Source: an uncultured Pelagibacteraceae bacterium (GTDB taxonomy: Bacteria; Pseudomonadota; Alphaproteobacteria; Pelagibacterales; Pelagibacteraceae). From it: 64,000 bases of DNA. Below, one piece after another: positions 1 to 64,000 of the stretch. How positions within the stretch are numbered: the stretch's first letter is position 1; each line of letters opens with the position of its first letter. The position numbers were made by a program, and so were the translations under genes. The notes beneath the pieces were generated by a model that saw nothing but the letters and a program-made list of their open reading frames with translations, searched no databases and was not told the origin of the DNA. Where the stretch lies: assembly GCA_902558705.1 (NCBI GenBank), contig CACEEW010000001.1, positions 105,892-169,891 of the forward strand, written 5' to 3'.

Positions 1-883
1 GCAAATAGAGTCTTGATCCAGCAATACAACTTTGCCCACTAGCACCAAATATTCCTGCAGTAATTCCATTTAAAGCATTTTCTTGATCAGCATCATCAAA
101 TACTACGACAGGACTTTTTCCACCAAGTTCTAAGCTTACTTGTGATAAATTTTCAGCAGAATTTTTTACAATATGTTTAGCTGTTTCAGGGCCACCTGTG
201 AATGCAATTCTTTCCACAAGATTATGTGTAGTTAGTGCTTTACCACATGGCTCTCCTAATCCTGTAATTATATTAATTACTCCTTTGGGTATTCCAGTTT
301 TTTCTATTAATTTTGCAAATTCTAAAAGGGTTACTGGTGCAAGTTCCGATGCTTTTATTACCACTGTATTACCCATAGCAAGTGCAGGAGCAAGCTTTAC
401 AGCAGTCAATAGCATTTGAGAATTCCAAGGAATAATTGCTGCTACAACACCAATCGGTATTCTTGTTGTAGTAACTTGCATGTCAGGTTTATCAATTGGA
501 ACTAAAGTCCCCTCAACTTTGTCAGCCAGTCCAGCAAAATAATCATAATATTCTGCAATATAATTAGCCTGAGTTTTTGTTTCTCTATAAATTTTTCCAG
601 TATCTATAGTTTCTATTTTACCTAGATGCTCTGCATTTTCTCTTAGTTGATCTGCAATTAATCTTAAGTATTTTGCTCTATCTCTTGGGTGAAGTATTGA
701 CCAACTATTTTCAAAAGCATTTTGTGCTGATTGAACAGCTATATCTACATCTTTTTCATTAGCTTCAGGAACTGTTGCCCATACCTCATTATTTTCAGGA
801 TTCAGAGTTTGTATTTTTTTTCCTGATGAGGAATCTACCCACTCACCATTTATATACATTTTGAAATTCTGAATTTTTGGCAT
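1..883 (-). CDS. Aldehyde dehydrogenase, N-terminal part (cut by window edge)
   Basis: NAD(P)-dependent oxidation of an aldehyde to a carboxylic acid. The ORF is absent from the track because it runs off the left edge; about 294 N-terminal residues are visible, starting MPKIQNFKMYINGEWVDS. Family hallmarks are the IPWNSQ segment, the KASELAP cofactor loop, the AFTGG turn, the LELGGKSP motif with the general-base Glu, and GQSC with the catalytic Cys close to the edge. It starts directly after the stop of the alpha/beta hydrolase gene, so it is the last visible gene of a four-gene minus-strand operon with a flavin monooxygenase and a DUF1185 protein. It probably oxidises an aldehyde made by the upstream enzymes. 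The substrate cannot be read from sequence; the closest resemblance is to the betaine-aldehyde / hydroxymuconic-semialdehyde branch. Confidence 0.9.
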   Translation of the reverse strand, partial: MPKIQNFKMYINGEWVDSSSGKKIQTLNPENNEVWATVPEANEKDVDIAVQSAQNAFENSWSILHPRDRAKYLRLIADQLRENAEHLGKIETIDTGKIYRETKTQANYIAEYYDYFAGLADKVEGTLVPIDKPDMQVTTTRIPIGVVAAIIPWNSQMLLTAVKLAPALAMGNTVVIKASELAPVTLLEFAKLIEKTGIPKGVINIITGLGEPCGKALTTHNLVERIAFTGGPETAKHIVKNSAENLSQVSLELGGKSPVVVFDDADQENALNGITAGIFGASGQSCIAGSRLYL

Positions 884-1666
884 TTAATTATTTATAAAAT
901 TCTTGATATTTATATTAACATCATCTGCGCACTCTATACTACAAAGATGTTTTCCATTTTTAATTTCAATAAAATTTGAATTAATTAGGTCTTTAGCTAA
1001 TTCTTGAGACATTTTTGGAGTAGATCCAGTGTCATTAGATCCAGTCATTACCAAAGTCTTTGAAGTAATATTTTTGATTACTAATGAATTATCGTTGTGA
1101 TTAGCAAATAATTCGTAAGCTTTAAGAAAGTTTTTATGATCCTCGGGTTCTTTAGTTAGTATTTTCATAAACAAATCGTAAGTCGAAGGATTGTTTTCTA
1201 GATACTTGTCACTAAACCATCTTTTTAGCGCTTGTTTTGATATTGGTTTATTTAGTTTAGCTTGGTTATATCTATCTAAAACTAGTGCTTTTTCAGCCTC
1301 AGATCTTTTATAAGTTGTCCCGATTAATATAAGTTTATTAATTTTATCTTGGTAATTTGAGGCAAAGTCTAAGGCTATTAAAGATCCAAGAGAGAACCCA
1401 ACAAGATTAATCTTATCTACTTGAAGATTATTTAGAATTTCATCAAGTTGTTTTGAAAAATCATTAAGAGTTAACTTTTCTTTTTTGCAAGGTGTTTTTC
1501 CATGACCTAACAGATCATATGTAATTATAGAGAATTCGTTTAATTTACTAATTTGTGATTGCCACATTTGATGATCAAGGCCAACCCCATGAATAAAAAC
1601 CAAAGGAGTAGTATTTCTTTTTAAAAAAAAATAGTGATTGTGATTTGAGTCAAAATTATCAGACAT
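884..1666 (-). CDS. Alpha/beta hydrolase, enol-lactonase/ester hydrolase type
   Basis: Predicted cytoplasmic serine hydrolase of 260 residues. The oxyanion segment FIHGVGLDHQMW, the nucleophile elbow GFSLGS, the acid in GSNDTGS and the catalytic His in NGKHLCS are all in place, with a cap region between strands 6 and 7. The overall look is that of 3-oxoadipate enol-lactonase and related C-C or ester hydrolases. The ORF track starts at a TTG (1669); I prefer the ATG three bases later (1666), 4 nt after the DUF1185 stop. It abuts the aldehyde dehydrogenase start with no gap. In the operon it would hydrolyse an ester, lactone or ring-opened product of the luciferase-like monooxygenase. There is no signal peptide. 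The family call is solid; the substrate is unknown. Confidence 0.88.
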   Translation of the reverse strand: MSDNFDSNHNHYFFLKRNTTPLVFIHGVGLDHQMWQSQISKLNEFSIITYDLLGHGKTPCKKEKLTLNDFSKQLDEILNNLQVDKINLVGFSLGSLIALDFASNYQDKINKLILIGTTYKRSEAEKALVLDRYNQAKLNKPISKQALKRWFSDKYLENNPSTYDLFMKILTKEPEDHKNFLKAYELFANHNDNSLVIKNITSKTLVMTGSNDTGSTPKMSQELAKDLINSNFIEIKNGKHLCSIECADDVNINIKNFINN

Positions 1667-1670
1667 CAAA

Positions 1671-2258
1671 TTATTTTGGATCTAAACCCATTTCTTTCAT
1701 ATCTTGATAGCGATCTCCAGTTCTAGCGTGCGCTCTACTACTTGAAGCACCTCCAATTGCAATTACTATTTCATCATCAAATGGTGCGTCATGAATAGTA
1801 AACTCATGAGTTAGATAATAAGGTCTTAAACCTGAGTCAGTTTTATGCATCATTGGTATAGACATTTTTGAGCCTGCAGGTCCTCTAGTATTTGTAAAAC
1901 TTAAATAAGATGATCCTCCAACAGCATCTCTGAATTTATTTCCAAATCTTAAGGTATGAATGAATGCTGATGCATGTTCAATTTCACCGTTTAAGCCAAC
2001 AGTTCCTGCTTTACCATAAGCCAAAATTTTTTCTGATGATCCAATTTCTTTTATTAATTCTGGAACTAAAATATCACCGAGTTTTGGAGCTAAATCTAAA
2101 ATGACCGGTTTTAAATCTTCCACAAAACCTTTTCCAGCCCAAGGATTTTTTAACACAGCGGCTACTGATACTAATAAGACTGGTTCTTTAGCTTTCTTTC
2201 CACCCTCAATGAAAGTTTTATCAACAAACTTTGTAAACTTTCTAAGCTCTAGATCCAT
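1671..2258 (-). CDS. DUF1185 / 'amino acid synthesis' family protein
   Basis: A 195-residue protein recognised as the amino-acid-synthesis family (DUF1185), whose biochemical role is not established. Gly-rich segments GKAGTVGLNGEIEHASAF and IGGASSSRAHARTGDR, and the segment GGSSYLSFTNTRGPAGS, are the recognisable conserved parts. No membrane segment or signal peptide is visible. Its start codon shares one base with the stop of the LLM monooxygenase gene (TAATG), which suggests translational coupling, and it ends 4 nt before the hydrolase gene. The coupling suggests it works with the flavin monooxygenase, either as an isomerase/hydrolase on its product or as a partner subunit; that is inference from position only. 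Confidence 0.8.
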   Translation of the reverse strand: MDLELRKFTKFVDKTFIEGGKKAKEPVLLVSVAAVLKNPWAGKGFVEDLKPVILDLAPKLGDILVPELIKEIGSSEKILAYGKAGTVGLNGEIEHASAFIHTLRFGNKFRDAVGGSSYLSFTNTRGPAGSKMSIPMMHKTDSGLRPYYLTHEFTIHDAPFDDEIVIAIGGASSSRAHARTGDRYQDMKEMGLDPK

Positions 2259-3424
2259 TAACTTGCTTTTTCTACATTAGAAGAGTCTAAATTAATTTTT
2301 GGAATTACCTCGTCATTAAATAATTTGATGCTTCTCATACAAGCTTTATGATCTATACCGGGGAAGTTAGACCAAACTTGTAGATTTTGTAAATTTAATT
2401 CAGATTTTAATTCATTAATCTTATTAACAACATACTCAGGAGTACCAAATAATAAATTTCTTTTATGAAGAAAATCATAGTTTAGTAAATCTAATTTATG
2501 TTTTGTCACAGGAAGTTCTTCGCCAGGATCCATGTGATTTCCTAAGCCTCTCCAATGACAAACCCATTTCATATAATTAATGATATGTTTACCAGCCATT
2601 TTTTCTGCTTCTTCCATAGTTTCAGCAACAAACATATCTCTTACTAAAGATATACCTTCTCCTAATTGAACATCTCTATTTTCAGCCTTTGATTTTGCAT
2701 CTCTATAAATTTCAAATCTTTTCTTTAAAGCCTTAACAGTTGGTATCCACATAATTGTATTTAAACCATTCTGTGCTGCCCACTCAATTGATCTAGCGCC
2801 ATCAACAACTTGCCAAATAGGAGGATGTGGTGATTGTTTTGGTTTTGGAACGATACTTATTTTTTTTATTTCATTTGTTTTTGTATCTAAAAACTTTTCA
2901 CTTGGCGGGCTCATATCATGTTGCCAAATAAAGTTTGGTGAGGGATAAGTATAGAATTCACCTTTGTGACTAAAAAACTCTTCTGTCCAAGCTTTTTTCA
3001 TAATCGTTAAAGATTCTTCAAATAGTCTGAAATTTTTAGCTTGGTCTTTAAGATCAGCCTCTTTATTCATATTTATTGCCTCTCTTCCATAAATCCCTCG
3101 GCCAATACCTACATCAACTCTGCCACCTGATAATTGATCTAGTAAAGCTATGTCTTCTGCTAATCTTATTGGATTATGAAATGTAATGACATTGCAGGCT
3201 TGTCCAATTCTGATTTGTTTAGTTCTTGCTGCTGCATCAACACCCATCATTAGAGGATTTGTACAAGACTCCATTCCTTCATGATTAAAATGATGCTCAG
3301 TATACCAAATTGAATCCCAATTATTTTCATCACAAAAGGTTGTGATCTCTTTAGTTTCATTAAGTAGTTGATTATATGGCTTGTGATTCCAATTCGTGGT
3401 GTTGCAAAAATATCCAAATTTCAT
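2258..3424 (-). CDS. LLM-class flavin-dependent oxidoreductase (bacterial luciferase-like monooxygenase)
   Basis: A 388-residue member of the luciferase-like TIM-barrel superfamily, which uses reduced FMN and O2 to oxygenate substrates. Family features include the N-terminal MKFGYFCNTTNW strand, DSIWYTEHHFNHEG, GQACNVITFHNPIRLAEDIALLDQLSGGR, DVGIGRGIYGRE, and a C-terminal FGTPEYVVNKINEL segment. First gene of the minus-strand operon, with an unusually good Shine-Dalgarno sequence (AAGGAGG, 5 nt from the ATG). No flavin reductase is visible beside it, so reduced flavin must come from elsewhere. With the hydrolase and aldehyde dehydrogenase downstream, Baeyer-Villiger-like oxygenation, ring or ester opening and aldehyde oxidation is a reasonable but unproven route. 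Substrate unknown. Confidence 0.9.
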   Translation of the reverse strand: MKFGYFCNTTNWNHKPYNQLLNETKEITTFCDENNWDSIWYTEHHFNHEGMESCTNPLMMGVDAAARTKQIRIGQACNVITFHNPIRLAEDIALLDQLSGGRVDVGIGRGIYGREAINMNKEADLKDQAKNFRLFEESLTIMKKAWTEEFFSHKGEFYTYPSPNFIWQHDMSPPSEKFLDTKTNEIKKISIVPKPKQSPHPPIWQVVDGARSIEWAAQNGLNTIMWIPTVKALKKRFEIYRDAKSKAENRDVQLGEGISLVRDMFVAETMEEAEKMAGKHIINYMKWVCHWRGLGNHMDPGEELPVTKHKLDLLNYDFLHKRNLLFGTPEYVVNKINELKSELNLQNLQVWSNFPGIDHKACMRSIKLFNDEVIPKINLDSSNVEKAS

Positions 3425-3429
3425 ATGAA

Positions 3430-3436
3430 CCTCCTT
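3430..3436 (-). promoter_or_regulatory. Strong Shine-Dalgarno of the LLM operon
   Basis: AAGGAGG on the minus strand, 5 nt before the ATG at 3424. Most genes in the window have weak or no Shine-Dalgarno, so this supports the chosen start and suggests efficient translation of the first gene. The rest of the 239-bp gap upstream shows no clear promoter to me. Confidence 0.8.
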
Positions 3437-3607
3437 AAATAATTAAATCTAAGACGACTGATCCCACTTTCGTAAACCTTTTGTTACATTTTAAACCCAG
3501 TAAAACGACGAGTTATGTATCTATATTTTATTATTCTTAAAAGACTCTACCACAGATTCTGAAAATTGATCTATTTAACGATTGGATATTTAATCGAATA
3601 ATTAAGT

Positions 3608-3633
3608 AAAAAACCTAAACAGATTGGGTTTTT
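3608..3633 (-). terminator. Weak intrinsic terminator after the TPR gene
   Basis: On the minus strand AAAAACC and GGTTTTT can pair around an 11-nt loop, ending in a T tract, about 30 nt after the stop of the TPR gene. The stem is short and A/T-rich apart from two G-C pairs. A TAAAGGCCTTTA palindrome (3633-3644) sits next to it. Confidence 0.4.
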
Positions 3634-3663
3634 AAAGGCCTTTATCAAACCATACAATCCTTT

Positions 3664-5154
3664 TTACAAATTTGGTATCATATCAAATGCTAGTACTATT
3701 CGGTTTTCCTCTGATTTAAATGGAATTGTGTAGTGAAGTAAGGAAGATGGAAATAGACACAAGCTTCCAGTTACCACATCTATACTTTTTTTATTTTCAT
3801 TTTTATTTTCATTTTCATCAATACATACAACAAGATTACCACTTTCTAACTCTGATTTTTGAGGTACGTTTATGTAGATACTGCCACTAAGCCAACCTAA
3901 ATCATGCATATGAGCAGATAATTTACCACCCTTTTTCATACTGATTAGCCAACCATTCAGATTGTAGTTAGTTGGCCAATTTTTTATAAAACCTTCTTTA
4001 CTATCTTTAAAGTACAATCGATATTTTTCTATTTCTATTTTAATAATTTTTTGAATTTCATTTGTATCAAAGTCTCTATTTGCAAATAAATTACCAGCAG
4101 TTTGATAGCCATTTGTTATAAGTTTTTGTACTCTGCTAGAAATTGAATCATCTTTTAAAATATTATTTACACATTTCACAATCACATTTTTAAAGTCATA
4201 TTTTTCATTTAAATTTTTCTGTAAAACATAATCAAGTGGATTATTACAAAAAGGATTTTCTTTTTTAACCCCATACTTAACTTCAGAACGAGAACAAATT
4301 GAACCAATGACCGCATTCATCTTGCCTTCATTAATTATAGAGTCTAATTCTTCAAATAAAATAGATTGATTATTCATTTTATATAAATTTGTTAACAAAC
4401 TATTTGATGCTCTTATATCACCAGGCTTGATTTGAATTGCTTTTTTTAAATAATTTTCTGCTAGATGATACTCTCCACTTTCGTGTAATAGTTGTCCAAG
4501 ATTATAATATGCGTCACCATAGTTAGGATTAATCTCAATTGCTTTTTTATAACAATTTTTTGCTTTCTGATATTCTCCAAGTTCTTGAAATATAATGCCC
4601 AAACTATTATGTGTCTCTTGCTCGTTAGGATTAATCTCAATTACTTTTTTATAACAAATTTTTGCTTTTTGAAGTTCTCCTGAATCTTTATATATTACTC
4701 CAAGATTATAATGTGCCTTTGCATTATTAGAATTGATTTTAATTGCTTTTTCATAACAATCTTTTGCTTTCTGATTTTCTCCTAAATCTTTAAATATTAT
4801 GCCAAGATTAGTTTGGATAATTGTATTATTGGGTTGAATATTATCTGCTTTTTCATAACAACTTTTTGCTTTTTGATATTCTTTTAATTCTTTAAATATT
4901 ATCCCAAGATTATAATAAGCATCAGCAGAATTAGGATCAATTTCAACTGCTTTTTCATAATATTCTTTTGCTTTTTGATAATCTTTTAAATTTATAAAAA
5001 TAACTGCAATATTTTTAAGAGCCTGTGAATGATTGGGATCAATTTTTAAAACTTGATTGTAAAGCTCTTTAGCAACGTCAGTTTTACCTTCCTGATGATT
5101 TTTAACAGCAATGTTAAAGGTTTCTTGTATTGTTAAACTTTTATTTATACTCAT
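3664..5154 (-). CDS. TPR protein with C-terminal 2OG-Fe(II) oxygenase-like domain
   Basis: A 496-residue two-part protein. Residues about 9-245 hold roughly seven tetratricopeptide repeats of 34 residues (for example YYNLGIIFKELKEYQKAKSC), a protein-interaction superhelix. The C-terminal part (about 270-496) resembles the putative 2OG-Fe(II) oxygenase family: GGKLSAHMHDLGWLSGSIYI gives candidate iron ligands, and SSLLHYTIPF followed by ENRIVLAFDM gives a second His and the 2OG-binding end. The likely role is hydroxylation of a peptide or small molecule recruited by the TPR part; the real target is unknown. There is no signal peptide. It stands alone, divergent from eutA, with its own hairpin downstream. 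The plus-strand ORF at 4492-4683 is a shadow of the repeats. Confidence 0.8.
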   Translation of the reverse strand: MSINKSLTIQETFNIAVKNHQEGKTDVAKELYNQVLKIDPNHSQALKNIAVIFINLKDYQKAKEYYEKAVEIDPNSADAYYNLGIIFKELKEYQKAKSCYEKADNIQPNNTIIQTNLGIIFKDLGENQKAKDCYEKAIKINSNNAKAHYNLGVIYKDSGELQKAKICYKKVIEINPNEQETHNSLGIIFQELGEYQKAKNCYKKAIEINPNYGDAYYNLGQLLHESGEYHLAENYLKKAIQIKPGDIRASNSLLTNLYKMNNQSILFEELDSIINEGKMNAVIGSICSRSEVKYGVKKENPFCNNPLDYVLQKNLNEKYDFKNVIVKCVNNILKDDSISSRVQKLITNGYQTAGNLFANRDFDTNEIQKIIKIEIEKYRLYFKDSKEGFIKNWPTNYNLNGWLISMKKGGKLSAHMHDLGWLSGSIYINVPQKSELESGNLVVCIDENENKNENKKSIDVVTGSLCLFPSSLLHYTIPFKSEENRIVLAFDMIPNL

Positions 5155-5221
5155 ATAATTACTTAAATATCATATAATCTTCAAGTTAACAAAATCTACA
5201 CTCTCTATTTAAGTTGAAGGA

Positions 5222-5250
5222 TTGTTATGCCCTAGATTAAAGACTGTAAT
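5222..5250 (+). promoter_or_regulatory. Candidate promoter of eutA
   Basis: TTGTTA, a 17-nt spacer and TGTAAT lie about 44 nt before the eutA ATG in the 139-bp divergent gap. The matches are 4/6 and 5/6 to sigma70 consensus. The gap is A/T-rich, so chance matches are possible. Confidence 0.4.
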
Positions 5251-5293
5251 TTAACTAGACTATTTAATCAATATATATTTAATCTGTAATTAA

Positions 5294-6037
5294 ATGAAAC
5301 TAACTAAAATAGCACCAAAATTTATTGAAAAACATAACCCAAGAATAGGATTAATTACTTTAGCAAGTGACTTTAGGATTGAAAAAGATTTTAACAATTT
5401 AATATATGGTAAAGACATAGATTTATTTTGTAACAGAATTCAAAGTTACAATCCATTAACAAATGAAACATTAAAAAAAATGGCGGATGATATTCCTAAA
5501 GTTGTTAAGAACATCTTACCTGATCAAAAAATTGATTGTATAGCTTATGGATGTACCTCAGGAACAATTGCTGCAGGATATGCATCTATTTATGAAAAAG
5601 TTAATTCAACAAAACCAAATACAAAAGTTACAACACCAATTACATCTGCAATTAATGCATTAAAAGCACTAAAGATAAATAAATTATCTATATTCACACC
5701 TTATACAGATGAAATAAATCAGTCAGTAATTAATTATTTTAAAAAAGAAAATATAGAAATTTCTGGACTAACTTATTTTGATATAGCCTCAGATTTAGAT
5801 ATAGGAAAAGTTGATCCAGATCATTTATTTGATGTTTTAAGTAAAATAGAATTATTAAATAGTGATGCATTGTTTGTTTCTTGTACTGCGCTACCTGTAT
5901 TATCAATTATTAAAGATCTGGAAAACAAAATGAATAAAATTGTTTTATCAAGTAATCAAACTTTGATTTGGGATACACTCAAACAAATTGATTTTAAAAG
6001 TAAAGTTGAAGGTTATGGTGAATTATTTAATAATTAG
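5294..6037 (+). CDS. eutA: Asp/Glu racemase-family protein, ectoine utilisation EutA type
   Basis: A 247-residue member of the aspartate/glutamate racemase and maleate isomerase superfamily. The two active-site Cys lie where expected, in AYGCTSGT and FVSCTALP, each near the start of a domain half. The resemblance is to EutA proteins of ectoine/hydroxyectoine clusters; maleate isomerase and arylmalonate decarboxylase are the alternatives. It sits 3 nt before the ectoine-hydrolase-like gene, which is the main reason for the EutA call; EutA is thought to help convert 5-hydroxyectoine. No clear Shine-Dalgarno; a promoter candidate lies just upstream. EutB and EutC homologues do not accompany it here. 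Confidence 0.72.
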   Translation: MKLTKIAPKFIEKHNPRIGLITLASDFRIEKDFNNLIYGKDIDLFCNRIQSYNPLTNETLKKMADDIPKVVKNILPDQKIDCIAYGCTSGTIAAGYASIYEKVNSTKPNTKVTTPITSAINALKALKINKLSIFTPYTDEINQSVINYFKKENIEISGLTYFDIASDLDIGKVDPDHLFDVLSKIELLNSDALFVSCTALPVLSIIKDLENKMNKIVLSSNQTLIWDTLKQIDFKSKVEGYGELFNN

Positions 6038-6040
6038 ACT

Positions 6041-7210
6041 ATGAATTTTACTAGTGAAGAATACAAATCAAGATTAAAAAAAGTCCAAGCTTCAATGCAG
6101 AAACAAGGTATTGAACTTTTAATTTCACAAGATCCATCTAATATGAATTATTTAACAGGCTATGACGCTTGGTCATTTTATTATGCACAATGTGTAATAG
6201 TACATGTAAATGCCAATGAACCAATTTGTTTTGTTAGAAATCAAGATGCAGGAGGTGCATATATAAAAACCTATCTAAAAGATGAAAATATAATTAAGTA
6301 TCATGAAAAATATATTCATACATGGCCGTTACACCCTTACGATGCTTTAGTAGATCTTATTAAAGAAAGAAAGTGGGAAAAACTCTCAGTAGGACTAGAA
6401 ATGGATAGTCATTATTTCACCGCTTATTGTTATGAGAAAATTAAACAAGGGTTACCAAATGCAAAAATTTTGGATTGTGAACGGTTAGTTAATTGGGTTA
6501 GATTTGTAAAATCTGATACAGAAATAAAATTTATGAAAGCTGCATCTCAAATTTCTCAACTAGGAATGAAAAAGGCTTTTGAAGTTATCAGTCCAGGAGT
6601 AAGACAATGTGATGCAGTTTCAGAAATTTACACTACATTAATAAAAGGTACTCCTGATTTTGGAGGAGATTATTCATCAATAGTTCCAATGATACCAACT
6701 GGAAAAGGTACATCTGCATCACATTTAACGTGGTCAGAAGATAAATTTGTTGAGGGAGAAGCTACAATTATTGAATTATCAGGTGTTAATAAAAAATATC
6801 ACTGTCCTATGGCTCGTACAGTTCTACTAGGAAAACCAGACCAAAAAAAAATTGATACTATGAAGAAGACTAATGAAGCGCTTCAAGCAGGAATAGATCT
6901 AATTAAAGCAGGAAATACTGCTGATGATGTTGCGCAAGCTTTTTGGAAAGTGTTAGACAAATATGGAATAGAAAAAACTTCCAGAACTGGATATTCCATT
7001 GGTATAGGATATCCACCTGATTGGGGCGAGCATACTTTAAATATTTCTAAAGGTGATATGACAGTTTTACAACCTAATGTTACTTTTCATATGATTGCAG
7101 TTATGCAATTTGGAAATTGGGGAGTTGAAGCATCAGAAGCAATTAGAGTTACAGATAAGGGTTATGAATTATTTTGTAACTTTTCTAAAGAACTACATGT
7201 TAAAAGCTAG
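6041..7210 (+). CDS. doeA: Ectoine hydrolase, M24/creatinase-like (EutD/DoeA type)
   Basis: A 389-residue pita-bread (M24) enzyme predicted to open the ectoine ring to N-acetyl-diaminobutyrate. The N-terminal creatinase domain (DPSNMNYLTGYDAWSFY) is followed by the catalytic domain. Where true M24 peptidases carry metal-binding Asp residues this protein has ELSGVNKKYHCPMARTVLLG, the creatinase-like, metal-free pattern of ectoine hydrolases, and SIGIGYPPDWGEHTLNISKG is a further hallmark. It is 3 nt from eutA and 56 nt before the transporter ATPase gene. The next pathway enzyme, the DoeB/EutE deacetylase, is not in the window. A generic Xaa-Pro dipeptidase or another creatinase-like amidohydrolase is the alternative. 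Confidence 0.78.
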   Translation: MNFTSEEYKSRLKKVQASMQKQGIELLISQDPSNMNYLTGYDAWSFYYAQCVIVHVNANEPICFVRNQDAGGAYIKTYLKDENIIKYHEKYIHTWPLHPYDALVDLIKERKWEKLSVGLEMDSHYFTAYCYEKIKQGLPNAKILDCERLVNWVRFVKSDTEIKFMKAASQISQLGMKKAFEVISPGVRQCDAVSEIYTTLIKGTPDFGGDYSSIVPMIPTGKGTSASHLTWSEDKFVEGEATIIELSGVNKKYHCPMARTVLLGKPDQKKIDTMKKTNEALQAGIDLIKAGNTADDVAQAFWKVLDKYGIEKTSRTGYSIGIGYPPDWGEHTLNISKGDMTVLQPNVTFHMIAVMQFGNWGVEASEAIRVTDKGYELFCNFSKELHVKS

Positions 7211-7266
7211 TTATTAGGGGTTGATATTTACACTTACAAATGTTTTAAATTCGTAATTTTATTTCA

Positions 7267-8346
7267 ATGAATAAAGAATTTGTAAAATTTGATAAAGTAG
7301 ACAAAAGTTATGACGGTAAAATACTTGTCGTAAAAGATCTTCAATTAGATATTGAAGAAGGAGAGTTCGTTACTATGTTAGGACCCTCTGGTTCTGGTAA
7401 GACTACTTGTTTAATGATGTTAGCAGGATTTGAAACACCAACCCATGGTGAAATATATTTAGACGGAAAAGCTATATCAAGTATTCCACCTCATAAAAGA
7501 GGTATCGGAATGGTATTTCAAAATTATGCTTTGTTTCCACATATGACAGTTTATGAAAATTTAGCGTTTCCTTTAAGAGTTAGAAAAATTCCTAAGGATG
7601 AAGCAGATAAAAAAATTGATAAAGCACTATCAATGGTTTCACTACAAGGATTTGCTCAAAGAATGCCAGGTCAATTGTCTGGGGGACAGCAACAAAGAGT
7701 TGCAGTAGCGAGGTCACTAGTATTTGATCCACAATTAGTTTTAATGGATGAACCCTTGGGCGCTTTAGATAAAAATTTAAGAGAGAGTATGCAGTATGAA
7801 ATTAAACATATTCATGAAAGTATTGGGGTGACAGTTGTTTATGTAACTCATGATCAAAGTGAAGCGCTTACAATGTCAAATCGTATTGCAGTTTTCAATG
7901 ATGGTAAAGTTCAACAACTCTCAAGTCCTGATGAACTGTATGAAAAACCAGTTAATTCATTTGTTGCAGAATTTATTGGAGAAAATAATACTTTCGTTGG
8001 AGAAGTGTCAGATATTTCTGGTGGAAAATGTAAAGTGAAGCTAGCTAATGCAGAAATATTAGCAAATCCTATTTCTGTTAAAGGAAAAGGCGATAAAACA
8101 ACTGTATCTTTAAGACCTGAGAGAGCTTTAATTAATCCAAGTGACAAGATGGATAATATCCATAAAGGGAAAATTGAAGAAATTATTTATCATGGTGACC
8201 ATACTAGAGTAAGAATTAATTTATTAGGAAATTCTGAATTTATTCTCAAGGTACCAAATAGTTCATCTAATCTTGATATTAAATTAGGTAATGAAATCAA
8301 AATTGGTTGGAATAGTGAAGATGCTAGAGCATTAGACCCAAAATAA
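7267..8346 (+). CDS. ABC transporter ATP-binding protein, PotA type
   Basis: A 359-residue ATPase of the polyamine/opine/iron import class. Walker A GPSGSGKTT, Q-loop FQNYALF, signature LSGGQQQR, Walker B LVLMDEP and the switch His in YVTHDQ are all present. The C-terminal 110 residues form the TOBE regulatory domain (SLRPERALINP). It energises the permeases encoded at 9642 and 10900. It follows the ectoine genes in the same direction after 56 nt, so co-transcription is likely. Substrate class is set by the binding protein downstream, not by this gene. Confidence 0.92.
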   Translation: MNKEFVKFDKVDKSYDGKILVVKDLQLDIEEGEFVTMLGPSGSGKTTCLMMLAGFETPTHGEIYLDGKAISSIPPHKRGIGMVFQNYALFPHMTVYENLAFPLRVRKIPKDEADKKIDKALSMVSLQGFAQRMPGQLSGGQQQRVAVARSLVFDPQLVLMDEPLGALDKNLRESMQYEIKHIHESIGVTVVYVTHDQSEALTMSNRIAVFNDGKVQQLSSPDELYEKPVNSFVAEFIGENNTFVGEVSDISGGKCKVKLANAEILANPISVKGKGDKTTVSLRPERALINPSDKMDNIHKGKIEEIIYHGDHTRVRINLLGNSEFILKVPNSSSNLDIKLGNEIKIGWNSEDARALDPK

Positions 8347-8384
8347 ACACCAATTACATCTTGTATAACTTACAAAAAGGGCTG

Positions 8385-8413
8385 TTGACTCTCATTATCG
8401 ATCTTGTTGTAAT
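8385..8413 (+). promoter_or_regulatory. Candidate promoter before the binding-protein gene
   Basis: TTGACT, 17-nt spacer and TGTAAT in the 102-bp gap before the binding-protein gene: 5/6 matches in both boxes at ideal spacing. A CGTTTAAACG palindrome and GGAGG precede the ATG. With the terminator at 9608 this would make the binding-protein gene a separately transcribed unit. Confidence 0.55.
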
Positions 8414-8448
8414 CTATTTTTATAAAAAAACGTTTAAACGGAGGAAAA

Positions 8449-9570
8449 ATGAAAACACTTAGTAAATTATTACTAGCCATTTCTTTTGCTATCTCTGTAA
8501 CTACTTCAGCATTTGCAGTAACTGCAGTGTCTTGGGGTGGAGCTTACACTGAGTCTCAAAAGTTAGGTTATGGTGATCCTACTGGTAAAGCCCTTGGTAT
8601 AACTATCAACTGGGTTGATTATTCAGGTGGATTGTCTGAGATCAAAGCACAAAAAGAAGCTGGCAAAATTACGTGGGATATAATCGACGTATTTGCAATG
8701 GATACTATCAATGGATGTGATGAAGGATTATTTGTTGAATTTGATTTTGACAAAGACTTCCCACCTGCACCAGATGGAACTCCTGCAAGTAAAGATTTCT
8801 TTACTGCAATGCCAAGTAAATGTGCTGTAGGAAATATTTTATATTCTTGGAACTACGCTTATAACAAAAATAATGTTAAAGGTACTCCAAAGACTATCAA
8901 AGATTTCTTTAACACTAAAAAATTCCCTGGAAAAAGAGCTATCTACAAAGGCGCTTTAACAAACTTAGAAATCGCTTTAGCTGCAGATGGAATTAAACCA
9001 GGAAAAGGTGGAGCAAAAATCTATAAAGCTTTAAATACTGAAAAAGGTGTTGATAGAGCTATGAACAAGATCAAAGAGTTATGTACAGATCCAAAGGGCG
9101 GATGTGTATTTTGGTCTGCAGGTGCTCAACCACCAGAACTATTAATGAGCGGTGAAGTTGTTATGGCAACTGGTTGGAATGGTAGATTCTTTAACGCTAT
9201 CGTTGGAGAAGGTGCACCACTAGTTCAAGTATGGGATGGACAAGGTCTTGACTACGAGTACTTCGTTCAAGTTAAGGGTGGACCAAACGATGCTAATGGT
9301 ATGGCTAAGAAAGCTTTAGCTATGATGACTAGCACAGAAATGTTAGCAGGAAGTGCAAAATATATTGCATACGCTCCTTGGAGAAAATCTTCTATAGCTA
9401 TTATGGAAGCAGGAGAGCCGTGGTATAAAGATGGTAAAACTAATATGGTACCACAAATGCCAACTGCACCAGCTAACACTAAAAACTACTTCTTAGTAGA
9501 TCCACTTTACTGGGCTGACAATGGTACAGAGCTTGGTGAAAAATGGGAAGCTATGAAAGCTGGTCTATAA
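8449..9570 (+). CDS. Periplasmic substrate-binding protein, PotD/polyamine family
   Basis: A 373-residue exported binding protein. The first 23 residues form a Sec signal peptide ending SAFA before VTAVSWGG. The mature part begins with the family's first beta strand (SWGGAYTESQ) and carries WDIIDVFAMDT, YSWNYAYN and ATGWNGRF ligand-site segments. The family binds spermidine, putrescine and other cationic amines, and some members bind opines or modified amino acids. Codon choice is more GC-rich than in the neighbours (many GCT, GGT and AAG codons), as expected for a highly expressed protein. It has its own promoter candidate, a GGAGG ribosome site and a strong terminator, all supporting high expression. 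Polyamine is the default substrate guess; ectoine is possible given the upstream genes. Confidence 0.88.
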   Translation: MKTLSKLLLAISFAISVTTSAFAVTAVSWGGAYTESQKLGYGDPTGKALGITINWVDYSGGLSEIKAQKEAGKITWDIIDVFAMDTINGCDEGLFVEFDFDKDFPPAPDGTPASKDFFTAMPSKCAVGNILYSWNYAYNKNNVKGTPKTIKDFFNTKKFPGKRAIYKGALTNLEIALAADGIKPGKGGAKIYKALNTEKGVDRAMNKIKELCTDPKGGCVFWSAGAQPPELLMSGEVVMATGWNGRFFNAIVGEGAPLVQVWDGQGLDYEYFVQVKGGPNDANGMAKKALAMMTSTEMLAGSAKYIAYAPWRKSSIAIMEAGEPWYKDGKTNMVPQMPTAPANTKNYFLVDPLYWADNGTELGEKWEAMKAGL

Positions 9571-9607
9571 TTTAAGTTTTATTAAACTTAATTATATATT
9601 ATAATTT

Positions 9608-9640
9608 AAGGGCGGTTATTTGATAACCGCCCTTTTTATT
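9608..9640 (+). terminator. Strong intrinsic terminator inside the transporter operon
   Basis: AAGGGCGGTTAT pairs perfectly with ATAACCGCCCTT (12 bp) around a 3-nt loop and is followed by a T tract, 37 nt after the binding-protein stop. The next gene starts within a few bases of the end. Partial read-through would give much more binding protein than permease. Confidence 0.88.
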
Positions 9641-9641
9641 T

Positions 9642-10895
9642 ATGAGCTCAGAAATAAAACAAATTTTAACAACTGATGGAATTCCTTTAGAGGTAAGTCT
9701 TAGAAAAGCTGAAAGAAGAAATAAGATTAAAGCCTTCCTACTTGTAGCACCCTTGCTCTTGTTTATAATTATCACTTATGTTTTTCCCATTGGAGACATG
9801 CTTATGAGAAGTGTGGATGATAAGATGGTCACTGAAATGCTTCCTAAAACTTTTAAAGCAATGGAAAAATGGGATGGTAAAGAATTACCAGATGAAGAAG
9901 TTTTTGCAGCCTTTCATTCAGATTTTATAAAGTTAGTAGATGAAAAACGTGAGGGAAAATTATCTACACAACTAAATTATACAAAGAACGGATTTAAAAG
10001 TATTATTAAAAAATTAAGGAGAAAATCTAAATCTTTCGAAGAAGGAAACTACAAAGAACAAATAATGGCCGTTCACAAAAGATGGGCCAATGTTGAATAT
10101 TGGCAAGCAATTAAAAGAAGAGCTCCAGCATACACTGGTCAGAAATATCTAAAGGGTATAGATATGTTTAAAAATGAGAATGGAGAAATAGTAAGTGTTC
10201 CTGAAGATAGACGGATCCATAGAGTTCTATGGTTAAGAACTTTAGAAATTGCATTTTTTGTTACAGTATTTTGTTTTTTAATGGCATACCCAATTGCTCA
10301 TTTGTTAGCTACTTTACCTATGAAGTATAGTAACCTGCTAATGATCTGCGTACTTCTTCCATTTTGGACATCATTACTTGTTAGAACTGCTAGTTGGATG
10401 ATATTGTTGCAACAACAGGGTTTGGTTAATGATTTCTTTGTTGGTATAGGATTAGTTGCTGATGATAATAGACCTGAAATGATGTTCAATAAAACAGGTA
10501 GCTATGTTGCGATGACACAGATTTTGTTACCTTTTATGGTTTTGCCACTTTATAGTGTGATGAAAACTATCTCCCCAAGTTTGATGAGAGCTGGAAAGTC
10601 GTTAGGTGGAACACCTTTTGTAGCTTTTTGGAAAGTTTATTTTCCATTAACTATTCCAGGTATTGGAGCCGGTTGTTTATTAGTTTTTATATTAGCTATA
10701 GGTTATTATATAACTCCAGCCTTAGTTGGAGGTGCCTCTGGTACTTTAATCAGTAATCAAATTGCATTTCATATGAAGAGTACACTTGATTGGAGCTTTG
10801 CATCGGCAATGGGTTTAATGTTATTGACTGGAGTTTTAGCGATTTACTGGGTGTATAATAAATTAGTTGGAATAGATAATATTAAATTAGGATAA
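9642..10895 (+). CDS. ABC transporter permease, PotB type with enlarged first periplasmic loop
   Basis: A 417-residue inner-membrane permease. One membrane helix (about 29-50) is followed by a hydrophilic stretch to about residue 185, then by the usual helices from TLEIAFFVTVFCFLMAYPIA on. The EAA-loop region that contacts the ATPase is SLMRAGKSLGGTPFVAFWKVYFPLTIPG. PotB proteins are usually near 285-300 residues, so the 130-residue charged insertion between helices 1 and 2 is the odd point. It starts right after a terminator, with no visible Shine-Dalgarno, and is 4 nt from the second permease gene. Confidence 0.9.
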   Translation: MSSEIKQILTTDGIPLEVSLRKAERRNKIKAFLLVAPLLLFIIITYVFPIGDMLMRSVDDKMVTEMLPKTFKAMEKWDGKELPDEEVFAAFHSDFIKLVDEKREGKLSTQLNYTKNGFKSIIKKLRRKSKSFEEGNYKEQIMAVHKRWANVEYWQAIKRRAPAYTGQKYLKGIDMFKNENGEIVSVPEDRRIHRVLWLRTLEIAFFVTVFCFLMAYPIAHLLATLPMKYSNLLMICVLLPFWTSLLVRTASWMILLQQQGLVNDFFVGIGLVADDNRPEMMFNKTGSYVAMTQILLPFMVLPLYSVMKTISPSLMRAGKSLGGTPFVAFWKVYFPLTIPGIGAGCLLVFILAIGYYITPALVGGASGTLISNQIAFHMKSTLDWSFASAMGLMLLTGVLAIYWVYNKLVGIDNIKLG

Positions 10896-10899
10896 AAGA

Positions 10900-11754
10900 A
10901 TGGCCTTACCAAAATATACAGAACCACATTATAGAATTTGGCATTATGTTTATTTGACTATTTGTGCAGCAGTTTTCTTTTTTCTTATTGCTCCATTATT
11001 TGTAATTTTCCCATTATCTTTCAACGCTGAAGAATTTTTAGTTTTTTCCGATGGAATGAAACGTCTAGATCCTGATGCGTTTTCATTAAGATGGTATAAG
11101 GACATGATTTATGGAACCAAAAATCCTTGGGGTTTAGCTACAAAAAATAGTTTTATCATTGCAATTTTTGCAACAATTGGTTCAGTTATTTTGGGAACTG
11201 TTGCTGCTTTAGGCTTAAGCAGCAGACACATGCCTTACAAGGGTTTAATTATGGCAGTTTTAATATCTCCAATGATTGTTCCATTAATTATTTCTGGTGT
11301 AGCAATATTTTTCTTTATGGCTAAAGCAGGTTTGGCCGCAACTCATTTAGGTATAATTCTTGCTCATATTATATTAGGTACACCATTTGTAGTAATAACT
11401 GTTACTGCAACTTTATCAGGATTTGACCATAGTGTAACAAGAGCAGCAGCAAGTCTTGGTAGTAATCCAGTTAATACTTTTATGAAAATTACTTTACCAT
11501 TAATTCTACCTGGCGTTATATCTGGAGGATTATTTGCTTTTGTAACTTCATTTGATGAAGTTGTGGTGGTATTGTTCTTAGCTGGGTTAGAAAATACTAC
11601 AATCCCTATTCAAATGTGGACAGGGTTAAGAGAACAGTTGAGCCCAACCATTCTTGCCGTTGCAACTTGTCTAATTATCTTATCAACATTAATATTAGTT
11701 ACCGCTGAACTCTTAAGAAGAAGATCTGAGAGACTCAGAGGTATTAACAGATAG
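10900..11754 (+). CDS. ABC transporter permease, PotC type
   Basis: A 284-residue inner-membrane permease with about six hydrophobic helices, starting at YVYLTICAAVFFFLIAPLFV. The EAA-type coupling loop reads TRAAASLGSNPVNTFMKITLPLILPG, the standard contact with the ATPase. It pairs with the upstream permease to form the channel of the PotABCD-type importer. It lies 4 nt after the first permease and 12 nt before the acyl-CoA dehydrogenase/hydratase gene, so the three are probably one transcript. Length is normal for the family. Confidence 0.92.
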   Translation: MALPKYTEPHYRIWHYVYLTICAAVFFFLIAPLFVIFPLSFNAEEFLVFSDGMKRLDPDAFSLRWYKDMIYGTKNPWGLATKNSFIIAIFATIGSVILGTVAALGLSSRHMPYKGLIMAVLISPMIVPLIISGVAIFFFMAKAGLAATHLGIILAHIILGTPFVVITVTATLSGFDHSVTRAAASLGSNPVNTFMKITLPLILPGVISGGLFAFVTSFDEVVVVLFLAGLENTTIPIQMWTGLREQLSPTILAVATCLIILSTLILVTAELLRRRSERLRGINR

Positions 11755-11766
11755 TAAGATCGCTAC

Positions 11767-13989
11767 ATGAAGATTAAGAATGTAGTAGTGATTGGTTCAG
11801 GAACTATGGGAAGCGGGATAGCTGCTCATTTATGTAATGCAAATGTTCCAGTTACTTTATTAGATTTAAAAACTGAAATTAGTGAAAAAGCAAGAGATAG
11901 AATTCATAAATCCAGACCACCTTTATTACTTGATAGATCAAAAATTAATAATATTAAAGTTGGAAATATAGATGACAATTTTGATGTTGTAAAAGATGCT
12001 GATTGGGTTGTTGAAGCAGTTGTGGAAAGAATTGACATCAAACATCAAATTTATGAAAAAATATTTAAAGTAAGAAAAGAAGGAGCGATTGTTTCTTCAA
12101 ATACTTCATCTATTCCAATTAAAGTCTTATCCGAACACTTAAGTGATAAAGAAAAAAAAGATTTTTGTATTACTCACTTTTTTAACCCTGTGAGATATAT
12201 GGGCCTTCTAGAAATCGTTAAAAATGAAAATAATGATCTAAACAAAATAAACGAATTAAAAGAATTTTGTGAAATAGAGCTGGGAAAAGGTGCAATTGTT
12301 TGTAATGATACTCCTGGCTTTTTAGGAAACAGAGTAGGTGTTTATGCTATGCAAATAGCTATGACTGAAGCTTTTAAAATGAAATTGTCAGTCGAAGAAG
12401 CAGATGCAATTTTTGGAAGACCAATGGGAATTCCAAAAACAGGAGTATTTGGTCTTTATGATTTAATAGGTATTGATTTAATGGCTGATGTTTTAAAAAG
12501 TTTTATTAAAGAGTTGCCTGAGACAGATAAGTTTCATGAGGTTGCAAAAGAAATTCCATTAGTAAAAAAATTAATTGATACTGGCTATACTGGAAGAAAA
12601 GGTAAAGGTGGATTTTACAGAATTAACAAAACTGGAACTAATAAAGTTATGGAAGCTATCAATCTTGCGACTGGTGATTATTCACCTACCAAAAAGATTG
12701 ATATGAAATCAGATAAAGTAGATCTTAAAGCACTAACTGATAGAGAAGATAAATATGGTGAATATGCTTGGTCTGTAATATCTAAAATAATTAAATATGC
12801 GTCTTCATTAGTGCCAGGAATTACTAATGAATTTAATGATATTGATGAAGCAATGAGGCTCGGCTTCAATTGGGCTAAAGGTCCTTTCGAAATGCTTGAG
12901 GAAATAGGGGTTAAAAATTTCTTTAATAAAGTTGATGATTTTAGTGGCAATAGTTTCTTAGAAAATTTATCCAAAACTCAAAATGAGGATTTTTATGGTG
13001 AAAGACAAAAATATACAAATATTGAAACTTTAGGCAAAGTTAAGAAAATGGCCTCAAGATTGGATGGAAACGATTCAGCAAAAATTTATAAGTTTAGTGA
13101 CTATAACATTGTTGAGTTTACTACTAAAGCTAATGCTTTAGATTATGACTCTATGGATGCTCTTAAAAAAGCAACTGATAAACCTCTAATAATAATTAAT
13201 GAAAGTATGCAGTTTTCTGCTGGTGTTAACTTAACCTACACAATGAAATTTGCTGATAAAAAAGATTTTAAATCAATTGAAAAATTCATTAAATATTTCC
13301 AAGAAACATGTAAGCATTTAAAATATTCTAAACATCCAGTAATTTCAGCTCCTTCAGGATTAACATTAGGTGGTGGATTTGAAGTAATGGTTCAAAGTAA
13401 TTTTGTTGCCTCGCACACAAATATAGTAGTTGGATTAGTTGAAACTATTGTTGGTTTGATTCCCGCAGGTGGAGGATGTAAGGAAATGTTAGCTAGATGG
13501 CTGGATACTAACGAAGCCAAAAAAGATCCTAATTTTGCTCCACTTAAAGTGTTTGATATTATTGGATATGGAAAGACAGCCACTTCGCCAGTTGAAGCAG
13601 AACCTATGAAATATTTGAGGCCAAATGATAAAAAGATAATGAATAGGAATAGTTTATTAGAAGTTTCAAAAAAAATTCTTAGTGAAAATAAAGATTTTAA
13701 AGCACCTGAAGAACATAAATTTAATCTGCCTGGAAAAGCAGTAAGAGGAGAAATGGATAAAATTATAGAAAAACTTTATAATGATAAAGTTATATTAGAA
13801 CATGGGGTTGAGGTTGCAAAAGAGTTAGCTCATGTTTTGAGTGGAGGCGATACTACAATTGACAAAACTTTATCTGAAGATGATTTATTTGAATTGGAGC
13901 TTGATGCTTTTATGAGATTAATTGAAACTCAAAAAACTCAAGATAGAATAAAACATACTCTTGCAACAGGTAAACCTTTAGTTAACTAA
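11767..13989 (+). CDS. 3-hydroxyacyl-CoA dehydrogenase / enoyl-CoA hydratase fusion
   Basis: A 740-residue bifunctional beta-oxidation-type enzyme with the dehydrogenase half first and the crotonase half last, the reverse of E. coli FadB. The NAD-binding motif GSGTMGSGIAAHL lies at residues 9-21; the catalytic His is in THFFNPVRYMGLLE; a second dehydrogenase C-domain follows (GFNWAKGPFEMLEEIG). The crotonase part (about 460-680) has TLGGGFEVMV and a Glu in VETIVGLIPAGGG. It starts 12 nt after a transporter permease gene, so it may act on a CoA ester from the imported compound, or simply be a housekeeping gene that ended up there. Its last four codons (TTAGTTAACTAA) are shared with the convergent cyclophilin gene. 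Confidence 0.9.
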   Translation: MKIKNVVVIGSGTMGSGIAAHLCNANVPVTLLDLKTEISEKARDRIHKSRPPLLLDRSKINNIKVGNIDDNFDVVKDADWVVEAVVERIDIKHQIYEKIFKVRKEGAIVSSNTSSIPIKVLSEHLSDKEKKDFCITHFFNPVRYMGLLEIVKNENNDLNKINELKEFCEIELGKGAIVCNDTPGFLGNRVGVYAMQIAMTEAFKMKLSVEEADAIFGRPMGIPKTGVFGLYDLIGIDLMADVLKSFIKELPETDKFHEVAKEIPLVKKLIDTGYTGRKGKGGFYRINKTGTNKVMEAINLATGDYSPTKKIDMKSDKVDLKALTDREDKYGEYAWSVISKIIKYASSLVPGITNEFNDIDEAMRLGFNWAKGPFEMLEEIGVKNFFNKVDDFSGNSFLENLSKTQNEDFYGERQKYTNIETLGKVKKMASRLDGNDSAKIYKFSDYNIVEFTTKANALDYDSMDALKKATDKPLIIINESMQFSAGVNLTYTMKFADKKDFKSIEKFIKYFQETCKHLKYSKHPVISAPSGLTLGGGFEVMVQSNFVASHTNIVVGLVETIVGLIPAGGGCKEMLARWLDTNEAKKDPNFAPLKVFDIIGYGKTATSPVEAEPMKYLRPNDKKIMNRNSLLEVSKKILSENKDFKAPEEHKFNLPGKAVRGEMDKIIEKLYNDKVILEHGVEVAKELAHVLSGGDTTIDKTLSEDDLFELELDAFMRLIETQKTQDRIKHTLATGKPLVN

Positions 13990-14625
13990 CATTCTTAAAG
14001 AATTTATAAAGTCAGGCCTTAATACATATTGAGATTTATCTAAATATTTTATTTTTTTCAATGCTTCTAATCCATATATTACCTTTCCTATTGGGGTATA
14101 TTCAGTTTCATATAATGGCTCATCTCTGAGGATTATAAAAAATTGACTATCCTCAGTGTTATATTTTTGACCTCTTGCAAGACCAATACTACCTTTATCA
14201 AAGTTAAATGGGGTATCAACCTCTGAATTGATTGTTCCTAATCCAGATTTCCCAGTTCCAATTTTTCCATAATCTAAATTACCCTTTTTGCCAAACTCTA
14301 AATCCCCAGCCTGAACAAGTGTGTCTTTAATTACTCTATGAAATGCAACATCATCATAGGATTTCGTGTTAATTAATTGTTTAAATCTTTTCACAGCATT
14401 GGGTGAAATGTTAGGATAAAGTTCAATTATTACATTTCCACAGGCAACATTCAATATTGCGATATTTTTGGGATTATCAAAAGTAATTTTTAGAGGGTCA
14501 TAATTTTTTACAAATAAACATTTATCTTTTATCAAAAAGAAAGAACCAAAAAAGAATACTGCTAAAGTAACTATAAATATCAAAATCGCTTTTTCAGATT
14601 TTGATGCCTTAATTTTTTCAATCAT
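13978..14625 (-). CDS. Membrane-anchored cyclophilin-type peptidyl-prolyl isomerase
   Basis: A 215-residue protein with one N-terminal membrane helix (about 14-31) and a periplasmic cyclophilin domain. Family residues are visible in AFHRVIKDTLVQAGD and in SQFFIILRDEPLY; the VQAGD replaces the more usual IQGGD. Cis-trans isomerisation of prolyl bonds during folding of exported proteins is the expected job. Its start overlaps the stop of the HEXXH-protein gene by 4 nt (ATGA type), so the two are translationally coupled and may work together in the envelope. It ends in -LVN, and so does the convergent gene, through a shared 12-bp palindrome. Confidence 0.85.
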   Translation of the reverse strand: MIEKIKASKSEKAILIFIVTLAVFFFGSFFLIKDKCLFVKNYDPLKITFDNPKNIAILNVACGNVIIELYPNISPNAVKRFKQLINTKSYDDVAFHRVIKDTLVQAGDLEFGKKGNLDYGKIGTGKSGLGTINSEVDTPFNFDKGSIGLARGQKYNTEDSQFFIILRDEPLYETEYTPIGKVIYGLEALKKIKYLDKSQYVLRPDFINSLRMLVN

Positions 14626-15344
14626 AAAATGAAATTTTCATCTATTTTTAAAAGATTAGTTTTAATAAACTTAATTTTCTTTTCTAAAATTGGATCAAGT
14701 CTATCTAAGTTTAATCCAATCATTAAATGAGAAAATACTTCAGCCATATCCTCAGATGCAGTTGATCTTGAATATTCAGTTAAAAAACCATTAGTATTTT
14801 TGTAAGTATCTAAGCCTAATTTATCTGTGCAGGTGGAGCATTCAGCATATTCAAATTCTTCAACATTAAATTTAGACCAGACATCTTCATCAAATAATTG
14901 TTTAAAACTATCATTTATAATATGGAACACTTCATGGTGAATTACACGTTCAAAATAATCTTTGTTAAATTTGATATCTAAGATTAATGTTTTCATAACA
15001 TGGTCAGGAATTCCAGCAGTATTAATTTTTGATATGGATAAATCCTCACACATGACTATGTATTTAAGATTAATTTTTTTGAGAAATTCTTGATTATATC
15101 TATCTAAATTTTTTTTAATTATTTTGTATTTTTGATCAAGAATTTTCTTTTCAGAATTATAACAATTTATATTTTTTTCAATACCAAGAGTAAAAGGTTG
15201 TTTGGCAAATAAGTATCTAAGTTTGTTTGAAGTTTTAATATCATAAATTTCTAAATTTGGAATTTTTATAAGATTATAAATAGTATCAGCTTGAGTTTGA
15301 GTAAAAATAAATAAAGATAGTATAATTAATCTAATTAAGCTCAT
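14622..15344 (-). CDS. Exported putative zinc metallopeptidase (HEXXH)
   Basis: A 240-residue protein I cannot place in a named family. The first 19 or so residues look like a signal peptide (SLIRLIILSLFIFTQTQA). The segment VIHHEVFHIINDSF contains HEVFH, a HEXXH zinc motif in a helical, hydrophobic setting, and a downstream Glu-rich stretch (TASEDMAEVFSHLMIG) could supply the third ligand in the gluzincin manner. Two Cys in CSTCTDK may form a disulfide or bind metal. It is followed, with a 4-nt overlap, by the cyclophilin gene. I infer a periplasmic protease or putative zinc-binding peptidase; activity is not proven. Confidence 0.6.
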   Translation of the reverse strand: MSLIRLIILSLFIFTQTQADTIYNLIKIPNLEIYDIKTSNKLRYLFAKQPFTLGIEKNINCYNSEKKILDQKYKIIKKNLDRYNQEFLKKINLKYIVMCEDLSISKINTAGIPDHVMKTLILDIKFNKDYFERVIHHEVFHIINDSFKQLFDEDVWSKFNVEEFEYAECSTCTDKLGLDTYKNTNGFLTEYSRSTASEDMAEVFSHLMIGLNLDRLDPILEKKIKFIKTNLLKIDENFIL

Positions 15345-15397
15345 AAATTTACATATAGAAGATATTCCAATTTAGATGAATGTGATACAATTTTACT

Positions 15398-16357
15398 GTG
15401 AAAAAAAAAAGAAATAAAGTTCCAATCCAACCAGTAAGTGGAACTAAAGTACCACGGTTTGCTGGCCCTTCAACATTTGCAAGATTACCTGAGCTTAGAG
15501 ATGTAGAGAGTTGTGATGTTGCAATTGTTGGGATTCCATTTGATGCTGGAACCAGTTACAGACCAGGTGCAAGATTTGGACCTCAAAGTATTAGACAAGC
15601 TTCCAGACACTTAAGAACAAATTACCATCCAAGTTATGATGTTGAACCTTTCAAAGTACAACAGGTAGCTGATGCAGGAGATATCACTTGCAACCCATTT
15701 AATATTGAAGAGGCAATTAAACAGATAGAGGTGGGAGCTGAAGAATTATTGAATAAAGTTGGAGGAATTATAAGTCTTGGTGGTGACCACACAATTGCAT
15801 TTCCTTTGTTAAAAGCTGTTAATAAAATTAACAATGGTCCAGTAGCTTTAGTGCATTTTGATGCTCACCTAGATACTTGGGATACTTATTTTGGTGCACC
15901 TTACACTCACGGAACACCTTTTAGAAGAGCAAGGGAAGAAAATTTATTTTTAGATGATGCTTCAATGCATGTGGGTATAAGAGGACCTTTGTACAGTAGA
16001 GATGATATCAAAAATGATGAAAGTTTTGGATTTAAGATTATTCATTGTGATGAGTTTCAAACTCAAGGAACTGATAAAATTGCTGAAAGAATTAAAAAAA
16101 GAGTTGGAGATAACCCTTTATATTTATCTATTGATATAGATGTATTAGATCCTGCTTTTGCCCCTGGAACTGGTACACCAGAAATTGCTGGAATGACCTC
16201 AAGAGAAATGGTTAACACTATAAGAGGTTTATCAGGTTTAAATTTAATTTCAGCTGATGTTGTTGAGGTTTCACCAGCTTATGATCATGCTGAAGTAACC
16301 TCTCTTGCTGCAGCAACAATAGTTTATGAATTAACTAATTTGTTTGCAAAAAAATAA
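15398..16357 (+). CDS. speB: Agmatinase-family ureohydrolase (agmatinase/guanidinobutyrase)
   Basis: A 319-residue manganese ureohydrolase that removes urea from a guanidino compound. The metal ligands are visible in SLGGDHT, HFDAHLDTWDT and LSIDIDVLDP, in the correct order. Agmatine to putrescine is the standard reaction; guanidinobutyrate or guanidinopropionate are alternatives that cannot be separated by eye. It starts with GTG, after a run of A bases that encodes a Lys-rich N-terminus. It lies 20 nt before an aldehyde dehydrogenase gene in the same direction and a few kb from a polyamine-type importer, so import, urea removal and oxidation of an amine-derived aldehyde may be linked. No separate amine oxidase or aminotransferase is next to it. 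Confidence 0.88.
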   Translation: MKKKRNKVPIQPVSGTKVPRFAGPSTFARLPELRDVESCDVAIVGIPFDAGTSYRPGARFGPQSIRQASRHLRTNYHPSYDVEPFKVQQVADAGDITCNPFNIEEAIKQIEVGAEELLNKVGGIISLGGDHTIAFPLLKAVNKINNGPVALVHFDAHLDTWDTYFGAPYTHGTPFRRAREENLFLDDASMHVGIRGPLYSRDDIKNDESFGFKIIHCDEFQTQGTDKIAERIKKRVGDNPLYLSIDIDVLDPAFAPGTGTPEIAGMTSREMVNTIRGLSGLNLISADVVEVSPAYDHAEVTSLAAATIVYELTNLFAKK

Positions 16358-16377
16358 GGAAAGGTTAGGAGTCTGCT

Positions 16378-17811
16378 ATGGAAAATAAAAAAAATTTTTA
16401 TATAGATGGTAAATGGGTAACAGCAATAAGCAAAAAAGAAATTAAAGTAATCAACCCTGCTACAGAAGAAGAATGTGCCGTAATATCATTAGGGAACAAA
16501 AAAGATATTGACCTAGCAGTAAACGCTGCAAAAAAGGCATATAGCTCATGGTCATTTTCACCGAAAGAAGAAAGAATAAGATTATTAGAAAAACTTTATG
16601 AGAATTATAAAAAAAGATGGGCAGATATTGCCAATGCAATTACTGTTGAAATGGGTGCACCAAAAGACTTTGCTACTAAACTTCAAGCTGGAACAGGTGC
16701 TGCCCATTTAAAGTCTTTTATTAGATATTTAAAAAATTTTGAATTTGAAAAACCATTAGGTGAACATGCTCCAAACCAAAGACTTATCTATGAACCAAAA
16801 GGAGTTTGTGCATTAATAACACCTTGGAATTGGCCAATGAACCAAGTTTGCTTAAAAGTTATGCCTGCAATTGCATCTGGATGCACAATGGTTTTAAAAC
16901 CATCAGAACTTGCGCCATTATCATCAATGATACTTGCTGAATTGATAGATGACACCAAATTTCCTGCAGGAGTGTTCAATTTAGTTAATGGAGATGGAGC
17001 CACAACAGGCGATGCACTAACAAGCCACCCGGATATAAATATGATTTCCTTTACAGGATCAACTAGAGCAGGAGCTTTAATTTCTCAGAATGCTGCTAAA
17101 GATTTTAAAAGAGTGAGTTTAGAATTAGGAGGCAAAGGTGCTAATATTATTTTCAAGGACGCTGATCCTGAGGCAATTGAAAGAGGTGCGTTAAGATGTT
17201 TTAGAAATTCAGGTCAATCATGTAATGCTCCTACAAGAATGCTAGTAGAGAAATCTATGTATAGTGATGCAATAGAAAGATTGAAAAAATATACAGAAAA
17301 TTTCGAGGTAGGTGACCCTAAAAAAGAAGGAGAGCATATAGGCCCAGTGATTTCTGAAACACAATATAATAAAATTCAAACTTTAATTAAAAAAGGAATT
17401 GATGAAGGTGCTAAATTAGTTGCAGGTGGACCAGGTAAACCACCAGGGCTAGACAAAGGTTATTTTGTTAAACCTACTGTATTTGCAGATGTAAATAATA
17501 ATATGGAAGTTGCAAGAACAGAAATTTTTGGACCAGTATTATCAGTAATTCCATTTGAAACTGAGGAAGAAGCAATTGAAATTGCCAATGACACACCTTA
17601 TGGGTTAACAAATTATATCCAAACTAAAGACTCAGAAAAAGTAAAAAGAGTTGCGAGAAAGCTGAGATCAGGAATGGTTGATGTAAATGGAGCTGGTATT
17701 GCTGTTGATGCTCCGTTTGGAGGGTTTAAACATTCAGGAATAGGTAGAGAAGCAGGTGAACATGGCCTTGAGGAATTTTTGGAAGTAAAATCTGTTGGTG
17801 GGTGGAGTTAA
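16378..17811 (+). CDS. Aldehyde dehydrogenase family protein
   Basis: A 477-residue complete aldehyde dehydrogenase. Motifs in order are TPWNWPMNQ, KPSELAPLSS, FTGSTRAG, LELGGKGANI with the general base Glu, GQSCNAP with the catalytic Cys, and EIFGPVLSVIPF. A GGAG-type ribosome site precedes the ATG. It probably forms a two-gene unit with the agmatinase-family gene, which points to an aminoaldehyde such as 4-aminobutanal or a guanidinoaldehyde, but this is inference. The stop overlaps the convergent ArgE-family stop by 4 nt (TTAA). Confidence 0.92.
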   Translation: MENKKNFYIDGKWVTAISKKEIKVINPATEEECAVISLGNKKDIDLAVNAAKKAYSSWSFSPKEERIRLLEKLYENYKKRWADIANAITVEMGAPKDFATKLQAGTGAAHLKSFIRYLKNFEFEKPLGEHAPNQRLIYEPKGVCALITPWNWPMNQVCLKVMPAIASGCTMVLKPSELAPLSSMILAELIDDTKFPAGVFNLVNGDGATTGDALTSHPDINMISFTGSTRAGALISQNAAKDFKRVSLELGGKGANIIFKDADPEAIERGALRCFRNSGQSCNAPTRMLVEKSMYSDAIERLKKYTENFEVGDPKKEGEHIGPVISETQYNKIQTLIKKGIDEGAKLVAGGPGKPPGLDKGYFVKPTVFADVNNNMEVARTEIFGPVLSVIPFETEEEAIEIANDTPYGLTNYIQTKDSEKVKRVARKLRSGMVDVNGAGIAVDAPFGGFKHSGIGREAGEHGLEEFLEVKSVGGWS

Positions 17812-18998
17812 TTTAGAAGAGATTGTTTTTTTAAACCATCTAAAAACTTTAAACACTTTTTTAATTCGTTTAGTTCAATAAATTCATCTACTTTGTGAGC
17901 TTGCTCAATTGAGCCTGGACCACATACAACTGTACTCATACCAATTTCTTGAAATAATCCTGCCTCTGTTCCAAAAGATACAACTTCTCTTGAATTATCA
18001 CCAGTGAGACTTGAAACTAACTCACAAGCCTCAGATTTTTCAACTCGATCAAATCCTGTCACTTCACCTATTATTTCCTTTCTTATATTTGATTTAGAAA
18101 AAACCTTTTTCATTTCTGGCAAAAGAATATCATTCGCGTATTCATCAATTTTTTTATTTAAAAAAACACCATCTTCTTTTACAACTGGTCTTGTTTCCCA
18201 ATTAATATGACACTTATCAGCTATAACATTATGAGCAATACCTCCAAATATTCCTCCTACTTGTAAAGTTGAAAAAGGTGGATCAAATATTGAGTCTTTT
18301 GGAGCTCTTTTTTTAAGTTCATTTCTTAATTCAATTAATTTTGATGCGTATCTTGTTGCAAATTCAACAGCACTAACACCTTTATGAGGAGCAGAGCTGT
18401 GTCCTGCTAAACCCTCAAAATAAGTTGTATATTCATAACAACCTTTGTGAGCATCTATGATTTTCATTTTAGTAGGTTCACCAATAATACAAATTCCATC
18501 TTGAATATTTCTTTTTTGGAGTTCTTTGATTAAAATAGGAGCTCCTAAACATGCTGTCTCTTCATCAAAGGTAAATGAAAAATGGATATCTCTATTTAAA
18601 TTTATTTTTGCATAAATTGGAGCAAAAGCTAAAGTACATGCTATAAAACCTTTCATGTCACAAGAACCTCTACCATAAAGTTTGTCATCCTTAATTGTTG
18701 CTTTAAAAGGATCAGTACTCCAACTTTTAGAGACAGGAACTGTATCTGTATGACCAGATAAAATTATTGGTTTAGCACCATTAGATTTTTTTGCTTTAAT
18801 AGTCGCGAAAAGATTTACTCTTTTTTTTTCATTATCAAATGTCTTAAAAGATGTTGCGCCAAGTTTTTTTAGTAAATTTTCACAATAATTAATTAATTCA
18901 CTATTATCTTCTCCTGAAATAGTCCTAAAACCTATTAGATCTGATAAAATTTTTACAGAATTATTATATAATTCTTCTAAATTAATATCTGTACTCAT
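17808..18998 (-). CDS. argE: Acetylornithine deacetylase (ArgE)-family M20 metallohydrolase
   Basis: A 396-residue M20 amidohydrolase. Zinc-ligand motifs are clear: GHTDTVPVS, LYGRGSCDMKGF, FDEETACLGAP with the catalytic Glu, and the C-terminal CGPGSIEQAHKVDEF. The dimerisation lid insert is present (about 180-295). The expected reaction is N-acetylornithine to ornithine plus acetate, or a related N-acyl amino acid. In the neighbourhood of ectoine genes it might act on N-acetyl-diaminobutyrate, but the usual DoeB/EutE is of another family, so I do not assign that. It is divergent from csaA with only 29 bp between the starts. Confidence 0.85.
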   Translation of the reverse strand: MSTDINLEELYNNSVKILSDLIGFRTISGEDNSELINYCENLLKKLGATSFKTFDNEKKRVNLFATIKAKKSNGAKPIILSGHTDTVPVSKSWSTDPFKATIKDDKLYGRGSCDMKGFIACTLAFAPIYAKINLNRDIHFSFTFDEETACLGAPILIKELQKRNIQDGICIIGEPTKMKIIDAHKGCYEYTTYFEGLAGHSSAPHKGVSAVEFATRYASKLIELRNELKKRAPKDSIFDPPFSTLQVGGIFGGIAHNVIADKCHINWETRPVVKEDGVFLNKKIDEYANDILLPEMKKVFSKSNIRKEIIGEVTGFDRVEKSEACELVSSLTGDNSREVVSFGTEAGLFQEIGMSTVVCGPGSIEQAHKVDEFIELNELKKCLKFLDGLKKQSLLN

Positions 18999-19027
18999 AA
19001 CTAATAATTAATATAAATACTGCATTT

Positions 19028-19369
19028 ATGAAAGAAGAAATAACATACGATATTTTTGATAAAGTTGATATTAGAATTGGAACAGTGGTTTCAGTTAAGA
19101 AAAATGAAAAAGCTAGAAAACCCTCATTAGTTGTTGAGGTAGATTTTGGAGAAGAAATTGGCATTAAGCGATCATCAGCTCAGATTACTCATTACTACAA
19201 TGAAGAAAATTTAAAAGGTAAACAAGTTATAGGTGTTTGCAATTTTGCTGAAAAAAATATTGCTGGAGTAGTTTCACAAGTTTTAATTTTAGGCTCAATC
19301 GATAAAAAAGGAAAAGTAATCTTAGTACATCCATCTCAAAAATCTGAAAATGGTCTTCCTATAGCCTAA
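19028..19369 (+). CDS. csaA: CsaA-type tRNA-binding-domain protein
   Basis: A 113-residue single OB-fold protein of the CsaA family, described as a chaperone-like or tRNA-binding protein linked to secretion. The core reads FDKVDIRIGTVVSVKKNEKARKP, then IKRSSAQITHYY and IGVCNF, ending HPSQKSENG. The usual family length is about 110, so it is complete. The 29-bp gap to the divergent argE is very short, so its promoter must overlap the argE coding sequence or be minimal. It lies 4 nt before the LysE-family gene and heads a run of plus-strand genes through aconitase. Confidence 0.85.
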   Translation: MKEEITYDIFDKVDIRIGTVVSVKKNEKARKPSLVVEVDFGEEIGIKRSSAQITHYYNEENLKGKQVIGVCNFAEKNIAGVVSQVLILGSIDKKGKVILVHPSQKSENGLPIA

Positions 19370-19373
19370 TTTC

Positions 19374-19964
19374 ATGCACCCTGAAATTTTATCAATGGCT
19401 TTGTTTTGGATAGTAGCAGCCTACACCCCAGGTCCGAACAACGTAATAGCTTCTTATTCAGGTTTTAATTTTGGTATAAAAAAAACATTACCACATATTT
19501 TTGGAGTTGCATTAGGATTTACTTTTCTGATTTTTCTATTAACAATTGGTTTAGTTAATGTATTCAAAATATTTCCTATTATTCAAGTTTCTTTAAAATA
19601 TTTAGGAAGTATATTTTTAGTATACTTAGCTTATAAAATTTATTTTTCAAAGATAGATAGTGAGAAAAAAAATGAAAACCCAGTAAAGTTCATTGAGACA
19701 TTTCTTTTTCAATTCTTAAATCCTAAAGGTGTATTAATTGGTATAATTATTGTATCAACTTATGTCGAACATGGAGAGAACTATTTGAAATATGCGACTC
19801 AAGTTATTCTTTTTGCATTCTTAGTTTCTTTAAGCAGTATTACTTTTTGGACATTTGTAGGTAAATATCTAAGGAAATTTGCGACAAATGAGAAATTTAT
19901 TAAATACTTTAATTGTGTTATGTCACTGCTTCTTATTTTAAGCATAATTACTTTTTATATATAA
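19374..19964 (+). CDS. LysE/RhtB-family amino acid exporter
   Basis: A 196-residue inner-membrane protein with about six hydrophobic helices. The N-terminal AYTPGPNNVIASYSG segment and FLNPKGVLIG are LysE/RhtB hallmarks. It would export an amino acid or derivative; the substrate is unknown. It is packed between csaA (4 nt) and aconitase (3 nt), with no visible promoter of its own. Confidence 0.87.
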   Translation: MHPEILSMALFWIVAAYTPGPNNVIASYSGFNFGIKKTLPHIFGVALGFTFLIFLLTIGLVNVFKIFPIIQVSLKYLGSIFLVYLAYKIYFSKIDSEKKNENPVKFIETFLFQFLNPKGVLIGIIIVSTYVEHGENYLKYATQVILFAFLVSLSSITFWTFVGKYLRKFATNEKFIKYFNCVMSLLLILSIITFYI

Positions 19965-19967
19965 TAC

Positions 19968-22637
19968 ATGAAACCAGGTACAAAAAATTCATACAATTCA
20001 TTAACAGACATAAAGATTAATAATAAAGACTTTAAAATTTTTTCTTTATCTAAAGCTGAAACTAATGGCCTAGATGGTATATCAAAGCTACCTAAATCCC
20101 TTAAGGTATTACTTGAAAATCTTTTAAGATATGAAGATGACTTGTCAGTTACTAAAAATCAAATTGAAGCAATAAAAAAATGGCTAAAAGAAAAAAAATC
20201 CAAAACTGAAATAGCATATAGACCAGCAAGAGTTTTACTTCAAGACTACACTGGAATACCTGCAGTAGCAGATCTTGCTGCTATGCGAGAAGCTGTTAAG
20301 AACAAAAATAAAGATCCAAATACAATTAACCCTCTTTCAGCTGTAGACCTTGTAATTGACCACTCGGTTCAAGTAGACCAATCTGCAAAAGCAGACTCTT
20401 TTGATAAAAATGTTGAAATTGAATTTAATAGAAATGGAGAACGATACTCTTTTCTTAAATGGGGACAACAGGCATTTAACAACTTTAGAATAGTTCCACC
20501 AGGAACGGGGATTTGTCATCAAGTTAATCTTGAATATCTCTCAAAAGTTGTTTGGTCTGCTGAGCACGAAGGTCAATATTATTTATTTCCTGATACACTT
20601 GTTGGTACAGATAGTCATACAACAATGGTTAATGGCTTGTCTGTTTTAGGATGGGGTGTTGGAGGTATAGAAGCAGAAGCAGGAATGTTAGGACAGCCAA
20701 TATCTATGTTAATTCCAGAAGTTATTGGTTTTGAAGTAAAAAATAAAATGCCTGAGGGCACTACAGCTACTGATTTGGTTTTAACAGTTGTTAAGATGTT
20801 AAGAGATAAGGGTGTTGTTGGAAAATTTGTAGAGTTTTATGGTGATGGTTTGAAGAATTTAACTCTAGCTGATCGCGCAACAATAGCAAATATGGCTCCA
20901 GAGTATGGTGCAACGTGTGGATTTTTCCCAATAGATGATGAGACTTTAAAATATTTAAAATTTTCTGGAAGAGATCAGTCCATAGTAAAAATAGTGGAGG
21001 AGTATGCAAAAGCTCAAGGATTATGGGTAAGTGATGATATTGAATTTACAGATACTTTAACTCTGGATATGTCTACAATAGTACCTACAATTTCTGGACC
21101 AAAAAGACCTCAAGACAAAGTTTTGTTAACTGATGCATCAAAAAGCTTTAAAAAAAGTTTTGAAGATACAACTAATAGAAAAGATTTCTCAGTGGCTAAA
21201 GTTCCTAATACTGATTTTGAAATAAAAGATGGATCTATTCTAATTGCAGCGATTACATCTTGCACAAATACTTCAAATCCAAACGTTCTTATAGGAGCAG
21301 GTTTGCTTGCAAAAAAAGCTGTAGAGCTTGGTCTTGATGTAAAACCTTGGGTAAAAACTTCGTTAGCTCCAGGGTCTCAAGTGGTTACAGATTATTTAGC
21401 CAAAGCTGGCTTAAACATTTATTTAGACAAATTAGGTTTTAATCTGGTTGGTTATGGCTGCACTACATGCATTGGAAATTCTGGTCCATTGGCAGATAAT
21501 ATAGTTGAAGCTATCCGAAAAGAAGATATTTACGGTGTTTCAGTTTTATCTGGAAATAGAAATTTTGAAGGAAGAATTTCTCCTCATATTAAAGCAAATT
21601 ATTTAGCATCTCCTGCTTTAGTAGTTGCTTATGCTTTAGCAGGACATATGGAATTTGATTTGTACAAAGACTCTTTTGGAAAAGATAAAAATGGAAATGA
21701 TGTTTTTATGAAAGATATTTGGCCGACTAACAAAGAAATAGAAGAAACTCTTAAATCATCTTTAAACGCTGAAATGTTTGTTAAAAGATATTCAAATGTT
21801 TCTGAGGGACCAAAACAGTGGCAAGAAATCAAAACAGAAAAAACAAGCATTTATAATTGGGAAGAAAACTCTACCTATGTAAAAAAACCTCCTTTTTTTG
21901 ACAACCTTCCAGATGAACCAGAGGGTTTTCAAGAAATTAAAGATGCTAGACCATTACTGATCTTAGGTGATATGGTTACAACAGATCATATTTCACCCGC
22001 TGGAAATATTCAGAAAGAAAGCCCTACTGGTGAATATTTTATGAAACATCAAATATTACCTAAAGATTATAATTCCTATGGTTCTAGAAGAGGTAATCAT
22101 GAAGTTATGATGAGAGGAACTTTTGCTAATATAAGAATTAGGAATGAAATGGCCCCAGGTACAGAGGGGGGTTTTACCAAGCTGTACCCTGAAGATAAAG
22201 TAATGCCAATTTATGATGCAGTTGTGGAATATAAAAAAAGAGGAACAGACCTAGTTGTTATTGGAGGCAAAGAGTATGGAACCGGTTCTTCTAGAGACTG
22301 GGCTGCTAAAGGAACAAAACTATTAGGAGTAAAAACTGTAATTGCTGAAAGCTTTGAAAGAATTCATAGATCAAATTTGATTGGTATGGGCATCTTACCA
22401 TTACAATTTATTGATAATATAGATAGAAAAAAACTTAATTTAATTGGATCTGAATTAATAAGTGTAATGGAAATTGAAAATGGAATTAACCCCTCTGATA
22501 AGATTAAGGTTGAAATAAAGTATGCCTCAGGAGAGATTAAAAAGATCCAAACATTATGTAGGATCGATACTAAAAATGAATTAGAGTATTATAAAAATGG
22601 AGGCATATTGCAATATGTCCTTAGAAATATGATTTAA
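19968..22637 (+). CDS. acnA: Aconitate hydratase A
   Basis: An 889-residue TCA-cycle enzyme interconverting citrate and isocitrate through a 4Fe-4S cluster. The cluster Cys lie in AITSCTNTSNPNVL and GYGCTTCIGNSGPL. The swivel domain follows, with GDMVTTDHISPAG and the substrate-binding GTGSSRDWAAKG. VGTDSHTTMVNGLSVLGWGVGG marks domain 1. The length matches AcnA rather than AcnB. It is the largest gene of the csaA-LysE-acnA-TPR-bamB run, with 2-3 nt spacings. Confidence 0.97.
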   Translation: MKPGTKNSYNSLTDIKINNKDFKIFSLSKAETNGLDGISKLPKSLKVLLENLLRYEDDLSVTKNQIEAIKKWLKEKKSKTEIAYRPARVLLQDYTGIPAVADLAAMREAVKNKNKDPNTINPLSAVDLVIDHSVQVDQSAKADSFDKNVEIEFNRNGERYSFLKWGQQAFNNFRIVPPGTGICHQVNLEYLSKVVWSAEHEGQYYLFPDTLVGTDSHTTMVNGLSVLGWGVGGIEAEAGMLGQPISMLIPEVIGFEVKNKMPEGTTATDLVLTVVKMLRDKGVVGKFVEFYGDGLKNLTLADRATIANMAPEYGATCGFFPIDDETLKYLKFSGRDQSIVKIVEEYAKAQGLWVSDDIEFTDTLTLDMSTIVPTISGPKRPQDKVLLTDASKSFKKSFEDTTNRKDFSVAKVPNTDFEIKDGSILIAAITSCTNTSNPNVLIGAGLLAKKAVELGLDVKPWVKTSLAPGSQVVTDYLAKAGLNIYLDKLGFNLVGYGCTTCIGNSGPLADNIVEAIRKEDIYGVSVLSGNRNFEGRISPHIKANYLASPALVVAYALAGHMEFDLYKDSFGKDKNGNDVFMKDIWPTNKEIEETLKSSLNAEMFVKRYSNVSEGPKQWQEIKTEKTSIYNWEENSTYVKKPPFFDNLPDEPEGFQEIKDARPLLILGDMVTTDHISPAGNIQKESPTGEYFMKHQILPKDYNSYGSRRGNHEVMMRGTFANIRIRNEMAPGTEGGFTKLYPEDKVMPIYDAVVEYKKRGTDLVVIGGKEYGTGSSRDWAAKGTKLLGVKTVIAESFERIHRSNLIGMGILPLQFIDNIDRKKLNLIGSELISVMEIENGINPSDKIKVEIKYASGEIKKIQTLCRIDTKNELEYYKNGGILQYVLRNMI

Positions 22638-22639
22638 AA

Positions 22640-23284
22640 ATGGATGAAGAAATCTCTATAATTGATAGAAATACAAGAAATCAAAAAATTAAAGATTTTT
22701 TTATAAATAATAAAAAGATATTAGCAACAATTACAATTTTTTTAATATTTTCAATTTTAAGTTTTTACATATATCAAATTTATGAAGACCAACATAAAGA
22801 GAACATTTCAAATAGATATAATAGTGCAATAATTGAACATAAGAATGGTGATGACTCTAAAATTATCTCTGAGATGAAAGAAATTATCGAGGATAAAAAC
22901 AGCACATATTCTCCTTTAGCGCTTTATTATTTGATCGACGAAAATTTGATAAAAGACAAAAATGAAATTAATTATTTATTTGATGTTCTTATAAATAAAA
23001 CTTCCTTAGATTATGAAATCAAAAATCTTATAATATATAAAAAGGCTCTTTTTAATGCTGACACGATTAATGAAAATGAATTATTGAATATATTGAACCC
23101 CATCATTAATTCAAAAAGTATTTGGAAGTCACATGGATTATATTTATTAGCAGAATATTTTTACTCAAAAAATGAAAAACAAAAGTCAAAAGAATTTTTT
23201 AATCAAATACTAAATACAAAAAATGCTAATACAGACATAATAAAAGAAACTCAAAAAAGATTAAACCGAGATCTTAGTGAATAA
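22640..23284 (+). CDS. Membrane-anchored tetratricopeptide-like protein upstream of bamB (YfgM-like)
   Basis: A 214-residue protein with a short cytoplasmic N-terminus, one membrane helix (about 29-48, ATITIFLIFSILSFYIYQI) and a helical periplasmic part. It matches the usual small membrane TPR protein placed upstream of bamB in proteobacteria (YfgM in gammaproteobacteria), which interacts with the Sec machinery and helps periplasmic folding. I rely on the position and architecture rather than on strong motifs. It overlaps the bamB start by 8 nt, which implies coupling. Confidence 0.65.
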   Translation: MDEEISIIDRNTRNQKIKDFFINNKKILATITIFLIFSILSFYIYQIYEDQHKENISNRYNSAIIEHKNGDDSKIISEMKEIIEDKNSTYSPLALYYLIDENLIKDKNEINYLFDVLINKTSLDYEIKNLIIYKKALFNADTINENELLNILNPIINSKSIWKSHGLYLLAEYFYSKNEKQKSKEFFNQILNTKNANTDIIKETQKRLNRDLSE

Positions 23285-24575
23285 ACTATTAATATTTATC
23301 TTAATTTCTTTTCTTCTAAACAATTGTTCATTAAACAAGAATTCAAAACTATGGAATGAGAAAGAAAAAATTGAAAATGAAAACAAGAATTTAAAAAAAA
23401 TTCTTGTTGAAAAAAAGAATGTAGTGAGTGAATTAAATGCTTCATTAAAATTAGACTTGTCTAAAAGTCAAAATAATAAAAAAACTAATAATAAACTCAA
23501 TAACTTTGGATCACTGGAATATGAAGGACATCTTAATAAAGTTGCAACCCATAAATTTTCAAAATTTGAAAATTTTGCGCAATCTAATTATGAACCATTA
23601 TTCTTAGATCAAGGTTTAATATTTTTTAATAAAAAAGGAGACATCATAAGAATTGATGAAAATAAAAAAATTTCTTGGAAAAAAAATTATTATTCTAAAA
23701 ATGAAAAAAAATTAAATCCAATTTTATCATTTTCTTTGATAAACAATAATTTAATAGTAGCTGATAATGTTTCAAAAATCTTTTCAATAAATAGTAATAC
23801 TGGAAATTTAATGTGGTCTAATAAAAGTGATTATCCTTTTAATTCAGAAATAAAAATTAATGATAACAAATTTTTTGTAATTGATTATAAAAATACATTG
23901 AGATGTTTTTATTTAAAAGATGGTTCTGAATGTTGGAATGTACAGACAGAAGACTCTTTTACCGTTTCAAAATCAAAATTTTCATTAATAATTAAAGATA
24001 ATCTTGTAATTTTTAACAATTCAATAGGGGACATTACAGCAGTTGATATATCTTCTGGATTAATACAATGGCAACTTCCTACTCAAAAAAGTAATATTGC
24101 TAATGAGACGTATAATTTTAACTACTCAAAATTAATAAGTGATGGTAATTCCATTTATTTTTCTAATAATAAAGATCAATTTTATTCGGTTGATTTGAAA
24201 ACTGGAACAACTAATTGGATTAATGAAATTAATTCTATTTTAACACCTATTATAGTTGACGATTTTATTTTTACTGTTTCGAAAAGTGGACATCTTTTCA
24301 CTCTTCAAAAAAAACAGGGTAATATAATTAAGATTAACAATCTTTATAAAAATTATGATCAAAAAAAAAGAAAGAATTTAAAACCTACAGGTTTTTCTAT
24401 TGGTAGTAATAAACTTTATTTAAGTAATTCAGATGGAAATTTAATAGCAATAAATTTGTATTCAGGAAATGTATTAAAAACTGAAAAAGTTGCTCGTGAC
24501 TTTATATCGAAACCTTACATTCAAGGTGGAAATTTATTTGTTGTTAAAAATGGATCTATAATTCAATATGATTAA
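23277..24575 (+). CDS. bamB: BamB-like outer-membrane assembly lipoprotein (PQQ-type beta-propeller)
   Basis: A 432-residue protein starting with GTG inside the previous gene. The N-terminus LLIFILISFLLNNCSLNKNS has a lipobox ending in NC, so it is a predicted lipoprotein. A Lys/Asn-rich linker leads to repeated beta-propeller blades with the Trp-containing motif of PQQ-like repeats: NTGNLMWSNKS, LKDGSECWNVQ, SSGLIQWQLP, KTGTTNWINE. It should be a subunit of the BAM complex that inserts outer-membrane beta-barrels. The der GTPase gene that often follows is absent here; a cupin gene starts 2 nt downstream. Confidence 0.83.
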   Translation: MNKLLIFILISFLLNNCSLNKNSKLWNEKEKIENENKNLKKILVEKKNVVSELNASLKLDLSKSQNNKKTNNKLNNFGSLEYEGHLNKVATHKFSKFENFAQSNYEPLFLDQGLIFFNKKGDIIRIDENKKISWKKNYYSKNEKKLNPILSFSLINNNLIVADNVSKIFSINSNTGNLMWSNKSDYPFNSEIKINDNKFFVIDYKNTLRCFYLKDGSECWNVQTEDSFTVSKSKFSLIIKDNLVIFNNSIGDITAVDISSGLIQWQLPTQKSNIANETYNFNYSKLISDGNSIYFSNNKDQFYSVDLKTGTTNWINEINSILTPIIVDDFIFTVSKSGHLFTLQKKQGNIIKINNLYKNYDQKKRKNLKPTGFSIGSNKLYLSNSDGNLIAINLYSGNVLKTEKVARDFISKPYIQGGNLFVVKNGSIIQYD

Positions 24576-24577
24576 AT

Positions 24578-25006
24578 ATGTTTTTAAGATTCTTAGAAAA
24601 AATTGGAAGAAAAAAAGTTGTTCTAGATAGAGGACCTTCCCATCCTAGATATGCTGATGCTAAACCATGGATGAATAGATACTATGTTCTTTTAAGACAT
24701 AGACCAAAATGGTTTCCCTTTAACATCTTGATCCATGAAATGTTGGCTGATGATCATGGAGATGGAGTTCATAATCATACATTTCCTTATATTACGATAA
24801 TATTAAGAGGAGGCTATTGGGAAACTTTGAGTACAGGAAAATTTTGGAGACCACCAGGATACATTGGTTTTAGATCAGCTAATAATTTACATAGAGTTGA
24901 TTTAAAACCTGGTACGAAGCCTTTAACTATATTTATTTCAGGTCCTTTTGGATTGAGACGTGGACCCAGATCAGAGTACGGAATAGATTTTAAAACAAAA
25001 AAATGA
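24578..25006 (+). CDS. Small cupin-fold protein, function unknown
   Basis: A 142-residue cupin-like protein. HNHTFPYITIILRGGYWE carries the two His of the first cupin motif, and NNLHRVDL the His of the second, so a metal-binding jellyroll of the cysteine-dioxygenase type is likely. WMNRYYVLLRHRPKWFPFNILIHEM and ISGPFGLRRGPRSEYG are conserved-looking flanks. There is no signal peptide. It overlaps the zapE start by 4 nt and follows bamB by 2 nt. Substrate and reaction are unknown; a dioxygenase or a sugar/small-acid isomerase are the simplest guesses. Confidence 0.7.
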   Translation: MFLRFLEKIGRKKVVLDRGPSHPRYADAKPWMNRYYVLLRHRPKWFPFNILIHEMLADDHGDGVHNHTFPYITIILRGGYWETLSTGKFWRPPGYIGFRSANNLHRVDLKPGTKPLTIFISGPFGLRRGPRSEYGIDFKTKK

Positions 25007-26049
25007 ATTTAAACAAACTATTTTTAAATCATTGTGAAGATAAGCAATATGAAATTAATCAAAATCAAATTAATATAATAGATAAACTTAAGGATTATTA
25101 TTCAAGTAATTTTAATCAAAATTTTCTAAAAAAATTTTTTAAAAAAGGGAAGAGTAAAATAGGATTCTACTTAGTTGGAGATGTGGGGGTTGGTAAAACA
25201 ATGATACTTAATTTTTTTTTTAATATACTAAAAGAAAAAAAATTAAGACTTCATTTTAATGAATTTATGATTAAATTTCATAATTATATTTTTGAAAACA
25301 AAGATAAGGAAAATGGAATAAAAAATTTTGTAAAAGATTTAAGTAAAAAAACCGAAATTATTTATTTTGATGAATTTCAAGTTACGAATATTGTTGATGC
25401 AATGATTTTAGGAAGATTGTTTGAAAAGATATTTGAGGAAAATATTAAAGTTATTTTTTCGTCAAATATACTTATTAAAGATCTTTATAAAGATGGATTG
25501 CAAAGAGATCAATTTATTCCATTCATAAAAATTTTAGAAAATTATTGTTTTCAGAAAGAATTGTTAATTGATGAGGATTATCGCTCAAGTAAAAATGTTA
25601 ATTTAGAAAGATTTTTATCTCCAATTGATAAATCAACAAATTTTATATTAAATAAATATTTTAGAAAAGTTACCAAGAATAAAGAAAAGACACTAAAAAT
25701 TTTAGAAATAAAAGGACGCCAAATAAGATTAGAAAATTTTTATGACGGAGTTATAAAATTTACCTTTGATGAATTATTTAATAAAAATCTGGGATCTGAG
25801 GATTATATAGCAATCGCTGATATTAGTGATTTTATCTTTATTATAAATTTACCTAAATTTGATCAAAATAATTCCAATCAACAACAAAGATTTATTACTT
25901 TTATTGATATTATTTATGAAAAAAAAATTCCACTAATGATTACCTCTGAGGAAAATTTAGATTTTTTAGGATCATCTAATAATTTGTATGAACCATTTAA
26001 AAGAACAACCAGTCGATTATATGAATTAACATCTGTGGAAAAAAATTAA
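25003..26049 (+). CDS. zapE: ZapE/AFG1-type cell division ATPase
   Basis: A 348-residue AAA-type ATPase. Walker A is LVGDVGVGKTMIL, Walker B is EIIYFDEFQVT, and IFSSNILIKDLYKDGLQRDQF carries sensor and Arg-finger type residues typical of the ZapE/AFG1 family. ZapE acts at the septum, affecting FtsZ stability, and the mitochondrial relative helps membrane-protein quality control. It overlaps the upstream cupin gene by 4 nt and the downstream YjbQ gene by 1 nt. The sequence is complete at normal length. Confidence 0.88.
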   Translation: MNLNKLFLNHCEDKQYEINQNQINIIDKLKDYYSSNFNQNFLKKFFKKGKSKIGFYLVGDVGVGKTMILNFFFNILKEKKLRLHFNEFMIKFHNYIFENKDKENGIKNFVKDLSKKTEIIYFDEFQVTNIVDAMILGRLFEKIFEENIKVIFSSNILIKDLYKDGLQRDQFIPFIKILENYCFQKELLIDEDYRSSKNVNLERFLSPIDKSTNFILNKYFRKVTKNKEKTLKILEIKGRQIRLENFYDGVIKFTFDELFNKNLGSEDYIAIADISDFIFIINLPKFDQNNSNQQQRFITFIDIIYEKKIPLMITSEENLDFLGSSNNLYEPFKRTTSRLYELTSVEKN

Positions 26050-26468
26050 TGAAGCAAGAGTTCCTTAATCTAAAAATAAGTACTACTGGTCAAAGGTTGT
26101 ATGAATTCACTGATCAGACAATTCAGTGGATTAACACTAATAAGTTTAAAAATGGGATGCTTAATTTAAGTATTCAACATACTAGTGCATCCCTAATTGT
26201 TCAAGAAAATGCTGATCCAGATGTTCAAATCGATTTAATAAATTATTTTGACAAACTGGTACCAATGAACAATAAATTGTACGTACACACCACTGAGGGT
26301 AAAGACGATATGCCTGCTCATATAAAATCTGCTTTAACCAACAACCAAATCTCGCTTAGTATTAAAAATAATGAATTACTTCTTGGAACTTGGCAGGGTT
26401 TATATTTATTTGAACATCGTTTAGAGACGCAGAATAGAACAATTATTCACCATTTTATTGGCGAATAG
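26049..26468 (+). CDS. YjbQ/UPF0047 family protein
   Basis: A 139-residue member of the YjbQ (UPF0047) family. Hallmarks are LNLSIQHTSASLIVQENADPD near residues 39-58, HTTEGKDDMPAH, and the C-terminal LGTWQGLYLFEHR. The family is annotated as a secondary thiamine-phosphate synthase; its physiological role is uncertain. Its start shares a base with the zapE stop, and it ends 5 nt before the convergent photolyase stop. Confidence 0.9.
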   Translation: MKQEFLNLKISTTGQRLYEFTDQTIQWINTNKFKNGMLNLSIQHTSASLIVQENADPDVQIDLINYFDKLVPMNNKLYVHTTEGKDDMPAHIKSALTNNQISLSIKNNELLLGTWQGLYLFEHRLETQNRTIIHHFIGE

Positions 26469-26473
26469 AGTAT

Positions 26474-27892
26474 TTATTTCTTAAGTGATTGAAAAGCCTC
26501 TAGAGCAGCAGCTCTTGCTTTTTCGTGGATCACTATAGGTTTAGGATAGTCTTTCCCTATTATAGTCTTAATAGCTTCTTGGTGTTTATGCTCCATTTCC
26601 CATGGCTTGTGAATAAATTTGTTAGGGACTTTGCTTAACTCAGGAACCCATTTTTTTACGTATAGACCTTCTTTATCAAATTTTTCACCCTGCAAAATAG
26701 GATTAAATATTCTAAAGTAAGGTGCAGCATCAGCTCCACAACCAGCAACCCATTGCCATTGAGCTACGTTATTTGCTTTATTAAAGTCTAATAAACAATT
26801 TCTGAAATGTTTTTCACCCTCTGTCCAATTAATTCTCAAATGCTTAACCAAAAAAGAACCAACTACCATTCTAATTCTGTTATGCATCCATCCAGTTTCG
26901 TACAACTCTCTCATTCCAGCATCTACAATAGGATAGCCAGTCATTCCTGATTTCCATGCTTTTAGAAACTTTTTATTTTTTATCCAAGGAAATCGATCGA
27001 ATTCTTTTCTATAATTACCTTTTAAAAATTCCGGAAAATAATTTATTAAGCTATGTGAAAACTCACGCCAACCTAATTCATTAACATATTTTCTGTAGCC
27101 AATTCCTTTAGATTTAATCTCGTTACATTTTTGCCAAATCGTACTTACGTGAATTTGACCATGCTTAATATAAGGAGATAATTTTGAGGTACCTTCAACT
27201 GATGGATAATCTCTAGCTGTTCCATAATCTTTAATTCTTTTTTCGATCAAATTATTAAGAACTTTTTTAGAGTCATTTTCTGAAACTTTCCAATATTCTT
27301 CAAATTTTTTATACCAATTCTTTTTAGGCAAAATATCTTTAGGTTCTATACAATTTTTGAAAACTGAGATTGACTTTGTTTTTTTTTTTACAATATAATT
27401 TTTACTTGGAGGTAAGCTTAAATATTTTTGTTCAGCATTTTTCCAAAATGGACTAAACACTTTAAAGGGTGTTCCATCGTTTTTAGCTACTTCTTGAAAT
27501 TCGTTTAAAATATTTCCTTTAAAATATTTAAACTGAACTTCATTTTTTAAAAAAGCATCTCTAATTTTTTTACCTTTAGCAATTACATCTGGTTCGTATA
27601 TTTTATTCCAATAAACTGAAATATTATCTTTTTTTTTTATCTTTGATAACACATCTAGCTCATCTCCCTCTAATATTTGAAGATTTATTTTATATTTATA
27701 TAATTCTGATTTAAATTCTTCTAAAGATTTATATAACCACCATTTTTGTGCTTCTCGTTTTTTATCAAAATCAGCTTTGTTATAAATAAATAATCCAATA
27801 ACATTATCATGATTTTGACTAGCAAAAGAAAGTGCTGGATTATGTTCAATTCTAAAATCTTCCCTGATCCAAAATATTGCATTTTTTGTCAT
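26474..27892 (-). CDS. phr: Deoxyribodipyrimidine photolyase
   Basis: A 472-residue flavoprotein that repairs UV-induced cyclobutane pyrimidine dimers with light. I start it at MTKNAIFWIREDFRIEHNPA (27892), since the track's longer version adds 19 residues that overlap the preceding gene and lie before the conserved N-terminus. The C-terminal FAD-binding region is typical: WMHNRIRMVVGSFLVKHL, NVAQWQWVAGCGADA and APYFRIFNP. The N-terminal antenna-cofactor Rossmann part is present. It lies 7 nt after the PLP-enzyme gene. Fits a surface-ocean lifestyle. Confidence 0.94.
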   Translation of the reverse strand: MTKNAIFWIREDFRIEHNPALSFASQNHDNVIGLFIYNKADFDKKREAQKWWLYKSLEEFKSELYKYKINLQILEGDELDVLSKIKKKDNISVYWNKIYEPDVIAKGKKIRDAFLKNEVQFKYFKGNILNEFQEVAKNDGTPFKVFSPFWKNAEQKYLSLPPSKNYIVKKKTKSISVFKNCIEPKDILPKKNWYKKFEEYWKVSENDSKKVLNNLIEKRIKDYGTARDYPSVEGTSKLSPYIKHGQIHVSTIWQKCNEIKSKGIGYRKYVNELGWREFSHSLINYFPEFLKGNYRKEFDRFPWIKNKKFLKAWKSGMTGYPIVDAGMRELYETGWMHNRIRMVVGSFLVKHLRINWTEGEKHFRNCLLDFNKANNVAQWQWVAGCGADAAPYFRIFNPILQGEKFDKEGLYVKKWVPELSKVPNKFIHKPWEMEHKHQEAIKTIIGKDYPKPIVIHEKARAAALEAFQSLKK

Positions 27893-27899
27893 GTGAATT

Positions 27900-29033
27900 T
27901 TATTTTCTTCCTTTAGATAGCAGTTGTTTGTAAAGTTTAACATCTGCATTACCTTCGCATCCTATTACTAAAACATTAGATTTTTCGTTAAGTTCAATGA
28001 GTTTTTTAGTCTTAAAATTATTACAAACACCAATTAGGCTTATAATTCCAGGTGTTGAGCATTCTCCACCAATAATTGAATTTTTGCTTAGCTTTTTGTC
28101 TTTAAGCATAGCTAAAGTTTTGGCAACATTCCTATCACTTACAGATACACAACAATTGCATGCTTTTTTTAATATTTGCCAAGGAATATATGACATTTCA
28201 TTACATGACATACCGCCCATGATACTCTCTTTTTTAATCTTAATTTTTTTAAGTCTATTATTTTTAATGCTCTGAAGTACACAATCAGCTCTATCAGGCT
28301 CAACAATTATTATTTTTGGAATTCTTCTAAAATATTTAGCAACACCAGCAACAACACCAGCAGCCATGCCACCTACACCGGCTTGTAAAAAAATATGGGT
28401 TATATATTGATTAGTTTGTTTAGATATTTCTCTTATCATTATGGAATATCCTGCCATTGTAAGTTGAGGGACCAATTTATAATCTCTTGTAGCAACATCT
28501 TGCACAATTTTCCAATTATTTTTTTTTGATAACTTTTTACATTCATTAAGAGAGTTTTCATAATCTCCTTTAACTTTTATAACTTCAGCTCCAAATTTTT
28601 TAATTTCTTTAATTCTTGAATCACTTACGTATTGACTGACAAAGATTTTGCATTTTAGACCTAATCTTTTAGCTCCCCATGCAACAGATCTTCCATGGTT
28701 TCCAGCAGTTGCTGAGGAAATAATTATATTTTTTTTTCCTTTAGATATTCTTTCAACAGCATATGCGCCCCCTAATGCCTTAAAGGATTTTAAATGAAAT
28801 CTTTTGGATTCATCTTTATAAAAAACATTGTTAAGTTTTAAATTTTTTTGTAATTTATCAAGTTTAATTAGGGGTGTAGCCTTATAATTTTTCCAACTAG
28901 AAATTGATTTAAAAGCATTCGTTAATAACAAAGAAGGAACAAATTTTAAAACATAATTTCTTTTAAAACTGAAATTATTATTTTTTAAAGATTTTATAAG
29001 CGTCCAGTTTTTAATACTTTTTAAACTCTTCAC
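27900..29033 (-). CDS. PLP-dependent ammonia-lyase, diaminopropionate ammonia-lyase-like
   Basis: A 377-residue fold-type II PLP enzyme. The PLP Lys is in HLKSFKALGGAYAV, the phosphate/PLP contact motif is SATAGNHGRSVAWGA, and the Gly-rich loop is QAGVGGMAAGV. The segment GGMSCNEMSYIPW and the late GGECSTPG resemble diaminopropionate ammonia-lyase more than threonine dehydratase. It would release ammonia from a small amino acid with a beta leaving group. Its start is 1 nt from the gmaS stop, so it is probably co-transcribed with the methylamine genes. Whether the substrate is diaminopropionate, threonine or serine cannot be decided by eye. Confidence 0.75.
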   Translation of the reverse strand: MKSLKSIKNWTLIKSLKNNNFSFKRNYVLKFVPSLLLTNAFKSISSWKNYKATPLIKLDKLQKNLKLNNVFYKDESKRFHLKSFKALGGAYAVERISKGKKNIIISSATAGNHGRSVAWGAKRLGLKCKIFVSQYVSDSRIKEIKKFGAEVIKVKGDYENSLNECKKLSKKNNWKIVQDVATRDYKLVPQLTMAGYSIMIREISKQTNQYITHIFLQAGVGGMAAGVVAGVAKYFRRIPKIIIVEPDRADCVLQSIKNNRLKKIKIKKESIMGGMSCNEMSYIPWQILKKACNCCVSVSDRNVAKTLAMLKDKKLSKNSIIGGECSTPGIISLIGVCNNFKTKKLIELNEKSNVLVIGCEGNADVKLYKQLLSKGRK

Positions 29034-29034
29034 T

Positions 29035-30360
29035 TTAACAGTCTAAAGTATTTTGTCTTTCCCAGTGTGTTACAGGTTTGGACTTATCAAAGTTTTCTTT
29101 ATTATCAAATTCATTAATTTCAGATTTTCTCAGTTTTATATAACTATTAATTGTTTCTTTTCCAAAAGCTTCATTCATTTCCTTATTATTTTTTAAAAGT
29201 TCTAGCGAATCTTGAAGTTCATTTGGTAATTTAGGTAAATTAGGATATTTTTTGTAATCTGTGTACATATTACAAGTAAGAGGCTCACCTGGATCAATTT
29301 TATTTTTTAATCCATATAGCCCAGCAGCTAATACACTTGCTTGTAATAAATATGGATTTGCAGATCCATCCATCAATCTTAGTTCAAATCTACCAGGATC
29401 TGGAATTCTTATCATGTGTGTTCTATTATTGCCTGTATAAGATATGCTGCTAGGTGACCACGATGCCCCAGATTTTGTTGGAGGAGCATTAATTCTTCTA
29501 TAGCTATTAATTGTTGGATTAAAGAAAGCAGATAGGGATGAGGCATTTTTAATTACTCCACCTAAAAAATTGTAAGCCATTTTGCTAAGTCCAAGCTTGT
29601 CTGATTTATCTAAAAATTTATTTTTCTTTCCATCCCAAACAGATACGTGGGCATGACAACCATTACCTGTGAGGTTTTCAAATGGTTTAGGCATAAAAGT
29701 TGCTCTTAAACCATGTTTTTCAGCTATAGTTTTTACCATATACTTAAAAAAAGTATGTCTATCTGCCGTTTTTAGACAATTATCATAATCCCAATTCATC
29801 TCAAATTGACCATTAGCATCTTCATGATCGTTTTGATAAGGACCCCATCCCATTTCAATCATGCAATCACAAATCTCCTTAATTAAATCATATCTTCTCA
29901 TCAAAGCTGATTGGTCATAACAAGGTTTAGACTGGATATCTCTTAGATCAGCAATTGAATTTCCATCTGGTGAGATTAAAAAGTATTCACACTCTACACC
30001 TGATTTCATTGTTAGATTTTGTTTTTTTAATCTCTTAATTTGATTTTTCAGCATTATTCTTGGAGAGGCTTCTACAGGTTTACTGTTCATCCATAAATCA
30101 GATGCAAGCCACCCTACTTCTTTGTTCCAAGGCAATTGAATTAAACTATCTGGATCAGGAATACCAAACATATCGCTATCTGCGGGTGACATATCTAGCC
30201 AAGCTGCAAAACCAGCAAATCCTGCTCCTATAGTCTGCATTTCTTTAATAGCATGCGCTGGAACTAGTTTTGATCTGAGTACACCAAAAAGATCAACAAA
30301 GCTAATTAAGAAATATTTTATTTTTTTTTGCTTTGCTATTTTGAATAAGTTTTTAGCCAT
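29035..30360 (-). CDS. gmaS: Gamma-glutamylmethylamide synthetase (GmaS), type III glutamine-synthetase-like
   Basis: A 441-residue glutamine-synthetase homologue predicted to join methylamine and glutamate using ATP, the first step of the indirect N-methylglutamate pathway. The N-terminus (KYFLISFVDLFGVLRSKLVP, GFAGFAAWLDMSPAD) and NDHEDANGQFEMNWDYDN, HGLRATFMPKP and GNGCHAHVSVWDG match the GmaS type as I know it, more than ordinary GlnA. The window also holds N-methylglutamate synthase subunits, a Tdm and a sarcosine-oxidase-like tetramer, which supports the call. Glutamine synthetase on ammonium is the alternative. It is followed 1 nt later by the PLP lyase gene. Confidence 0.85.
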   Translation of the reverse strand: MAKNLFKIAKQKKIKYFLISFVDLFGVLRSKLVPAHAIKEMQTIGAGFAGFAAWLDMSPADSDMFGIPDPDSLIQLPWNKEVGWLASDLWMNSKPVEASPRIMLKNQIKRLKKQNLTMKSGVECEYFLISPDGNSIADLRDIQSKPCYDQSALMRRYDLIKEICDCMIEMGWGPYQNDHEDANGQFEMNWDYDNCLKTADRHTFFKYMVKTIAEKHGLRATFMPKPFENLTGNGCHAHVSVWDGKKNKFLDKSDKLGLSKMAYNFLGGVIKNASSLSAFFNPTINSYRRINAPPTKSGASWSPSSISYTGNNRTHMIRIPDPGRFELRLMDGSANPYLLQASVLAAGLYGLKNKIDPGEPLTCNMYTDYKKYPNLPKLPNELQDSLELLKNNKEMNEAFGKETINSYIKLRKSEINEFDNKENFDKSKPVTHWERQNTLDC

Positions 30361-30377
30361 TGCCTAGGCTATCACAA

Positions 30378-30536
30378 TTATTTAAAAAATGAAAAGATAG
30401 TTTCTTTATATAAAATAAAATTTACTACTACTATTAAGATAATTGCAAGAATTACTCCATACTTTGCTTTTGGAAAAGCAACCCCTCTCATTTTCGTAGG
30501 TCTCAGCTCTTCCTCTTCGTTTTTATCTTCACTCAT
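30378..30536 (-). CDS. Small single-span membrane protein upstream of gmaS
   Basis: A 52-residue protein, MSEDKNEEEELRPTKMRG..., with an acidic N-terminus and one hydrophobic helix (YGVILAIILIVVVNFILY). The track starts it 12 codons earlier at 30572, but that would run the ORF through the strong terminator at 30551-30581, so I prefer the ATG at 30536. It lies 17 nt before gmaS. I do not recognise the family; a small membrane regulator or anchor is possible. Translation is plausible but unproven. Confidence 0.55.
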   Translation of the reverse strand: MSEDKNEEEELRPTKMRGVAFPKAKYGVILAIILIVVVNFILYKETIFSFFK

Positions 30537-30550
30537 TACAATAAGATTAT

Positions 30551-30581
30551 AAAAAAAGGGCGCTACATTCAAGTAGCGCCC
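30551..30581 (-). terminator. Strong intrinsic terminator of the amtB operon
   Basis: GGGCGCTAC pairs perfectly with GTAGCGCCC around a 6-nt loop and is followed on the minus strand by seven T. It lies 15 nt after the stop of the 76-residue gene, separating the amtB unit from the gmaS unit. Confidence 0.9.
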
Positions 30582-30596
30582 AAATTTTAATTTAAA

Positions 30597-30827
30597 TTAC
30601 CATTCGGTAATATTGCTTTTATGATCGTTTGTTCCATGTCTTTTTCTAGATAATCTTTCAAGTTCTTCTTTTTCAGATTTATCTGTAATGACACTCCATC
30701 CAATCCATACAGCAATTAACAGAAGGACTAGTAAAAATTCACTAGATCCTGCTCCAGGATAAACCGATCCAGCAACCTCTTCTGCAGGTTTATTTAGATG
30801 ATCTATCCAGTTTGTAACTGTAGCCAT
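30597..30827 (-). CDS. Small single-span membrane protein co-transcribed with amtB
   Basis: A 76-residue protein with one hydrophobic helix (about 29-45, FLLVLLLIAVWIGWSVI) and a charged C-terminal tail (DKSEKEELERLSRKRHG). A GGAG-like ribosome site lies just before its ATG. It starts 12 nt after amtB stops and ends just before a strong terminator, so it is the second gene of a two-gene amtB unit. I do not recognise the family. A role with the ammonium channel is suggested only by position; it does not look like the usual GlnK partner. Confidence 0.65.
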   Translation of the reverse strand: MATVTNWIDHLNKPAEEVAGSVYPGAGSSEFLLVLLLIAVWIGWSVITDKSEKEELERLSRKRHGTNDHKSNITEW

Positions 30828-30839
30828 ATATTATCTCCT

Positions 30840-32240
30840 TTACCTGGTTGCTGATGAAACTGCTTTTTCATCACTTTTAGCAGATTCCATCATTTCGTAG
30901 TCTAGTCCTGCTATCTCAACTTCTCGTGGGATTCTTAATTTACCCATGCCGTTAAGAACTTTAGCAATTATATATCCTGGTATAAGACCTAGAACTAAGA
31001 ACATTATTATTGCTCCTATAAATTGACCTAATGGATTAATTGTTGCGTAAGTTGATCCATCAAACATAGCTCCAACGCTATAACCAGATGCTGGATAACC
31101 GTTTAGAACAAAACCACATATTACAAGTCCAATAAAACCAGCATAACCATGTACAGCTACTGCTCCAACCGCATCATCGATTTTGAACTTTCGTTCAACC
31201 CAATAATGAAGTTTGTAGGAAATCACAACACCAATCATACCAATAATCAAAGCTTGAATTGGATGATATAAGTCATTTCCAGCCGATGCACATATTATAC
31301 CTGCTAGACCACTTGAGTAAGTCCAGAAAGGATCACCTTTTGCAATAACATATCCAGCCAACAATCCACCTGATAACGACATTAAGAAATTCATAGTTAT
31401 TCCACTTAATGTAGTAGGTGTTAAATAGATATTAGTTGCTGTCCAGAATGTTATTCCTTCCATACCATACTCAGGCCCAAGGTCATATATTGGAACATTA
31501 CAAGCTGCATAAAATCCCCAGAAACCAGTATAAATTAAAAATAATCCAATAGTAACTAGCCAAGGATTTCGTGGTCCTATATTTCTTGGTTCACCACTTG
31601 ATGAGAATTTTCCAATTCTTGGTCCCAGAACCATTAAAACACCTAGTGCAAATCCACCTGCTATTGCGTGAATTACACCTGACGCATAAGCATCATGATA
31701 TCCTAGAATTTTGAGCATCCATCCATCAAAGTGCCATCCCCAAGAAGCATCTATACTCCAGAAAACAGATCCAATCGCAATTGCTAAAATTCCAAATGCA
31801 AAAGTTGTTATTCTTTCAATGATTGCCCCAGAAACTATAGAAGCAGCTGTCCATGAAAATAATAAGAACGCTGCCCAGAAAACACCCATTATATGGTCGT
31901 TAAGATTAACCGCCATAAGAGCATTAGTTGGATTGGCGAGATCATTTCCTCCAAACCCCCCACTTAAAACTAGCCCTGTACTTTCCGTCATTATTGATGG
32001 AGCTATTCCTGGTCCTGTTGGAAAAGCCCAATAAATCCACCAACCAAATAAAAACCAAGTTACTGTTACCAATGGTATCAGCATTGTATTTTTCATAAGA
32101 GTATGTTGATGGTGTTTGTATCTTGATGCACCGACTTCATACATACAGAATCCGACGTGAATTAAAAACATCAGAACCACTGTTACCCAGTAGTAAAATT
32201 CTGTAAATATAGTAGTAAGAGCACCTAACTGATCAGTCAT
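30840..32240 (-). CDS. amtB: Ammonium transporter, AmtB/Amt family
   Basis: A 466-residue inner-membrane channel with about eleven helices. Amt-specific stretches include FGWWIYWAFPTG near residue 65, FLLFSWTAASIVSGAIIERI, VIHAIAGGFALGVLMVLGPRIG with the first conserved His, and GAVAVHGYAGFIGLVICG with the second. It imports ammonium, or possibly methylammonium, to the enzymes encoded around it. A short leader follows the mgs terminator. It is co-transcribed with a 76-residue membrane protein. There is no glnK beside it, so PII control is not visible here. Confidence 0.95.
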   Translation of the reverse strand: MTDQLGALTTIFTEFYYWVTVVLMFLIHVGFCMYEVGASRYKHHQHTLMKNTMLIPLVTVTWFLFGWWIYWAFPTGPGIAPSIMTESTGLVLSGGFGGNDLANPTNALMAVNLNDHIMGVFWAAFLLFSWTAASIVSGAIIERITTFAFGILAIAIGSVFWSIDASWGWHFDGWMLKILGYHDAYASGVIHAIAGGFALGVLMVLGPRIGKFSSSGEPRNIGPRNPWLVTIGLFLIYTGFWGFYAACNVPIYDLGPEYGMEGITFWTATNIYLTPTTLSGITMNFLMSLSGGLLAGYVIAKGDPFWTYSSGLAGIICASAGNDLYHPIQALIIGMIGVVISYKLHYWVERKFKIDDAVGAVAVHGYAGFIGLVICGFVLNGYPASGYSVGAMFDGSTYATINPLGQFIGAIIMFLVLGLIPGYIIAKVLNGMGKLRIPREVEIAGLDYEMMESAKSDEKAVSSATR

Positions 32241-32308
32241 ATTCTTTCTCCATATTAGTTTTCAAAAGCCTATTAAATTTTCTAAGGTGTGACAAATGAA
32301 ACAACTAC

Positions 32309-32340
32309 AAAAAAACCTAATATAAACATCAGGTTTTTAA
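32309..32340 (-). terminator. Intrinsic terminator-like hairpin between amtB and the mgs operon
   Basis: AAAAACCT and AGGTTTTT pair around about 13 nt. Read on the minus strand it ends in seven T; it lies 26 nt after the stop of... no gene on the plus strand, and about 70 nt upstream of the amtB start at 32240, downstream of the unknown gene's stop at 32366. It should end the mgs transcript before amtB. The stem is A/T-rich with two G-C pairs only. Confidence 0.55.
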
Positions 32341-32365
32341 AAAAAAACAACTTTAGATTGTGGAA

Positions 32366-32782
32366 TTAGAATTTTAGATAAGCTTTTTTTAAATCTACGA
32401 GAGGATGTTTTGGAGACATTTGAAATTTAACCAATAACTCTCTAGCTATCATATCTCTATCCTGCTGATTTTCTGGTAATTTTATTGACTTTGGAATTGT
32501 AACCCAACCATTCGCATTTCTACAAAACACCGCAGGTTTTCCATCTTCATAACCCATGTGAACATCTTCTAACCAATTAAGATCATCCCAACCCATAGCT
32601 TCTACATATTTTTTTAAGAATGGTGTTATTTTTTTATAATCTGGAAGTAAGTTTACATCATATCTATAACCAATATGTTGGCCAATCAACTTTTCTCTAG
32701 CAGTTTCCTTAAAAGTACCAAGTTTCATTTTCTTTTCTTTTTTTGATTTACTTTTAATTTTTTTATTTTTTTTCTTGGGCAT
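32366..32782 (-). CDS. Unknown basic protein, last gene of the N-methylglutamate-synthase-type operon
   Basis: A 138-residue protein that I do not recognise. The first 18 residues are almost all Lys/Ser (KKKNKKIKSKSKK), then a compact domain follows with KLIGQHIGYRYDVNLLPDY, GWDDLNWLEDVHMGYEDGKP and NGWVTIPKSIKLP, rich in Trp and Asp. A shorter start at M19 (32728) is possible and would remove the basic tail. It lies 8 nt after the mgsC-type gene in the same direction, and just before the terminator, so it belongs to that operon. No membrane helix or metal motif is evident. Confidence 0.65.
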   Translation of the reverse strand: MPKKKNKKIKSKSKKEKKMKLGTFKETAREKLIGQHIGYRYDVNLLPDYKKITPFLKKYVEAMGWDDLNWLEDVHMGYEDGKPAVFCRNANGWVTIPKSIKLPENQQDRDMIARELLVKFQMSPKHPLVDLKKAYLKF

Positions 32783-32790
32783 AATTATCT

Positions 32791-34200
32791 TTATATTTTA
32801 TGATAGTTATCAACTCCAACAGTATAGTTTGTTCCTGCCAATGGTACTTTTGCTAAAGCAGAAGCTTCTGATGTTAATGCAGCTAAATCTTCTGGCTCTA
32901 AAGAGTGAATATTAGTTTTTCCACAAGCTCTAGCTAAAAGTTGTGCTTCTAAAGTCATAGAATGTAAATAATTATATACTCTTAAAGCTGCGTCGTCAGG
33001 ATTTAATCTTGCTCTTAATTTTGGATCTTGAGTAGCAACGCCTACTGGACATCTTCCTGTATGACAGTGGTAACATTCTCCAGCTTTTACTCCCATTTCT
33101 TTTTCAAAATTTGCTTCAGGAATATCTTTGTTACAATTTAATGCAATCATTGAACCAGTTCCGATTGCAATTGCGTCAGCACCTAATGCTAAAGCTTTTG
33201 CCATATCAGCACCATCTCTTACTCCACCAGCATAAATTAAAGTTACTTTTCCAGTTTTACCAACATCATCTAAAGCTCTTCTTGCTTCTCGGATAGCAGC
33301 TATTCCAGGAATACCAGTATTTGCTGCAGCTATATGGGGACCAGCACCAGTAGATCCTTCCATTCCATCTAAATAAATAGAATCAGGATCACACTTAGCC
33401 GCCATACGCACATCATCATAAACTTTTGAAGCACCAAGCTTTAATTGAATAGGCACTCTATTTTTAGTCAATTGTCTTAATTCTTCAACTTTTAAAGCCA
33501 GATCATCTGGACCTAACCAATCAGGATGTCTTGCTGGAGATCTTTGGTCAATACCAGAAGGTAATGATCTCATTTCAGCCACTTGGTCAGTAACTTTCTG
33601 ACCCATTAAATGTCCTCCCATTCCAACTTTTTGTCCTTGTCCGATAAATACTTCTATCCCATCTGCTAGTTGAGCGTGATGAGGGTTAAAGCCGTACCTT
33701 GATTGAATACATTGATAAAACCATTTTTCAGAATATCTTCTCTCATCAGGTATCATTCCACCTTCACCTGAACAAGTTGCACTTCCAGCCATTGTTGCTC
33801 CTCTAGCTAAAGCAGTTTTTGCTTCATAAGAAAGAGCACCAAAACTCATTCCAGTAATATATACAGGAATATCTAATTCAATCGGATTCTCACATCTTGG
33901 TCCAATTACAGTTTTAGTTTCACATTTTTCTCTATAACCCTCAATAACAAATCTAGTAAGTGTTCCAGGCAAGAAAACTAAATCATCAAAAGTTGGAATT
34001 TTTTTCATCAATGCCATACCACGCATTCTGTATCGTCCTAATTGTGCTTTAATATGAATGTCGTCTATAACTTCTGGAGTAAAAATAGCATTATGACCTA
34101 ATAAACTTTTATTTCTTTTTCCCTCTTCATGTGTATGGACATCAGCTTTTCCACCAACGCCTTTTCCATTAGATTTTTTTTTCTTTTTTCTTTTTGCCAT
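32791..34200 (-). CDS. mgsC: FMN/Fe-S glutamate-synthase-type subunit (N-methylglutamate synthase MgsC/GlxD type)
   Basis: A 469-residue protein homologous to the FMN-binding domain of glutamate synthase. TGMSFGALSYEAKTALARGA, KLGASKVYDDVRM, GSTGAGPHIAAANTGIP and GADAIAIGTG form the barrel and FMN site; CYHCHTGRCPVGVAT holds the three closely spaced Cys of the Fe-S cluster. In the N-methylglutamate pathway this subunit makes N-methylglutamate from the gmaS product and 2-oxoglutarate. It also matches GlxD of rhizobia. A Lys-rich N-terminus (AKRKKKKKSNG) is unusual. It shares 1 nt with the mgsB-type gene. Confidence 0.85.
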   Translation of the reverse strand: MAKRKKKKKSNGKGVGGKADVHTHEEGKRNKSLLGHNAIFTPEVIDDIHIKAQLGRYRMRGMALMKKIPTFDDLVFLPGTLTRFVIEGYREKCETKTVIGPRCENPIELDIPVYITGMSFGALSYEAKTALARGATMAGSATCSGEGGMIPDERRYSEKWFYQCIQSRYGFNPHHAQLADGIEVFIGQGQKVGMGGHLMGQKVTDQVAEMRSLPSGIDQRSPARHPDWLGPDDLALKVEELRQLTKNRVPIQLKLGASKVYDDVRMAAKCDPDSIYLDGMEGSTGAGPHIAAANTGIPGIAAIREARRALDDVGKTGKVTLIYAGGVRDGADMAKALALGADAIAIGTGSMIALNCNKDIPEANFEKEMGVKAGECYHCHTGRCPVGVATQDPKLRARLNPDDAALRVYNYLHSMTLEAQLLARACGKTNIHSLEPEDLAALTSEASALAKVPLAGTNYTVGVDNYHKI

Positions 34201-35054
34201 TAGATTGCTCCTTTTTTCTCAGTTGGTTCTAAATTGTCATAATTCCAAAGTTTTTTTCCAGCTACTATTTTTTTCATTTTACTTACATCAAAATTTTCGC
34301 CAATTTCAGCGACTTTTAATTTTCTCTTTAACCAATCTTGATCACTTTTTGTTAATTCTGAGTCTACAGCATCACTACCATAGGAGCCAATTTGTCCACC
34401 TATAAAAATTGTCCCATCATACATTGAATCACCTAAATTAATTCCTACATCTCCTAGTATTATAATCCTTCCTCTTTGCATCATAAATCCAGTGAATGCC
34501 CCGGCATCACCACCAATAATAATTGTTCCACCCTTCATATCTATTCCAGTTCTGGCACCGACACTTCCTTTACAAATTAAATCACCACCTCTGATTGCAG
34601 CTCCAAAACATGATCCTGCATTTTTTTCAATTACAACTTTTCCAGCCATTAAATTTTCTGCACATGACCATCCAACTCTTCCGTTAATTCTAACAATAGG
34701 TCCATCACACGATCCCATTCCAAAATAACCTAAACTTCCTTCGAAAATTAAATTTAATTTATTCAAAATACCAACACCTAAACTATGTTTTCCTTGTGGG
34801 TTTTTAATTACAATTGTTCCATAACCTTGACTCATTAAATTATCAATTTCTTTGTTGGCTTCAGCAGCTGTCATATCTTTAACATCGAGATCAGTTCTTT
34901 TATTAAAATCTACATCATAAGTACCAAAGTAATAAAAATTCTCTGCTTCATCTGGATTGAAGAACTTTTGTTGGGTTCTTCCTGTTAAAACTTCAGTATG
35001 CATACCCATAACTTGGGCTTTTGTTTTTTTCTCAGTACTTTTTAAATTTGCCAT
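34200..35054 (-). CDS. mgsB: Glutamate-synthase C-terminal-domain-type subunit (MgsB/GlxC type)
   Basis: A 284-residue protein built of the GXGXG-type right-handed beta helix that forms the last domain of glutamate synthase. Repeats such as GSLGYFGMGSCDGP, GSVGARTGIDMKGG and GDAGAFTGFMMQRG are visible in about residues 105-220. It has no catalytic residues of its own; it is a structural subunit next to the FMN subunit. It overlaps the amidotransferase subunit by 13 nt and shares 1 nt with mgsC. Confidence 0.85.
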   Translation of the reverse strand: MANLKSTEKKTKAQVMGMHTEVLTGRTQQKFFNPDEAENFYYFGTYDVDFNKRTDLDVKDMTAAEANKEIDNLMSQGYGTIVIKNPQGKHSLGVGILNKLNLIFEGSLGYFGMGSCDGPIVRINGRVGWSCAENLMAGKVVIEKNAGSCFGAAIRGGDLICKGSVGARTGIDMKGGTIIIGGDAGAFTGFMMQRGRIIILGDVGINLGDSMYDGTIFIGGQIGSYGSDAVDSELTKSDQDWLKRKLKVAEIGENFDVSKMKKIVAGKKLWNYDNLEPTEKKGAI

Positions 35055-35986
35055 ACTTTAACCTCACCATCAAAAGGATCATAAGTATCAATTTCTTGTG
35101 GTAAAATTGATCTTATAGCTATTTCTTCTGATCCCATTGCAACTAAATCGTCTGACTCGTATAATACTAATGGTTTAGCTGCCATAGTATCTTTTGCCAT
35201 ACCTAAAGAATTTTTTGTTGCCACAAAGTAAGTAAATACACCATCCAATCCTGTTAAAGACTCTTTCATTCCCTCTTCTAAAGAAGCTCCATCTCTCATT
35301 TTTTCTGCTAAATAAACTGCAATTAACTCAGAGTCACACTCAGACATAAATCTCATACCTTTATTTTCCAAAGATCTTCTGTTGTTCCAATAATTTGTGA
35401 GCTGACCATTATGAACCACAGAAACATCACTAAAAGGGTAGCCCCAAAAAGGGTGGGCAGACTTGATGTCAACTCCAGACTCGGTAGCCATTCTTGCATG
35501 ACCTATTGCATGTGTTCCCACTAATTTATCTAAATTATACCGATCACAAACCATTTTAGCATTTCCAAGATCTTTAATTACTTCTAAGGATTTGCCCATT
35601 GAAAGAATTTCTACACCAGGAATACTTTCAATTTTTTGTGAAAAATTTAATAAATCTTTTTTATCATATTCTATTTCATATCGCAACGAGTAGGGTAATA
35701 TTCTTTCTTCTTTAATTATTTTTGCTCCTAATTCTGAGAGATAACTATCAACAATTTTTTTTCTTTCATCATATACAGACACATCTTCAGCAACTGATGT
35801 ACTTCCTTCTCCAACATTTTCACCCACTTTAAATCTCATAATGAAATTTTTTCCATTTGTATCACCATACAAAGCGTAACCAGTAGAGTCTTCGCCTCTA
35901 TGTTTGAGTGCCTGTAACATTCCTTGAAGCTCATGACCAACTTTTGAAGATTTCCCTCTATGAATTAATCCCGCAATTCCGCACAT
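35042..35986 (-). CDS. mgsA: Class II glutamine amidotransferase subunit (MgsA/GlxB type)
   Basis: A 314-residue Ntn-type amidotransferase. The N-terminal Cys after Met (MCGIAGLIHRG) is the nucleophile; TGYALYG, IGHARMATESG and VVHNGQLTNYW are the glutaminase core. It should release ammonia, or in the methylamine version methylamine, from glutamine or gamma-glutamylmethylamide for the FMN subunit. It lies 20 nt after the glnT gene and overlaps the mgsB-type gene by 13 nt. Confidence 0.86.
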   Translation of the reverse strand: MCGIAGLIHRGKSSKVGHELQGMLQALKHRGEDSTGYALYGDTNGKNFIMRFKVGENVGEGSTSVAEDVSVYDERKKIVDSYLSELGAKIIKEERILPYSLRYEIEYDKKDLLNFSQKIESIPGVEILSMGKSLEVIKDLGNAKMVCDRYNLDKLVGTHAIGHARMATESGVDIKSAHPFWGYPFSDVSVVHNGQLTNYWNNRRSLENKGMRFMSECDSELIAVYLAEKMRDGASLEEGMKESLTGLDGVFTYFVATKNSLGMAKDTMAAKPLVLYESDDLVAMGSEEIAIRSILPQEIDTYDPFDGEVKVWQI

Positions 35987-36005
35987 ACAATTCCTTCTCT
36001 AATTT

Positions 36006-37475
36006 TTATGGTAGACAATCAAGATAAGTATCTAGATCCCACTGAGTAGTTGCACCTAAAAATCTTTCCCATTCATCATTTTTATACCAATGGAAAACTT
36101 TATACATTTCATCAGGCATTGCAGATTTAATTACATCATCCTCTGCCAATCTTTCTAAAGCTTCACCTAAACTTAAAGGAAGTTTTTTTACGTCTTTTCC
36201 TGCCTTTTGAGCTTCATAAATATTTCTAGATTCTGGTGCCGCTGGTTTCATTTTTTTTGTAATACCTTCGTCACACGCTTTTAATAAAGCGGCCCCTAAT
36301 AAATATGGATTATGCATTGAGTCTACAGATCTATATTCAAATCTTCCTGGAGCTGAAACTCTTAAACCGCAAGTTCTGTTTTGATATCCCCAATCTGCAT
36401 AAACTGGAGCCCAAAAACCTTGATCCCATAATCTTCTGTAAGAATTTACAGTCGATGAACCTAAAGCTGTTAAAGCTGGTAAATGTTTCATAATCCCTGC
36501 GATAGATTGTAAACCTATCTTACCTGGTAATTGCATATCATTAGTATCAGGCATAAAAGTATTTGTCCCACCCTCAACATAACCAAAAACCTCTTCAACT
36601 CCTGGTAATTTTTTGTGTCCAAGTTTATTTGTTTTAATTTTTCCACCTTTCCATAAAGACATATTCGTATGACATCCACTGGCTGAAACTCCCATAAAAG
36701 GTTTGGTCATAAAACAGGCAATTAAACCGTGTTCTCTTGCGACTTGAGCACATATTTGTCTATAAGTTGAAAGTCTGTCTGCATTTCTTAAAACATTATC
36801 ATATGTCCAGTTAAGTTCTAATTGACCGGGCGCATCTTCATGGTCACCTTGAATCATATCTAATCCCATTGCTTTTGCATATTCTATTACTTTCATAAAG
36901 ACTGGTCTTAATGACTCAAATTGATCTATGTGATAACAAAATGGTTTTGAAAACCCTTTTCCTGTTGGAGTACCATCTTCATTTTTAGTAAGCCACATCA
37001 TTTCTGGTTCTGTTCCAACTCTTAATTCAAGACCATGTTTTTTTTGAAATTCATCCATGAAAATTCTTAAATTACCTCTGCAATCAGATGTTAAGTGACC
37101 CCCAGGATTTTTTCTTTCTTCTCTATTTCTAAAACAAGTTACAAAAACTCTCCCAACTCTTTTGTCCCATGGTAATTGACAAAATGTTTCTGGATCTGGA
37201 ATACCTACTAGCTCCATAGCCTCTGGGCCATATCCAATATAATTATTATGACGATCTAAGAATAAATTAGCTGTAGCTCCATAAACTAGTTGGAAACCTT
37301 TTTCAGCAGTTCTTTCCCAATGATCAGCTGGAATTCCCTTACCAACAACTCTTCCTGTTACAGAAATAAATTGGTAATAAATGTATGTTATTCCTAATTC
37401 ATTAATTTTTTCTCTTACATTTTTTACTAATTTGGCTCTGCCAGGTTGATTAACATGTTTTTCTAAATCAGTCAT
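36006..37475 (-). CDS. glnT: Type III glutamine synthetase-like protein (GlnT type)
   Basis: A 489-residue glutamine-synthetase homologue, distinct from the GmaS-like protein encoded at 29035. The N-terminus (YIYYQFISVTGRVVGKGIP), LELRVGTEPEMMW, MIQGDHEDAPGQLELNWTYDN and FMGVSASGCHTNMSLW are the ATP and substrate regions; CGLRVSAPGRFEYRSVD comes later. The first gene of the glnT-mgsABC-unknown operon, with an AGGAGA ribosome site. The neighbourhood suggests glutamine or gamma-glutamyl-amide formation for the synthase downstream. Which amine it uses cannot be seen. Confidence 0.85.
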   Translation of the reverse strand: MTDLEKHVNQPGRAKLVKNVREKINELGITYIYYQFISVTGRVVGKGIPADHWERTAEKGFQLVYGATANLFLDRHNNYIGYGPEAMELVGIPDPETFCQLPWDKRVGRVFVTCFRNREERKNPGGHLTSDCRGNLRIFMDEFQKKHGLELRVGTEPEMMWLTKNEDGTPTGKGFSKPFCYHIDQFESLRPVFMKVIEYAKAMGLDMIQGDHEDAPGQLELNWTYDNVLRNADRLSTYRQICAQVAREHGLIACFMTKPFMGVSASGCHTNMSLWKGGKIKTNKLGHKKLPGVEEVFGYVEGGTNTFMPDTNDMQLPGKIGLQSIAGIMKHLPALTALGSSTVNSYRRLWDQGFWAPVYADWGYQNRTCGLRVSAPGRFEYRSVDSMHNPYLLGAALLKACDEGITKKMKPAAPESRNIYEAQKAGKDVKKLPLSLGEALERLAEDDVIKSAMPDEMYKVFHWYKNDEWERFLGATTQWDLDTYLDCLP

Positions 37476-37542
37476 ATGTCTCCTTAAGAATTTTTAGATT
37501 AAAAAGGTAACTGAAAAAAAAACCTATGTCTACTTAGATAAA

Positions 37543-38868
37543 CTAGCTCCAAGGAAATGGACTGTTCGAAGTAGGGTGTAGCTCACCCTTCTCGTATCGG
37601 TTGAATCTAAATGGTTTCAATAAATCACTTTCTTGACCTAAAATTTCTTTTGCAACAAGTTCACCAACACCAATCATTTTATAACCATGATTAGCATCAG
37701 CAATCATATAAACATTTTCTAAAAATCTATCAAAGATTGGAAATGAGTCTGGTGTCATACACCCAAGTCCACCCGAAGGACCTTTTCTATATAAATGAGA
37801 TTTACCTTCAAATCTTTTTTGACAATGAGCTAAAGCCGAACACCACATTTCATTAAATGACTCTGTGGTTTGATACTCTGGAGATTTTACTCCATAAGGA
37901 TCAACATTAACTTTATCGAAATGTTTATCAACTATGTAAGGAGATGTTCCTCCTTGAACACCTAATCCCTCGATATCAGGTTTATAATAAATTCCCCAAA
38001 TTTTTTCTGTAATTAATTTTTTTGTAGTATCAGAATATAAAGGAGCTGTTGAGTCAACATGCACCACAGGTGGTTGTTTACCATCATTTGTTTTTAAAAA
38101 ATCAGGCTCTACTCCTATAATTCCTTCTTGTAGCATCCAGTATTTCCACATATCAGTTTCATGAAATCTTCCATCCTCATCTTTAATCCAAGCTGTTTTT
38201 GGAAGCTCTAACATGTTCCAAAAATCTCTAACCCAAGGACCTGCACCAACAACTATTTGTTCACAGTCTATTGTTCCTTTATCAGTTTCAACCCCTGTTA
38301 CAGCTTTACTATTGCTACCTCTTTTAAATCCAGTAACTTTAACACCCTTAATAACATTAACTCCATTCGTCACTGATTTTTTTTCAAGAGCTTTAATTGA
38401 ATCCTTATTAAATGCATAACCACCTTTTTTTTCATGAAGAACAGATGTTATTCCTTTTGCCTGCCAATCATCAAACATCCCCTTCATATAGTTCATACAA
38501 TCTTTCTCACCTTCTATAAATTCTGACTCGTAACCGATAGCTTTTTGTTGTTCATATATAGAAGCAACATCTTTATGCATTACTTCAGGAGATATCTGAA
38601 GGTATCCTACTGCATTATATTTCCATGCTTTTGGGTCACTTTCCCAAACCGAAACTGAATGAGCCATAAGCTCTCTCATTGCAGGCTGAAAGTAATTATT
38701 TCTTACTACTCCACAAGCAATTCCACTTGCTCCAGCAGCAGTATCATCTTTTTCCAAAACAATTATTTCATCAGGATTTTTATATGTCTCTGAAAGTTTC
38801 CAAGCAGTGCTTAATCCATGAATTCCTCCACCAATTATTACTACTTTTGCTTTTGTCGGTAATGACAT
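37543..38868 (-). CDS. FAD-dependent oxidoreductase, DAO/sarcosine-oxidase-like
   Basis: A 441-residue flavoprotein of the D-amino-acid-oxidase fold. The FAD-binding motif is VVIIGGGIHGLSTAWKL at residues 9-25, with EKDDTAAGASGIACG and IVVGAGPWVRDFW further on, and GGLGCMTPDSFPIFD near the C-terminus. Such enzymes oxidise N-methyl groups of amines and amino acids, or the amine itself. It lies between Tdm/MarR-like genes and the glnT-mgs operon in the same direction, so a methylated-amine substrate such as dimethylamine, dimethylglycine or N-methylglutamate is plausible. No folate domain is present, so the released C1 unit would be free formaldehyde. Not certain. Confidence 0.82.
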   Translation of the reverse strand: MSLPTKAKVVIIGGGIHGLSTAWKLSETYKNPDEIIVLEKDDTAAGASGIACGVVRNNYFQPAMRELMAHSVSVWESDPKAWKYNAVGYLQISPEVMHKDVASIYEQQKAIGYESEFIEGEKDCMNYMKGMFDDWQAKGITSVLHEKKGGYAFNKDSIKALEKKSVTNGVNVIKGVKVTGFKRGSNSKAVTGVETDKGTIDCEQIVVGAGPWVRDFWNMLELPKTAWIKDEDGRFHETDMWKYWMLQEGIIGVEPDFLKTNDGKQPPVVHVDSTAPLYSDTTKKLITEKIWGIYYKPDIEGLGVQGGTSPYIVDKHFDKVNVDPYGVKSPEYQTTESFNEMWCSALAHCQKRFEGKSHLYRKGPSGGLGCMTPDSFPIFDRFLENVYMIADANHGYKMIGVGELVAKEILGQESDLLKPFRFNRYEKGELHPTSNSPFPWS

Positions 38869-38907
38869 CTAATGAATTTTATTTTTAGCAGAAGTTAAAT
38901 ATATAAT

Positions 38908-38925
38908 TTTTTATATATATAAAAA
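38908..38925. repeat. Perfect A/T palindrome between FAD-oxidoreductase and MarR-like genes
   Basis: TTTTTATATATATAAAAA, an 18-bp perfect palindrome about 40 nt upstream of the FAD oxidoreductase start and 30 nt after the MarR-like gene's stop. It could be an operator of the regulator, a weak terminator, or simply A/T-rich spacer. Confidence 0.4.
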
Positions 38926-38958
38926 GTATAAGTAATAAATATAGTAATGAAATTTTCT

Positions 38959-39309
38959 TTAGAAACTGAGATTTTTTAATGTTTGGATATATAAATTAAA
39001 TTCATCAATAAAAGATTTGCTTGGCCTTATGAATTTTTTTCGTTGATCATTTGATCCTTTTTCAAGAAAAAAGAAGCCTTTTTCACAAGCTTCATTAATC
39101 ATTAATGCTGACTTTGGCCTAGATGTTTTAAATAGTTTTGTCTTAAGCTCTTCAACAGTCAAATGCTCTTTATATTTAAATGCATGCATAACCAACAACA
39201 TCATATGATAATGAGATGGAGATTTTCTAAAAAAATAATTACTAGACATATGGGAAAGTTTCATTTGATCCTCCCAAAATTCTAATAAATCTTTAGTTGT
39301 TTTTGCCAT
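38959..39309 (-). CDS. MarR-like winged-helix protein
   Basis: A 116-residue predicted DNA-binding protein. The helical N-terminus leads to a winged-helix core, HLTVEELKTKLFKTSRPKSA with the recognition helix, then a wing-like segment ending GSNDQRKKFIRPS, close to the MarR 'DxR' wing. It is short for MarR (usually 140-150). It shares one base with the tdm stop, so it is translationally coupled, and may regulate tdm or the downstream oxidoreductase. The ligand is unknown. Confidence 0.6.
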   Translation of the reverse strand: MAKTTKDLLEFWEDQMKLSHMSSNYFFRKSPSHYHMMLLVMHAFKYKEHLTVEELKTKLFKTSRPKSALMINEACEKGFFFLEKGSNDQRKKFIRPSKSFIDEFNLYIQTLKNLSF

Positions 39310-41645
39310 TAGGATTTTACTCTAGTCTTTTTAGGGTCGAAATGAGGGAAAGCTACTACTTTGGCAGAAATTCTTTTTTGATGACCATCAATTTTACCAA
39401 CTTCAACTTCAGTGCCCTCACTTGAGTATTGAGTATCGATTCTACATAAAGCTATATTCTTATTTAAAGTTGTAGATAAACAGCCACTTGTTATTACACC
39501 TACTTGAGATCTACCAACATGTACACAATCACCATGTCCAGATGCCTCTTTACCAATAAGCTCAAGACCTACAAGTTTTTTTTGAGGATTTATCTTTCTC
39601 TCTTTCAGAACTTCTTTGCCAATAAAATCCTCTTCCTTTGTTTTTAATGGAACAGCAAAACCTATCCCAGCCTCAAATGGATCCTGTTGACCATCAAATT
39701 CATTACCAAATAAAATTAAACCTGCTTCAATTCTTAATTTATCTAAAGCGGCAAATCCTGCTGGTATTAGACCATCATCTTTTCCAGCTACCATTAGTTT
39801 ATCCCAAACTTCAGGAGCATGTTTTGGATGACACCATATTTCATAACCAAGTTCACCAGTATATCCTGTTCTTGATACAATTAATGGAATACCTTGAAGT
39901 TCTTCGACTCTACAAACAGTAAATCTAAACCATTCTAATTCATCAATAGAAGGTTGGGTAGGTGGAGTAAAAATTATTTTTTTTAATATTTCTCTGCTTT
40001 TTGGTCCTTGAATGGAAACATTACTTATCTGATCTGTAGAATTTTTTATACTTACTTTATAATTTTTCTTTTTTGCAATTTCTTTTAACCATTCTCCTGA
40101 ATATTCATCACCACATATCCATCTGAAACCAGTTTCACTTAATCTTAATAAAGTACCATCATCAAACATCATTCCATTTTCATAACACATAGCAGAGTAA
40201 ACAACTTTACCAACTGAAAGTTTTTTTATGTTTCTTGTCAGCGTATAATTCATTAATTCCTCAGCATCGGGTCCAATGATTTCGAATTTTCTTAATGATG
40301 AAAGATCAATTAAAACAGCCTTCTCTCGACACGCAGTATATTCTTCAACTAAACCATGTTTAGTGTAATCATTTGGTAACCAAAATCCCCTAGTATCAAT
40401 AAAGTTTCGAGTTAATTTTGAAGTTCTATCGTGAAAACCAGAATTTCTAGTGAGTTTTTTTTCTGAGTCTGTTTTCATTCTAAAGGCAAACGATTTGGAA
40501 AATTCTTTTTTTTTGTCATATGTTCTAACAAAGATATCAGTTGGATTCCATGAATTGCAAGGATCAATATCACTAGGACATGCTGTGGTTCCGATTGTTA
40601 AATCTTTTAACGCTTTAAACATTACATAATCTCCAGGTCTAGCGTAAGATTCATCGGAAATTACGGAATTAAGACCTGTAGAAGAGGTGTTAAAAAATAA
40701 GTTTATCGCATGCCAACCTTTTTGCTTTTGAACTCCATATTTACTCATTGAGTTTGTTAAATTGTCAGAGCAATTAGGATGGCCGAAGTAACCTACATCT
40801 TCATAATATTTAGAAGTGCAAGCTAAATTAAAAGTATCATGTTTACCAACAGTATCTCTAATAACTTCGACAAGTGGCTCATGATCAGTGTCATAGAATT
40901 TAGAAAATAATCCTGGACCTGGAAAAGTATTACCCATAAATGTTCTGGTAGTCTGCCAATCAAGTCCTTTTTCAATACCTTTATCAAGTTTTTTAGTATC
41001 AAATGCAACAAAGTCTGAACATTGCCTGCCTGCTGGACTAATTACCTGAATGTAATCACCTTCTTTAACTTGATATGAAATACATGTTTGTCTATTTATA
41101 TTTTTTTCGTAATTAGGCTCAAAAACAGGGTCAGGGATAATAGACAATTCTTTGTCCTTAGTAATTTTTGCACGTTTTATAAATATTGTTAAATCACCTG
41201 AAGGATTTTGATCACTAATCAACATTTCATTTTTAGGTGCTGAAAAAATTACATAACATTTGTCTTTTGATTTTAATTTTACTTTCTCACCACTAGGTGT
41301 ATCTTTATCAAAAATAATTGATGATTTAGAATTATTGATATTTAAATTTCTTTTTTTTAATTGAAGTTTAGTTATTAGAGAACTTTCATCATTATTATTT
41401 AATATCTCTTTAATAAAACTTTTTTTAATATTTTCTTTTAAACTTAATATTCCTAATTCAGATTTACCATTTTTATCAAAGCAAATTATTTCACAAATTT
41501 GATCTCCTTCTTCATTAATAATTTCTATTTGATCATCAGGAAAAATTTGCAAACCTGTTAATCCTCCCATATTGACAGTGTGTCTTTCAACTCCAGGTGG
41601 CAACACGTTTAGTCCAGGTTCTTTAATATCTAAAGTAGTAGGCAT
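39309..41645 (-). CDS. tdm: Trimethylamine N-oxide demethylase (Tdm), DUF1989 + GcvT domains
   Basis: A 778-residue two-domain enzyme predicted to split trimethylamine N-oxide into dimethylamine and formaldehyde, with the folate domain able to take the one-carbon unit. The N-terminal half (about 190-370) is the DUF1989 metal-binding domain: YQVKEGDYIQVISPAGRQCSDF, HPNCSDNLT. The C-terminal half (about 410-770) is GcvT-like: ACREKAVLIDLSSLRKFEI, NVSIQGPKSREIL and SRTGYTGELGYEIW. This architecture is that of Tdm as described in methylotrophs and SAR11. The flavin monooxygenase Tmm is not in the window. The gene diverges from the betaine-binding protein gene. Confidence 0.85.
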   Translation of the reverse strand: MPTTLDIKEPGLNVLPPGVERHTVNMGGLTGLQIFPDDQIEIINEEGDQICEIICFDKNGKSELGILSLKENIKKSFIKEILNNNDESSLITKLQLKKRNLNINNSKSSIIFDKDTPSGEKVKLKSKDKCYVIFSAPKNEMLISDQNPSGDLTIFIKRAKITKDKELSIIPDPVFEPNYEKNINRQTCISYQVKEGDYIQVISPAGRQCSDFVAFDTKKLDKGIEKGLDWQTTRTFMGNTFPGPGLFSKFYDTDHEPLVEVIRDTVGKHDTFNLACTSKYYEDVGYFGHPNCSDNLTNSMSKYGVQKQKGWHAINLFFNTSSTGLNSVISDESYARPGDYVMFKALKDLTIGTTACPSDIDPCNSWNPTDIFVRTYDKKKEFSKSFAFRMKTDSEKKLTRNSGFHDRTSKLTRNFIDTRGFWLPNDYTKHGLVEEYTACREKAVLIDLSSLRKFEIIGPDAEELMNYTLTRNIKKLSVGKVVYSAMCYENGMMFDDGTLLRLSETGFRWICGDEYSGEWLKEIAKKKNYKVSIKNSTDQISNVSIQGPKSREILKKIIFTPPTQPSIDELEWFRFTVCRVEELQGIPLIVSRTGYTGELGYEIWCHPKHAPEVWDKLMVAGKDDGLIPAGFAALDKLRIEAGLILFGNEFDGQQDPFEAGIGFAVPLKTKEEDFIGKEVLKERKINPQKKLVGLELIGKEASGHGDCVHVGRSQVGVITSGCLSTTLNKNIALCRIDTQYSSEGTEVEVGKIDGHQKRISAKVVAFPHFDPKKTRVKS

Positions 41646-41688
41646 CTTTTATAAATATTTAGAATTATATTATATAAATATCTATGTG

Positions 41689-41717
41689 TTGACTATCCTA
41701 TTAGTAAAGCACATAAT
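41689..41717 (+). promoter_or_regulatory. Promoter of the betaine-binding protein gene
   Basis: TTGACT, a 17-nt spacer and CATAAT, each 5/6 to sigma70 consensus, about 30 nt before the ATG, followed by a perfect AGGAGG (41737-41742) 4 nt before the ATG. On the opposite strand TATAAT-like sequences could serve tdm. Confidence 0.65.
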
Positions 41718-41746
41718 ATTAAGATTAACTAGTACTAGGAGGAATA

Positions 41747-42712
41747 ATGAAAAACAAACTACCGTTAATTATCGGTGCGATTGTTGTCATAGCGGGTCTT
41801 GCTTTCTTCATGGGTGGAGGAGACAAATCTGCAAAAAAATCAGGCAGCGACAGTGCTGAGCCTATAGTTATTGCAACTCATAACTGGTCAAGCCAAGTGG
41901 TTATGGCTCATGTTATTGGGGGAATTTTAGAATCTATGGGCAACAATGTAAAATATGTACCAGCAGATTCACAAGCTGTTTACGAGTCAATTAGAATTGG
42001 TGATGTAACATTAGCCCACGAGGTTTGGGAATCCGCTTTTGGTAAATCTTTTGATACAGCTAGAGAAAAGGGTGGTGTATTAGACTGGGGTGATCATGAA
42101 GCAAGAACAATTGAGGATATGGGTTATCCTGATTGGGCGGCTAAATATTGTCCAGGCTTACCAGATTGGAATGCTTTAAAAAGTCCAGACTGTGCTAAAG
42201 CGTTTGCTACACCAGACTCTGGTGGAAAAGGACGTATGTTAGAAGGTCCACAAAGCTGGCATGGAGATCTAATCCCTCAGAGAATAGAAGCTCTTGGATT
42301 GGGTGACTTATGGACTGTTAAGTTTGCCGGTGGTGCAGATGCATTATGGGCAGAACTTAAAGCAGCTGAAGCTGAAGGAAGAGGAACTATTATCTTTAAC
42401 TGGACACCAAACTTTACAGATGGAAAAGGATTTACTTTTATTGATTTTCCACCGTACTATGATGGTTGCAGACCAGTTGATGGTGGTGATGGTAAATGTG
42501 GAGCTCCGGACGGTTACTTGAAAAAAGCCGTTAATGAGAATTTCCCAAAAACTCATCCTAATGCAGCAGCAATGTACAAAAAATTATCATTTAACACTAG
42601 TCAAATTGGAGCAATGGCTGCTTTAGTTGACGAAGATAAAATGACTCACGAAGATGCTGCTAAAAAATGGTTAGCTGATAACAAAAGTGTTTGGGAGAAG
42701 TGGACTAAGTAA
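41747..42712 (+). CDS. opuAC: Glycine-betaine-type substrate-binding protein (OpuAC/ProX family)
   Basis: A 321-residue periplasmic binding protein for quaternary ammonium osmolytes. An uncleaved or signal-type hydrophobic helix (about 5-22) precedes a Gly/Ser/Lys linker, then the mature domain ATHNWSSQVVMAHVIGGILESMG. Trp/Tyr-rich segments typical of the betaine-binding aromatic cage appear in HEVWESAFG, GPQSWHGD and FNWTPNFTDGKGF. It has a strong promoter and AGGAGG, and a terminator follows, so it is probably expressed at a higher level than the permease. The ATPase and permease genes are 1 kb downstream, after two unrelated-looking genes. Confidence 0.9.
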   Translation: MKNKLPLIIGAIVVIAGLAFFMGGGDKSAKKSGSDSAEPIVIATHNWSSQVVMAHVIGGILESMGNNVKYVPADSQAVYESIRIGDVTLAHEVWESAFGKSFDTAREKGGVLDWGDHEARTIEDMGYPDWAAKYCPGLPDWNALKSPDCAKAFATPDSGGKGRMLEGPQSWHGDLIPQRIEALGLGDLWTVKFAGGADALWAELKAAEAEGRGTIIFNWTPNFTDGKGFTFIDFPPYYDGCRPVDGGDGKCGAPDGYLKKAVNENFPKTHPNAAAMYKKLSFNTSQIGAMAALVDEDKMTHEDAAKKWLADNKSVWEKWTK

Positions 42713-42743
42713 CCACTTTCTTTAAACCACAAATAAATTAAAT

Positions 42744-42777
42744 TCTCCCCTAGTTTTACTAGGGGGGATTTTTTTTT
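42744..42777 (+). terminator. Strong intrinsic terminator after the betaine-binding protein gene
   Basis: TCTCCCCTAG pairs with CTAGGGGGGA (one U-G pair) around a 5-nt loop, followed by nine T. It lies 32 nt after the binding-protein stop and separates it from the MORN and transporter genes. Confidence 0.9.
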
Positions 42778-42801
42778 AAATTTAATATATTTTATTTTTA
42801 G

Positions 42802-43179
42802 ATGAAAAAAATTTTAACATATATCTTTTTGAGCTTAATAATTTCAAATACGAGTTTTGCAAAAAAGTCGGGTTGTACAAATGGCGATTGTAATAATGGA
42901 TTTGGAACCTGGACTTATACGGATAAGACAACTTATGTTGGGCAATGGCAAAATGGTTCAAAAAAAGGAAAAGGTATTGAGACTTGGCCTAACGGGTATG
43001 TCTATGAAGGTGAATTTAATGATAGTAAATGGCATGGTGAAGGAACCTTAAAATTTCCAGATGGATCTTCTTACAGTGGAGAATGGAAAAATAATAAGAT
43101 GCATGGAAAAGGAATTTTTAAATGGTCAGATGGAAAAGTAATTAAGGGAACATGGAAGGAAGGGGATTATGTTAAGTAA
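42802..43179 (+). CDS. Exported MORN-repeat protein
   Basis: A 125-residue protein with a signal peptide (about 1-20, ending TSFA) and four MORN repeats: YVGQWQNGSKKGKGIETWPNG, YEGEFNDSKWHGEGTLKFPDG, YSGEWKNNKMHGKGIFKWSDG, and a final partial one. MORN repeats form beta-hairpin arrays that bind lipids or other proteins. The exact role is unknown. It lies between the betaine-binding protein and the rest of the transporter, and overlaps the next gene by 11 nt. Envelope location is likely from the signal peptide. Confidence 0.82.
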   Translation: MKKILTYIFLSLIISNTSFAKKSGCTNGDCNNGFGTWTYTDKTTYVGQWQNGSKKGKGIETWPNGYVYEGEFNDSKWHGEGTLKFPDGSSYSGEWKNNKMHGKGIFKWSDGKVIKGTWKEGDYVK

Positions 43180-43693
43180 GTTTAATCAATTTCCAGAAAG
43201 TTTCAAAGGATTGATAGGATTGACATGTTTAACAATAATAATTTTTTTTACTTTTTTAATACTTAATATTTTTTTTGGACCAGATAAAGATGCTGAATTG
43301 AAAATTGCCGAACAAAAAAAAGTACAAGAAGAAGCAAATGAATTGATAGCATCATTGCCAAGAGGTGTATTAACATTTTATAAATCTGATAAAGGGCAAC
43401 AATTATCAGCAGATGAATATAAGATGATTTGCATCAATACAAAGATAATTACACAAAGAGCAATAATGGGAGCTAACATTATTGATAATGATGCATTTGA
43501 TTTATACACAGCTAATGGTGGAACAACCGGAAAATATTCAGTGAATTGGGACGAAAGTCAAAATAGATGTTTTGCTAAATTTACAGTCAAGCCATTATCT
43601 GGTTCTTCTAAATCTGTAACAGTTGAAGGTGAAGCTTTAGGCTTTTTAAAAACTAGTATTGATACTAGGGTTTATTTTATTAAGAATTTTTAA
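43169..43693 (+). CDS. Membrane-anchored protein of unknown function
   Basis: A 174-residue protein with one N-terminal membrane helix (about 14-34, GLIGLTCLTIIIFFTFLILNIF) and a soluble part. The visible stretch LPRGVLTFYKSDKGQQLSADEYKMIC and SQNRCFAKFTVKP with two Cys could form a small periplasmic domain. I do not recognise the family. It overlaps the MORN gene by 11 nt and lies 46 nt before the ATPase gene, so it may be transcribed with the transporter. Confidence 0.65.
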   Translation: MLSKFNQFPESFKGLIGLTCLTIIIFFTFLILNIFFGPDKDAELKIAEQKKVQEEANELIASLPRGVLTFYKSDKGQQLSADEYKMICINTKIITQRAIMGANIIDNDAFDLYTANGGTTGKYSVNWDESQNRCFAKFTVKPLSGSSKSVTVEGEALGFLKTSIDTRVYFIKNF

Positions 43694-43739
43694 TGGAGTA
43701 TTTAATAATAATAATAGTATAAATATATAGAATATAAAT

Positions 43740-44777
43740 ATGACAACAACACCTGTAATTAAATGTGAGTCTGTCTATAAAATATTTGGAGCGAATGCAG
43801 AAAAAATGCTTCAAAATTCAAATGGTAATGTAGATGCAAAAATATTTCAAGATGCAGGTTGTATTGTTGGGGTTAACAATGCTTCTTTTGAAGTATCAAA
43901 AGGGGAAATGTTAGTTGTAATGGGTTTATCTGGTTCTGGTAAATCAACTCTACTAAGATGTATTTCACGATTAACTGATGCTACAGGTGGAAAAATTTTT
44001 ATCGAGGGTCAAGACTTGTTAGCAATGAATGATAAGCAATTAATTGAGTTAAGAAGAAGTAAAATGGGTATGGTTTTTCAAAGTTTTGCATTACTTCCTC
44101 ATAAAACTGTTTTAGAAAATATTGCGTTTCCACTTCAAATTAAAGGAGGTGAAACTGACGACAGTATTAAAAAAGCTATGGAGATGGTTGAATTAGTAGG
44201 TTTAAAGGGAAGAGAAAATTATTTTCCTAGAGAATTATCTGGAGGTCAACAACAGAGAGTTGGTATTGCACGATCATTAGCTGTTGAACCAGATATATGG
44301 TTTTTAGACGAACCTTTTTCTGCATTGGATCCACTTATAAGAAAAGAGATGCAAGATGAATTTTTAAGACTCCAAGGGGTTTTAAATAAAACAATTCTTT
44401 TTATTACACATGACTTTGATGAAGCGCTAAGACTTGCTGATAGAATAGCTATTATGAAAGATGGTTTAATTGAACAACTGGATACTCCAGCAAATATTGT
44501 TTTGAATCCAAAAACTGAATATGTGAGAAAATTTACAGAAGAAGTGCCAAGAGAAAAAGTATTAAAGATAGAAGCAATAATGGATAAATCTATAAATGAA
44601 AAAGATAATAAAATGATTAGTGTTTCTAAAGATGCAATTATTGAAACAGTAGCAGAAAAAATATTGAGTCAAGAAAACTCAGTAAACGTTTTAGATGCAA
44701 ACAATAATATAGTTGGAAGTGTTAAACCATCAAAGATAATTCAAACAGTTTTTAGAACTGGAAAAGAAAAGTCGTAA
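43740..44777 (+). CDS. proV: Glycine-betaine-type ABC transporter ATP-binding protein (ProV/OpuAA)
   Basis: A 345-residue ATPase. Walker A GLSGSGKST, Q-loop FQSFALLP, signature LSGGQQQR, Walker B IWFLDEP and switch His FITHDFDEAL are present. The C-terminal about 85 residues (SVSKDAIIETVAEKILSQ..., NVLDANNNIVGSVKP) look like a CBS-type regulatory segment, shorter than the two-CBS tail of E. coli ProV. It starts 46 nt after an unknown membrane protein and 6 nt before the permease gene. Confidence 0.92.
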   Translation: MTTTPVIKCESVYKIFGANAEKMLQNSNGNVDAKIFQDAGCIVGVNNASFEVSKGEMLVVMGLSGSGKSTLLRCISRLTDATGGKIFIEGQDLLAMNDKQLIELRRSKMGMVFQSFALLPHKTVLENIAFPLQIKGGETDDSIKKAMEMVELVGLKGRENYFPRELSGGQQQRVGIARSLAVEPDIWFLDEPFSALDPLIRKEMQDEFLRLQGVLNKTILFITHDFDEALRLADRIAIMKDGLIEQLDTPANIVLNPKTEYVRKFTEEVPREKVLKIEAIMDKSINEKDNKMISVSKDAIIETVAEKILSQENSVNVLDANNNIVGSVKPSKIIQTVFRTGKEKS

Positions 44778-44783
44778 TATTCT

Positions 44784-46907
44784 ATGGAAATAATTAAGAA
44801 ATATCCAAAAGCTATCCAATGGATCTTTTTATTTATTATTTTTTTTGGTTTATGTTTTGCCATTCAAATACCAGAGGGGTATGAGTTTGCAAAAGCTGGA
44901 ACCGAATTTATTGATAAAGATAAGTTAGACCAAACTAAGTACAGTGTTTTTTGGAGATTGCCGGCCTTTATTGCTTGGATGCCAGGATGGATAAATGACT
45001 CTGTATACTTTTTATTAAATGAGTGGTTTCCAATTGAATACTTTGACTCCAGTATTCAAGAGACAAAATCTAGACCATTGGTTCTACATATAACAAGATT
45101 AATTTCTAGTTCTATGCTTTTTTTAATCCAATTTATTCGTGAAATTTTAATTGGTGGAGTTGATACTATAGTTGCTTTTACAAGTTGGGATTTTTTAAGT
45201 GCAAATCCTTGGGCAAAGTTACCAGGTTTACCTTGGACAATTGTTGCTGGTGGAGCAGTCTTACTAGGTTACAAACTTAGTGGAAAAAATTTAGCAATAT
45301 TTGCAGCGATAACCATGATATTCATTTCTGCTTTCGGCCAATGGAAGCCATCTATGCAAACTTTATCATTTGTATTGGTTGCAGCACCAATTTCTTTTGC
45401 TTTAGGTCTTGGTTTTGGAGTTTGGGCATATAGAAGCAAAAGAGTAGAAAATATTTTAAATCCTCTTTTGAATGTTGCTCAAACCATGCCTCATTATTCA
45501 TATCTTGTACCAATAATGGTTTTATTTGGAATAGGTGATCATGCTGGAGCAATAGCAACAATTATTTTTGCAACACCTCCAATGGTTAGACTAACTTTAC
45601 TTGGTCTAAGAAAAGTATCTCCTGAAGTTATTGAAGCAGGTAAGATGAGCGGCTGTACAGATTATCAATTGTTATCTGAAGTTTTAATTCCAACTGCAAG
45701 AAGAGATATTTTAATAGGTGTCAATCAAGTTATAATGCAATGTTTAGCAATGGCTGTAATAGCCTCGTTTATAGGAGCAAAAGGTCTGGGATGGAATTTG
45801 CTACTTGCATTAAATCAATTAAGAATTGGTTTGGCACTTGAGGCGGGTGTGTGTATTACTTTGATAGCAGTTTTATTGGATAAACTGTCATTAGCATGGG
45901 CAAATAAACAAAAAAACTATTTTGAAAATCCAACAGATTTTGAGAAAAATAAGTATCTTTATATATTTGGTGGAGTTGTTATTGCTGGATATATACTTTC
46001 TTTTATAGGGACCTTCCTTTTTAAAGAAGGTTTTAACTATTTTTTTATTGTTCCGCACAATAAAGGTATTTCTACTGAGGCATTCTGGAATGCAGGAGTA
46101 GATTGGGTTTTAGCTAATTTTTTTGATACACTCAAAATTTTCAATACTTGGCTAATAGTAGATGTCTTAATTCCTATGAAAAATGCATTTTTGAGAATGC
46201 CAATTGTTGCTACATTTATTTTATTTATGGGTGCAGGTTATATAATTGGAGGTATTAGATCTGCATTAGTTATTGGAAGCTTTACTTTGTTTATAGCTTT
46301 AACAGAATGGTGGGACAGAGCGTTAATAACAATGTACATGGCAACTTTTGGTGTTTTAGTTTCAGGAATTCTTGGAATAACAATTGGTACTTTAAGTGCT
46401 CAAAATAAAACTAGCTCAAGAATAGCTATAGGTGTGTGTGACACTCTCCAAACTTTCCCATCTTTTGTTTATTTAATTCCAGTTATAATGCTCTTTGGAG
46501 TAACAGATACATCTGTTCTAATTGCTGTTGTAGTTTATGCAACGATTCCTGCAACAAGATACACTATTGAAGGGCTAAGAAGTGTACCTTCTGCTTTACA
46601 TGATGCTGGATCTATGTCTGGAGTAACTCGATTACAAAGATGGATAAAAATAGAATTACCACTTGCGTTTCCACATATGATGTTAGGAATTAATCAAACA
46701 GTCGTATTTGCATTATTTATGGTAATCATTGGTGCAATGATTGGAACAACAGATTTAGGACAGTATATTCTAAAAGCTTTATCTGACAGGCAAGGAACTG
46801 GTAATGGCTTAATGTTAGGATTATGCGTTGCTTTTATAGGCTTAGCTGTTGATAATTTAATTAGAACTTGGGCGGATCAAAGAAAAAAACTTCTAGGAAT
46901 TGAATAG
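44784..46907 (+). CDS. proW: Double-length glycine-betaine-type permease (ProW-ProW fusion)
   Basis: A 707-residue inner-membrane protein containing two copies of the ProW-type permease domain. The first EAA-type loop is RKVSPEVIEAGKMSGCTDYQLLSEVLIP, the second is RSVPSALHDAGSMSGVTRLQRWIKIELP; both carry the helical coupling sequence and a downstream GxNQ motif (LIGVNQVIMQ, MLGINQTVVF). Ordinary ProW is about 300-350 residues with one domain, acting as a dimer, so this chain would form both halves of the channel itself. It follows proV by 6 nt. Transports glycine betaine and probably related osmolytes. Confidence 0.92.
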   Translation: MEIIKKYPKAIQWIFLFIIFFGLCFAIQIPEGYEFAKAGTEFIDKDKLDQTKYSVFWRLPAFIAWMPGWINDSVYFLLNEWFPIEYFDSSIQETKSRPLVLHITRLISSSMLFLIQFIREILIGGVDTIVAFTSWDFLSANPWAKLPGLPWTIVAGGAVLLGYKLSGKNLAIFAAITMIFISAFGQWKPSMQTLSFVLVAAPISFALGLGFGVWAYRSKRVENILNPLLNVAQTMPHYSYLVPIMVLFGIGDHAGAIATIIFATPPMVRLTLLGLRKVSPEVIEAGKMSGCTDYQLLSEVLIPTARRDILIGVNQVIMQCLAMAVIASFIGAKGLGWNLLLALNQLRIGLALEAGVCITLIAVLLDKLSLAWANKQKNYFENPTDFEKNKYLYIFGGVVIAGYILSFIGTFLFKEGFNYFFIVPHNKGISTEAFWNAGVDWVLANFFDTLKIFNTWLIVDVLIPMKNAFLRMPIVATFILFMGAGYIIGGIRSALVIGSFTLFIALTEWWDRALITMYMATFGVLVSGILGITIGTLSAQNKTSSRIAIGVCDTLQTFPSFVYLIPVIMLFGVTDTSVLIAVVVYATIPATRYTIEGLRSVPSALHDAGSMSGVTRLQRWIKIELPLAFPHMMLGINQTVVFALFMVIIGAMIGTTDLGQYILKALSDRQGTGNGLMLGLCVAFIGLAVDNLIRTWADQRKKLLGIE

Positions 46908-46913
46908 AATATT

Positions 46914-47873
46914 ATGAAAAATATTTTAATAATTGGTGGCGGAGCCATGGGATCTGCATTTACGATTCCATGCATTGATAATAAGAATAGAGTTACAATA
47001 ACTGAGCCATATAGTAAAATATTTATAAAAAATCTATCATCAAAAAATAAATTTCACTCAGCCTTAAAGATTAATCTTTCAAAAAAATTAAAATTTAGAA
47101 AATTTTCTAGTGACTTATTAAATGAAAAATTTGATTTAATAGTTATTGCGTTAAGCCTATCTGGTATTGATTTTATTGGAAAACAATTAAAAAATTTAAG
47201 AGTTAAATCACCAATTTTAGTACTCACAAAAGGCTTAAAATACGAAAAAAAAAACAAAAGAATTTGGACTATCTCTGAGCAACTTATTAAAAATTATAAT
47301 GCTTCAAATGTTTCTGTGTTAAAAGGTCCTTGCCTAGCTAAAGAACTCGCAAGAAAGAATCAAACGAGTGTAGTTATCGCAAATAAAAATATTAAAATTG
47401 CTAAATCTATTGGAAAAATTATTTCTACTAAATATTATTTAACAGAGTATTCAAAAGATGTAGCTGGTATAGAAGTAAGTTCAGCAATTAAAAATATCTA
47501 TTCCATGATAATAGGTGCTGGCCAAAGTCTAAATTCGTCATCAAATTTATTTCAAAAATCAATACTTGAAATGAAATATTTGATTAAATACTTTAAAGGG
47601 AAAGATGAAACGATTTCAGGACTTGCAGGAGTGGGAGATCTGTATGTAAGTGCTGCTGGTGGAAGAAATAGCAAGATGGGTAGTTACCTTGGAAAAGGAT
47701 TTACTTTTAAATCAGCCAAGAGAAGATTTATGCCTAAAGACACCATAGAAGGAGAGCAGTTAGCAAGAGAGATTGCACCATTTATATTAAAAAAAATTAA
47801 TAAAAAAAAAATTCCATTAATGGTCTATTTTCTTAAAGCAATTTTAAATAACAAAAAACTTAAGATCATTTAA
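46914..47873 (+). CDS. NAD(P)-glycerol-3-phosphate-dehydrogenase (GpsA)-like protein
   Basis: A 319-residue oxidoreductase of the GpsA family. The nucleotide-binding motif is ILIIGGGAMGSAFTIPC (residues 4-20), the family's VLKGPCLAKELAR lies near 138, the catalytic Lys in EVSSAIKNIYSM, and GLAGVGDLYVS plus a GRNSKMGSYLGKG-like substrate segment follow. The sequence is divergent: the usual LTKG is kept, but the SRN of typical GpsA reads GRN. It could reduce dihydroxyacetone phosphate or another ketose phosphate. It starts 6 nt after the betaine permease gene and 10 nt before the alcohol dehydrogenase gene. Confidence 0.78.
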   Translation: MKNILIIGGGAMGSAFTIPCIDNKNRVTITEPYSKIFIKNLSSKNKFHSALKINLSKKLKFRKFSSDLLNEKFDLIVIALSLSGIDFIGKQLKNLRVKSPILVLTKGLKYEKKNKRIWTISEQLIKNYNASNVSVLKGPCLAKELARKNQTSVVIANKNIKIAKSIGKIISTKYYLTEYSKDVAGIEVSSAIKNIYSMIIGAGQSLNSSSNLFQKSILEMKYLIKYFKGKDETISGLAGVGDLYVSAAGGRNSKMGSYLGKGFTFKSAKRRFMPKDTIEGEQLAREIAPFILKKINKKKIPLMVYFLKAILNNKKLKII

Positions 47874-47883
47874 TTAAATATAT

Positions 47884-49044
47884 ATGAAATTTAATTGGAA
47901 TTATCCAACAACTGTTTGGGTCGGGGAAAACAGAATAAATGAATTAAGCGACGCATGTAAAAATTTAAATCTTACAAAACCATTATTTGTTACTGATAAA
48001 GATTTGATAAATTTACCTTTTATCAAAAATATTGTTTCAAAAAATTTGAAAAAATTTGATAATTTTACTATTTTTTCAAACTTTACAGGCAATCCAACTG
48101 GTGAGAATGTTGACGAAGGTGTAGAAGAATTCAAAAAAAATAATTGCGATGGAGTTATTGCAATAGGTGGAGGAAGTGCTCTTGACGTTGGAAAAGCGAT
48201 CGCTTTTATGTCAGGACAAAATAGACCTATTTGGGATTTTGAAGATATTGATGATTATTGGAAAAGAGCAAATGAAAATAAAATTTCCCCAATAATAGCT
48301 ATACCAACTACTGCAGGCACAGGATCAGAAACTGGGCGAGCTTCTGCGATTATAAATAAAAAAACTGGAGTCAAAAAAATCATATTTCATCCTAAAATTT
48401 TACCTTCAATTGTAATTCTAGATCCATCTTTAACAATAGAACTTTCACCAAGACTAACAGCGGCAACAGGTATGGATGCATTAGCACATAATCTTGAAGC
48501 ATTGTGTGCACCAAATTTTCATCCTATGGCAGAAGGAATAGCTTTAGAGGGAATGAAATTAATCAAAAATTCACTCTTAAAAGCTTTTAAGGATGGAAAA
48601 AATATTGAAGCAAGACAAAATTTATTAGCTGCATCATCAATGGGTTCAACTGCCTTTCAAAAAGGATTAGGAGCTATACATTCTTTAAGCCACCCTGTTA
48701 ATGCACAATTCGATGTTCATCACGGATTATCGAATGCTATTTTCATGCCATATGTTTTAACATTTAACAAATCTTCAATTGAAAATAAGATAATTTCAAT
48801 TTGTGATTATTTAGATTTAGAAAAAAATTTTGATAGTTTTCTAAAGTGGATATTAGATCTTAGAAAAAATTTGAATATTCCAAACAAATTATCTGATGTC
48901 ATGGATTGTTCAGATTTAGATTTAGATAAGCTATCTTTAATGGCCTTTGAAGATCCATCGACAACTGGAAATCCAAAAAAAATCTCTAAGGAAGATCTTA
49001 AATTAATGTATCAACATAGTATCTCAGGAGAGCTATTTAAATGA
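47884..49044 (+). CDS. Iron-containing alcohol dehydrogenase
   Basis: A 386-residue group III alcohol dehydrogenase. GGGSALDVGKAIAFM is the NAD-binding segment; metal ligands are in MDALAHNLEAL (Asp and His), HSLSHPVNA and DVHHGLSNA. PTTAGTGSETGRASAI is a family hallmark. The substrate may be a short alcohol or polyol; an enzyme of this kind has been discussed for methanol oxidation in SAR11, which I cannot test here. It overlaps the amidotransferase gene by 4 nt. Confidence 0.9.
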   Translation: MKFNWNYPTTVWVGENRINELSDACKNLNLTKPLFVTDKDLINLPFIKNIVSKNLKKFDNFTIFSNFTGNPTGENVDEGVEEFKKNNCDGVIAIGGGSALDVGKAIAFMSGQNRPIWDFEDIDDYWKRANENKISPIIAIPTTAGTGSETGRASAIINKKTGVKKIIFHPKILPSIVILDPSLTIELSPRLTAATGMDALAHNLEALCAPNFHPMAEGIALEGMKLIKNSLLKAFKDGKNIEARQNLLAASSMGSTAFQKGLGAIHSLSHPVNAQFDVHHGLSNAIFMPYVLTFNKSSIENKIISICDYLDLEKNFDSFLKWILDLRKNLNIPNKLSDVMDCSDLDLDKLSLMAFEDPSTTGNPKKISKEDLKLMYQHSISGELFK

Positions 49045-49823
49045 AAAAACTATTAATTGTTGAAGGAAATTTAAGTGAGGAAAATAACAAATTTTCGGCT
49101 GAGGGGATTCAAACCCATACTGAAAGTTTAAAAGATAGTCTAAATTATTATTCAAAAGATTTACAATTTGATGTCATAAATCCTTCATCTGATAAAAGCC
49201 TGGAGTCAACAAAGAATAAACTCTCAATATATGATGGATTAATTTGGGGAGGGAGTAGTTTAAATATTTATAATGATACACCTGAAATTAGAAGACAAAT
49301 TGGATTCATGAAAGAATGTTTAAAAAAAGTAAGAAATATCTTAGCTATTTGTTGGGGTATGCAAGTGGCAGTAACAGCTGCAGGAGGTGAGGTTAAGAAA
49401 GCAGATGACTCCCATATAGGAATAGCAAATGAAATTATTATTAATGAAAACGGATTAGCGCATCCAATTTATAAAGATAAAGAGAAAATATTTAATTCAC
49501 CAGCATTTAACTTTGATGAGGTAAGGACTTTACCTAGAAATGCAGTTTGTTTGGCTTCTAATAAAATTAATAAAGTACAAAGTATTTATTTTAAAGTTAA
49601 CAGTACCAATGTTTGGGGTTTACAATATCATCCAGAAATAACTTATGAAAAAATGATAAGTTTAATTGAGTTTAGAAAAGATAGATTAATAAAAAGTAGA
49701 AAAGTTTTTGAAAGTGAAAAAGATGTTGAAAATCATATATTGTTTATAAAGAAAGAAATTTTAAAAACTAATAAGCAAAAAAGAATGGTTGAGTTAAGAA
49801 ACTGGCTTAACTATTTAAATTAA
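49041..49823 (+). CDS. Class I glutamine amidotransferase, GuaA/YfeJ-like
   Basis: A 260-residue class I glutaminase domain protein without an attached synthetase. The nucleophile Cys is in [12 protein letters not shown] and the His-Glu pair in [25 protein letters not shown] and [11 protein letters not shown] are typical of the GMP-synthase-like amidotransferase family that hydrolyses gamma-glutamyl bonds. It overlaps the alcohol dehydrogenase gene by 4 nt and ends in a TTAA shared with the convergent fhs stop. It may release glutamate from a gamma-glutamylated amine. That role is inference. Confidence 0.83.
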
Positions 49824-51505
49824 AATAAACCTTCTATTTCCCCTTTTTTATTCAATTTTATCGAGTCAGCTGCCGGAACTCTCGGTAAGCCAGGCATTGT
49901 CATGATAGCCCCACAAACAACAACTATAAATTCAGCACCTGATGAAAGTCTAATTTCTCTTAAAGGTAAAGCATGTCCGGTTGGAGCTCCTTTAAGACTT
50001 GGGTCTGTAGAAAAACTGTATTGAGTTTTTGCAATACAAATAGGTAGATCACCATATCCAGACTCCTCAAAACCCTTGAGTTGTTCTCTAATTTTAGTGT
50101 CTGCTATAACTTCATCAGCTCTATAAATTTCTTTAGCAATAGTTTCTATCTTTTTAAATAGAGGAGTTTTGTTTTCATATAAAAATTTAAATTTAGTATC
50201 ATTTTTTTCACATAAATCAGCTACTAGAGCTGCTAAATCTTTTGTGCCTTCACCACCATTTGCCCAATGGGTACATAGACTAGCTTTAACACCTAAACCA
50301 TCACAAAAACTTATTAAAGCTTTTACCTCTTTATCGGTGTCTTTAATGAAATGATTTACAGCTACTGCAACGGGTAGGCCAAATTTTTTAACATTTTCAA
50401 CATGTCTTTGAAGATTTACTAATCCTTTTTTAAGGGCATCAACATTTTCATTTTTTAAATCATCTTTTGCGACACCTCCGTGCATTTTAAGAGCTCTTAT
50501 TGTTGCAACAATTACAACACAACTTGGTTTAAGATCTGATTTTCTACATTTAATATCAAGAAATTTTTCAGCACCTAGGTCAGCTCCAAATCCAGCCTCT
50601 GTTACAACATAGTCTGCAAGTTTTAAGCCAGCTTTTGTTGCTATAACGGAGTTACATCCATGAGCAATATTTGCAAAAGGTCCTCCATGAATAATTGCAG
50701 GATTATTCTCCAATGTCTGAGTCACATTTGGTCTAATTGCGTCTTTAAGTAAAACAGTCATAGGACCTTGAGCTTTTAAATCTTTTGCAAAAATAGGTTT
50801 TTTTTCTCTTGTATAAGCTACTGTAATATTACCAATTCTTTTTTCTAAATCTTCAAGATTATTTGCTAAACAAAAGATAGCCATTATTTCAGAAGCAACC
50901 GTTATATCAAATCCATCTTCTCTAGGAAAACCATTTGCTACGCCACCTAAATTTATATTAATAGATCTAAGGGATCGATCATTCATATCCATAACTCTCT
51001 TCCAAACAATTCTTCTTACATCTATATTCAATTTATTACCCCAATAGATGTGATTATCAATTAATGCAGATAAAAGATTATGAGCTGATGTTATTGCATG
51101 AAAGTCACCTGTGAAATGTAGATTTATCTGTTCCATTGGTACAACCTGGGCAAATCCACCTCCAGCAGCACCACCTTTCATACCAAATGAAGGACCTAAA
51201 CTTGGCTCTCTTAAACAAACAATAGATTTTTTTCCAATTTTATTTAATCCATCATTTAAACCTACAGATGTGGTAGTTTTTCCCTCACCAGCAGGTGTTG
51301 GAGTTATAGCAGTAACTAAAATTAGTTTTCCATCAGGTTTATTCTTTAATTTATCAAGATACTCCAAGTTAATTTTTGCAATATGTCTTCCCATGGGACT
51401 AAAAGCAGTGCTTTCATCTGGTACATTAACTTTAGCCAAAATATCGTTGATTGGTCGCATCTTAGCTTCTCTTGCTATTTGGATATCTGATTTTACTTCA
51501 CTCAT
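49820..51505 (-). CDS. fhs: Formate-tetrahydrofolate ligase
   Basis: A 561-residue ATP-dependent ligase that joins formate and tetrahydrofolate to 10-formyl-tetrahydrofolate. The P-loop [17 protein letters not shown] is at residues 69-85, [19 protein letters not shown] and [16 protein letters not shown] follow, and the C-terminus has [18 protein letters not shown]. It links formate from demethylation to folate one-carbon metabolism, and can run in reverse to make ATP and formate. It is divergent from the oxidase operon that supplies methylene-tetrahydrofolate, a sensible pairing. Confidence 0.96.
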
Positions 51506-51562
51506 TAAAAGTCCTTTATAAATATTAAAAAGCTGGTCGATTAGTATCTCTTTTTATAGCCT

Positions 51563-51590
51563 TTGGAAATATCTAAAAATTATATATAAA
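51563..51590 (+). promoter_or_regulatory. Candidate promoter of the tetrameric oxidase operon
   Basis: TTGGAA, a 16-nt spacer and TATAAA in the 127-bp gap divergent from fhs, about 42 nt before the first start. Matches are 4/6 and 5/6; the surrounding sequence is A/T-rich, so this is a moderate call. Confidence 0.4.
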
Positions 51591-51632
51591 AAAAATATGA
51601 ACTATTTATATTCATTATTATAAAATTTATTC

Positions 51633-52889
51633 ATGCAAAAATACTCAATATTTAATCTGATTAAAAATGCTTTTTCTAATCATCAAAAATGGGATTTAGC
51701 TTGGAAAGACCCAACACCAAAGAAAGAGTACGATGTTGTCATTATTGGAGGTGGAGGCCATGGGCTAGCAACTGCATATTATTTAGCAAAAGAGCACAAT
51801 ATCACAAATGTTGCCATTATAGAAAAGGGATGGATTGGTGGTGGAAATGTTGGACGTAATACAACAATAATTAGATCAAATTACATGCATGATGATAATG
51901 CATTGTTTAGTGAATTTGGAATGGATCTTTGGAGAAAGATGAGCCAAGATTTAAATTATAATGTGATGTTTTCCCCAAGAGGGATTATTAACTTAGCTCA
52001 TTCAGATGCACAAATGAATGTTTATGCAAGACGAGGAAACTCGATGAGGTTGAATGGTATTGATGCAGAATTATTAAACAGAGAACAAGTAAGAGAAATT
52101 ATTCCAATGGCTGACTTTTCTGAGAATGTTAGATTTCCAATTTTTGGTGGACTCATGCAGCCTAGTGCAGGAACAGCAAGACATGATGCAGTAGCATGGG
52201 GTTATGCTAGACAAGCCGATTCTATGGGTGTGGATATAATTCAAAATTGTGAAGTAATAGGTTTTGATATTTCAGGAGGAAAAGTAGAAGGTGTTCGAAC
52301 TTCTAGGGGAGATATTAAGGTTAAAAAAATTGGATTATGTGTTGCTGGCAGTACTAATATTTTAGCTGACAAACTTAATATGACTTTACCTATTGAAACT
52401 CATCTTCTTCAAGCATGTGTTTCAGAACCAGTCAAACCAGTTTTAGATAAAGTCGTTACTTTTGGTGCTGGCCATTTTTATATAAGTCAATCAGACAAAG
52501 GTGAAATGGTTATGGGTGGAGACCTAGATGGATATAATAGTTATGCCCAAAGAGGAAATTTACCGACACTTCAACATGTACTTACAGAAGGAATAGCAAT
52601 GATGCCATTCTTAAGTAAATTAAAAATGCTTAGGACTTGGGGTGGAATTATGGATATGTCGATGGATGGCTCACCTATTATTGACAAAACTCATATTGAA
52701 GGTTTGTATTTAAATTGTGGTTGGTGTTATGGTGGATTCAAAGCTACTCCAGCATCTGGTTGGACATTTGCACATACTATTGCTCAAGATAGAGTTCATG
52801 AATTAAACGCAGGATATAACCTAAATAGATTTAATACAGGTCACTTACTTGACGAAAAGGGTCTTGGTACAAAAACTTGGATTTCATAA
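51633..52889 (+). CDS. soxB: Heterotetrameric sarcosine oxidase / N-methylglutamate dehydrogenase, beta-type subunit
   Basis: A 418-residue flavoprotein subunit. The FAD motif is YDVVIIGGGGHGLATAYYL near residue 28, then EKGWIGGGNVGRNTTIIRSNY; ARHDAVAWGYARQA contains the His to which FMN is covalently linked in sarcosine oxidases. It oxidises the N-methyl amino acid and passes electrons and the C1 unit to the alpha subunit. SoxB and MgdA proteins look almost the same, so sarcosine versus N-methylglutamate cannot be settled from sequence; the mgs and gmaS genes in the window argue for N-methylglutamate. It abuts the delta gene. Confidence 0.88.
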   Translation: MQKYSIFNLIKNAFSNHQKWDLAWKDPTPKKEYDVVIIGGGGHGLATAYYLAKEHNITNVAIIEKGWIGGGNVGRNTTIIRSNYMHDDNALFSEFGMDLWRKMSQDLNYNVMFSPRGIINLAHSDAQMNVYARRGNSMRLNGIDAELLNREQVREIIPMADFSENVRFPIFGGLMQPSAGTARHDAVAWGYARQADSMGVDIIQNCEVIGFDISGGKVEGVRTSRGDIKVKKIGLCVAGSTNILADKLNMTLPIETHLLQACVSEPVKPVLDKVVTFGAGHFYISQSDKGEMVMGGDLDGYNSYAQRGNLPTLQHVLTEGIAMMPFLSKLKMLRTWGGIMDMSMDGSPIIDKTHIEGLYLNCGWCYGGFKATPASGWTFAHTIAQDRVHELNAGYNLNRFNTGHLLDEKGLGTKTWIS

Positions 52890-53159
52890 ATGCTTCATAT
52901 TAAATGTCCACATTGTGGAATGAGATCACAAAATGAATTTTCTTATGGTGGTGATGCAACTGTTAAAAGACCTGAGCTAGGTAAAGAAATATCTGATCAA
53001 GACTGGGATAATTTTGTCTACAATAGAAAAAGTTTAAGAGGAAAACATTTAGAATTATGGCAACATTTATCAGGATGTAGACAATGGATAAAAGTTGAAA
53101 GAGATACTGCTACTCATGAAATATTTAGAACATTAAAAGCTAATGAGGATAATTCGTAA
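52890..53159 (+). CDS. soxD: Heterotetrameric sarcosine oxidase / N-methylglutamate dehydrogenase, delta-type subunit
   Basis: An 89-residue zinc-binding subunit. Cys6, Cys9, His59 and Cys63 (KCPHCGMRSQ and LWQHLSGC) are the expected zinc ligands at the expected numbers. It holds the complex together rather than reacting itself. It starts immediately after the beta-subunit stop, and its stop overlaps the alpha start by one base. Confidence 0.92.
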   Translation: MLHIKCPHCGMRSQNEFSYGGDATVKRPELGKEISDQDWDNFVYNRKSLRGKHLELWQHLSGCRQWIKVERDTATHEIFRTLKANEDNS

Positions 53160-56155
53160 TGGATCAAAACTTTAGATTATCAGATGGTGGTTTAATAAAT
53201 AGAGATAAGAAGCTATCATTTAAGTTTAATAATAAAACTTATTATGGTTATGAGGGAGATACTCTAGCCTCAGCTTTAATAGCTAATGGTGTTCATTTAA
53301 TTGGTAGAAGCTTTAAATACCACAGACCAAGAGGTTTTTTTGGTGCTGGAGTCGATGAGCCATATGCAATGGTGCAGCTATATAGAAATGGTGAAACTGA
53401 ACCAAACATAAAAGCCACAGAACAAGAGCTTTTTGAGGGTTTAGAAGCAACAAGTGTAAATTGTTGGCCAAGTGTTAACTTTGATATCGGAGCAATAAAC
53501 AACTTTTTAAAAATATTTCTTCCTGCTGGATTTTATTACAAAACATTTATGTGGCCAAAAAGTTTTTGGTATAAAGTTTATGAACCTTTTATTAGGAAAG
53601 CAGCAGGTCTTGGTGTTGCATCAATCAAACATGACAAAGAAAGATACGAACATAAATATGAATATTGTGACTTATTAATTGCTGGTTCAGGACCATCAGG
53701 TTTAGCAAGTGCATATGCTGCAGCAAAAAATGGGGCACGAGTAATTTTAGCTGAAGATAAAGCTAGATTTGGTGGAACACTTCTTACAAGCGAAGTAAAT
53801 ATTGGAAATAAATCAGGTAAAGAGTGGGCCGAAGGAATAATTGCTGAACTTAAAGAAATGCCTAACGTAACAGTTAAAAATAGATCTCAGGTTTTTGGCT
53901 ATTATGATCATAACATGTTGGTGATGTCTGAAAGAATTAGCGATCATCTTTCAAAGACAAAAAAATTCCATCCAAAACAAAGACTTTGGTATATAAGAGC
54001 AAAAGAAGTTCTGATTTCTTCAGGATCAATTGAAAGACCAATAGTGTTTGGTAACAATGATACTCCAGGAGTAATGCTTTCATCGGCAGCAAAAGAATAC
54101 CTAAAAGTTTATGGAGTATTAGTTGGAAGAAACCCTTTAATTTTTACTAACAACGATAGTGGATATGAAACAGCAATTGAATTTAAGAAAAATGGTGTTG
54201 ATCCAACTATCTTAGATACAAGAAAAGATCCTCAATCTGAAATAATCAACGAAGCAAAGAATTTAGGAATAAATATTAAGTTTTCATATGTAGTAGTAGC
54301 TGCTCAAGGTTATAAAAAAGTAAAATCAGCTGATATTGCAAAAATTTCAGATGATAAAGAGCAACTTGGATCAGTAGAAAATATTAAGTGTGATTGCATT
54401 TGTGTTTCTGGTTTTTGGACACCAACAATTCACTTAGCTTCACAATCTGGAAATAAAACAAAATTCAACGAAGAAATTGATGCATTTGTTCCAGGAACAT
54501 CGAAACAAAATGAAACCACATTAGGTGCAGCGAATGGATCTTATACTTTAGAAGAGACTTTAAAAAACTCTTTTGAAACAGCTTATGATCTATCAAAAAA
54601 AATCACCAACAATGATAATAAAATTTCCTTACCAAATGTTGTTGAAAAAAAATCAACAACACACGATAAATTTTGGTGTGTGCCATTACCCAAAGGAAAG
54701 AATTATAAAAGATTTTTAGATTTTCAAAATGATGTTGCAGTTTCTGATATAGAAATTGCATTAAAGGAGGGTTATCGATCAATAGAGCATGTAAAAAGAT
54801 ACACTACTCTTGGAATGGCTACTGATCAAGGTAAAACTAGTAATTTAAATGGTTTGCAATTAGTATCGAATATTGAAAATAAAGTAGTACCAAATGTTGG
54901 TCACACAACTTTTAGACCTCCTTATACGCCAGTTTCAATAGGTGCAATTGTTGGAAGAGAAGTAGGAAAGCATTCAAAACCTACAAGAAAATCTCCAATG
55001 CATAAATGGCACGAACAAAATAATGCGATATTTGTTGATGCGGGTGTGTGGTTAAGACCAAGATATTATAAACAAGGAAATGAAAATTTATTTGAAGCAT
55101 CTAAAAGAGAAGCAAAAAATGTGAGAACAAATGTAGGTGTATGTGATGTAACTACGTTAGGTAAAATAGATATTAAAGGACCAGATGCAGCAGAACTACT
55201 TAATAGAGTTTACACAAATGCTTGGCTAAAGTTACCAGTAGGTAAAGCAAGATATGGGGTCATGTTAAGAGAAGATGGAATTGTTATGGATGATGGAACA
55301 ACTACAAGAATTTCAGAAAATCATTATCATATGACAACTACTACTGCACAAGCTGCAAATGTTCTTTCACATTTAGAATATTATTTGCAATTAGTTTGGC
55401 CAGAGTTAAATGTAAATGTAGTTTCAACCACAGAACAATGGGCAGGTGCAGCAGTTGCAGGACCTAAATCTAGAGATTTATTACAAAAATTATTCCCAAA
55501 ATCTGATGTTTCAAACGAAGGGTTACCTTTTATGGGCTTTATTGAAGGAGACTTGTTTGGTGTAAAAGCTAGAATTTTTAGAATTTCTTTCTCAGGTGAG
55601 CTCGCATATGAAGTAAATGTTGAGTCTGATAATGGACACTTTATGTGGGAAAAAATTATGGAAGTTGGACAAGAATTTAAAATCCAGCCATATGGAACTG
55701 AGGCATTATCAACTCTTAGAATTGAAATGGGTCATGTTGCAGGATCTGAGTTAGATGGAAGAACAATTCCTTATGATAATTCTCTTGAAGGCTTATTAAG
55801 TAAAAAGAAAGACTTTATTGGCAAAAGATCTTTAACTAGAAAAGCATTTATAGCTGAAGATAGACAAAAAATTGTTGGGGTAGTTCCTTTAGATAAAAAA
55901 ACAAGTATTCCAGAAGGGTCACATTTAGTTAAAGACTCGAATGCACCATTGCCAAATCCAAAATTAGGTTACATCTCGGCTTCATGTTGGAGTGTTGAAC
56001 ACAATAATCCATTTTCTCTAGCAATACTAAAGAATGGGAAAAATATGATCGGTGAAAAATTATTTGTAATGTCGCCTCTTAAAAATAAAGTAATTCCAGT
56101 TGAGATTGTTTCTTCTCACTATGTTGATCCAAAAGGTGAAAGGGTTAGATCATGA
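53159..56155 (+). CDS. soxA: Heterotetrameric sarcosine oxidase / N-methylglutamate dehydrogenase, alpha-type subunit
   Basis: A 998-residue multidomain subunit. An N-terminal 2Fe-2S-ferredoxin-like domain (about 20-95, with [15 protein letters not shown]) is followed by the NAD-binding domain ([21 protein letters not shown] near 175) and, after about residue 610, a GcvT-like folate domain ([38 protein letters not shown]). It transfers the C1 unit released from the substrate to tetrahydrofolate. The length is normal. It overlaps the gamma gene by 4 nt. Confidence 0.92.
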
Positions 56156-56739
56156 GCTTAATATCATCCTTAGCAAACGTTCATTCAAAAGGTCAATTTG
56201 GTGATCATGAAGGCAAAAATGATAACAATCTTTTAAAAATTTCTGAATTAAAAAACTTACTGATAGTTCAAATAGCTCAGTATAAAAATTCTACAGTTTC
56301 ATTTGAAACTATTGACATTGATGGTTTAAGATTAAAAGATAAGCCATTAAGTGTATCAAATAATAATGACACTAGAATTTTATGGAACAGTCCAAAAAAT
56401 TGGCTTTTGGTTTCAACAAAAAAAGATTTACTTAAAAATATTTCACAAAATTTTAAAGAAACAGATTTTGCTGTAACTGACTTATCTCATTCAAGATCTA
56501 TAATTCAAATAGAAGGACAAGACTCAAAAGAAATTTTGAAGAAAGGGTGTCCTTTTGATTTTAATAATCTAGAAAAAAATAATTCTATTAATTCTATATA
56601 TAATGGAATTGCAATTACTATTGATATGTTAGAGGACAATCCAACTAAAGTAAGATTATTTGCTCTCAGAAGTTTTGGAGAATCTCTGTACCACTCAATA
56701 ACAGATGCATCTTTAGAGTTTGGATATAAATCTATTTAA
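56152..56739 (+). CDS. soxG: Heterotetrameric sarcosine oxidase / N-methylglutamate dehydrogenase, gamma-type subunit
   Basis: A 195-residue subunit with the truncated GcvT-like fold of the gamma chain; [28 protein letters not shown] is the recognisable segment. No catalytic role is known. It overlaps the alpha subunit by 4 nt, closing the four-gene operon, and ends 5 nt before the convergent EamA gene. Sequence identity to the family looks lower than in the other subunits, as is usual for gamma. Confidence 0.85.
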
Positions 56740-56744
56740 ACATC

Positions 56745-57593
56745 TCAATCTCTTGTAGCAATATAAACACCTATCGTAGTTATTAAAAATCCTACTAAAT
56801 CTAAATAAGTTAAATTCTCATTTAAAAATAACCAAGCCATAAAAGCTGATGTAGCTGGTATTAAAAAAAATATTGAAACAGTTTTACTTGCTGAATTATT
56901 TTTAATTAAATACATCAATATTGTAAAAGCTCCAAATGATACTAAAAAAATTTGATGACTCATTGCCAAAATGAATTTTTTAGTAAAATCAATATATGGT
57001 TCTGCAAAAAATATTATTATTAACACATGAAAAAAACATCCACCAACTGCTTGATAAAAATTACTTACTGATAAAGGTAAGTTATTACTTAATTTTTTTT
57101 GCCAAATAGTTGATGAAGTAATTGCAATTAAAGCTACTATTGTTGCAATCAAACCTATTAATGGTATTTTCGAACCAACATCTAAACCTAAAACCAATAC
57201 TGCACCCACAAACCCAAGAAAAACTCCAACCCATTGTTTCATAGTCACTTTTTCACCCAGTATGGGTCCACTTAGTGTATTGGTCAAAACAGGCTGAAGA
57301 GTAACTATTAAAGCTGCAATTCCAGTAGGCATACCAATTGAAATTGAGTAAAACACACCACCCAAATACAATCCATGAAAAAGAACCCCACTCAAAACAG
57401 ATTCAATTAAATTTTTTCTTTTAATAATTATTGAATGTTTTGAATAAATGGAAAAAAGGTAAAACCCAATTGCTACAAAAAAAAATCTAAATGCTAAAGC
57501 TGAAAAGGGATCACTGTTATCTATAATTGGTTTGGTGGTAATAAAGGCTGAAGACCATAACAATATAAATATTAGTGGAAATATTCTGACCAT
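56745..57593 (-). CDS. EamA-family (DMT) transporter
   Basis: A 282-residue inner-membrane protein with about ten helices and two EamA repeats; the first repeat begins FPLIFILLWSSAFITTKPII and the segments IAALIVTLQPVLTNTLSGPILGEK and FFLIPATSAFMAWLFLNE are family-typical. It probably exports amino acids or metabolites; the substrate is unknown. It is convergent with the oxidase operon (5-bp gap). Confidence 0.88.
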   Translation of the reverse strand: MVRIFPLIFILLWSSAFITTKPIIDNSDPFSALAFRFFFVAIGFYLFSIYSKHSIIIKRKNLIESVLSGVLFHGLYLGGVFYSISIGMPTGIAALIVTLQPVLTNTLSGPILGEKVTMKQWVGVFLGFVGAVLVLGLDVGSKIPLIGLIATIVALIAITSSTIWQKKLSNNLPLSVSNFYQAVGGCFFHVLIIIFFAEPYIDFTKKFILAMSHQIFLVSFGAFTILMYLIKNNSASKTVSIFFLIPATSAFMAWLFLNENLTYLDLVGFLITTIGVYIATRD

Positions 57594-57719
57594 TTCAGGT
57601 CTTATAAGGCATTTATACTTACATTAGATTATTAAATTTAGTTTAATTTATACATGAAAATAGGCTCTTTTAATTCTATCTTGAGTTGTACTACCAAATG
57701 TATAAGAATCATCTTAAGT

Positions 57720-58043
57720 ATGATTAATAAAAAATTAATTTTAGGATTATTTTTATTTAGTATGCTTGGGGCTTGTGGAGCGCCAACAGCCATGCTGGGA
57801 CCAGCATATACTTTTAATACAACCGGTAATATTGCGCAGGCAGGACTTTCTTATGGGTCTGATTATCTTATAACTAGCTATACAGGAAAAACTACAATAG
57901 AAAATATAGAGGATATAGCATCTAAAAATCTACCAGTTAAAAAAAATATTCAAAAACAAACTTTACAAAGTGAAGATTTTTATCAATTGGTTAAGAGCAA
58001 GATTGAAATGACAAAAGGTAAAATTAAATTGTCTAATCAATAA
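57720..58043 (+). CDS. Small predicted lipoprotein
   Basis: A 107-residue protein. I start it at the ATG at 57720 (MINKKLILGLFLFSMLGACG) because the upstream 22 codons in the track precede the signal peptide. LGAC followed by Gly is a good lipobox. The mature part has AYTFNTTGNIAQAGLSYGSDY, then a Lys-rich tail. I do not recognise the family. It ends over the stop of the convergent unknown gene (11-nt overlap). Confidence 0.65.
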   Translation: MINKKLILGLFLFSMLGACGAPTAMLGPAYTFNTTGNIAQAGLSYGSDYLITSYTGKTTIENIEDIASKNLPVKKNIQKQTLQSEDFYQLVKSKIEMTKGKIKLSNQ

Positions 58044-58470
58044 TATTTAGAATAATTAAATGCTTTTGTTTAGTTTCTTTACACCATAATTCATAACTTT
58101 CACACATTCTCCACAAATGATCAAAAGCTCTTTGAGACAATTCTAAAGGGAAATGACTTTTTGCATAATACAACTCAGGAAATTGAATAAGTTGTTTAAT
58201 CATCATATCTTTTTGAACATGAAGTAACTTTATTGTTTCATCTGGTATTTTCTTTTTAGTTTTAAGATCAATTAAATTATTCTTTTTCAAATTTTCAATC
58301 CATTTGTCATGAAATTCACCGCTACTTATTTCTTTATATTCTTTTGTTCCAATGAATGACTCTAAAGCATTAATATTTGAAAAATCAGGATTTTTTTTTT
58401 TAATTTGACAAATTTTCAAATATATTAATTCTGCGACGTACAGCACGTAAGGTTTTTCTTTAGATATCAT
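58033..58470 (-). CDS. Unknown protein following the racemase gene
   Basis: A 145-residue helical protein that I do not recognise. Visible features are a Lys-rich middle and the stretch LELSQRAFDHLWRMCESYELWC near the C-terminus; no signal peptide or membrane helix. Its start shares a base with the racemase stop (TAATG), so it is translationally coupled to it. Confidence 0.6.
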   Translation of the reverse strand: MISKEKPYVLYVAELIYLKICQIKKKNPDFSNINALESFIGTKEYKEISSGEFHDKWIENLKKNNLIDLKTKKKIPDETIKLLHVQKDMMIKQLIQFPELYYAKSHFPLELSQRAFDHLWRMCESYELWCKETKQKHLIILNIID

Positions 58471-59219
58471 TATCTATTTTTATATTTTTTCATAGCTGAA
58501 TTAGCTAAGATCAAATTAGGATCTAAAAATATTTTTGAAGATTTAATTGTTTTGAATGATTTAAATGCAAAAATAGCTATTGGTAATTCAGTACAACCAA
58601 GAATTATTTTTTTACATTTTTTTTTTATTAAATAATTAATTGCAGGTTTTATAATCTTACTAGCTTCTTTTACTTTTCCCATTTTTACAAATTTAATAGC
58701 CTTATTTACAGAATTATTTTGATTTTTTTTATCTGGAAAAACTAAATTATAGTTGTTATCAAAAAATTTATTATAAACACCTGTCTTTAAAGTCCCTTCA
58801 GTGGCAAGTAACCCAATACTTGAATTTTTTTTACATGTTTTTTTTGTAAAATTAAAAACCTCTTTTGGCATGTTAATTATAGGTAAATTAATTTTTTTCT
58901 GTAAATCTTCATACCAATAATGGGCTGTATTACATGGTATAACTATAAATTTACATTTACTTTTTTTAAGAACCTGACATCCTTTAATTAAACTTTTTAA
59001 AACTAATAAATATTTTTTTTGACTTTTTTTGTTATTTTTTTTATTTGATAAATTTCCAGTTTGAACACCTATTGACTCGGGTCTTCCTGGAATATTAGAT
59101 TTATTATAGAGTATGAATAGGGGGTAATCTTGATCAAATTTCCCTCTATACAGGATTGCTAACTTATTACAAAAATCAAGACCTGCTTGAGTTCCCATTC
59201 CACCTAAAATACCAATCAT
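58470..59219 (-). CDS. Aspartate/glutamate racemase-family protein
   Basis: A 249-residue racemase of the Asp/Glu/hydantoin family, more like the YgeA/aspartate racemase branch than MurI. The N-terminus GILGGMGTQAGLDFCNKL is typical, and the two active-site Cys are in VIPCNTAHYWY and ILGCTELPIA. ATEGTLKTGVYNKFF is a further family segment. It probably interconverts L- and D-Asp or another amino acid. Coupled by a 1-nt overlap to the unknown gene downstream. Confidence 0.85.
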   Translation of the reverse strand: MIGILGGMGTQAGLDFCNKLAILYRGKFDQDYPLFILYNKSNIPGRPESIGVQTGNLSNKKNNKKSQKKYLLVLKSLIKGCQVLKKSKCKFIVIPCNTAHYWYEDLQKKINLPIINMPKEVFNFTKKTCKKNSSIGLLATEGTLKTGVYNKFFDNNYNLVFPDKKNQNNSVNKAIKFVKMGKVKEASKIIKPAINYLIKKKCKKIILGCTELPIAIFAFKSFKTIKSSKIFLDPNLILANSAMKKYKNR

Positions 59220-59257
59220 ATATAAATTATATCTTTTTCTTTATTGTAGAATAGTTC

Positions 59258-59315
59258 ATTGGCTATAAAAATAAATCAATTCTCAAATTAAGAACTGAAA
59301 ATGATTATAGCCAAT
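59258..59315. repeat. Long inverted repeat downstream of cspA
   Basis: ATTGGCTATAA at 59258 pairs perfectly with TTATAGCCAAT ending at 59315, with a smaller TTCT/AGAA pair inside. It starts 18 nt after the cspA stop (minus strand). There is no T tract, so it is not a standard terminator; it may stabilise or process the 3' end of the cspA mRNA. Confidence 0.55.
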
Positions 59316-59332
59316 AAATGATAGTGTGAAAA

Positions 59333-59539
59333 TTATGCAGTTTTTAAGTTAACTGCTGAAGGACCTTTAGGACCATCTTCAACATCGAAAGTCAAAGCTT
59401 GACCCTCATCTAAACCGTTCATACCAGCATCTCTTACTGCTGAAACATGTACAAACACATCTTTTTCTTTATCTTCTCTTTCAATAAAACCAAAACCTTT
59501 GGTTGGATTGAACCACTTTACTTTACCTTGTAGACTCAT
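59333..59539 (-). CDS. cspA: Cold-shock protein, CspA family
   Basis: A 68-residue single cold-shock domain that binds single-stranded RNA and DNA. The RNP1 motif KGFGFIERE and RNP2 DVFVHVSAV are clear. The 116-bp upstream region has a TTGACA box (59620-59625, minus strand) but no convincing -10, so a leader of roughly 55-60 nt is my guess. CspA mRNAs commonly carry a long leader that controls translation at low temperature; I cannot tell here. A long inverted repeat lies just downstream. Confidence 0.95.
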
Positions 59540-59656
59540 ATTTATCTTCTTACTTTTTGTTATATTAATTTATTACTTATAATTAAGTAATTCCGCTTTC
59601 TTTAGAATTTGGAGGGTTTTGTCAACTAAATAGATGTTTTTGGGACCTTTTTTATA

Positions 59657-60124
59657 CTAATCGTTGTTTATCTGTTTACTCAAATAGATGGAATTTATAT
59701 CATCTTTATAATGTGCGAAGGGCTCACAAGGAGCAAAATCACATTTTTTAAATAATTTCCGTGCTGGTTCAAAAAATTTACCTGCACCCGTTTCTATACT
59801 TAATCTTTTTATCTTTAATTTCTTGGCTTCAAAAATTAAATGGTGAATTACTTGTATACCATTACCTTTGTTTCTATAATTGTCATGAATTCGAATTGAT
59901 TTAAATTCTCCATGTTCTTTTGTAAGAAATTTCAAAGCACCACAGCCGAATAACTTTTCCTCTTGCCATAAACTCCAAAACTTTATTGATGGAGTTTTAA
60001 GACCAGGTATGTCAAGAACATGTGCACTTCCTTCAGGGGACGCAGCTTTTAACTCTCTAAAATGTTTTATCAAAAGCTGATTAACTTCAGGGTGATCAAA
60101 ATTTCCTTCTATTGATTTAAGCAT
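59657..60124 (-). CDS. GNAT-family N-acetyltransferase
   Basis: A 155-residue acetyltransferase. The acetyl-CoA-binding segment is IRIHDNYRNKGNGIQVIHHLI (motif A), followed by LKIKRLSIETGAGKFFEPARKLFKKCDF. The substrate is unknown; ribosomal-protein or small-amine acetylation are possible. Its start abuts the purK stop, so it is the third gene of the purE-purK unit, although it has no obvious purine role. Confidence 0.85.
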   Translation of the reverse strand: MLKSIEGNFDHPEVNQLLIKHFRELKAASPEGSAHVLDIPGLKTPSIKFWSLWQEEKLFGCGALKFLTKEHGEFKSIRIHDNYRNKGNGIQVIHHLIFEAKKLKIKRLSIETGAGKFFEPARKLFKKCDFAPCEPFAHYKDDINSIYLSKQINND

Positions 60125-61171
60125 TTATAGTAAAGTTGTTATATGACCCATTTTCCTTTTCTCTTTTACCTCTTTCTTTAGATAATCAAAAAAAAATTCA
60201 TTCTTACCTAATTCTAAATTTTTTCGATAAGGTTCAATTTGGTTACCAATTAAATTTACCATTTTAGCATTAGATAATTTTTTTAACGGAACTTTTTTAA
60301 GGGAACATACGGCCCTTACATGATTTTCAAATTGGCTTACATTATAAGCATTAATAGTTAAATGACCAGAATTATGAACTCTTGGAGCAATTTCATTTAC
60401 ATAAAGATTTTCATTTCTGTCGATAAAAAATTCTACACATAGTGTACCAATGTATTTAAGTTCCTCTGCAATCATAATAGACCAATCTTTTGACTGATCT
60501 AAAATTTTTTTACTAATTTCAGCAGGTATTACTGAATATTTTAAAATTTGATCTTGATGAGTATTTTCTATTGGATCATAAATCTCAAAATTATTATTAC
60601 CATATCTTGTCACTATAACTGAAATTTCTTTTTTAAGTTTCACTAACTTTTCTAGTATATAACCCTTAGAAAAATCTATGTTTAAAGAGTTTATATCCTC
60701 AATTGTTTTAATTGGATACTGACCTTTTCCATCATAACCCATTGTAGTAGTTTTCAAAATTCCTGGTAAAAAATCTGCTAATGGTTCAATATCAGACTTT
60801 TTTTCTATAGATACATATTTTGTTGTTCTTATATTTAGTTTATTTACAAAATCTTTTTCAGCAATTCTATGTTGTATAAGTCTATTAACTGATGGTTTTG
60901 GTAAAACAGGTTTTAATTTATTCATTTCATTAAGAGTTTCATAAGGAATATTTTCAAATTCATAACTTACAACATCAACTATACCAATAAATTCTGATAT
61001 TTTTTGTTTATCATCGTATCCTCCAAAAATAAATTTATCACAAAAATTTTGTGCTGGAGCATCTTTATCATCTGAATAAACGACTGTTTTAATATCTAAT
61101 TTTTTTGCTGCTGATGACATCATGCTACCTAATTGACCTCCACCAATGATTCCAAGATTTTTTACTGTCAT
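60125..61171 (-). CDS. purK: N5-carboxyaminoimidazole ribonucleotide synthase
   Basis: A 348-residue ATP-grasp enzyme that makes N5-CAIR from AIR, ATP and bicarbonate in purine synthesis. The N-terminus LGIIGGGQLGSMMSSAAKKLD, FENIPYETL, LKTTTMGYDGKGQ and the late EIAPRVHNSGHLTI are PurK hallmarks. It lies 7 nt after purE and 0 nt before the GNAT gene. Confidence 0.95.
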   Translation of the reverse strand: MTVKNLGIIGGGQLGSMMSSAAKKLDIKTVVYSDDKDAPAQNFCDKFIFGGYDDKQKISEFIGIVDVVSYEFENIPYETLNEMNKLKPVLPKPSVNRLIQHRIAEKDFVNKLNIRTTKYVSIEKKSDIEPLADFLPGILKTTTMGYDGKGQYPIKTIEDINSLNIDFSKGYILEKLVKLKKEISVIVTRYGNNNFEIYDPIENTHQDQILKYSVIPAEISKKILDQSKDWSIMIAEELKYIGTLCVEFFIDRNENLYVNEIAPRVHNSGHLTINAYNVSQFENHVRAVCSLKKVPLKKLSNAKMVNLIGNQIEPYRKNLELGKNEFFFDYLKKEVKEKRKMGHITTLL

Positions 61172-61178
61172 TCTTTTA

Positions 61179-61670
61179 TTATTTTGGATTTTTCTTTACT
61201 GACTTAGTTTGAGATAATCGCCAATTTTTTAATTTTTTCTTAATAACTGGATTACTATTTGCGAGAATTGAGGCAGCTAATAAAGCAGCATTAATTGCTC
61301 CATCTTCTCCTATTGCTAAAGTTCCCACAGGGATACCTTTTGGCATTTGGGCAATAGATAAGAGGCTATCTAGACCTTTGAGTTTTTTACTCTCAATTGG
61401 AACACCTAAAACAGGAATTGGGGTTAAAGCTGAAATCATTCCTGGAAGATGAGCAGATCCTCCTGCACCAGCAATTATTACACCAATATTATTTCTATCT
61501 GCAGAATTTGCATATTCAAACATTCTATTTGGGGTTCGGTGAGCTGATATTATTTTTGTTTCAAATTTAATACCTAAGTTTTTAAGGATTTTAACAGCCA
61601 ATTTCATAGTTTTGTAGTCAGATTGACTACCCATAACAATAGAGACTTTAAGTTTTTTAATATTTTTCAT
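61179..61670 (-). CDS. purE: 5-(carboxyamino)imidazole ribonucleotide mutase
   Basis: A 163-residue class I PurE, converting N5-CAIR to CAIR. VSIVMGSQSDYKTM, KIISAHRTPNRMFEYA and AGAGGSAHLPGM are the active-site segments. It is the first gene of the purE-purK-GNAT unit and diverges from the M19-like gene, with a 102-bp A/T-rich gap that shows no strong promoter to me. Confidence 0.96.
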   Translation of the reverse strand: MKNIKKLKVSIVMGSQSDYKTMKLAVKILKNLGIKFETKIISAHRTPNRMFEYANSADRNNIGVIIAGAGGSAHLPGMISALTPIPVLGVPIESKKLKGLDSLLSIAQMPKGIPVGTLAIGEDGAINAALLAASILANSNPVIKKKLKNWRLSQTKSVKKNPK

Positions 61671-61772
61671 GATATTGTAAGCATAATCTTTATTTCAAAA
61701 TTAAATAATAATTTCAATAAAATAAATAGTATTTAAAAAACATATTGGTATGCTTCATGATTATTTATCAAA

Positions 61773-62738
61773 ATGAAATTTAAAATAGATAATCTACAAT
61801 ACTGCAATTGGTCTAGAAAAATTTTTGAAATCAATAGAGAGGCTGGGCTTGATGCAGTGCATGTGACAATAGTATATCACGAGGATTTTGATGAACATTT
61901 GAATGAAATTCAAAAATGGAAAAAATTATTTGAGGAAAACTCAGACTTAATTTTTCTTGGAAACAATTTCAAGGATATTGAGAAGGCTAATAAAGAAAAG
62001 AAAACAGCAATTTTTTTTGGATTTCAAAATTGCTCACCTATAGAAGATGATATTAATTTAGTTGAAAAAGTTCATGAACTCGGATGTAGATTTATGCAAC
62101 TAACTTATAATAATCAATCCTTACTGGCTACTGGATGTTATGAAAAGATTGACAGTGGTGTAACAAACTTTGGCCGTGAAGTAATAAAAGAAATGAATAG
62201 AGTAGGTGTTGTCGTAGACATGTCTCATTCAGCAGAGAAAAGTACTTTTGATGCAATAGAAATAAGTGGAAAACCAATTGCTATAACCCACGCTAACCCA
62301 TCATTTTGGCACGCTGCTAAAAGAAATAAATCTTCAGAATTATTAAAAACTTTAAGTGATAGCGGTGGTATTCTAGGGCTGTCCCTTTATCCACATCATT
62401 TAAAAAATAATACAAATTGTACTTTGGAAAGTTTTTGTGAAATGATAGCCAGAACAGCTGAAATTATGAGTGTAAAAAACATTGGAATTGGTTCTGATCT
62501 TTGTTTAAATCAACCAGATGAAGTTGTTGAGTGGATGAGAAATGGAACTTGGTCTAAAAGTAAAAATTATGGGGAAGGATCAAAAAATAAACCAGGTTTT
62601 CCAATCCAACCAAAATGGTTTGAAGACGCAAGAGGTTTTAAAAATTTAGAAACAGGTTTAAAAAAAGTTGGGTTTTCAGAAACCGAGACTAATGGAATAC
62701 TTGGTAACAATTGGTATAATTTTTATAAGACTATTTAG
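61773..62738 (+). CDS. M19 renal-dipeptidase-like protein with degenerate metal site
   Basis: A 321-residue TIM-barrel protein of the membrane-dipeptidase (M19) family. The central and C-terminal parts are recognisable: LGCRFMQLTYNNQSLLATGC, TNFGREVIKEMNRVGVVVDMSHSAEKST and AITHANPSFWH, which supply the two conserved late His. However, the N-terminal HxD motif (normally DGHND-like) is not visible, and the bridging Glu position reads GFQNCSPIE with Gln. So the usual two-zinc site is incomplete. There is no signal peptide. It starts an apparent two-gene unit with the unknown protein 2 nt downstream. Confidence 0.75.
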   Translation: MKFKIDNLQYCNWSRKIFEINREAGLDAVHVTIVYHEDFDEHLNEIQKWKKLFEENSDLIFLGNNFKDIEKANKEKKTAIFFGFQNCSPIEDDINLVEKVHELGCRFMQLTYNNQSLLATGCYEKIDSGVTNFGREVIKEMNRVGVVVDMSHSAEKSTFDAIEISGKPIAITHANPSFWHAAKRNKSSELLKTLSDSGGILGLSLYPHHLKNNTNCTLESFCEMIARTAEIMSVKNIGIGSDLCLNQPDEVVEWMRNGTWSKSKNYGEGSKNKPGFPIQPKWFEDARGFKNLETGLKKVGFSETETNGILGNNWYNFYKTI

Positions 62739-62740
62739 AA

Positions 62741-64000
62741 ATGAATGTAGAATTAAGAGATCCCAATATCATTATGAAGCTTTCAAGGCTGGGTTCGTTT
62801 CACCAATCCAGATTGTCTTTTTTAAGAAGTTTTTTAAATGAATTTAAAGATTGGGATTATAAAAGAGATTTATTTGATTTAGATGAAGATGGATTTGGAA
62901 CAGCAGTATATTCTTTTAAAAAAAAAAGCAGAGTTTATTCTTTAATTTGTTACGCAAACAAAATCAATGATGATGAAAGATCCGATAGAGTAATAGCAAC
63001 CAAATGGGATGCAGCTTTTACATTGCACGATGGTGTGCCTTTAAAAGAAGATATTGAAAGATTAAGAAATGAAGTTCCAAAACAAGAAGTTGGTAGGCTT
63101 TCTTATAAAGAATTAACATTATCTAGAGCTAATAAATCTGTAAGAGTATTTAATCATGTTGTTGAAAGTTTAAGTAATGGATCGCAGCCAAATTTAGACT
63201 TGCTTGAAAAAGTGGGATATTTGTACAGAACAACAGCAGTATATGGATCAGGTAAGTTTGGTTTAGCAGATCGATTTAGAATTAAAAATAGAGAGGAAAT
63301 TAACGGACCATTTAGATTAGAGATGATGCTAGTTTATCTAGTCAGACAATTTACATTTGATCAAGTTAATCACATAGCAAAAAATAGAAATCCTAAATTA
63401 GCTGTTAAACTTGATCAAAAAATTTGTAGAAATTTGGGAATTGGAAATTCAACTGGATTAGGGATGGCTCCATTTATTGTTAATCATCCAACATTACTTA
63501 ATAATTGGATACTTAGTAGAGAAGTTGCACTTAAAAAAATTAGAGAAATTAAAATTGCTGAAACTAAAGATTCAAGTTTGTTTAAAGAGTGTGTCAAAAA
63601 TTCTCTTAAAAATATTACTAGTTGGAACACAGCGAATGAATATCAACTTAAAAAGATAAAGCTTTTACTTAAAGATGTAAAAAGATTTATTCATTTTCTA
63701 GAAAATGAATTTGATTTCAAAAAAGATTATCCATTTAATGAAATTTACCTTTGGCTAGAGAAAGAAACTTGTGAGGAGTGTATTGAGTATATTGTTTCAA
63801 TAATGATGGAACCATTTGGTGATATAGTTCAGCCTTTAATTAGTCAAATGAGCTCAGAGGAAGAAAAATACTTTAATATTCCTACAGAGCGAAATGTAGA
63901 AGACTTGAAGAAAATTTTAGAAAATAAGTATTCAGATATTTTGAAAATTGATTTTAATAAAGAAGATAGTAATCAAAAATTTTGGTTTATCTCAAAAAAC
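62741..64000 (+). CDS. Large conserved-looking protein of unknown function (cut by window edge)
   Basis: An open frame of 420 codons without a stop, starting 2 nt after the M19-like gene, and missing from the ORF track because it runs off the right edge. It begins MNVELRDPNIIMKLSRLGSF. Segments with regular composition are ATKWDAAFTLHDGVPLKED, YRTTAVYGSGKFGLADRFRI, LEMMLVYLVRQFTFDQVNHI and GIGNSTGLGMAPFIVNHP, which look like conserved core motifs of a real protein. I cannot name the family. No signal peptide or membrane helix in the visible part. The tight spacing implies joint expression with the M19-like protein. Confidence 0.75.
   Translation, partial: MNVELRDPNIIMKLSRLGSFHQSRLSFLRSFLNEFKDWDYKRDLFDLDEDGFGTAVYSFKKKSRVYSLICYANKINDDERSDRVIATKWDAAFTLHDGVPLKEDIERLRNEVPKQEVGRLSYKELTLSRANKSVRVFNHVVESLSNGSQPNLDLLEKVGYLYRTTAVYGSGKFGLADRFRIKNREEINGPFRLEMMLVYLVRQFTFDQVNHIAKNRNPKLAVKLDQKICRNLGIGNSTGLGMAPFIVNHPTLLNNWILSREVALKKIREIKIAETKDSSLFKECVKNSLKNITSWNTANEYQLKKIKLLLKDVKRFIHFLENEFDFKKDYPFNEIYLWLEKETCEECIEYIVSIMMEPFGDIVQPLISQMSSEEEKYFNIPTERNVEDLKKILENKYSDILKIDFNKEDSNQKFWFISKN

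Follow-up and report, generated by a model that had tools for sequence, protein, structure and literature searches.

A conserved SAR11 operon resembling trigonelline catabolism gene sets probably serves the breakdown of a pyridinium betaine

Trigonelline gene sets and related ring-opening clusters

Trigonelline is a small pyridine-ring osmolyte, and homarine is its more abundant marine isomer. The gene set tgnABCDEF was reportedly described by Perchat in 2018 for trigonelline degradation in Acinetobacter baylyi ADP1. Published accounts of this catabolism (PMC7913881, PMC8269262, PMC11354265) include a DUF1185 protein as TgnF, which is of the PF06684 type and active in the degradation (PMC7913881), and a flavin monooxygenase of the bacterial-luciferase family (LLM) as TgnB (PMC11354265). 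Apparent tgn homologues are found in A. baumannii, enterobacteria, roseobacters and on pSymA of S. meliloti, where loss of pSymA abolishes growth on trigonelline (PMC4207669).

In our comparison, a cassette combining LLM, DUF1185, hydrolase and aldehyde dehydrogenase (ALDH) functions with a flavin reductase recurred across Acinetobacter, enterobacteria, rhizobia and roseobacters, and 13 named organisms carry the same functions in cassette form. The S. meliloti cassette lies on pSymA with an ABC transporter and an SSADH, and betaine-type transporters (BCCT, ProXWV) adjoin some cassettes. The cassette functions match the published tgn gene set; the original prediction, which recognised no known route in this composition, was mistaken on that point.

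Two further systems bear comparison. The Rut pyrimidine pathway likewise uses an LLM oxygenase (RutA) and an alpha/beta hydrolase (RutD) for N-heterocycle ring opening. Sulfitobacter (L198) and Sagittula (L199) carry clusters with a tandem DUF1185 pair, UPF0280 and 6-hydroxynicotinate reductase, in which DUF1185 again belongs to an apparent pyridine-ring catabolic cluster; however, no LLM or PcaD-like hydrolase is nearby, and the paired DUF1185 proteins are at most about 35% identical to that of SAR11.

Layout and conservation of the SAR11 operon

The SAR11 (Pelagibacter) locus lies at the left edge of the window, the whole 64,000-nucleotide stretch of DNA analysed. LLM, DUF1185, hydrolase and ALDH genes lie tightly packed, head-to-tail on the minus strand, forming one tight cluster as in tgn. 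The first gene (2258..3424, minus strand) encodes a 388-aa LLM, the proposed ring-cleaving oxygenase (PF00296, 153 bits), and overlaps the next by 1 nt in a TAATG junction. That gene (1671..2258, minus strand) encodes a TgnF-like DUF1185, or AA_synth, protein of 195 aa (PF06684, 213 bits). Its stop is separated by a 4-nt gap from the ATG of a gene for a TgnD-like, PcaD-like alpha/beta hydrolase (884..1666, minus strand; 260 aa; PF00561, 94 bits), listed as 884-1669(-) from the TTG directly before this ATG. A 0-nt TAA-ATG junction leads into the gene for a TgnC-like ALDH (1..883, ORF 2-883, minus strand; PF00171), which is truncated by the window edge; the complete protein has 493 aa, and the 3' part of its gene lies left of the window (L002:13294-14775). 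The Pfam domains across the operon are Bac_luciferase, AA_synth, Abhydrolase_1 and Aldedh. A linked transporter had been suggested as a check to the left of position 1, and one was present: an EamA-type permease gene starts 4 nt after ALDH, followed by a Liv-type binding protein, whereas cytosine permease, BCCT or Pot ABC transporters adjoin tgn-type cassettes.

Among 80 related SAR11 loci, the four genes keep this order in 72; contig ends cut seven of the others and a frameshift affects one. This conservation far exceeds chance. The stop-start overlap of LLM and DUF1185 is also conserved. The predicted four-gene arrangement was thereby confirmed. Just 5' of the LLM ATG lies an AAGGAGG Shine-Dalgarno sequence (3430..3436, minus strand), which is kept in 73/80 relatives. 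Its supposed rarity did not hold, as the motif occurs 6 times in the window against 6.0 expected by chance; we therefore rejected the perfect match as a signal in itself, and conservation alone favours it. In some SAR11 relatives, a gene for a ThDP enzyme is inserted into the operon, an insertion that matches no published tgn step.

Lineages of the four proteins

The SAR11 DUF1185 matches PF06684 over its full length (213.4 bits; gathering cut-off, 27). It shares 52-61% identity with cassette DUF1185s, including 52-58% with those of the named tgn-type cassettes, which places it with the TgnF type, and it falls inside the cassette clade (support 100/100), apart from other DUF1185s. Crystal structures exist for DUF1185 homologues (2qtp, 3byq); prediction from SAR11 sequences gave no usable model of the SAR11 protein (mean pLDDT 39.7). 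The trio of LLM, DUF1185 and hydrolase, whose conservation had been proposed as a check, is kept in SAR11, and distantly related bacteria carry it within a cassette. DUF1185 had also been singled out as the most informative clue, one that might define its function, but it does not define the route: PF06684 is broader than that, with divergent copies lacking an LLM, such as the tandem pairs adjoining 6-hydroxynicotinate reductase. The single-pathway idea was to fall if DUF1185 usually occurred without the LLM: this holds for the divergent members seen but not for the subfamily at least 52% identical, in which every copy examined lies near an LLM.

Similarly, the ALDH, with ELGGK and GQSC motifs, shares 41-55% identity with cassette ALDHs, is of the TgnC type, and lies inside their clade (support 100/99), apart from SSADHs. 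It is the only ALDH in the operon, where no SSADH (TgnE) was found; the best candidate is an SSADH-like paralogue elsewhere in the genome (42% identical; 501.8 bits, cut-off 646).

The hydrolase has the full triad that was predicted, namely S92 (in GFSLG), D212 and H240, and its closest solved structure is the 3-oxoadipate enol-lactonase 2xua. Identity to cassette hydrolases is low (25-33%). Residues including the triad and an RW motif are conserved in them, both features also being found in PcaD 2xua; because 2xua too has at least R132 and the RW motif, we rejected the idea that the conserved Arg/Trp residues prove the substrate to be shared. Assignment as a PcaD 3-oxoadipate enol-lactonase was likewise rejected (TIGR02427, 124.5 bits; equivalog cut-off, 255.85). 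So was a Rut pathway: the RutD model scored 76.8 bits against 238.5, RutB/C/E/F are missing from the operon, which has ALDH and DUF1185 instead, and the genome lacks PF01613.

The LLM departs from this pattern. It is 27-32% identical to cassette LLMs and lies outside their clade in a 100/100 split, in a lineage distinct from the TgnB type as represented by Acinetobacter and S. meliloti cassette LLMs standing in for ADP1 TgnB. Its lineage is common to one other alphaproteobacterium, G259 (L184), whose LLM is 55% identical. G259 has a five-gene operon encoding flavin reductase, LLM, DUF1185, hydrolase and ALDH, the last four in the SAR11 order. Its DUF1185 and hydrolase are 61% and 32% identical to those of SAR11, and its hydrolase is 39% identical to that of Leisingera. 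Unlike SAR11, G259 retains the flavin reductase, and a Rieske oxygenase and a LysR regulator precede the operon. G259 bridges the SAR11 operon and tgn-type cassettes. No TgnA-type (PF01613) flavin reductase was found in the SAR11 operon or in five Pelagibacter genomes (G000, G004, G012, which is 100% complete, G022 and G255). As for alternative reductases, PF03358 is absent from G000 and present twice in G012, and PF00881 is absent from both.

On these comparisons, the operon is best called a tgn-like ring-cleavage module with a swapped oxygenase. We do not class it as a tgn member because it lacks three of the defining features tested, namely a TgnB-type LLM, a PF01613 flavin reductase and an in-cluster SSADH.

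Proposed route and substrate

The operon is probably a streamlined, variant tgn-type ring-cleavage cassette by which SAR11 catabolises a pyridinium betaine from the dissolved pool. Trigonelline and homarine are the likeliest of its unproven substrate candidates, another pyridinium betaine being the alternative. Gene content, order, coupling, conservation and the clade membership of DUF1185 and ALDH are direct observations; the substrate, bond cleaved, step order, DUF1185 role and a reductase encoded elsewhere are inferred. With O2 and reduced flavin from that reductase, the LLM would cut the N-methylpyridinium ring to an N-formyl (N-methylformamido) enamide with an aldehyde or hydroxybutyrolactone. 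The ALDH would convert the ring-opened enamide to a dicarboxylate, and the PcaD-like hydrolase would strip off the N-formyl/N-methyl part. The products of this last reaction would be formate and, if the substrate is trigonelline, also methylamine, CO2 and succinate semialdehyde. The TgnF-like DUF1185 may help at a step that involves an unstable lactone, enamide or imine. SAR11 conservation and the cassettes of distant bacteria support the originally predicted single pathway of oxygenation, ring or ester opening and aldehyde oxidation, probably of an N-heterocycle.

Methylamine and TMAO genes lie in the same window and are given as support, as a sink for released methylamine. Type III glutamine synthetase, a proxy for methylamine use, was rejected as a marker, since many relatives carry it whether or not they have DUF1185. 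CsiD and the Liv cluster were rejected as pathway partners: they lie ~10 kb away in several genomes, but many genomes that lack DUF1185 have CsiD too, so a specific link is not supported.

A plain SAR11 trigonelline pathway, with tgn substrate and chemistry, a non-orthologous LLM replacing TgnB, and both SSADH and a stand-alone reductase encoded at other sites in the genome, is possible but less likely than not; its substrate is one of the two named in the favoured explanation. Three of the four genes are tgn-type, an SSADH-like ALDH is encoded elsewhere, methylamine pathway genes are in the window and seawater contains trigonelline (PMC8269262). However, the LLM is of a different lineage, seawater trigonelline is scarce (mean 0.07-0.14 nM; PMC8269262), and some SAR11 relatives have the ThDP variant.

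In those waters, mean concentrations of homarine (N-methylpicolinate) are 1.85-14.3 nM and thus greatly exceed those of trigonelline, and TgnA/TgnB are presumed sterically unable to act on homarine (PMC8269262), so a homarine route would need another LLM. LLM cleavage at C5-C6, aldehyde oxidation by ALDH and deformylation by the hydrolase, leading towards N-methylglutamate, would fit the module chemistry on paper, and homarine catabolism reportedly involves the N-methylglutamate dehydrogenase Mgd (PMC13390433). Nevertheless, the operon encodes no imine reductase, and we regard this route as doubtful. It is also rather unlikely that SAR11 recruited the LLM independently and, with no flavin reductase dedicated to it, uses it to cleave homarine or a different marine pyridinium betaine, in a module that has DUF1185, dehydrogenase and hydrolase in common with trigonelline catabolism and to which the ThDP enzyme is added in a second SAR11 form.

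A Baeyer-Villiger-type LLM acting on a non-pyridine substrate, with DUF1185, hydrolase and ALDH re-used in an unrelated catabolic route, is unlikely: although closer LLM relatives beyond SAR11 and G259 sit in unrelated CoA-type or transport contexts, diketocamphane monooxygenase is among the LLM's PDB matches over nearly its full length and SAR11 relatives have the ThDP enzyme, DUF1185 and ALDH stay inside the cassette clades and G259 retains the full five-gene set with the same LLM lineage.

On the reading with an independently recruited LLM, DUF1185 would have a general supporting role in pyridine-ring cleavage routes, handling a lactone, enamide or imine, rather than being an SSADH accessory or amino-acid synthesis protein. 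Its retention without an in-operon SSADH makes the role of DUF1185 testable, and the missing flavin reductase does the same for the LLM's supply of reduced flavin. Among the heterotrophs of the surface ocean, SAR11 bacteria rank first in abundance. Homarine and other pyridinium betaines are abundant osmolytes of phytoplankton (PMC8269262). The operon probably lets SAR11 feed on trigonelline or on a closely related compound, for example homarine, and a conserved SAR11 operon for a pyridinium ring would supply a gene marker of that flux.

Conservation and neighbourhood of the operon in SAR11

Gene calling and Pfam searches recovered the four minus-strand genes as originally predicted: a luciferase-like monooxygenase (LLM), a DUF1185 protein (PF06684), an alpha/beta hydrolase and an aldehyde dehydrogenase (ALDH). 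The ALDH is truncated by the edge of the window (G000:C1:105892-169891, in a SAR11 (Pelagibacter) genome of 986,325 bases and 41 contigs) and reaches 493 aa in the genome. Scanning the genome collection with the LLM, we kept 80 loci, every one with Pelagibacteraceae, Pelagibacterales or Pelagibacter in its title. Bearing out conservation of the LLM–DUF1185–hydrolase trio elsewhere, the order LLM–DUF1185–hydrolase–ALDH was intact in 72 loci; a contig end cuts seven and a frameshift interrupts DUF1185 in one. A PF06684 protein occurred in 19 of 61 SAR11 genomes, one copy per genome, and wherever the contig sufficed an LLM lay just upstream, adjoining or with one to two genes between. The common LLM–DUF1185 junctions overlap as TAATG or TAGTG. 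AAGGAGG upstream of the LLM was retained in 73/80 loci; supposed to be rare in the window, it occurs there six times against 6.0 expected. The operon is real and conserved.

Several relatives carry a 566-aa ThDP enzyme between LLM and DUF1185 (L119:4818-6518, L126:5761-7458, and equivalents in L120-L124, L127 and L128). This enzyme is Xsc/acetolactate-synthase-like, scoring under all cut-offs, and its insertion could signal a second pathway form. L121 additionally has a small methyltransferase-like gene inserted.

Looking for a linked transporter left of position 1 had been suggested. An EamA-type permease does lie 4 nt past the ALDH, followed on the same strand by a Liv-type periplasmic binding protein, but EamA is missing at that place in many relatives. 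About 10 kb from the operon, two Liv-type ABC clusters flank CsiD (glutarate hydroxylase family; L002:5460-6371) and a P5CR-like gene; 22/61 relatives have CsiD, with or without DUF1185. On the other side, a TPR protein whose C-terminal domain is a 2OG-Fe(II) oxygenase (window 3664-5154) was not seen at that place in the 80 relatives, except for a 56% similar stretch in L047. Beyond it runs a divergent cluster (window 5294-17811), and most Pelagibacter loci keep the initial part of this cluster next to the operon. The cluster encodes an EutA-like protein (184.7 bits vs 318), an M24 peptidase near ectoine hydrolase (469 vs 613), a PotA/D/B/C-type ABC transporter, a fused 3HCDH-enoyl-CoA hydratase, and arginase-family and ALDH proteins.

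A probable variant of the trigonelline-type degradation module

The composition had been thought to match no recognised route, yet the pathway type is already known: the trigonelline (tgn) degradation gene set. Reportedly, the Perchat 2018 route combines TgnA/TgnB, a flavin oxygenase of two components, with an aldehyde dehydrogenase, a hydrolase, an SSADH and one conserved hypothetical protein. TgnA/TgnB open the ring (PMC8269262), and TgnB is counted among luciferase-like enzymes (PMC11354265). TgnF of Acinetobacter baylyi, a DUF1185 homologue, stimulates TgnE-dependent succinic semialdehyde oxidation in this degradation (PMC7913881).

Plasmid records contained a matching cassette of DUF1185, hydrolase, flavin reductase, LLM and ALDH, with Leisingera, Thioclava, Chimaeribacter, Klebsiella, Pantoea and Acinetobacter baumannii as hosts; further hosts are Sinorhizobium meliloti, Rhizobium, Mesorhizobium ciceri, Agrobacterium, Caballeronia and Aminobacter. 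Parasedimentitalea showed no flavin reductase close to its cassette, and automatic gene calling resolved none in that of Azospirillum. DUF1185 lies ~2-6 kb from the cassette LLM in 14 records, those among the matches listed for both proteins. The S. meliloti 2011 cassette (pSymA 430-441 kb), with GntR, an ABC transporter and SSADH, lies on the symbiotic plasmid 8-12 kb from nodL and noeB (region L200:136-22673). Since loss of pSymA abolishes growth on trigonelline (PMC4207669), this cassette is tied to trigonelline, albeit not gene by gene, and is a candidate for the trigonelline genes lost with the plasmid.

The SAR11 proteins resemble their cassette counterparts to differing degrees. DUF1185 (52-61% identity) and ALDH (41-55%) fall inside the cassette clades, separate from divergent DUF1185s and from SSADHs, respectively. 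The hydrolase is 25-33% identical; the triad and several residues are common to all or nearly all, but some of these also occur in the enol-lactonase PcaD, its best solved relative. The LLM (27-32%) forms a separate lineage. In G259, from a different family of alphaproteobacteria, this LLM lineage belongs to an operon complete with all five genes, a PF01613 reductase included. No PF01613 protein was found in five Pelagibacter genomes searched, one of them complete; two SAR11 genomes from a different family do encode one, elsewhere in the genome. Judging from these sequences, the oxygenase was apparently exchanged within a common module, and Pelagibacter apparently either lost the reductase afterwards or had none to begin with. 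Because the tgn-defining LLM clade and flavin reductase were not found, and SSADH is missing from the operon, we do not class it as tgn. It is a variant of a known pathway type with a swapped oxygenase and without the PF01613 reductase, and we hold with moderate confidence that it functions like tgn.

Upstream of the G259 operon lie a Rieske ring-hydroxylating oxygenase, a LysR regulator and a DAO-type FAD oxidoreductase (L184:9774-13480), which suggests an upstream N-demethylation step there.

DUF1185 beyond the cassette

The DUF1185 family is wider than the cassette. Divergent copies, often in tandem, lie beside UPF0280 and 6-hydroxynicotinate reductase, or adjoin an amidohydrolase; the family member HcdD belongs to a hydroxycoumarin operon (PMC7913881). 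Besides UPF0280 and 6-hydroxynicotinate reductase, the roseobacter tandem pairs (L198:5658-9148; L199:5110-8585) have a Rieske oxygenase and xanthine-dehydrogenase-type subunits as neighbours, in what looks like an uncharacterised route for a pyridine ring. That SAR11 DUF1185 is kept beside the oxygenase while SSADH is absent from the operon speaks against its acting solely as an SSADH helper. A 2010 structure paper took fold and context to suggest amino-acid metabolism (PMC2954203); ring catabolism fits the contexts observed here better.

Proposed chemistry and substrate

As a tgn-like module acting on a pyridinium betaine, the operon would begin with ring cleavage by the LLM using reduced flavin and O2. 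The ALDH would then oxidise the resulting semialdehyde or hydroxylactone, and the PcaD-like hydrolase would hydrolyse an N-formyl enamide; DUF1185 may assist with an unstable intermediate. The trigonelline-only and homarine-only readings fall within this explanation as sub-cases, and their confidences do not add to it. Along the transect sampled, homarine exceeded trigonelline in abundance more than tenfold, and it is believed not to fit TgnA/TgnB (PMC8269262); Mgd reportedly takes part in its catabolism (PMC13390433). The same chemistry on homarine would lead towards N-methylglutamate, and trigonelline would yield methylamine, formate, CO2 and succinate semialdehyde.

A methylamine/TMAO block at window 29035-41645 holds an ammonium transporter, two genes resembling type III glutamine synthetase, glutamate-synthase-like subunits (by resemblance a probable N-methylglutamate synthase) and a TMAO demethylase-like gene that scores just under its cut-off (1080 bits vs 1100). 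If trigonelline is the substrate, the glutamine synthetase, N-methylglutamate synthase-like and TMAO demethylase-like genes are a plausible sink for the methylamine.

Follow-up and report, generated by a model that had tools for sequence, protein, structure and literature searches.

A small conserved protein coupled to a second type of N-methylglutamate-synthase-like complex is its probable fourth subunit in SAR11

The 64,000-nucleotide stretch of DNA analyzed here (the window), from contig CACEEW010000001.1 of an uncultured Pelagibacteraceae bacterium, carries on its minus strand, in this order, a tdm-like gene, a small possible regulator, DAO, GSx, mgsA', mgsB', mgsC', a short gene that we call U, a hairpin, amt, gmaS/glnT and a diaminopropionate-lyase-like gene. 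The tdm gene (39309–41645) encodes a full-length TMAO demethylase-like protein with DUF1989 and GcvT domains (1080 bits against NF053776, cut-off 1100) and is overlapped by a gene for a 116-residue protein (38959–39309) that has no family match, looks winged-helix-like by eye, is kept in SAR11 tdm operons and is a possible regulator of the TMAO cluster. DAO (37543–38868) encodes a single-chain FAD amine oxidoreductase, a relative of the beta subunit of sarcosine oxidase (Pfam DAO, 3e-32; 2gag_B, 1e-14), and GSx (36006–37475) a divergent glutamine-synthetase-like ligase (Pfam Gln-synt_C). They are followed by the three genes of what we refer to as the type I synthase: mgsA' (35042–35986), encoding a class II glutamine amidotransferase subunit with a Met-Cys start (Pfam GATase_6/7); mgsB' (34200–35054), encoding a GXGXG beta-helix subunit (Pfam GXGXG, 2e-14); and mgsC' (32791–34200), encoding a 469-residue FMN/Fe-S subunit with a glutamate-synthase domain (Pfam Glu_synthase, 2e-89). 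U (32366–32782) is the final gene before the terminator-like hairpin (32311–32338, minus strand), an AU-rich stem of 12 bp with a U-rich 3' arm (−10.1 kcal/mol, z −4.2) that a strict scan for G+C-rich terminators did not list; a search of the intergenic stretch between U and amt for Rfam families gave none, leaving the hairpin as its only feature. Beyond it lie amt (30840–32240), of the ammonium transporter family, and a gamma-glutamylmethylamide synthetase orthologue (gmaS/glnT, 29035–30360; 612 bits against TIGR03105 and 560 bits against the solved GmaS 7cql). The diaminopropionate ammonia-lyase-like gene (27900–29033, minus strand) regularly follows gmaS in SAR11 loci. On the plus strand, diverging from the operon, are genes for a tmoX-like substrate-binding protein (41747–42712, Pfam OpuAC) and the tmoW and tmoV-like ABC transporter genes assigned from sequence (43740–46907); the plus strand also carries soxBDAG-type genes (51633–56739) that are candidates for an N-methylglutamate dehydrogenase or a sarcosine oxidase (TIGR01373, 671 bits; TIGR01372, 1315 bits; both above cut-off).

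Among the genome contigs compared, those nearest to the window come from Pelagibacterales single-cell genomes, which identifies it as DNA of a SAR11 (Pelagibacter-type) genome. The same gene order is found in HTCC1062, where SAR11_1302 is annotated as opuAC, 1303 as an aminomethyltransferase and 1304 as a "monomeric sarcosine oxidase" (PMC3160333), SAR11_1305 as "glnT" (PMC5069961), and SAR11_1309 as a hypothetical protein adjoining amt (1310) across a 125-nt intergenic stretch, as in the window (PMC2704228); 1313–1315 are glxBCD and 1316 is glnT. By position, judged from this gene order and not from the HTCC1062 sequence, DAO corresponds to SAR11_1304, GSx to SAR11_1305 and U to SAR11_1309. 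SAR11_1305 and SAR11_1302 (tmoX) both belong to the few genes that fall at least four-fold in stationary phase under sulfur limitation (0.19 and 0.22, respectively; PMC5069961).

A preliminary description of this DNA had placed a 138-residue reading frame 8 nt behind mgsC as the last gene of its operon, which our analysis bears out, adding the strand that it had omitted: the frame lies on the minus strand, opens with ATG and starts 8 nt from the end of mgsC' at 32791, and the plus strand across the same interval contains nine stops. The choice of start codon, left there as a point to check, is settled by the homologues, which begin MAKKK or MPKKK at the same site and do not keep the internal Met19, so that the first ATG is the right start. 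The polybasic "tail" attached to a compact domain was half correct, in that the Lys-rich stretch is real but N-terminal (residues 2–19) and not conserved: it is 50% K+R in the window versus 6–16% in most homologues, whose N termini differ in both length and charge, and we therefore rejected it as a functional signal. The FMN subunit does have the Lys-rich start that had been noted alongside, but this too is a SAR11 feature. What is conserved in U is a core of 113 residues (26–138) with about 70–80% identity across Alphaproteobacteria and near-invariant blocks IGQxIGYRYDxNLxP, DLNWLED and NQQDRDM; it contains no conserved Cys, no Cys cluster and no known cofactor motif. Sequence and profile searches with the family against Pfam, NCBIfam and PDB gave no family match, the sole weak PDB match, a Toxoplasma protein (9ya3, E 0.025), having the look of chance. 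An AlphaFold model computed from an alignment of narrow SAR11 sequences was poor (pLDDT 56), and a fold search with it returned no match (best E 0.3).

The distribution of U is sharply defined. In an even set of 385 Alphaproteobacteria genomes, MgsC homologues fall into two sets, one with 76–100% identity to the window protein (38 genomes, type I) and one with 49–55% (about 50 genomes, classical), with no identities between 55 and 75% and with more distant glutamate-synthase relatives below the classical set. U occurs in 37 of the 385 genomes at 68–100% identity, far beyond chance, and all 37 belong to the 38 type I genomes; it is found in 0 of the remaining 347. In the lone exception, G233, the contig breaks off 108 bp from mgsC. 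Wherever U genomes were fetched as loci, U lies directly behind type I mgsC (30/30). Among 36 relatives from the window's genus, U is present in 19, which are also the ones that carry type I mgsC (a coupling of 19/19 versus 0/18), and two genomes whose only mgsC is classical lack U; a separate collection of further SAR11 loci contains the U–MgsC' pair in 80/80. Conservation of the gene next to mgsC, which had been proposed as a check, thus holds for the type I branch (37/38, 19/19 and 80/80), and a search for homologues independent of the synthase found none away from that branch. A U profile at E≤10 detected no U-like frame in 26 classical, glx or other loci, and U was found neither in plasmids and phages nor in a 339-genome sample of the phylum outside Alphaproteobacteria. 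One contig filed as viral (L217, IMGVR_UViG_3300006306_000019, 5001–5333) holds a U homologue of 91% identity, which may be host contamination or an auxiliary gene. Apparent fusions of U to MgsC were discarded, as long open frames in GC-rich genomes mimic a fusion and a stop always lies between the two. In L166 and L170, where DAO has changed place or GmaS replaces GSx, U still follows mgsC'. Comparative genomics therefore shows that U and type I MgsC are neighbours in every genome where both could be seen, and that U is never paired with classical MgsABC or GlxBCD.

The synthase to which U is coupled is not the classical enzyme that the preliminary description took it for. Type I has the same three-part architecture, with amidotransferase, GXGXG and Glu_synthase domains all present, the same gene order and a partner ligase of the glutamine synthetase family, as do MgsABC of Methyloversatilis, Methylobacterium and Paracoccus and rhizobial GlxBCD, but identity to these is only 49–55% for MgsC and 30–41% for MgsA and MgsB, the ligase is GSx rather than GlnT/GmaS, the MgsB' N terminus is longer (an extension of about 50 residues, absent from classical MgsB/GlxC in the alignment), and there is a fourth gene, U. 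In a tree of MgsC, type I and classical proteins separate with long inner branches (support 86/94 and 91/88), type I standing on its own branch apart from MgsC/GlxD of known loci; since proteins had been assigned to the two types by their identity to the window protein, the tree tests that assignment without being wholly independent of it. All 21 type I MgsA' proteins start with MCG. In Paracoccus, Ruegeria, Methylobacterium and Rhizobium, classical loci combine mgsABC or glxBCD with glnT/gmaS, often near dmm or sox/mgd, and have no U, in line with the earlier remark that no such subunit is known from described mgsABC systems. Transferred to P. putida, mgsABC of M. extorquens yields N-methylglutamate with no fourth gene (PMC6237917). 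A third mgsABC-like type, with MgsC 41–43% identical and no U, occurs in L167 (genome G139; 13688–16485 in U-oriented coordinates), L209 and L210, and in L167 it lies just downstream of the type I module.

The partner enzymes set the module apart as well. GSx had been read as the operon's glnT, but it reaches only 295 bits against TIGR03105 (cut-off 470) and 158 bits against 7cql, as against 560 bits for the window's true GmaS, encoded at 29035–30360. GSx is present in 37 of 38 module genomes and 0 of 17 others, and type I loci carry it in place of GlnT/GmaS in 37/38, the exception being G289. GSx and GmaS have the fold family and most of the amine site in common: of the seven amine-site residues (Tyr147, Tyr174, Gln175, Asp177, Glu179, Glu186 and Asn188; site from PMC7948447), the window's GmaS has all and GSx keeps six, with Tyr174 replaced by Ile in 20/20. 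Dimethylamine is a poor substrate of RhGmaS (its tabulated Km is 16.07 x 10^3 versus 58 for ethylamine, methylamine being lowest; PMC7948447), suggesting that ligation is possible chemistry needing a better-fitted enzyme such as GSx. We propose that GSx is a gamma-glutamyl-amide synthetase for the module's own amine. A gamma-glutamylputrescine route was rejected, the score of GSx being lower there than to type III GS, and work on SAR11 polyamines found no complete gamma-glutamylation pathway (PMC8437039). Second GSx paralogues of 53–62% identity are present elsewhere in five module genomes (G223, G321, G398, G225 and G349). DAO is 52–62% identical in other module loci and usually paired with mgsA'B'C'U. 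Type I is accordingly its own module of DAO, GSx, MgsA'B'C' and U, which in SAR11 is embedded in the gene cluster of the TMAO pathway, usually with tdm on one side and amt-gmaS on the other and sometimes beside classical mgsABC.

What U does within this module can be narrowed by its rate of change. Mean pairwise distances are 0.17 for MgsC', 0.24 for U, 0.27 for GSx, 0.33 for MgsA' and 0.34 for both MgsB' and DAO, and the slow evolution of U is consistent with a subunit that packs onto a conserved partner; correlations of pairwise distances among the module proteins gave no clear winner and did not single out MgsC' as the partner of U. The earlier suggestion of a fourth subunit or assembly factor survives the co-occurrence analysis, its two halves unequally. 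A factor for assembly or maturation, acting for example in Fe-S cluster insertion or subunit joining and not retained in the finished enzyme, would suit a small protein that is encoded directly behind mgsC' and has no catalytic motif, all the more as the C-x2-C-x4-C motif of MgsC is present in 21/21 type I proteins and only 12/25 classical ones. However, the classical relatives that carry the motif have no U, U has no conserved Cys, and it evolves nearly as slowly as catalytic MgsC' and more slowly than MgsA' and MgsB', which makes an assembly factor quite unlikely, and less likely than a constitutive subunit. We infer that U is probably a constitutive subunit, the fourth, of a second kind of N-methylglutamate-synthase-like complex (MgsA'B'C'U) that had not been told apart before. 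Since it lacks a Cys cluster and known cofactor motifs, we propose a structural role in which U would do no chemistry and would most likely hold the MgsC'/MgsB' interface or shape the amine channel.

Tdm converts TMAO to dimethylamine, and in Roseobacters Dmm converts dimethylamine to methylamine. SAR11 is without dmmDABC (PMC5520151), and HTCC1062 grows with TMAO as sole nitrogen source, for which an unknown isoenzyme has been proposed (PMC8918994). Scoring full-length Tdm at over 1000 bits and strong Dmm as PF11927 matches over 150 bits, we found full-length Tdm in 34 of the 385 genomes, 27 of them among the 38 module genomes and seven among the 347 others. Strong Dmm was detected in none of the 38 module genomes, the 27 with both Tdm and module included, compared with five of the seven Tdm genomes without the module and 13 of the 32 genomes with only the classical synthase. 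Related genomes are not independent in such genome-level counts, and the signal is weaker at the family level, where Dmm is present in 0/13 Tdm-carrying families with the module versus 4/5 without it (p = 0.0016). Two Tdm genomes, G395 and G319, have neither the module nor strong Dmm. Weak partial PF11927 matches of 51–59 bits occur in G090, G397 and G319, members of one genus that otherwise carries Tdm and may possess a divergent dimethylamine demethylase. We propose that the module, which has no sequence relation to DmmABC(D), stands in for it at the step that follows Tdm and precedes the methylamine enzymes, and it is their mutual exclusion that makes dimethylamine the leading substrate candidate.

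The position of the module points the same way. Both synthases stand side by side in several SAR11 loci, in the order tdm-reg-DAO-GSx-mgsA'B'C'-U-amt-mgsABC-gmaS, which places the type I module between the TMAO and methylamine steps. We consider it unlikely that the module handles some other secondary or N-methylated amine and that its link to Tdm merely reflects habitat: full-length Tdm is indeed absent from 11 of the 38 module genomes, yet in SAR11 tdm heads the module directly, in several other families it is close by (L163, L166, L177 and L178), and the exclusion with Dmm also speaks against this reading. A somewhat more serious, though still doubtful, alternative is that type I is another N-methylglutamate synthase for monomethylamine with U as an extra subunit, the SAR11 dimethylamine step being done by something else. 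Most SAR11 loci contain gmaS with no classical mgsABC close by, so that type I would have to serve gmaS there, and in G289, which has no GSx, a GmaS-type ligase takes the place of GSx ahead of mgsA'B'C'U, close to a soxB/soxA pair, which suggests that the type I synthase can serve monomethylamine. This locus (L170, 4659–10045), with its soxB/soxA-like genes downstream, amounts to a natural swap of parts. Where SAR11 clusters hold both synthases, however, and likewise in G090, G397 and G236, the classical mgsABC keeps company with gmaS and type I with GSx and DAO, and the mutual exclusion of module and Dmm also counts against this alternative. The dimethylamine reading, in which the module probably carries out the missing SAR11 step, is the one we prefer, and the module is the best genomic candidate for it among the genes considered here.

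From the protein families, a course of reaction can be sketched. GSx would use ATP to couple the amine to the gamma-carboxyl group of glutamate; MgsA', as an N-terminal-Cys amidotransferase, would free the amine again, which would travel via MgsB' to MgsC' and, at the FMN site of this subunit, be built onto the alpha-carbon of the glutamate skeleton to give an N-alkylated glutamate; and DAO would take off one alkyl group as formaldehyde or methylene-THF. For dimethylamine, the substrate that we infer, the sequence would run from N,N-dimethylglutamate to N-methylglutamate by DAO and on to glutamate by the soxBDAG/Mgd enzyme. We tentatively suggest, as a possibility that goes further than subunit status, that the six-gene module DAO-GSx-mgsA'B'C'-U could constitute the pathway by which SAR11 and further marine Alphaproteobacteria process dimethylamine, an oxygenase-free route in which dimethylamine is gamma-glutamylated, a four-subunit synthase makes N,N-dimethylglutamate and a flavin-dependent step demethylates this to N-methylglutamate.

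Two different enzyme types share the annotation "N-methylglutamate synthase", and U, whose gene was previously undescribed as encoding a subunit, is an obligate partner of the distinct type and not of the known MgsABC. A protein family previously without a function thereby gains a likely one. SAR11 are the most abundant bacteria of the ocean, and the module sits where the known dimethylamine enzyme is lacking. Previous work leaves open how SAR11 passes dimethylamine (PMC5520151, PMC8918994); with the module directly after tdm there, the question may now be put to six named genes, which by position in HTCC1062 are SAR11_1304 to SAR11_1309.
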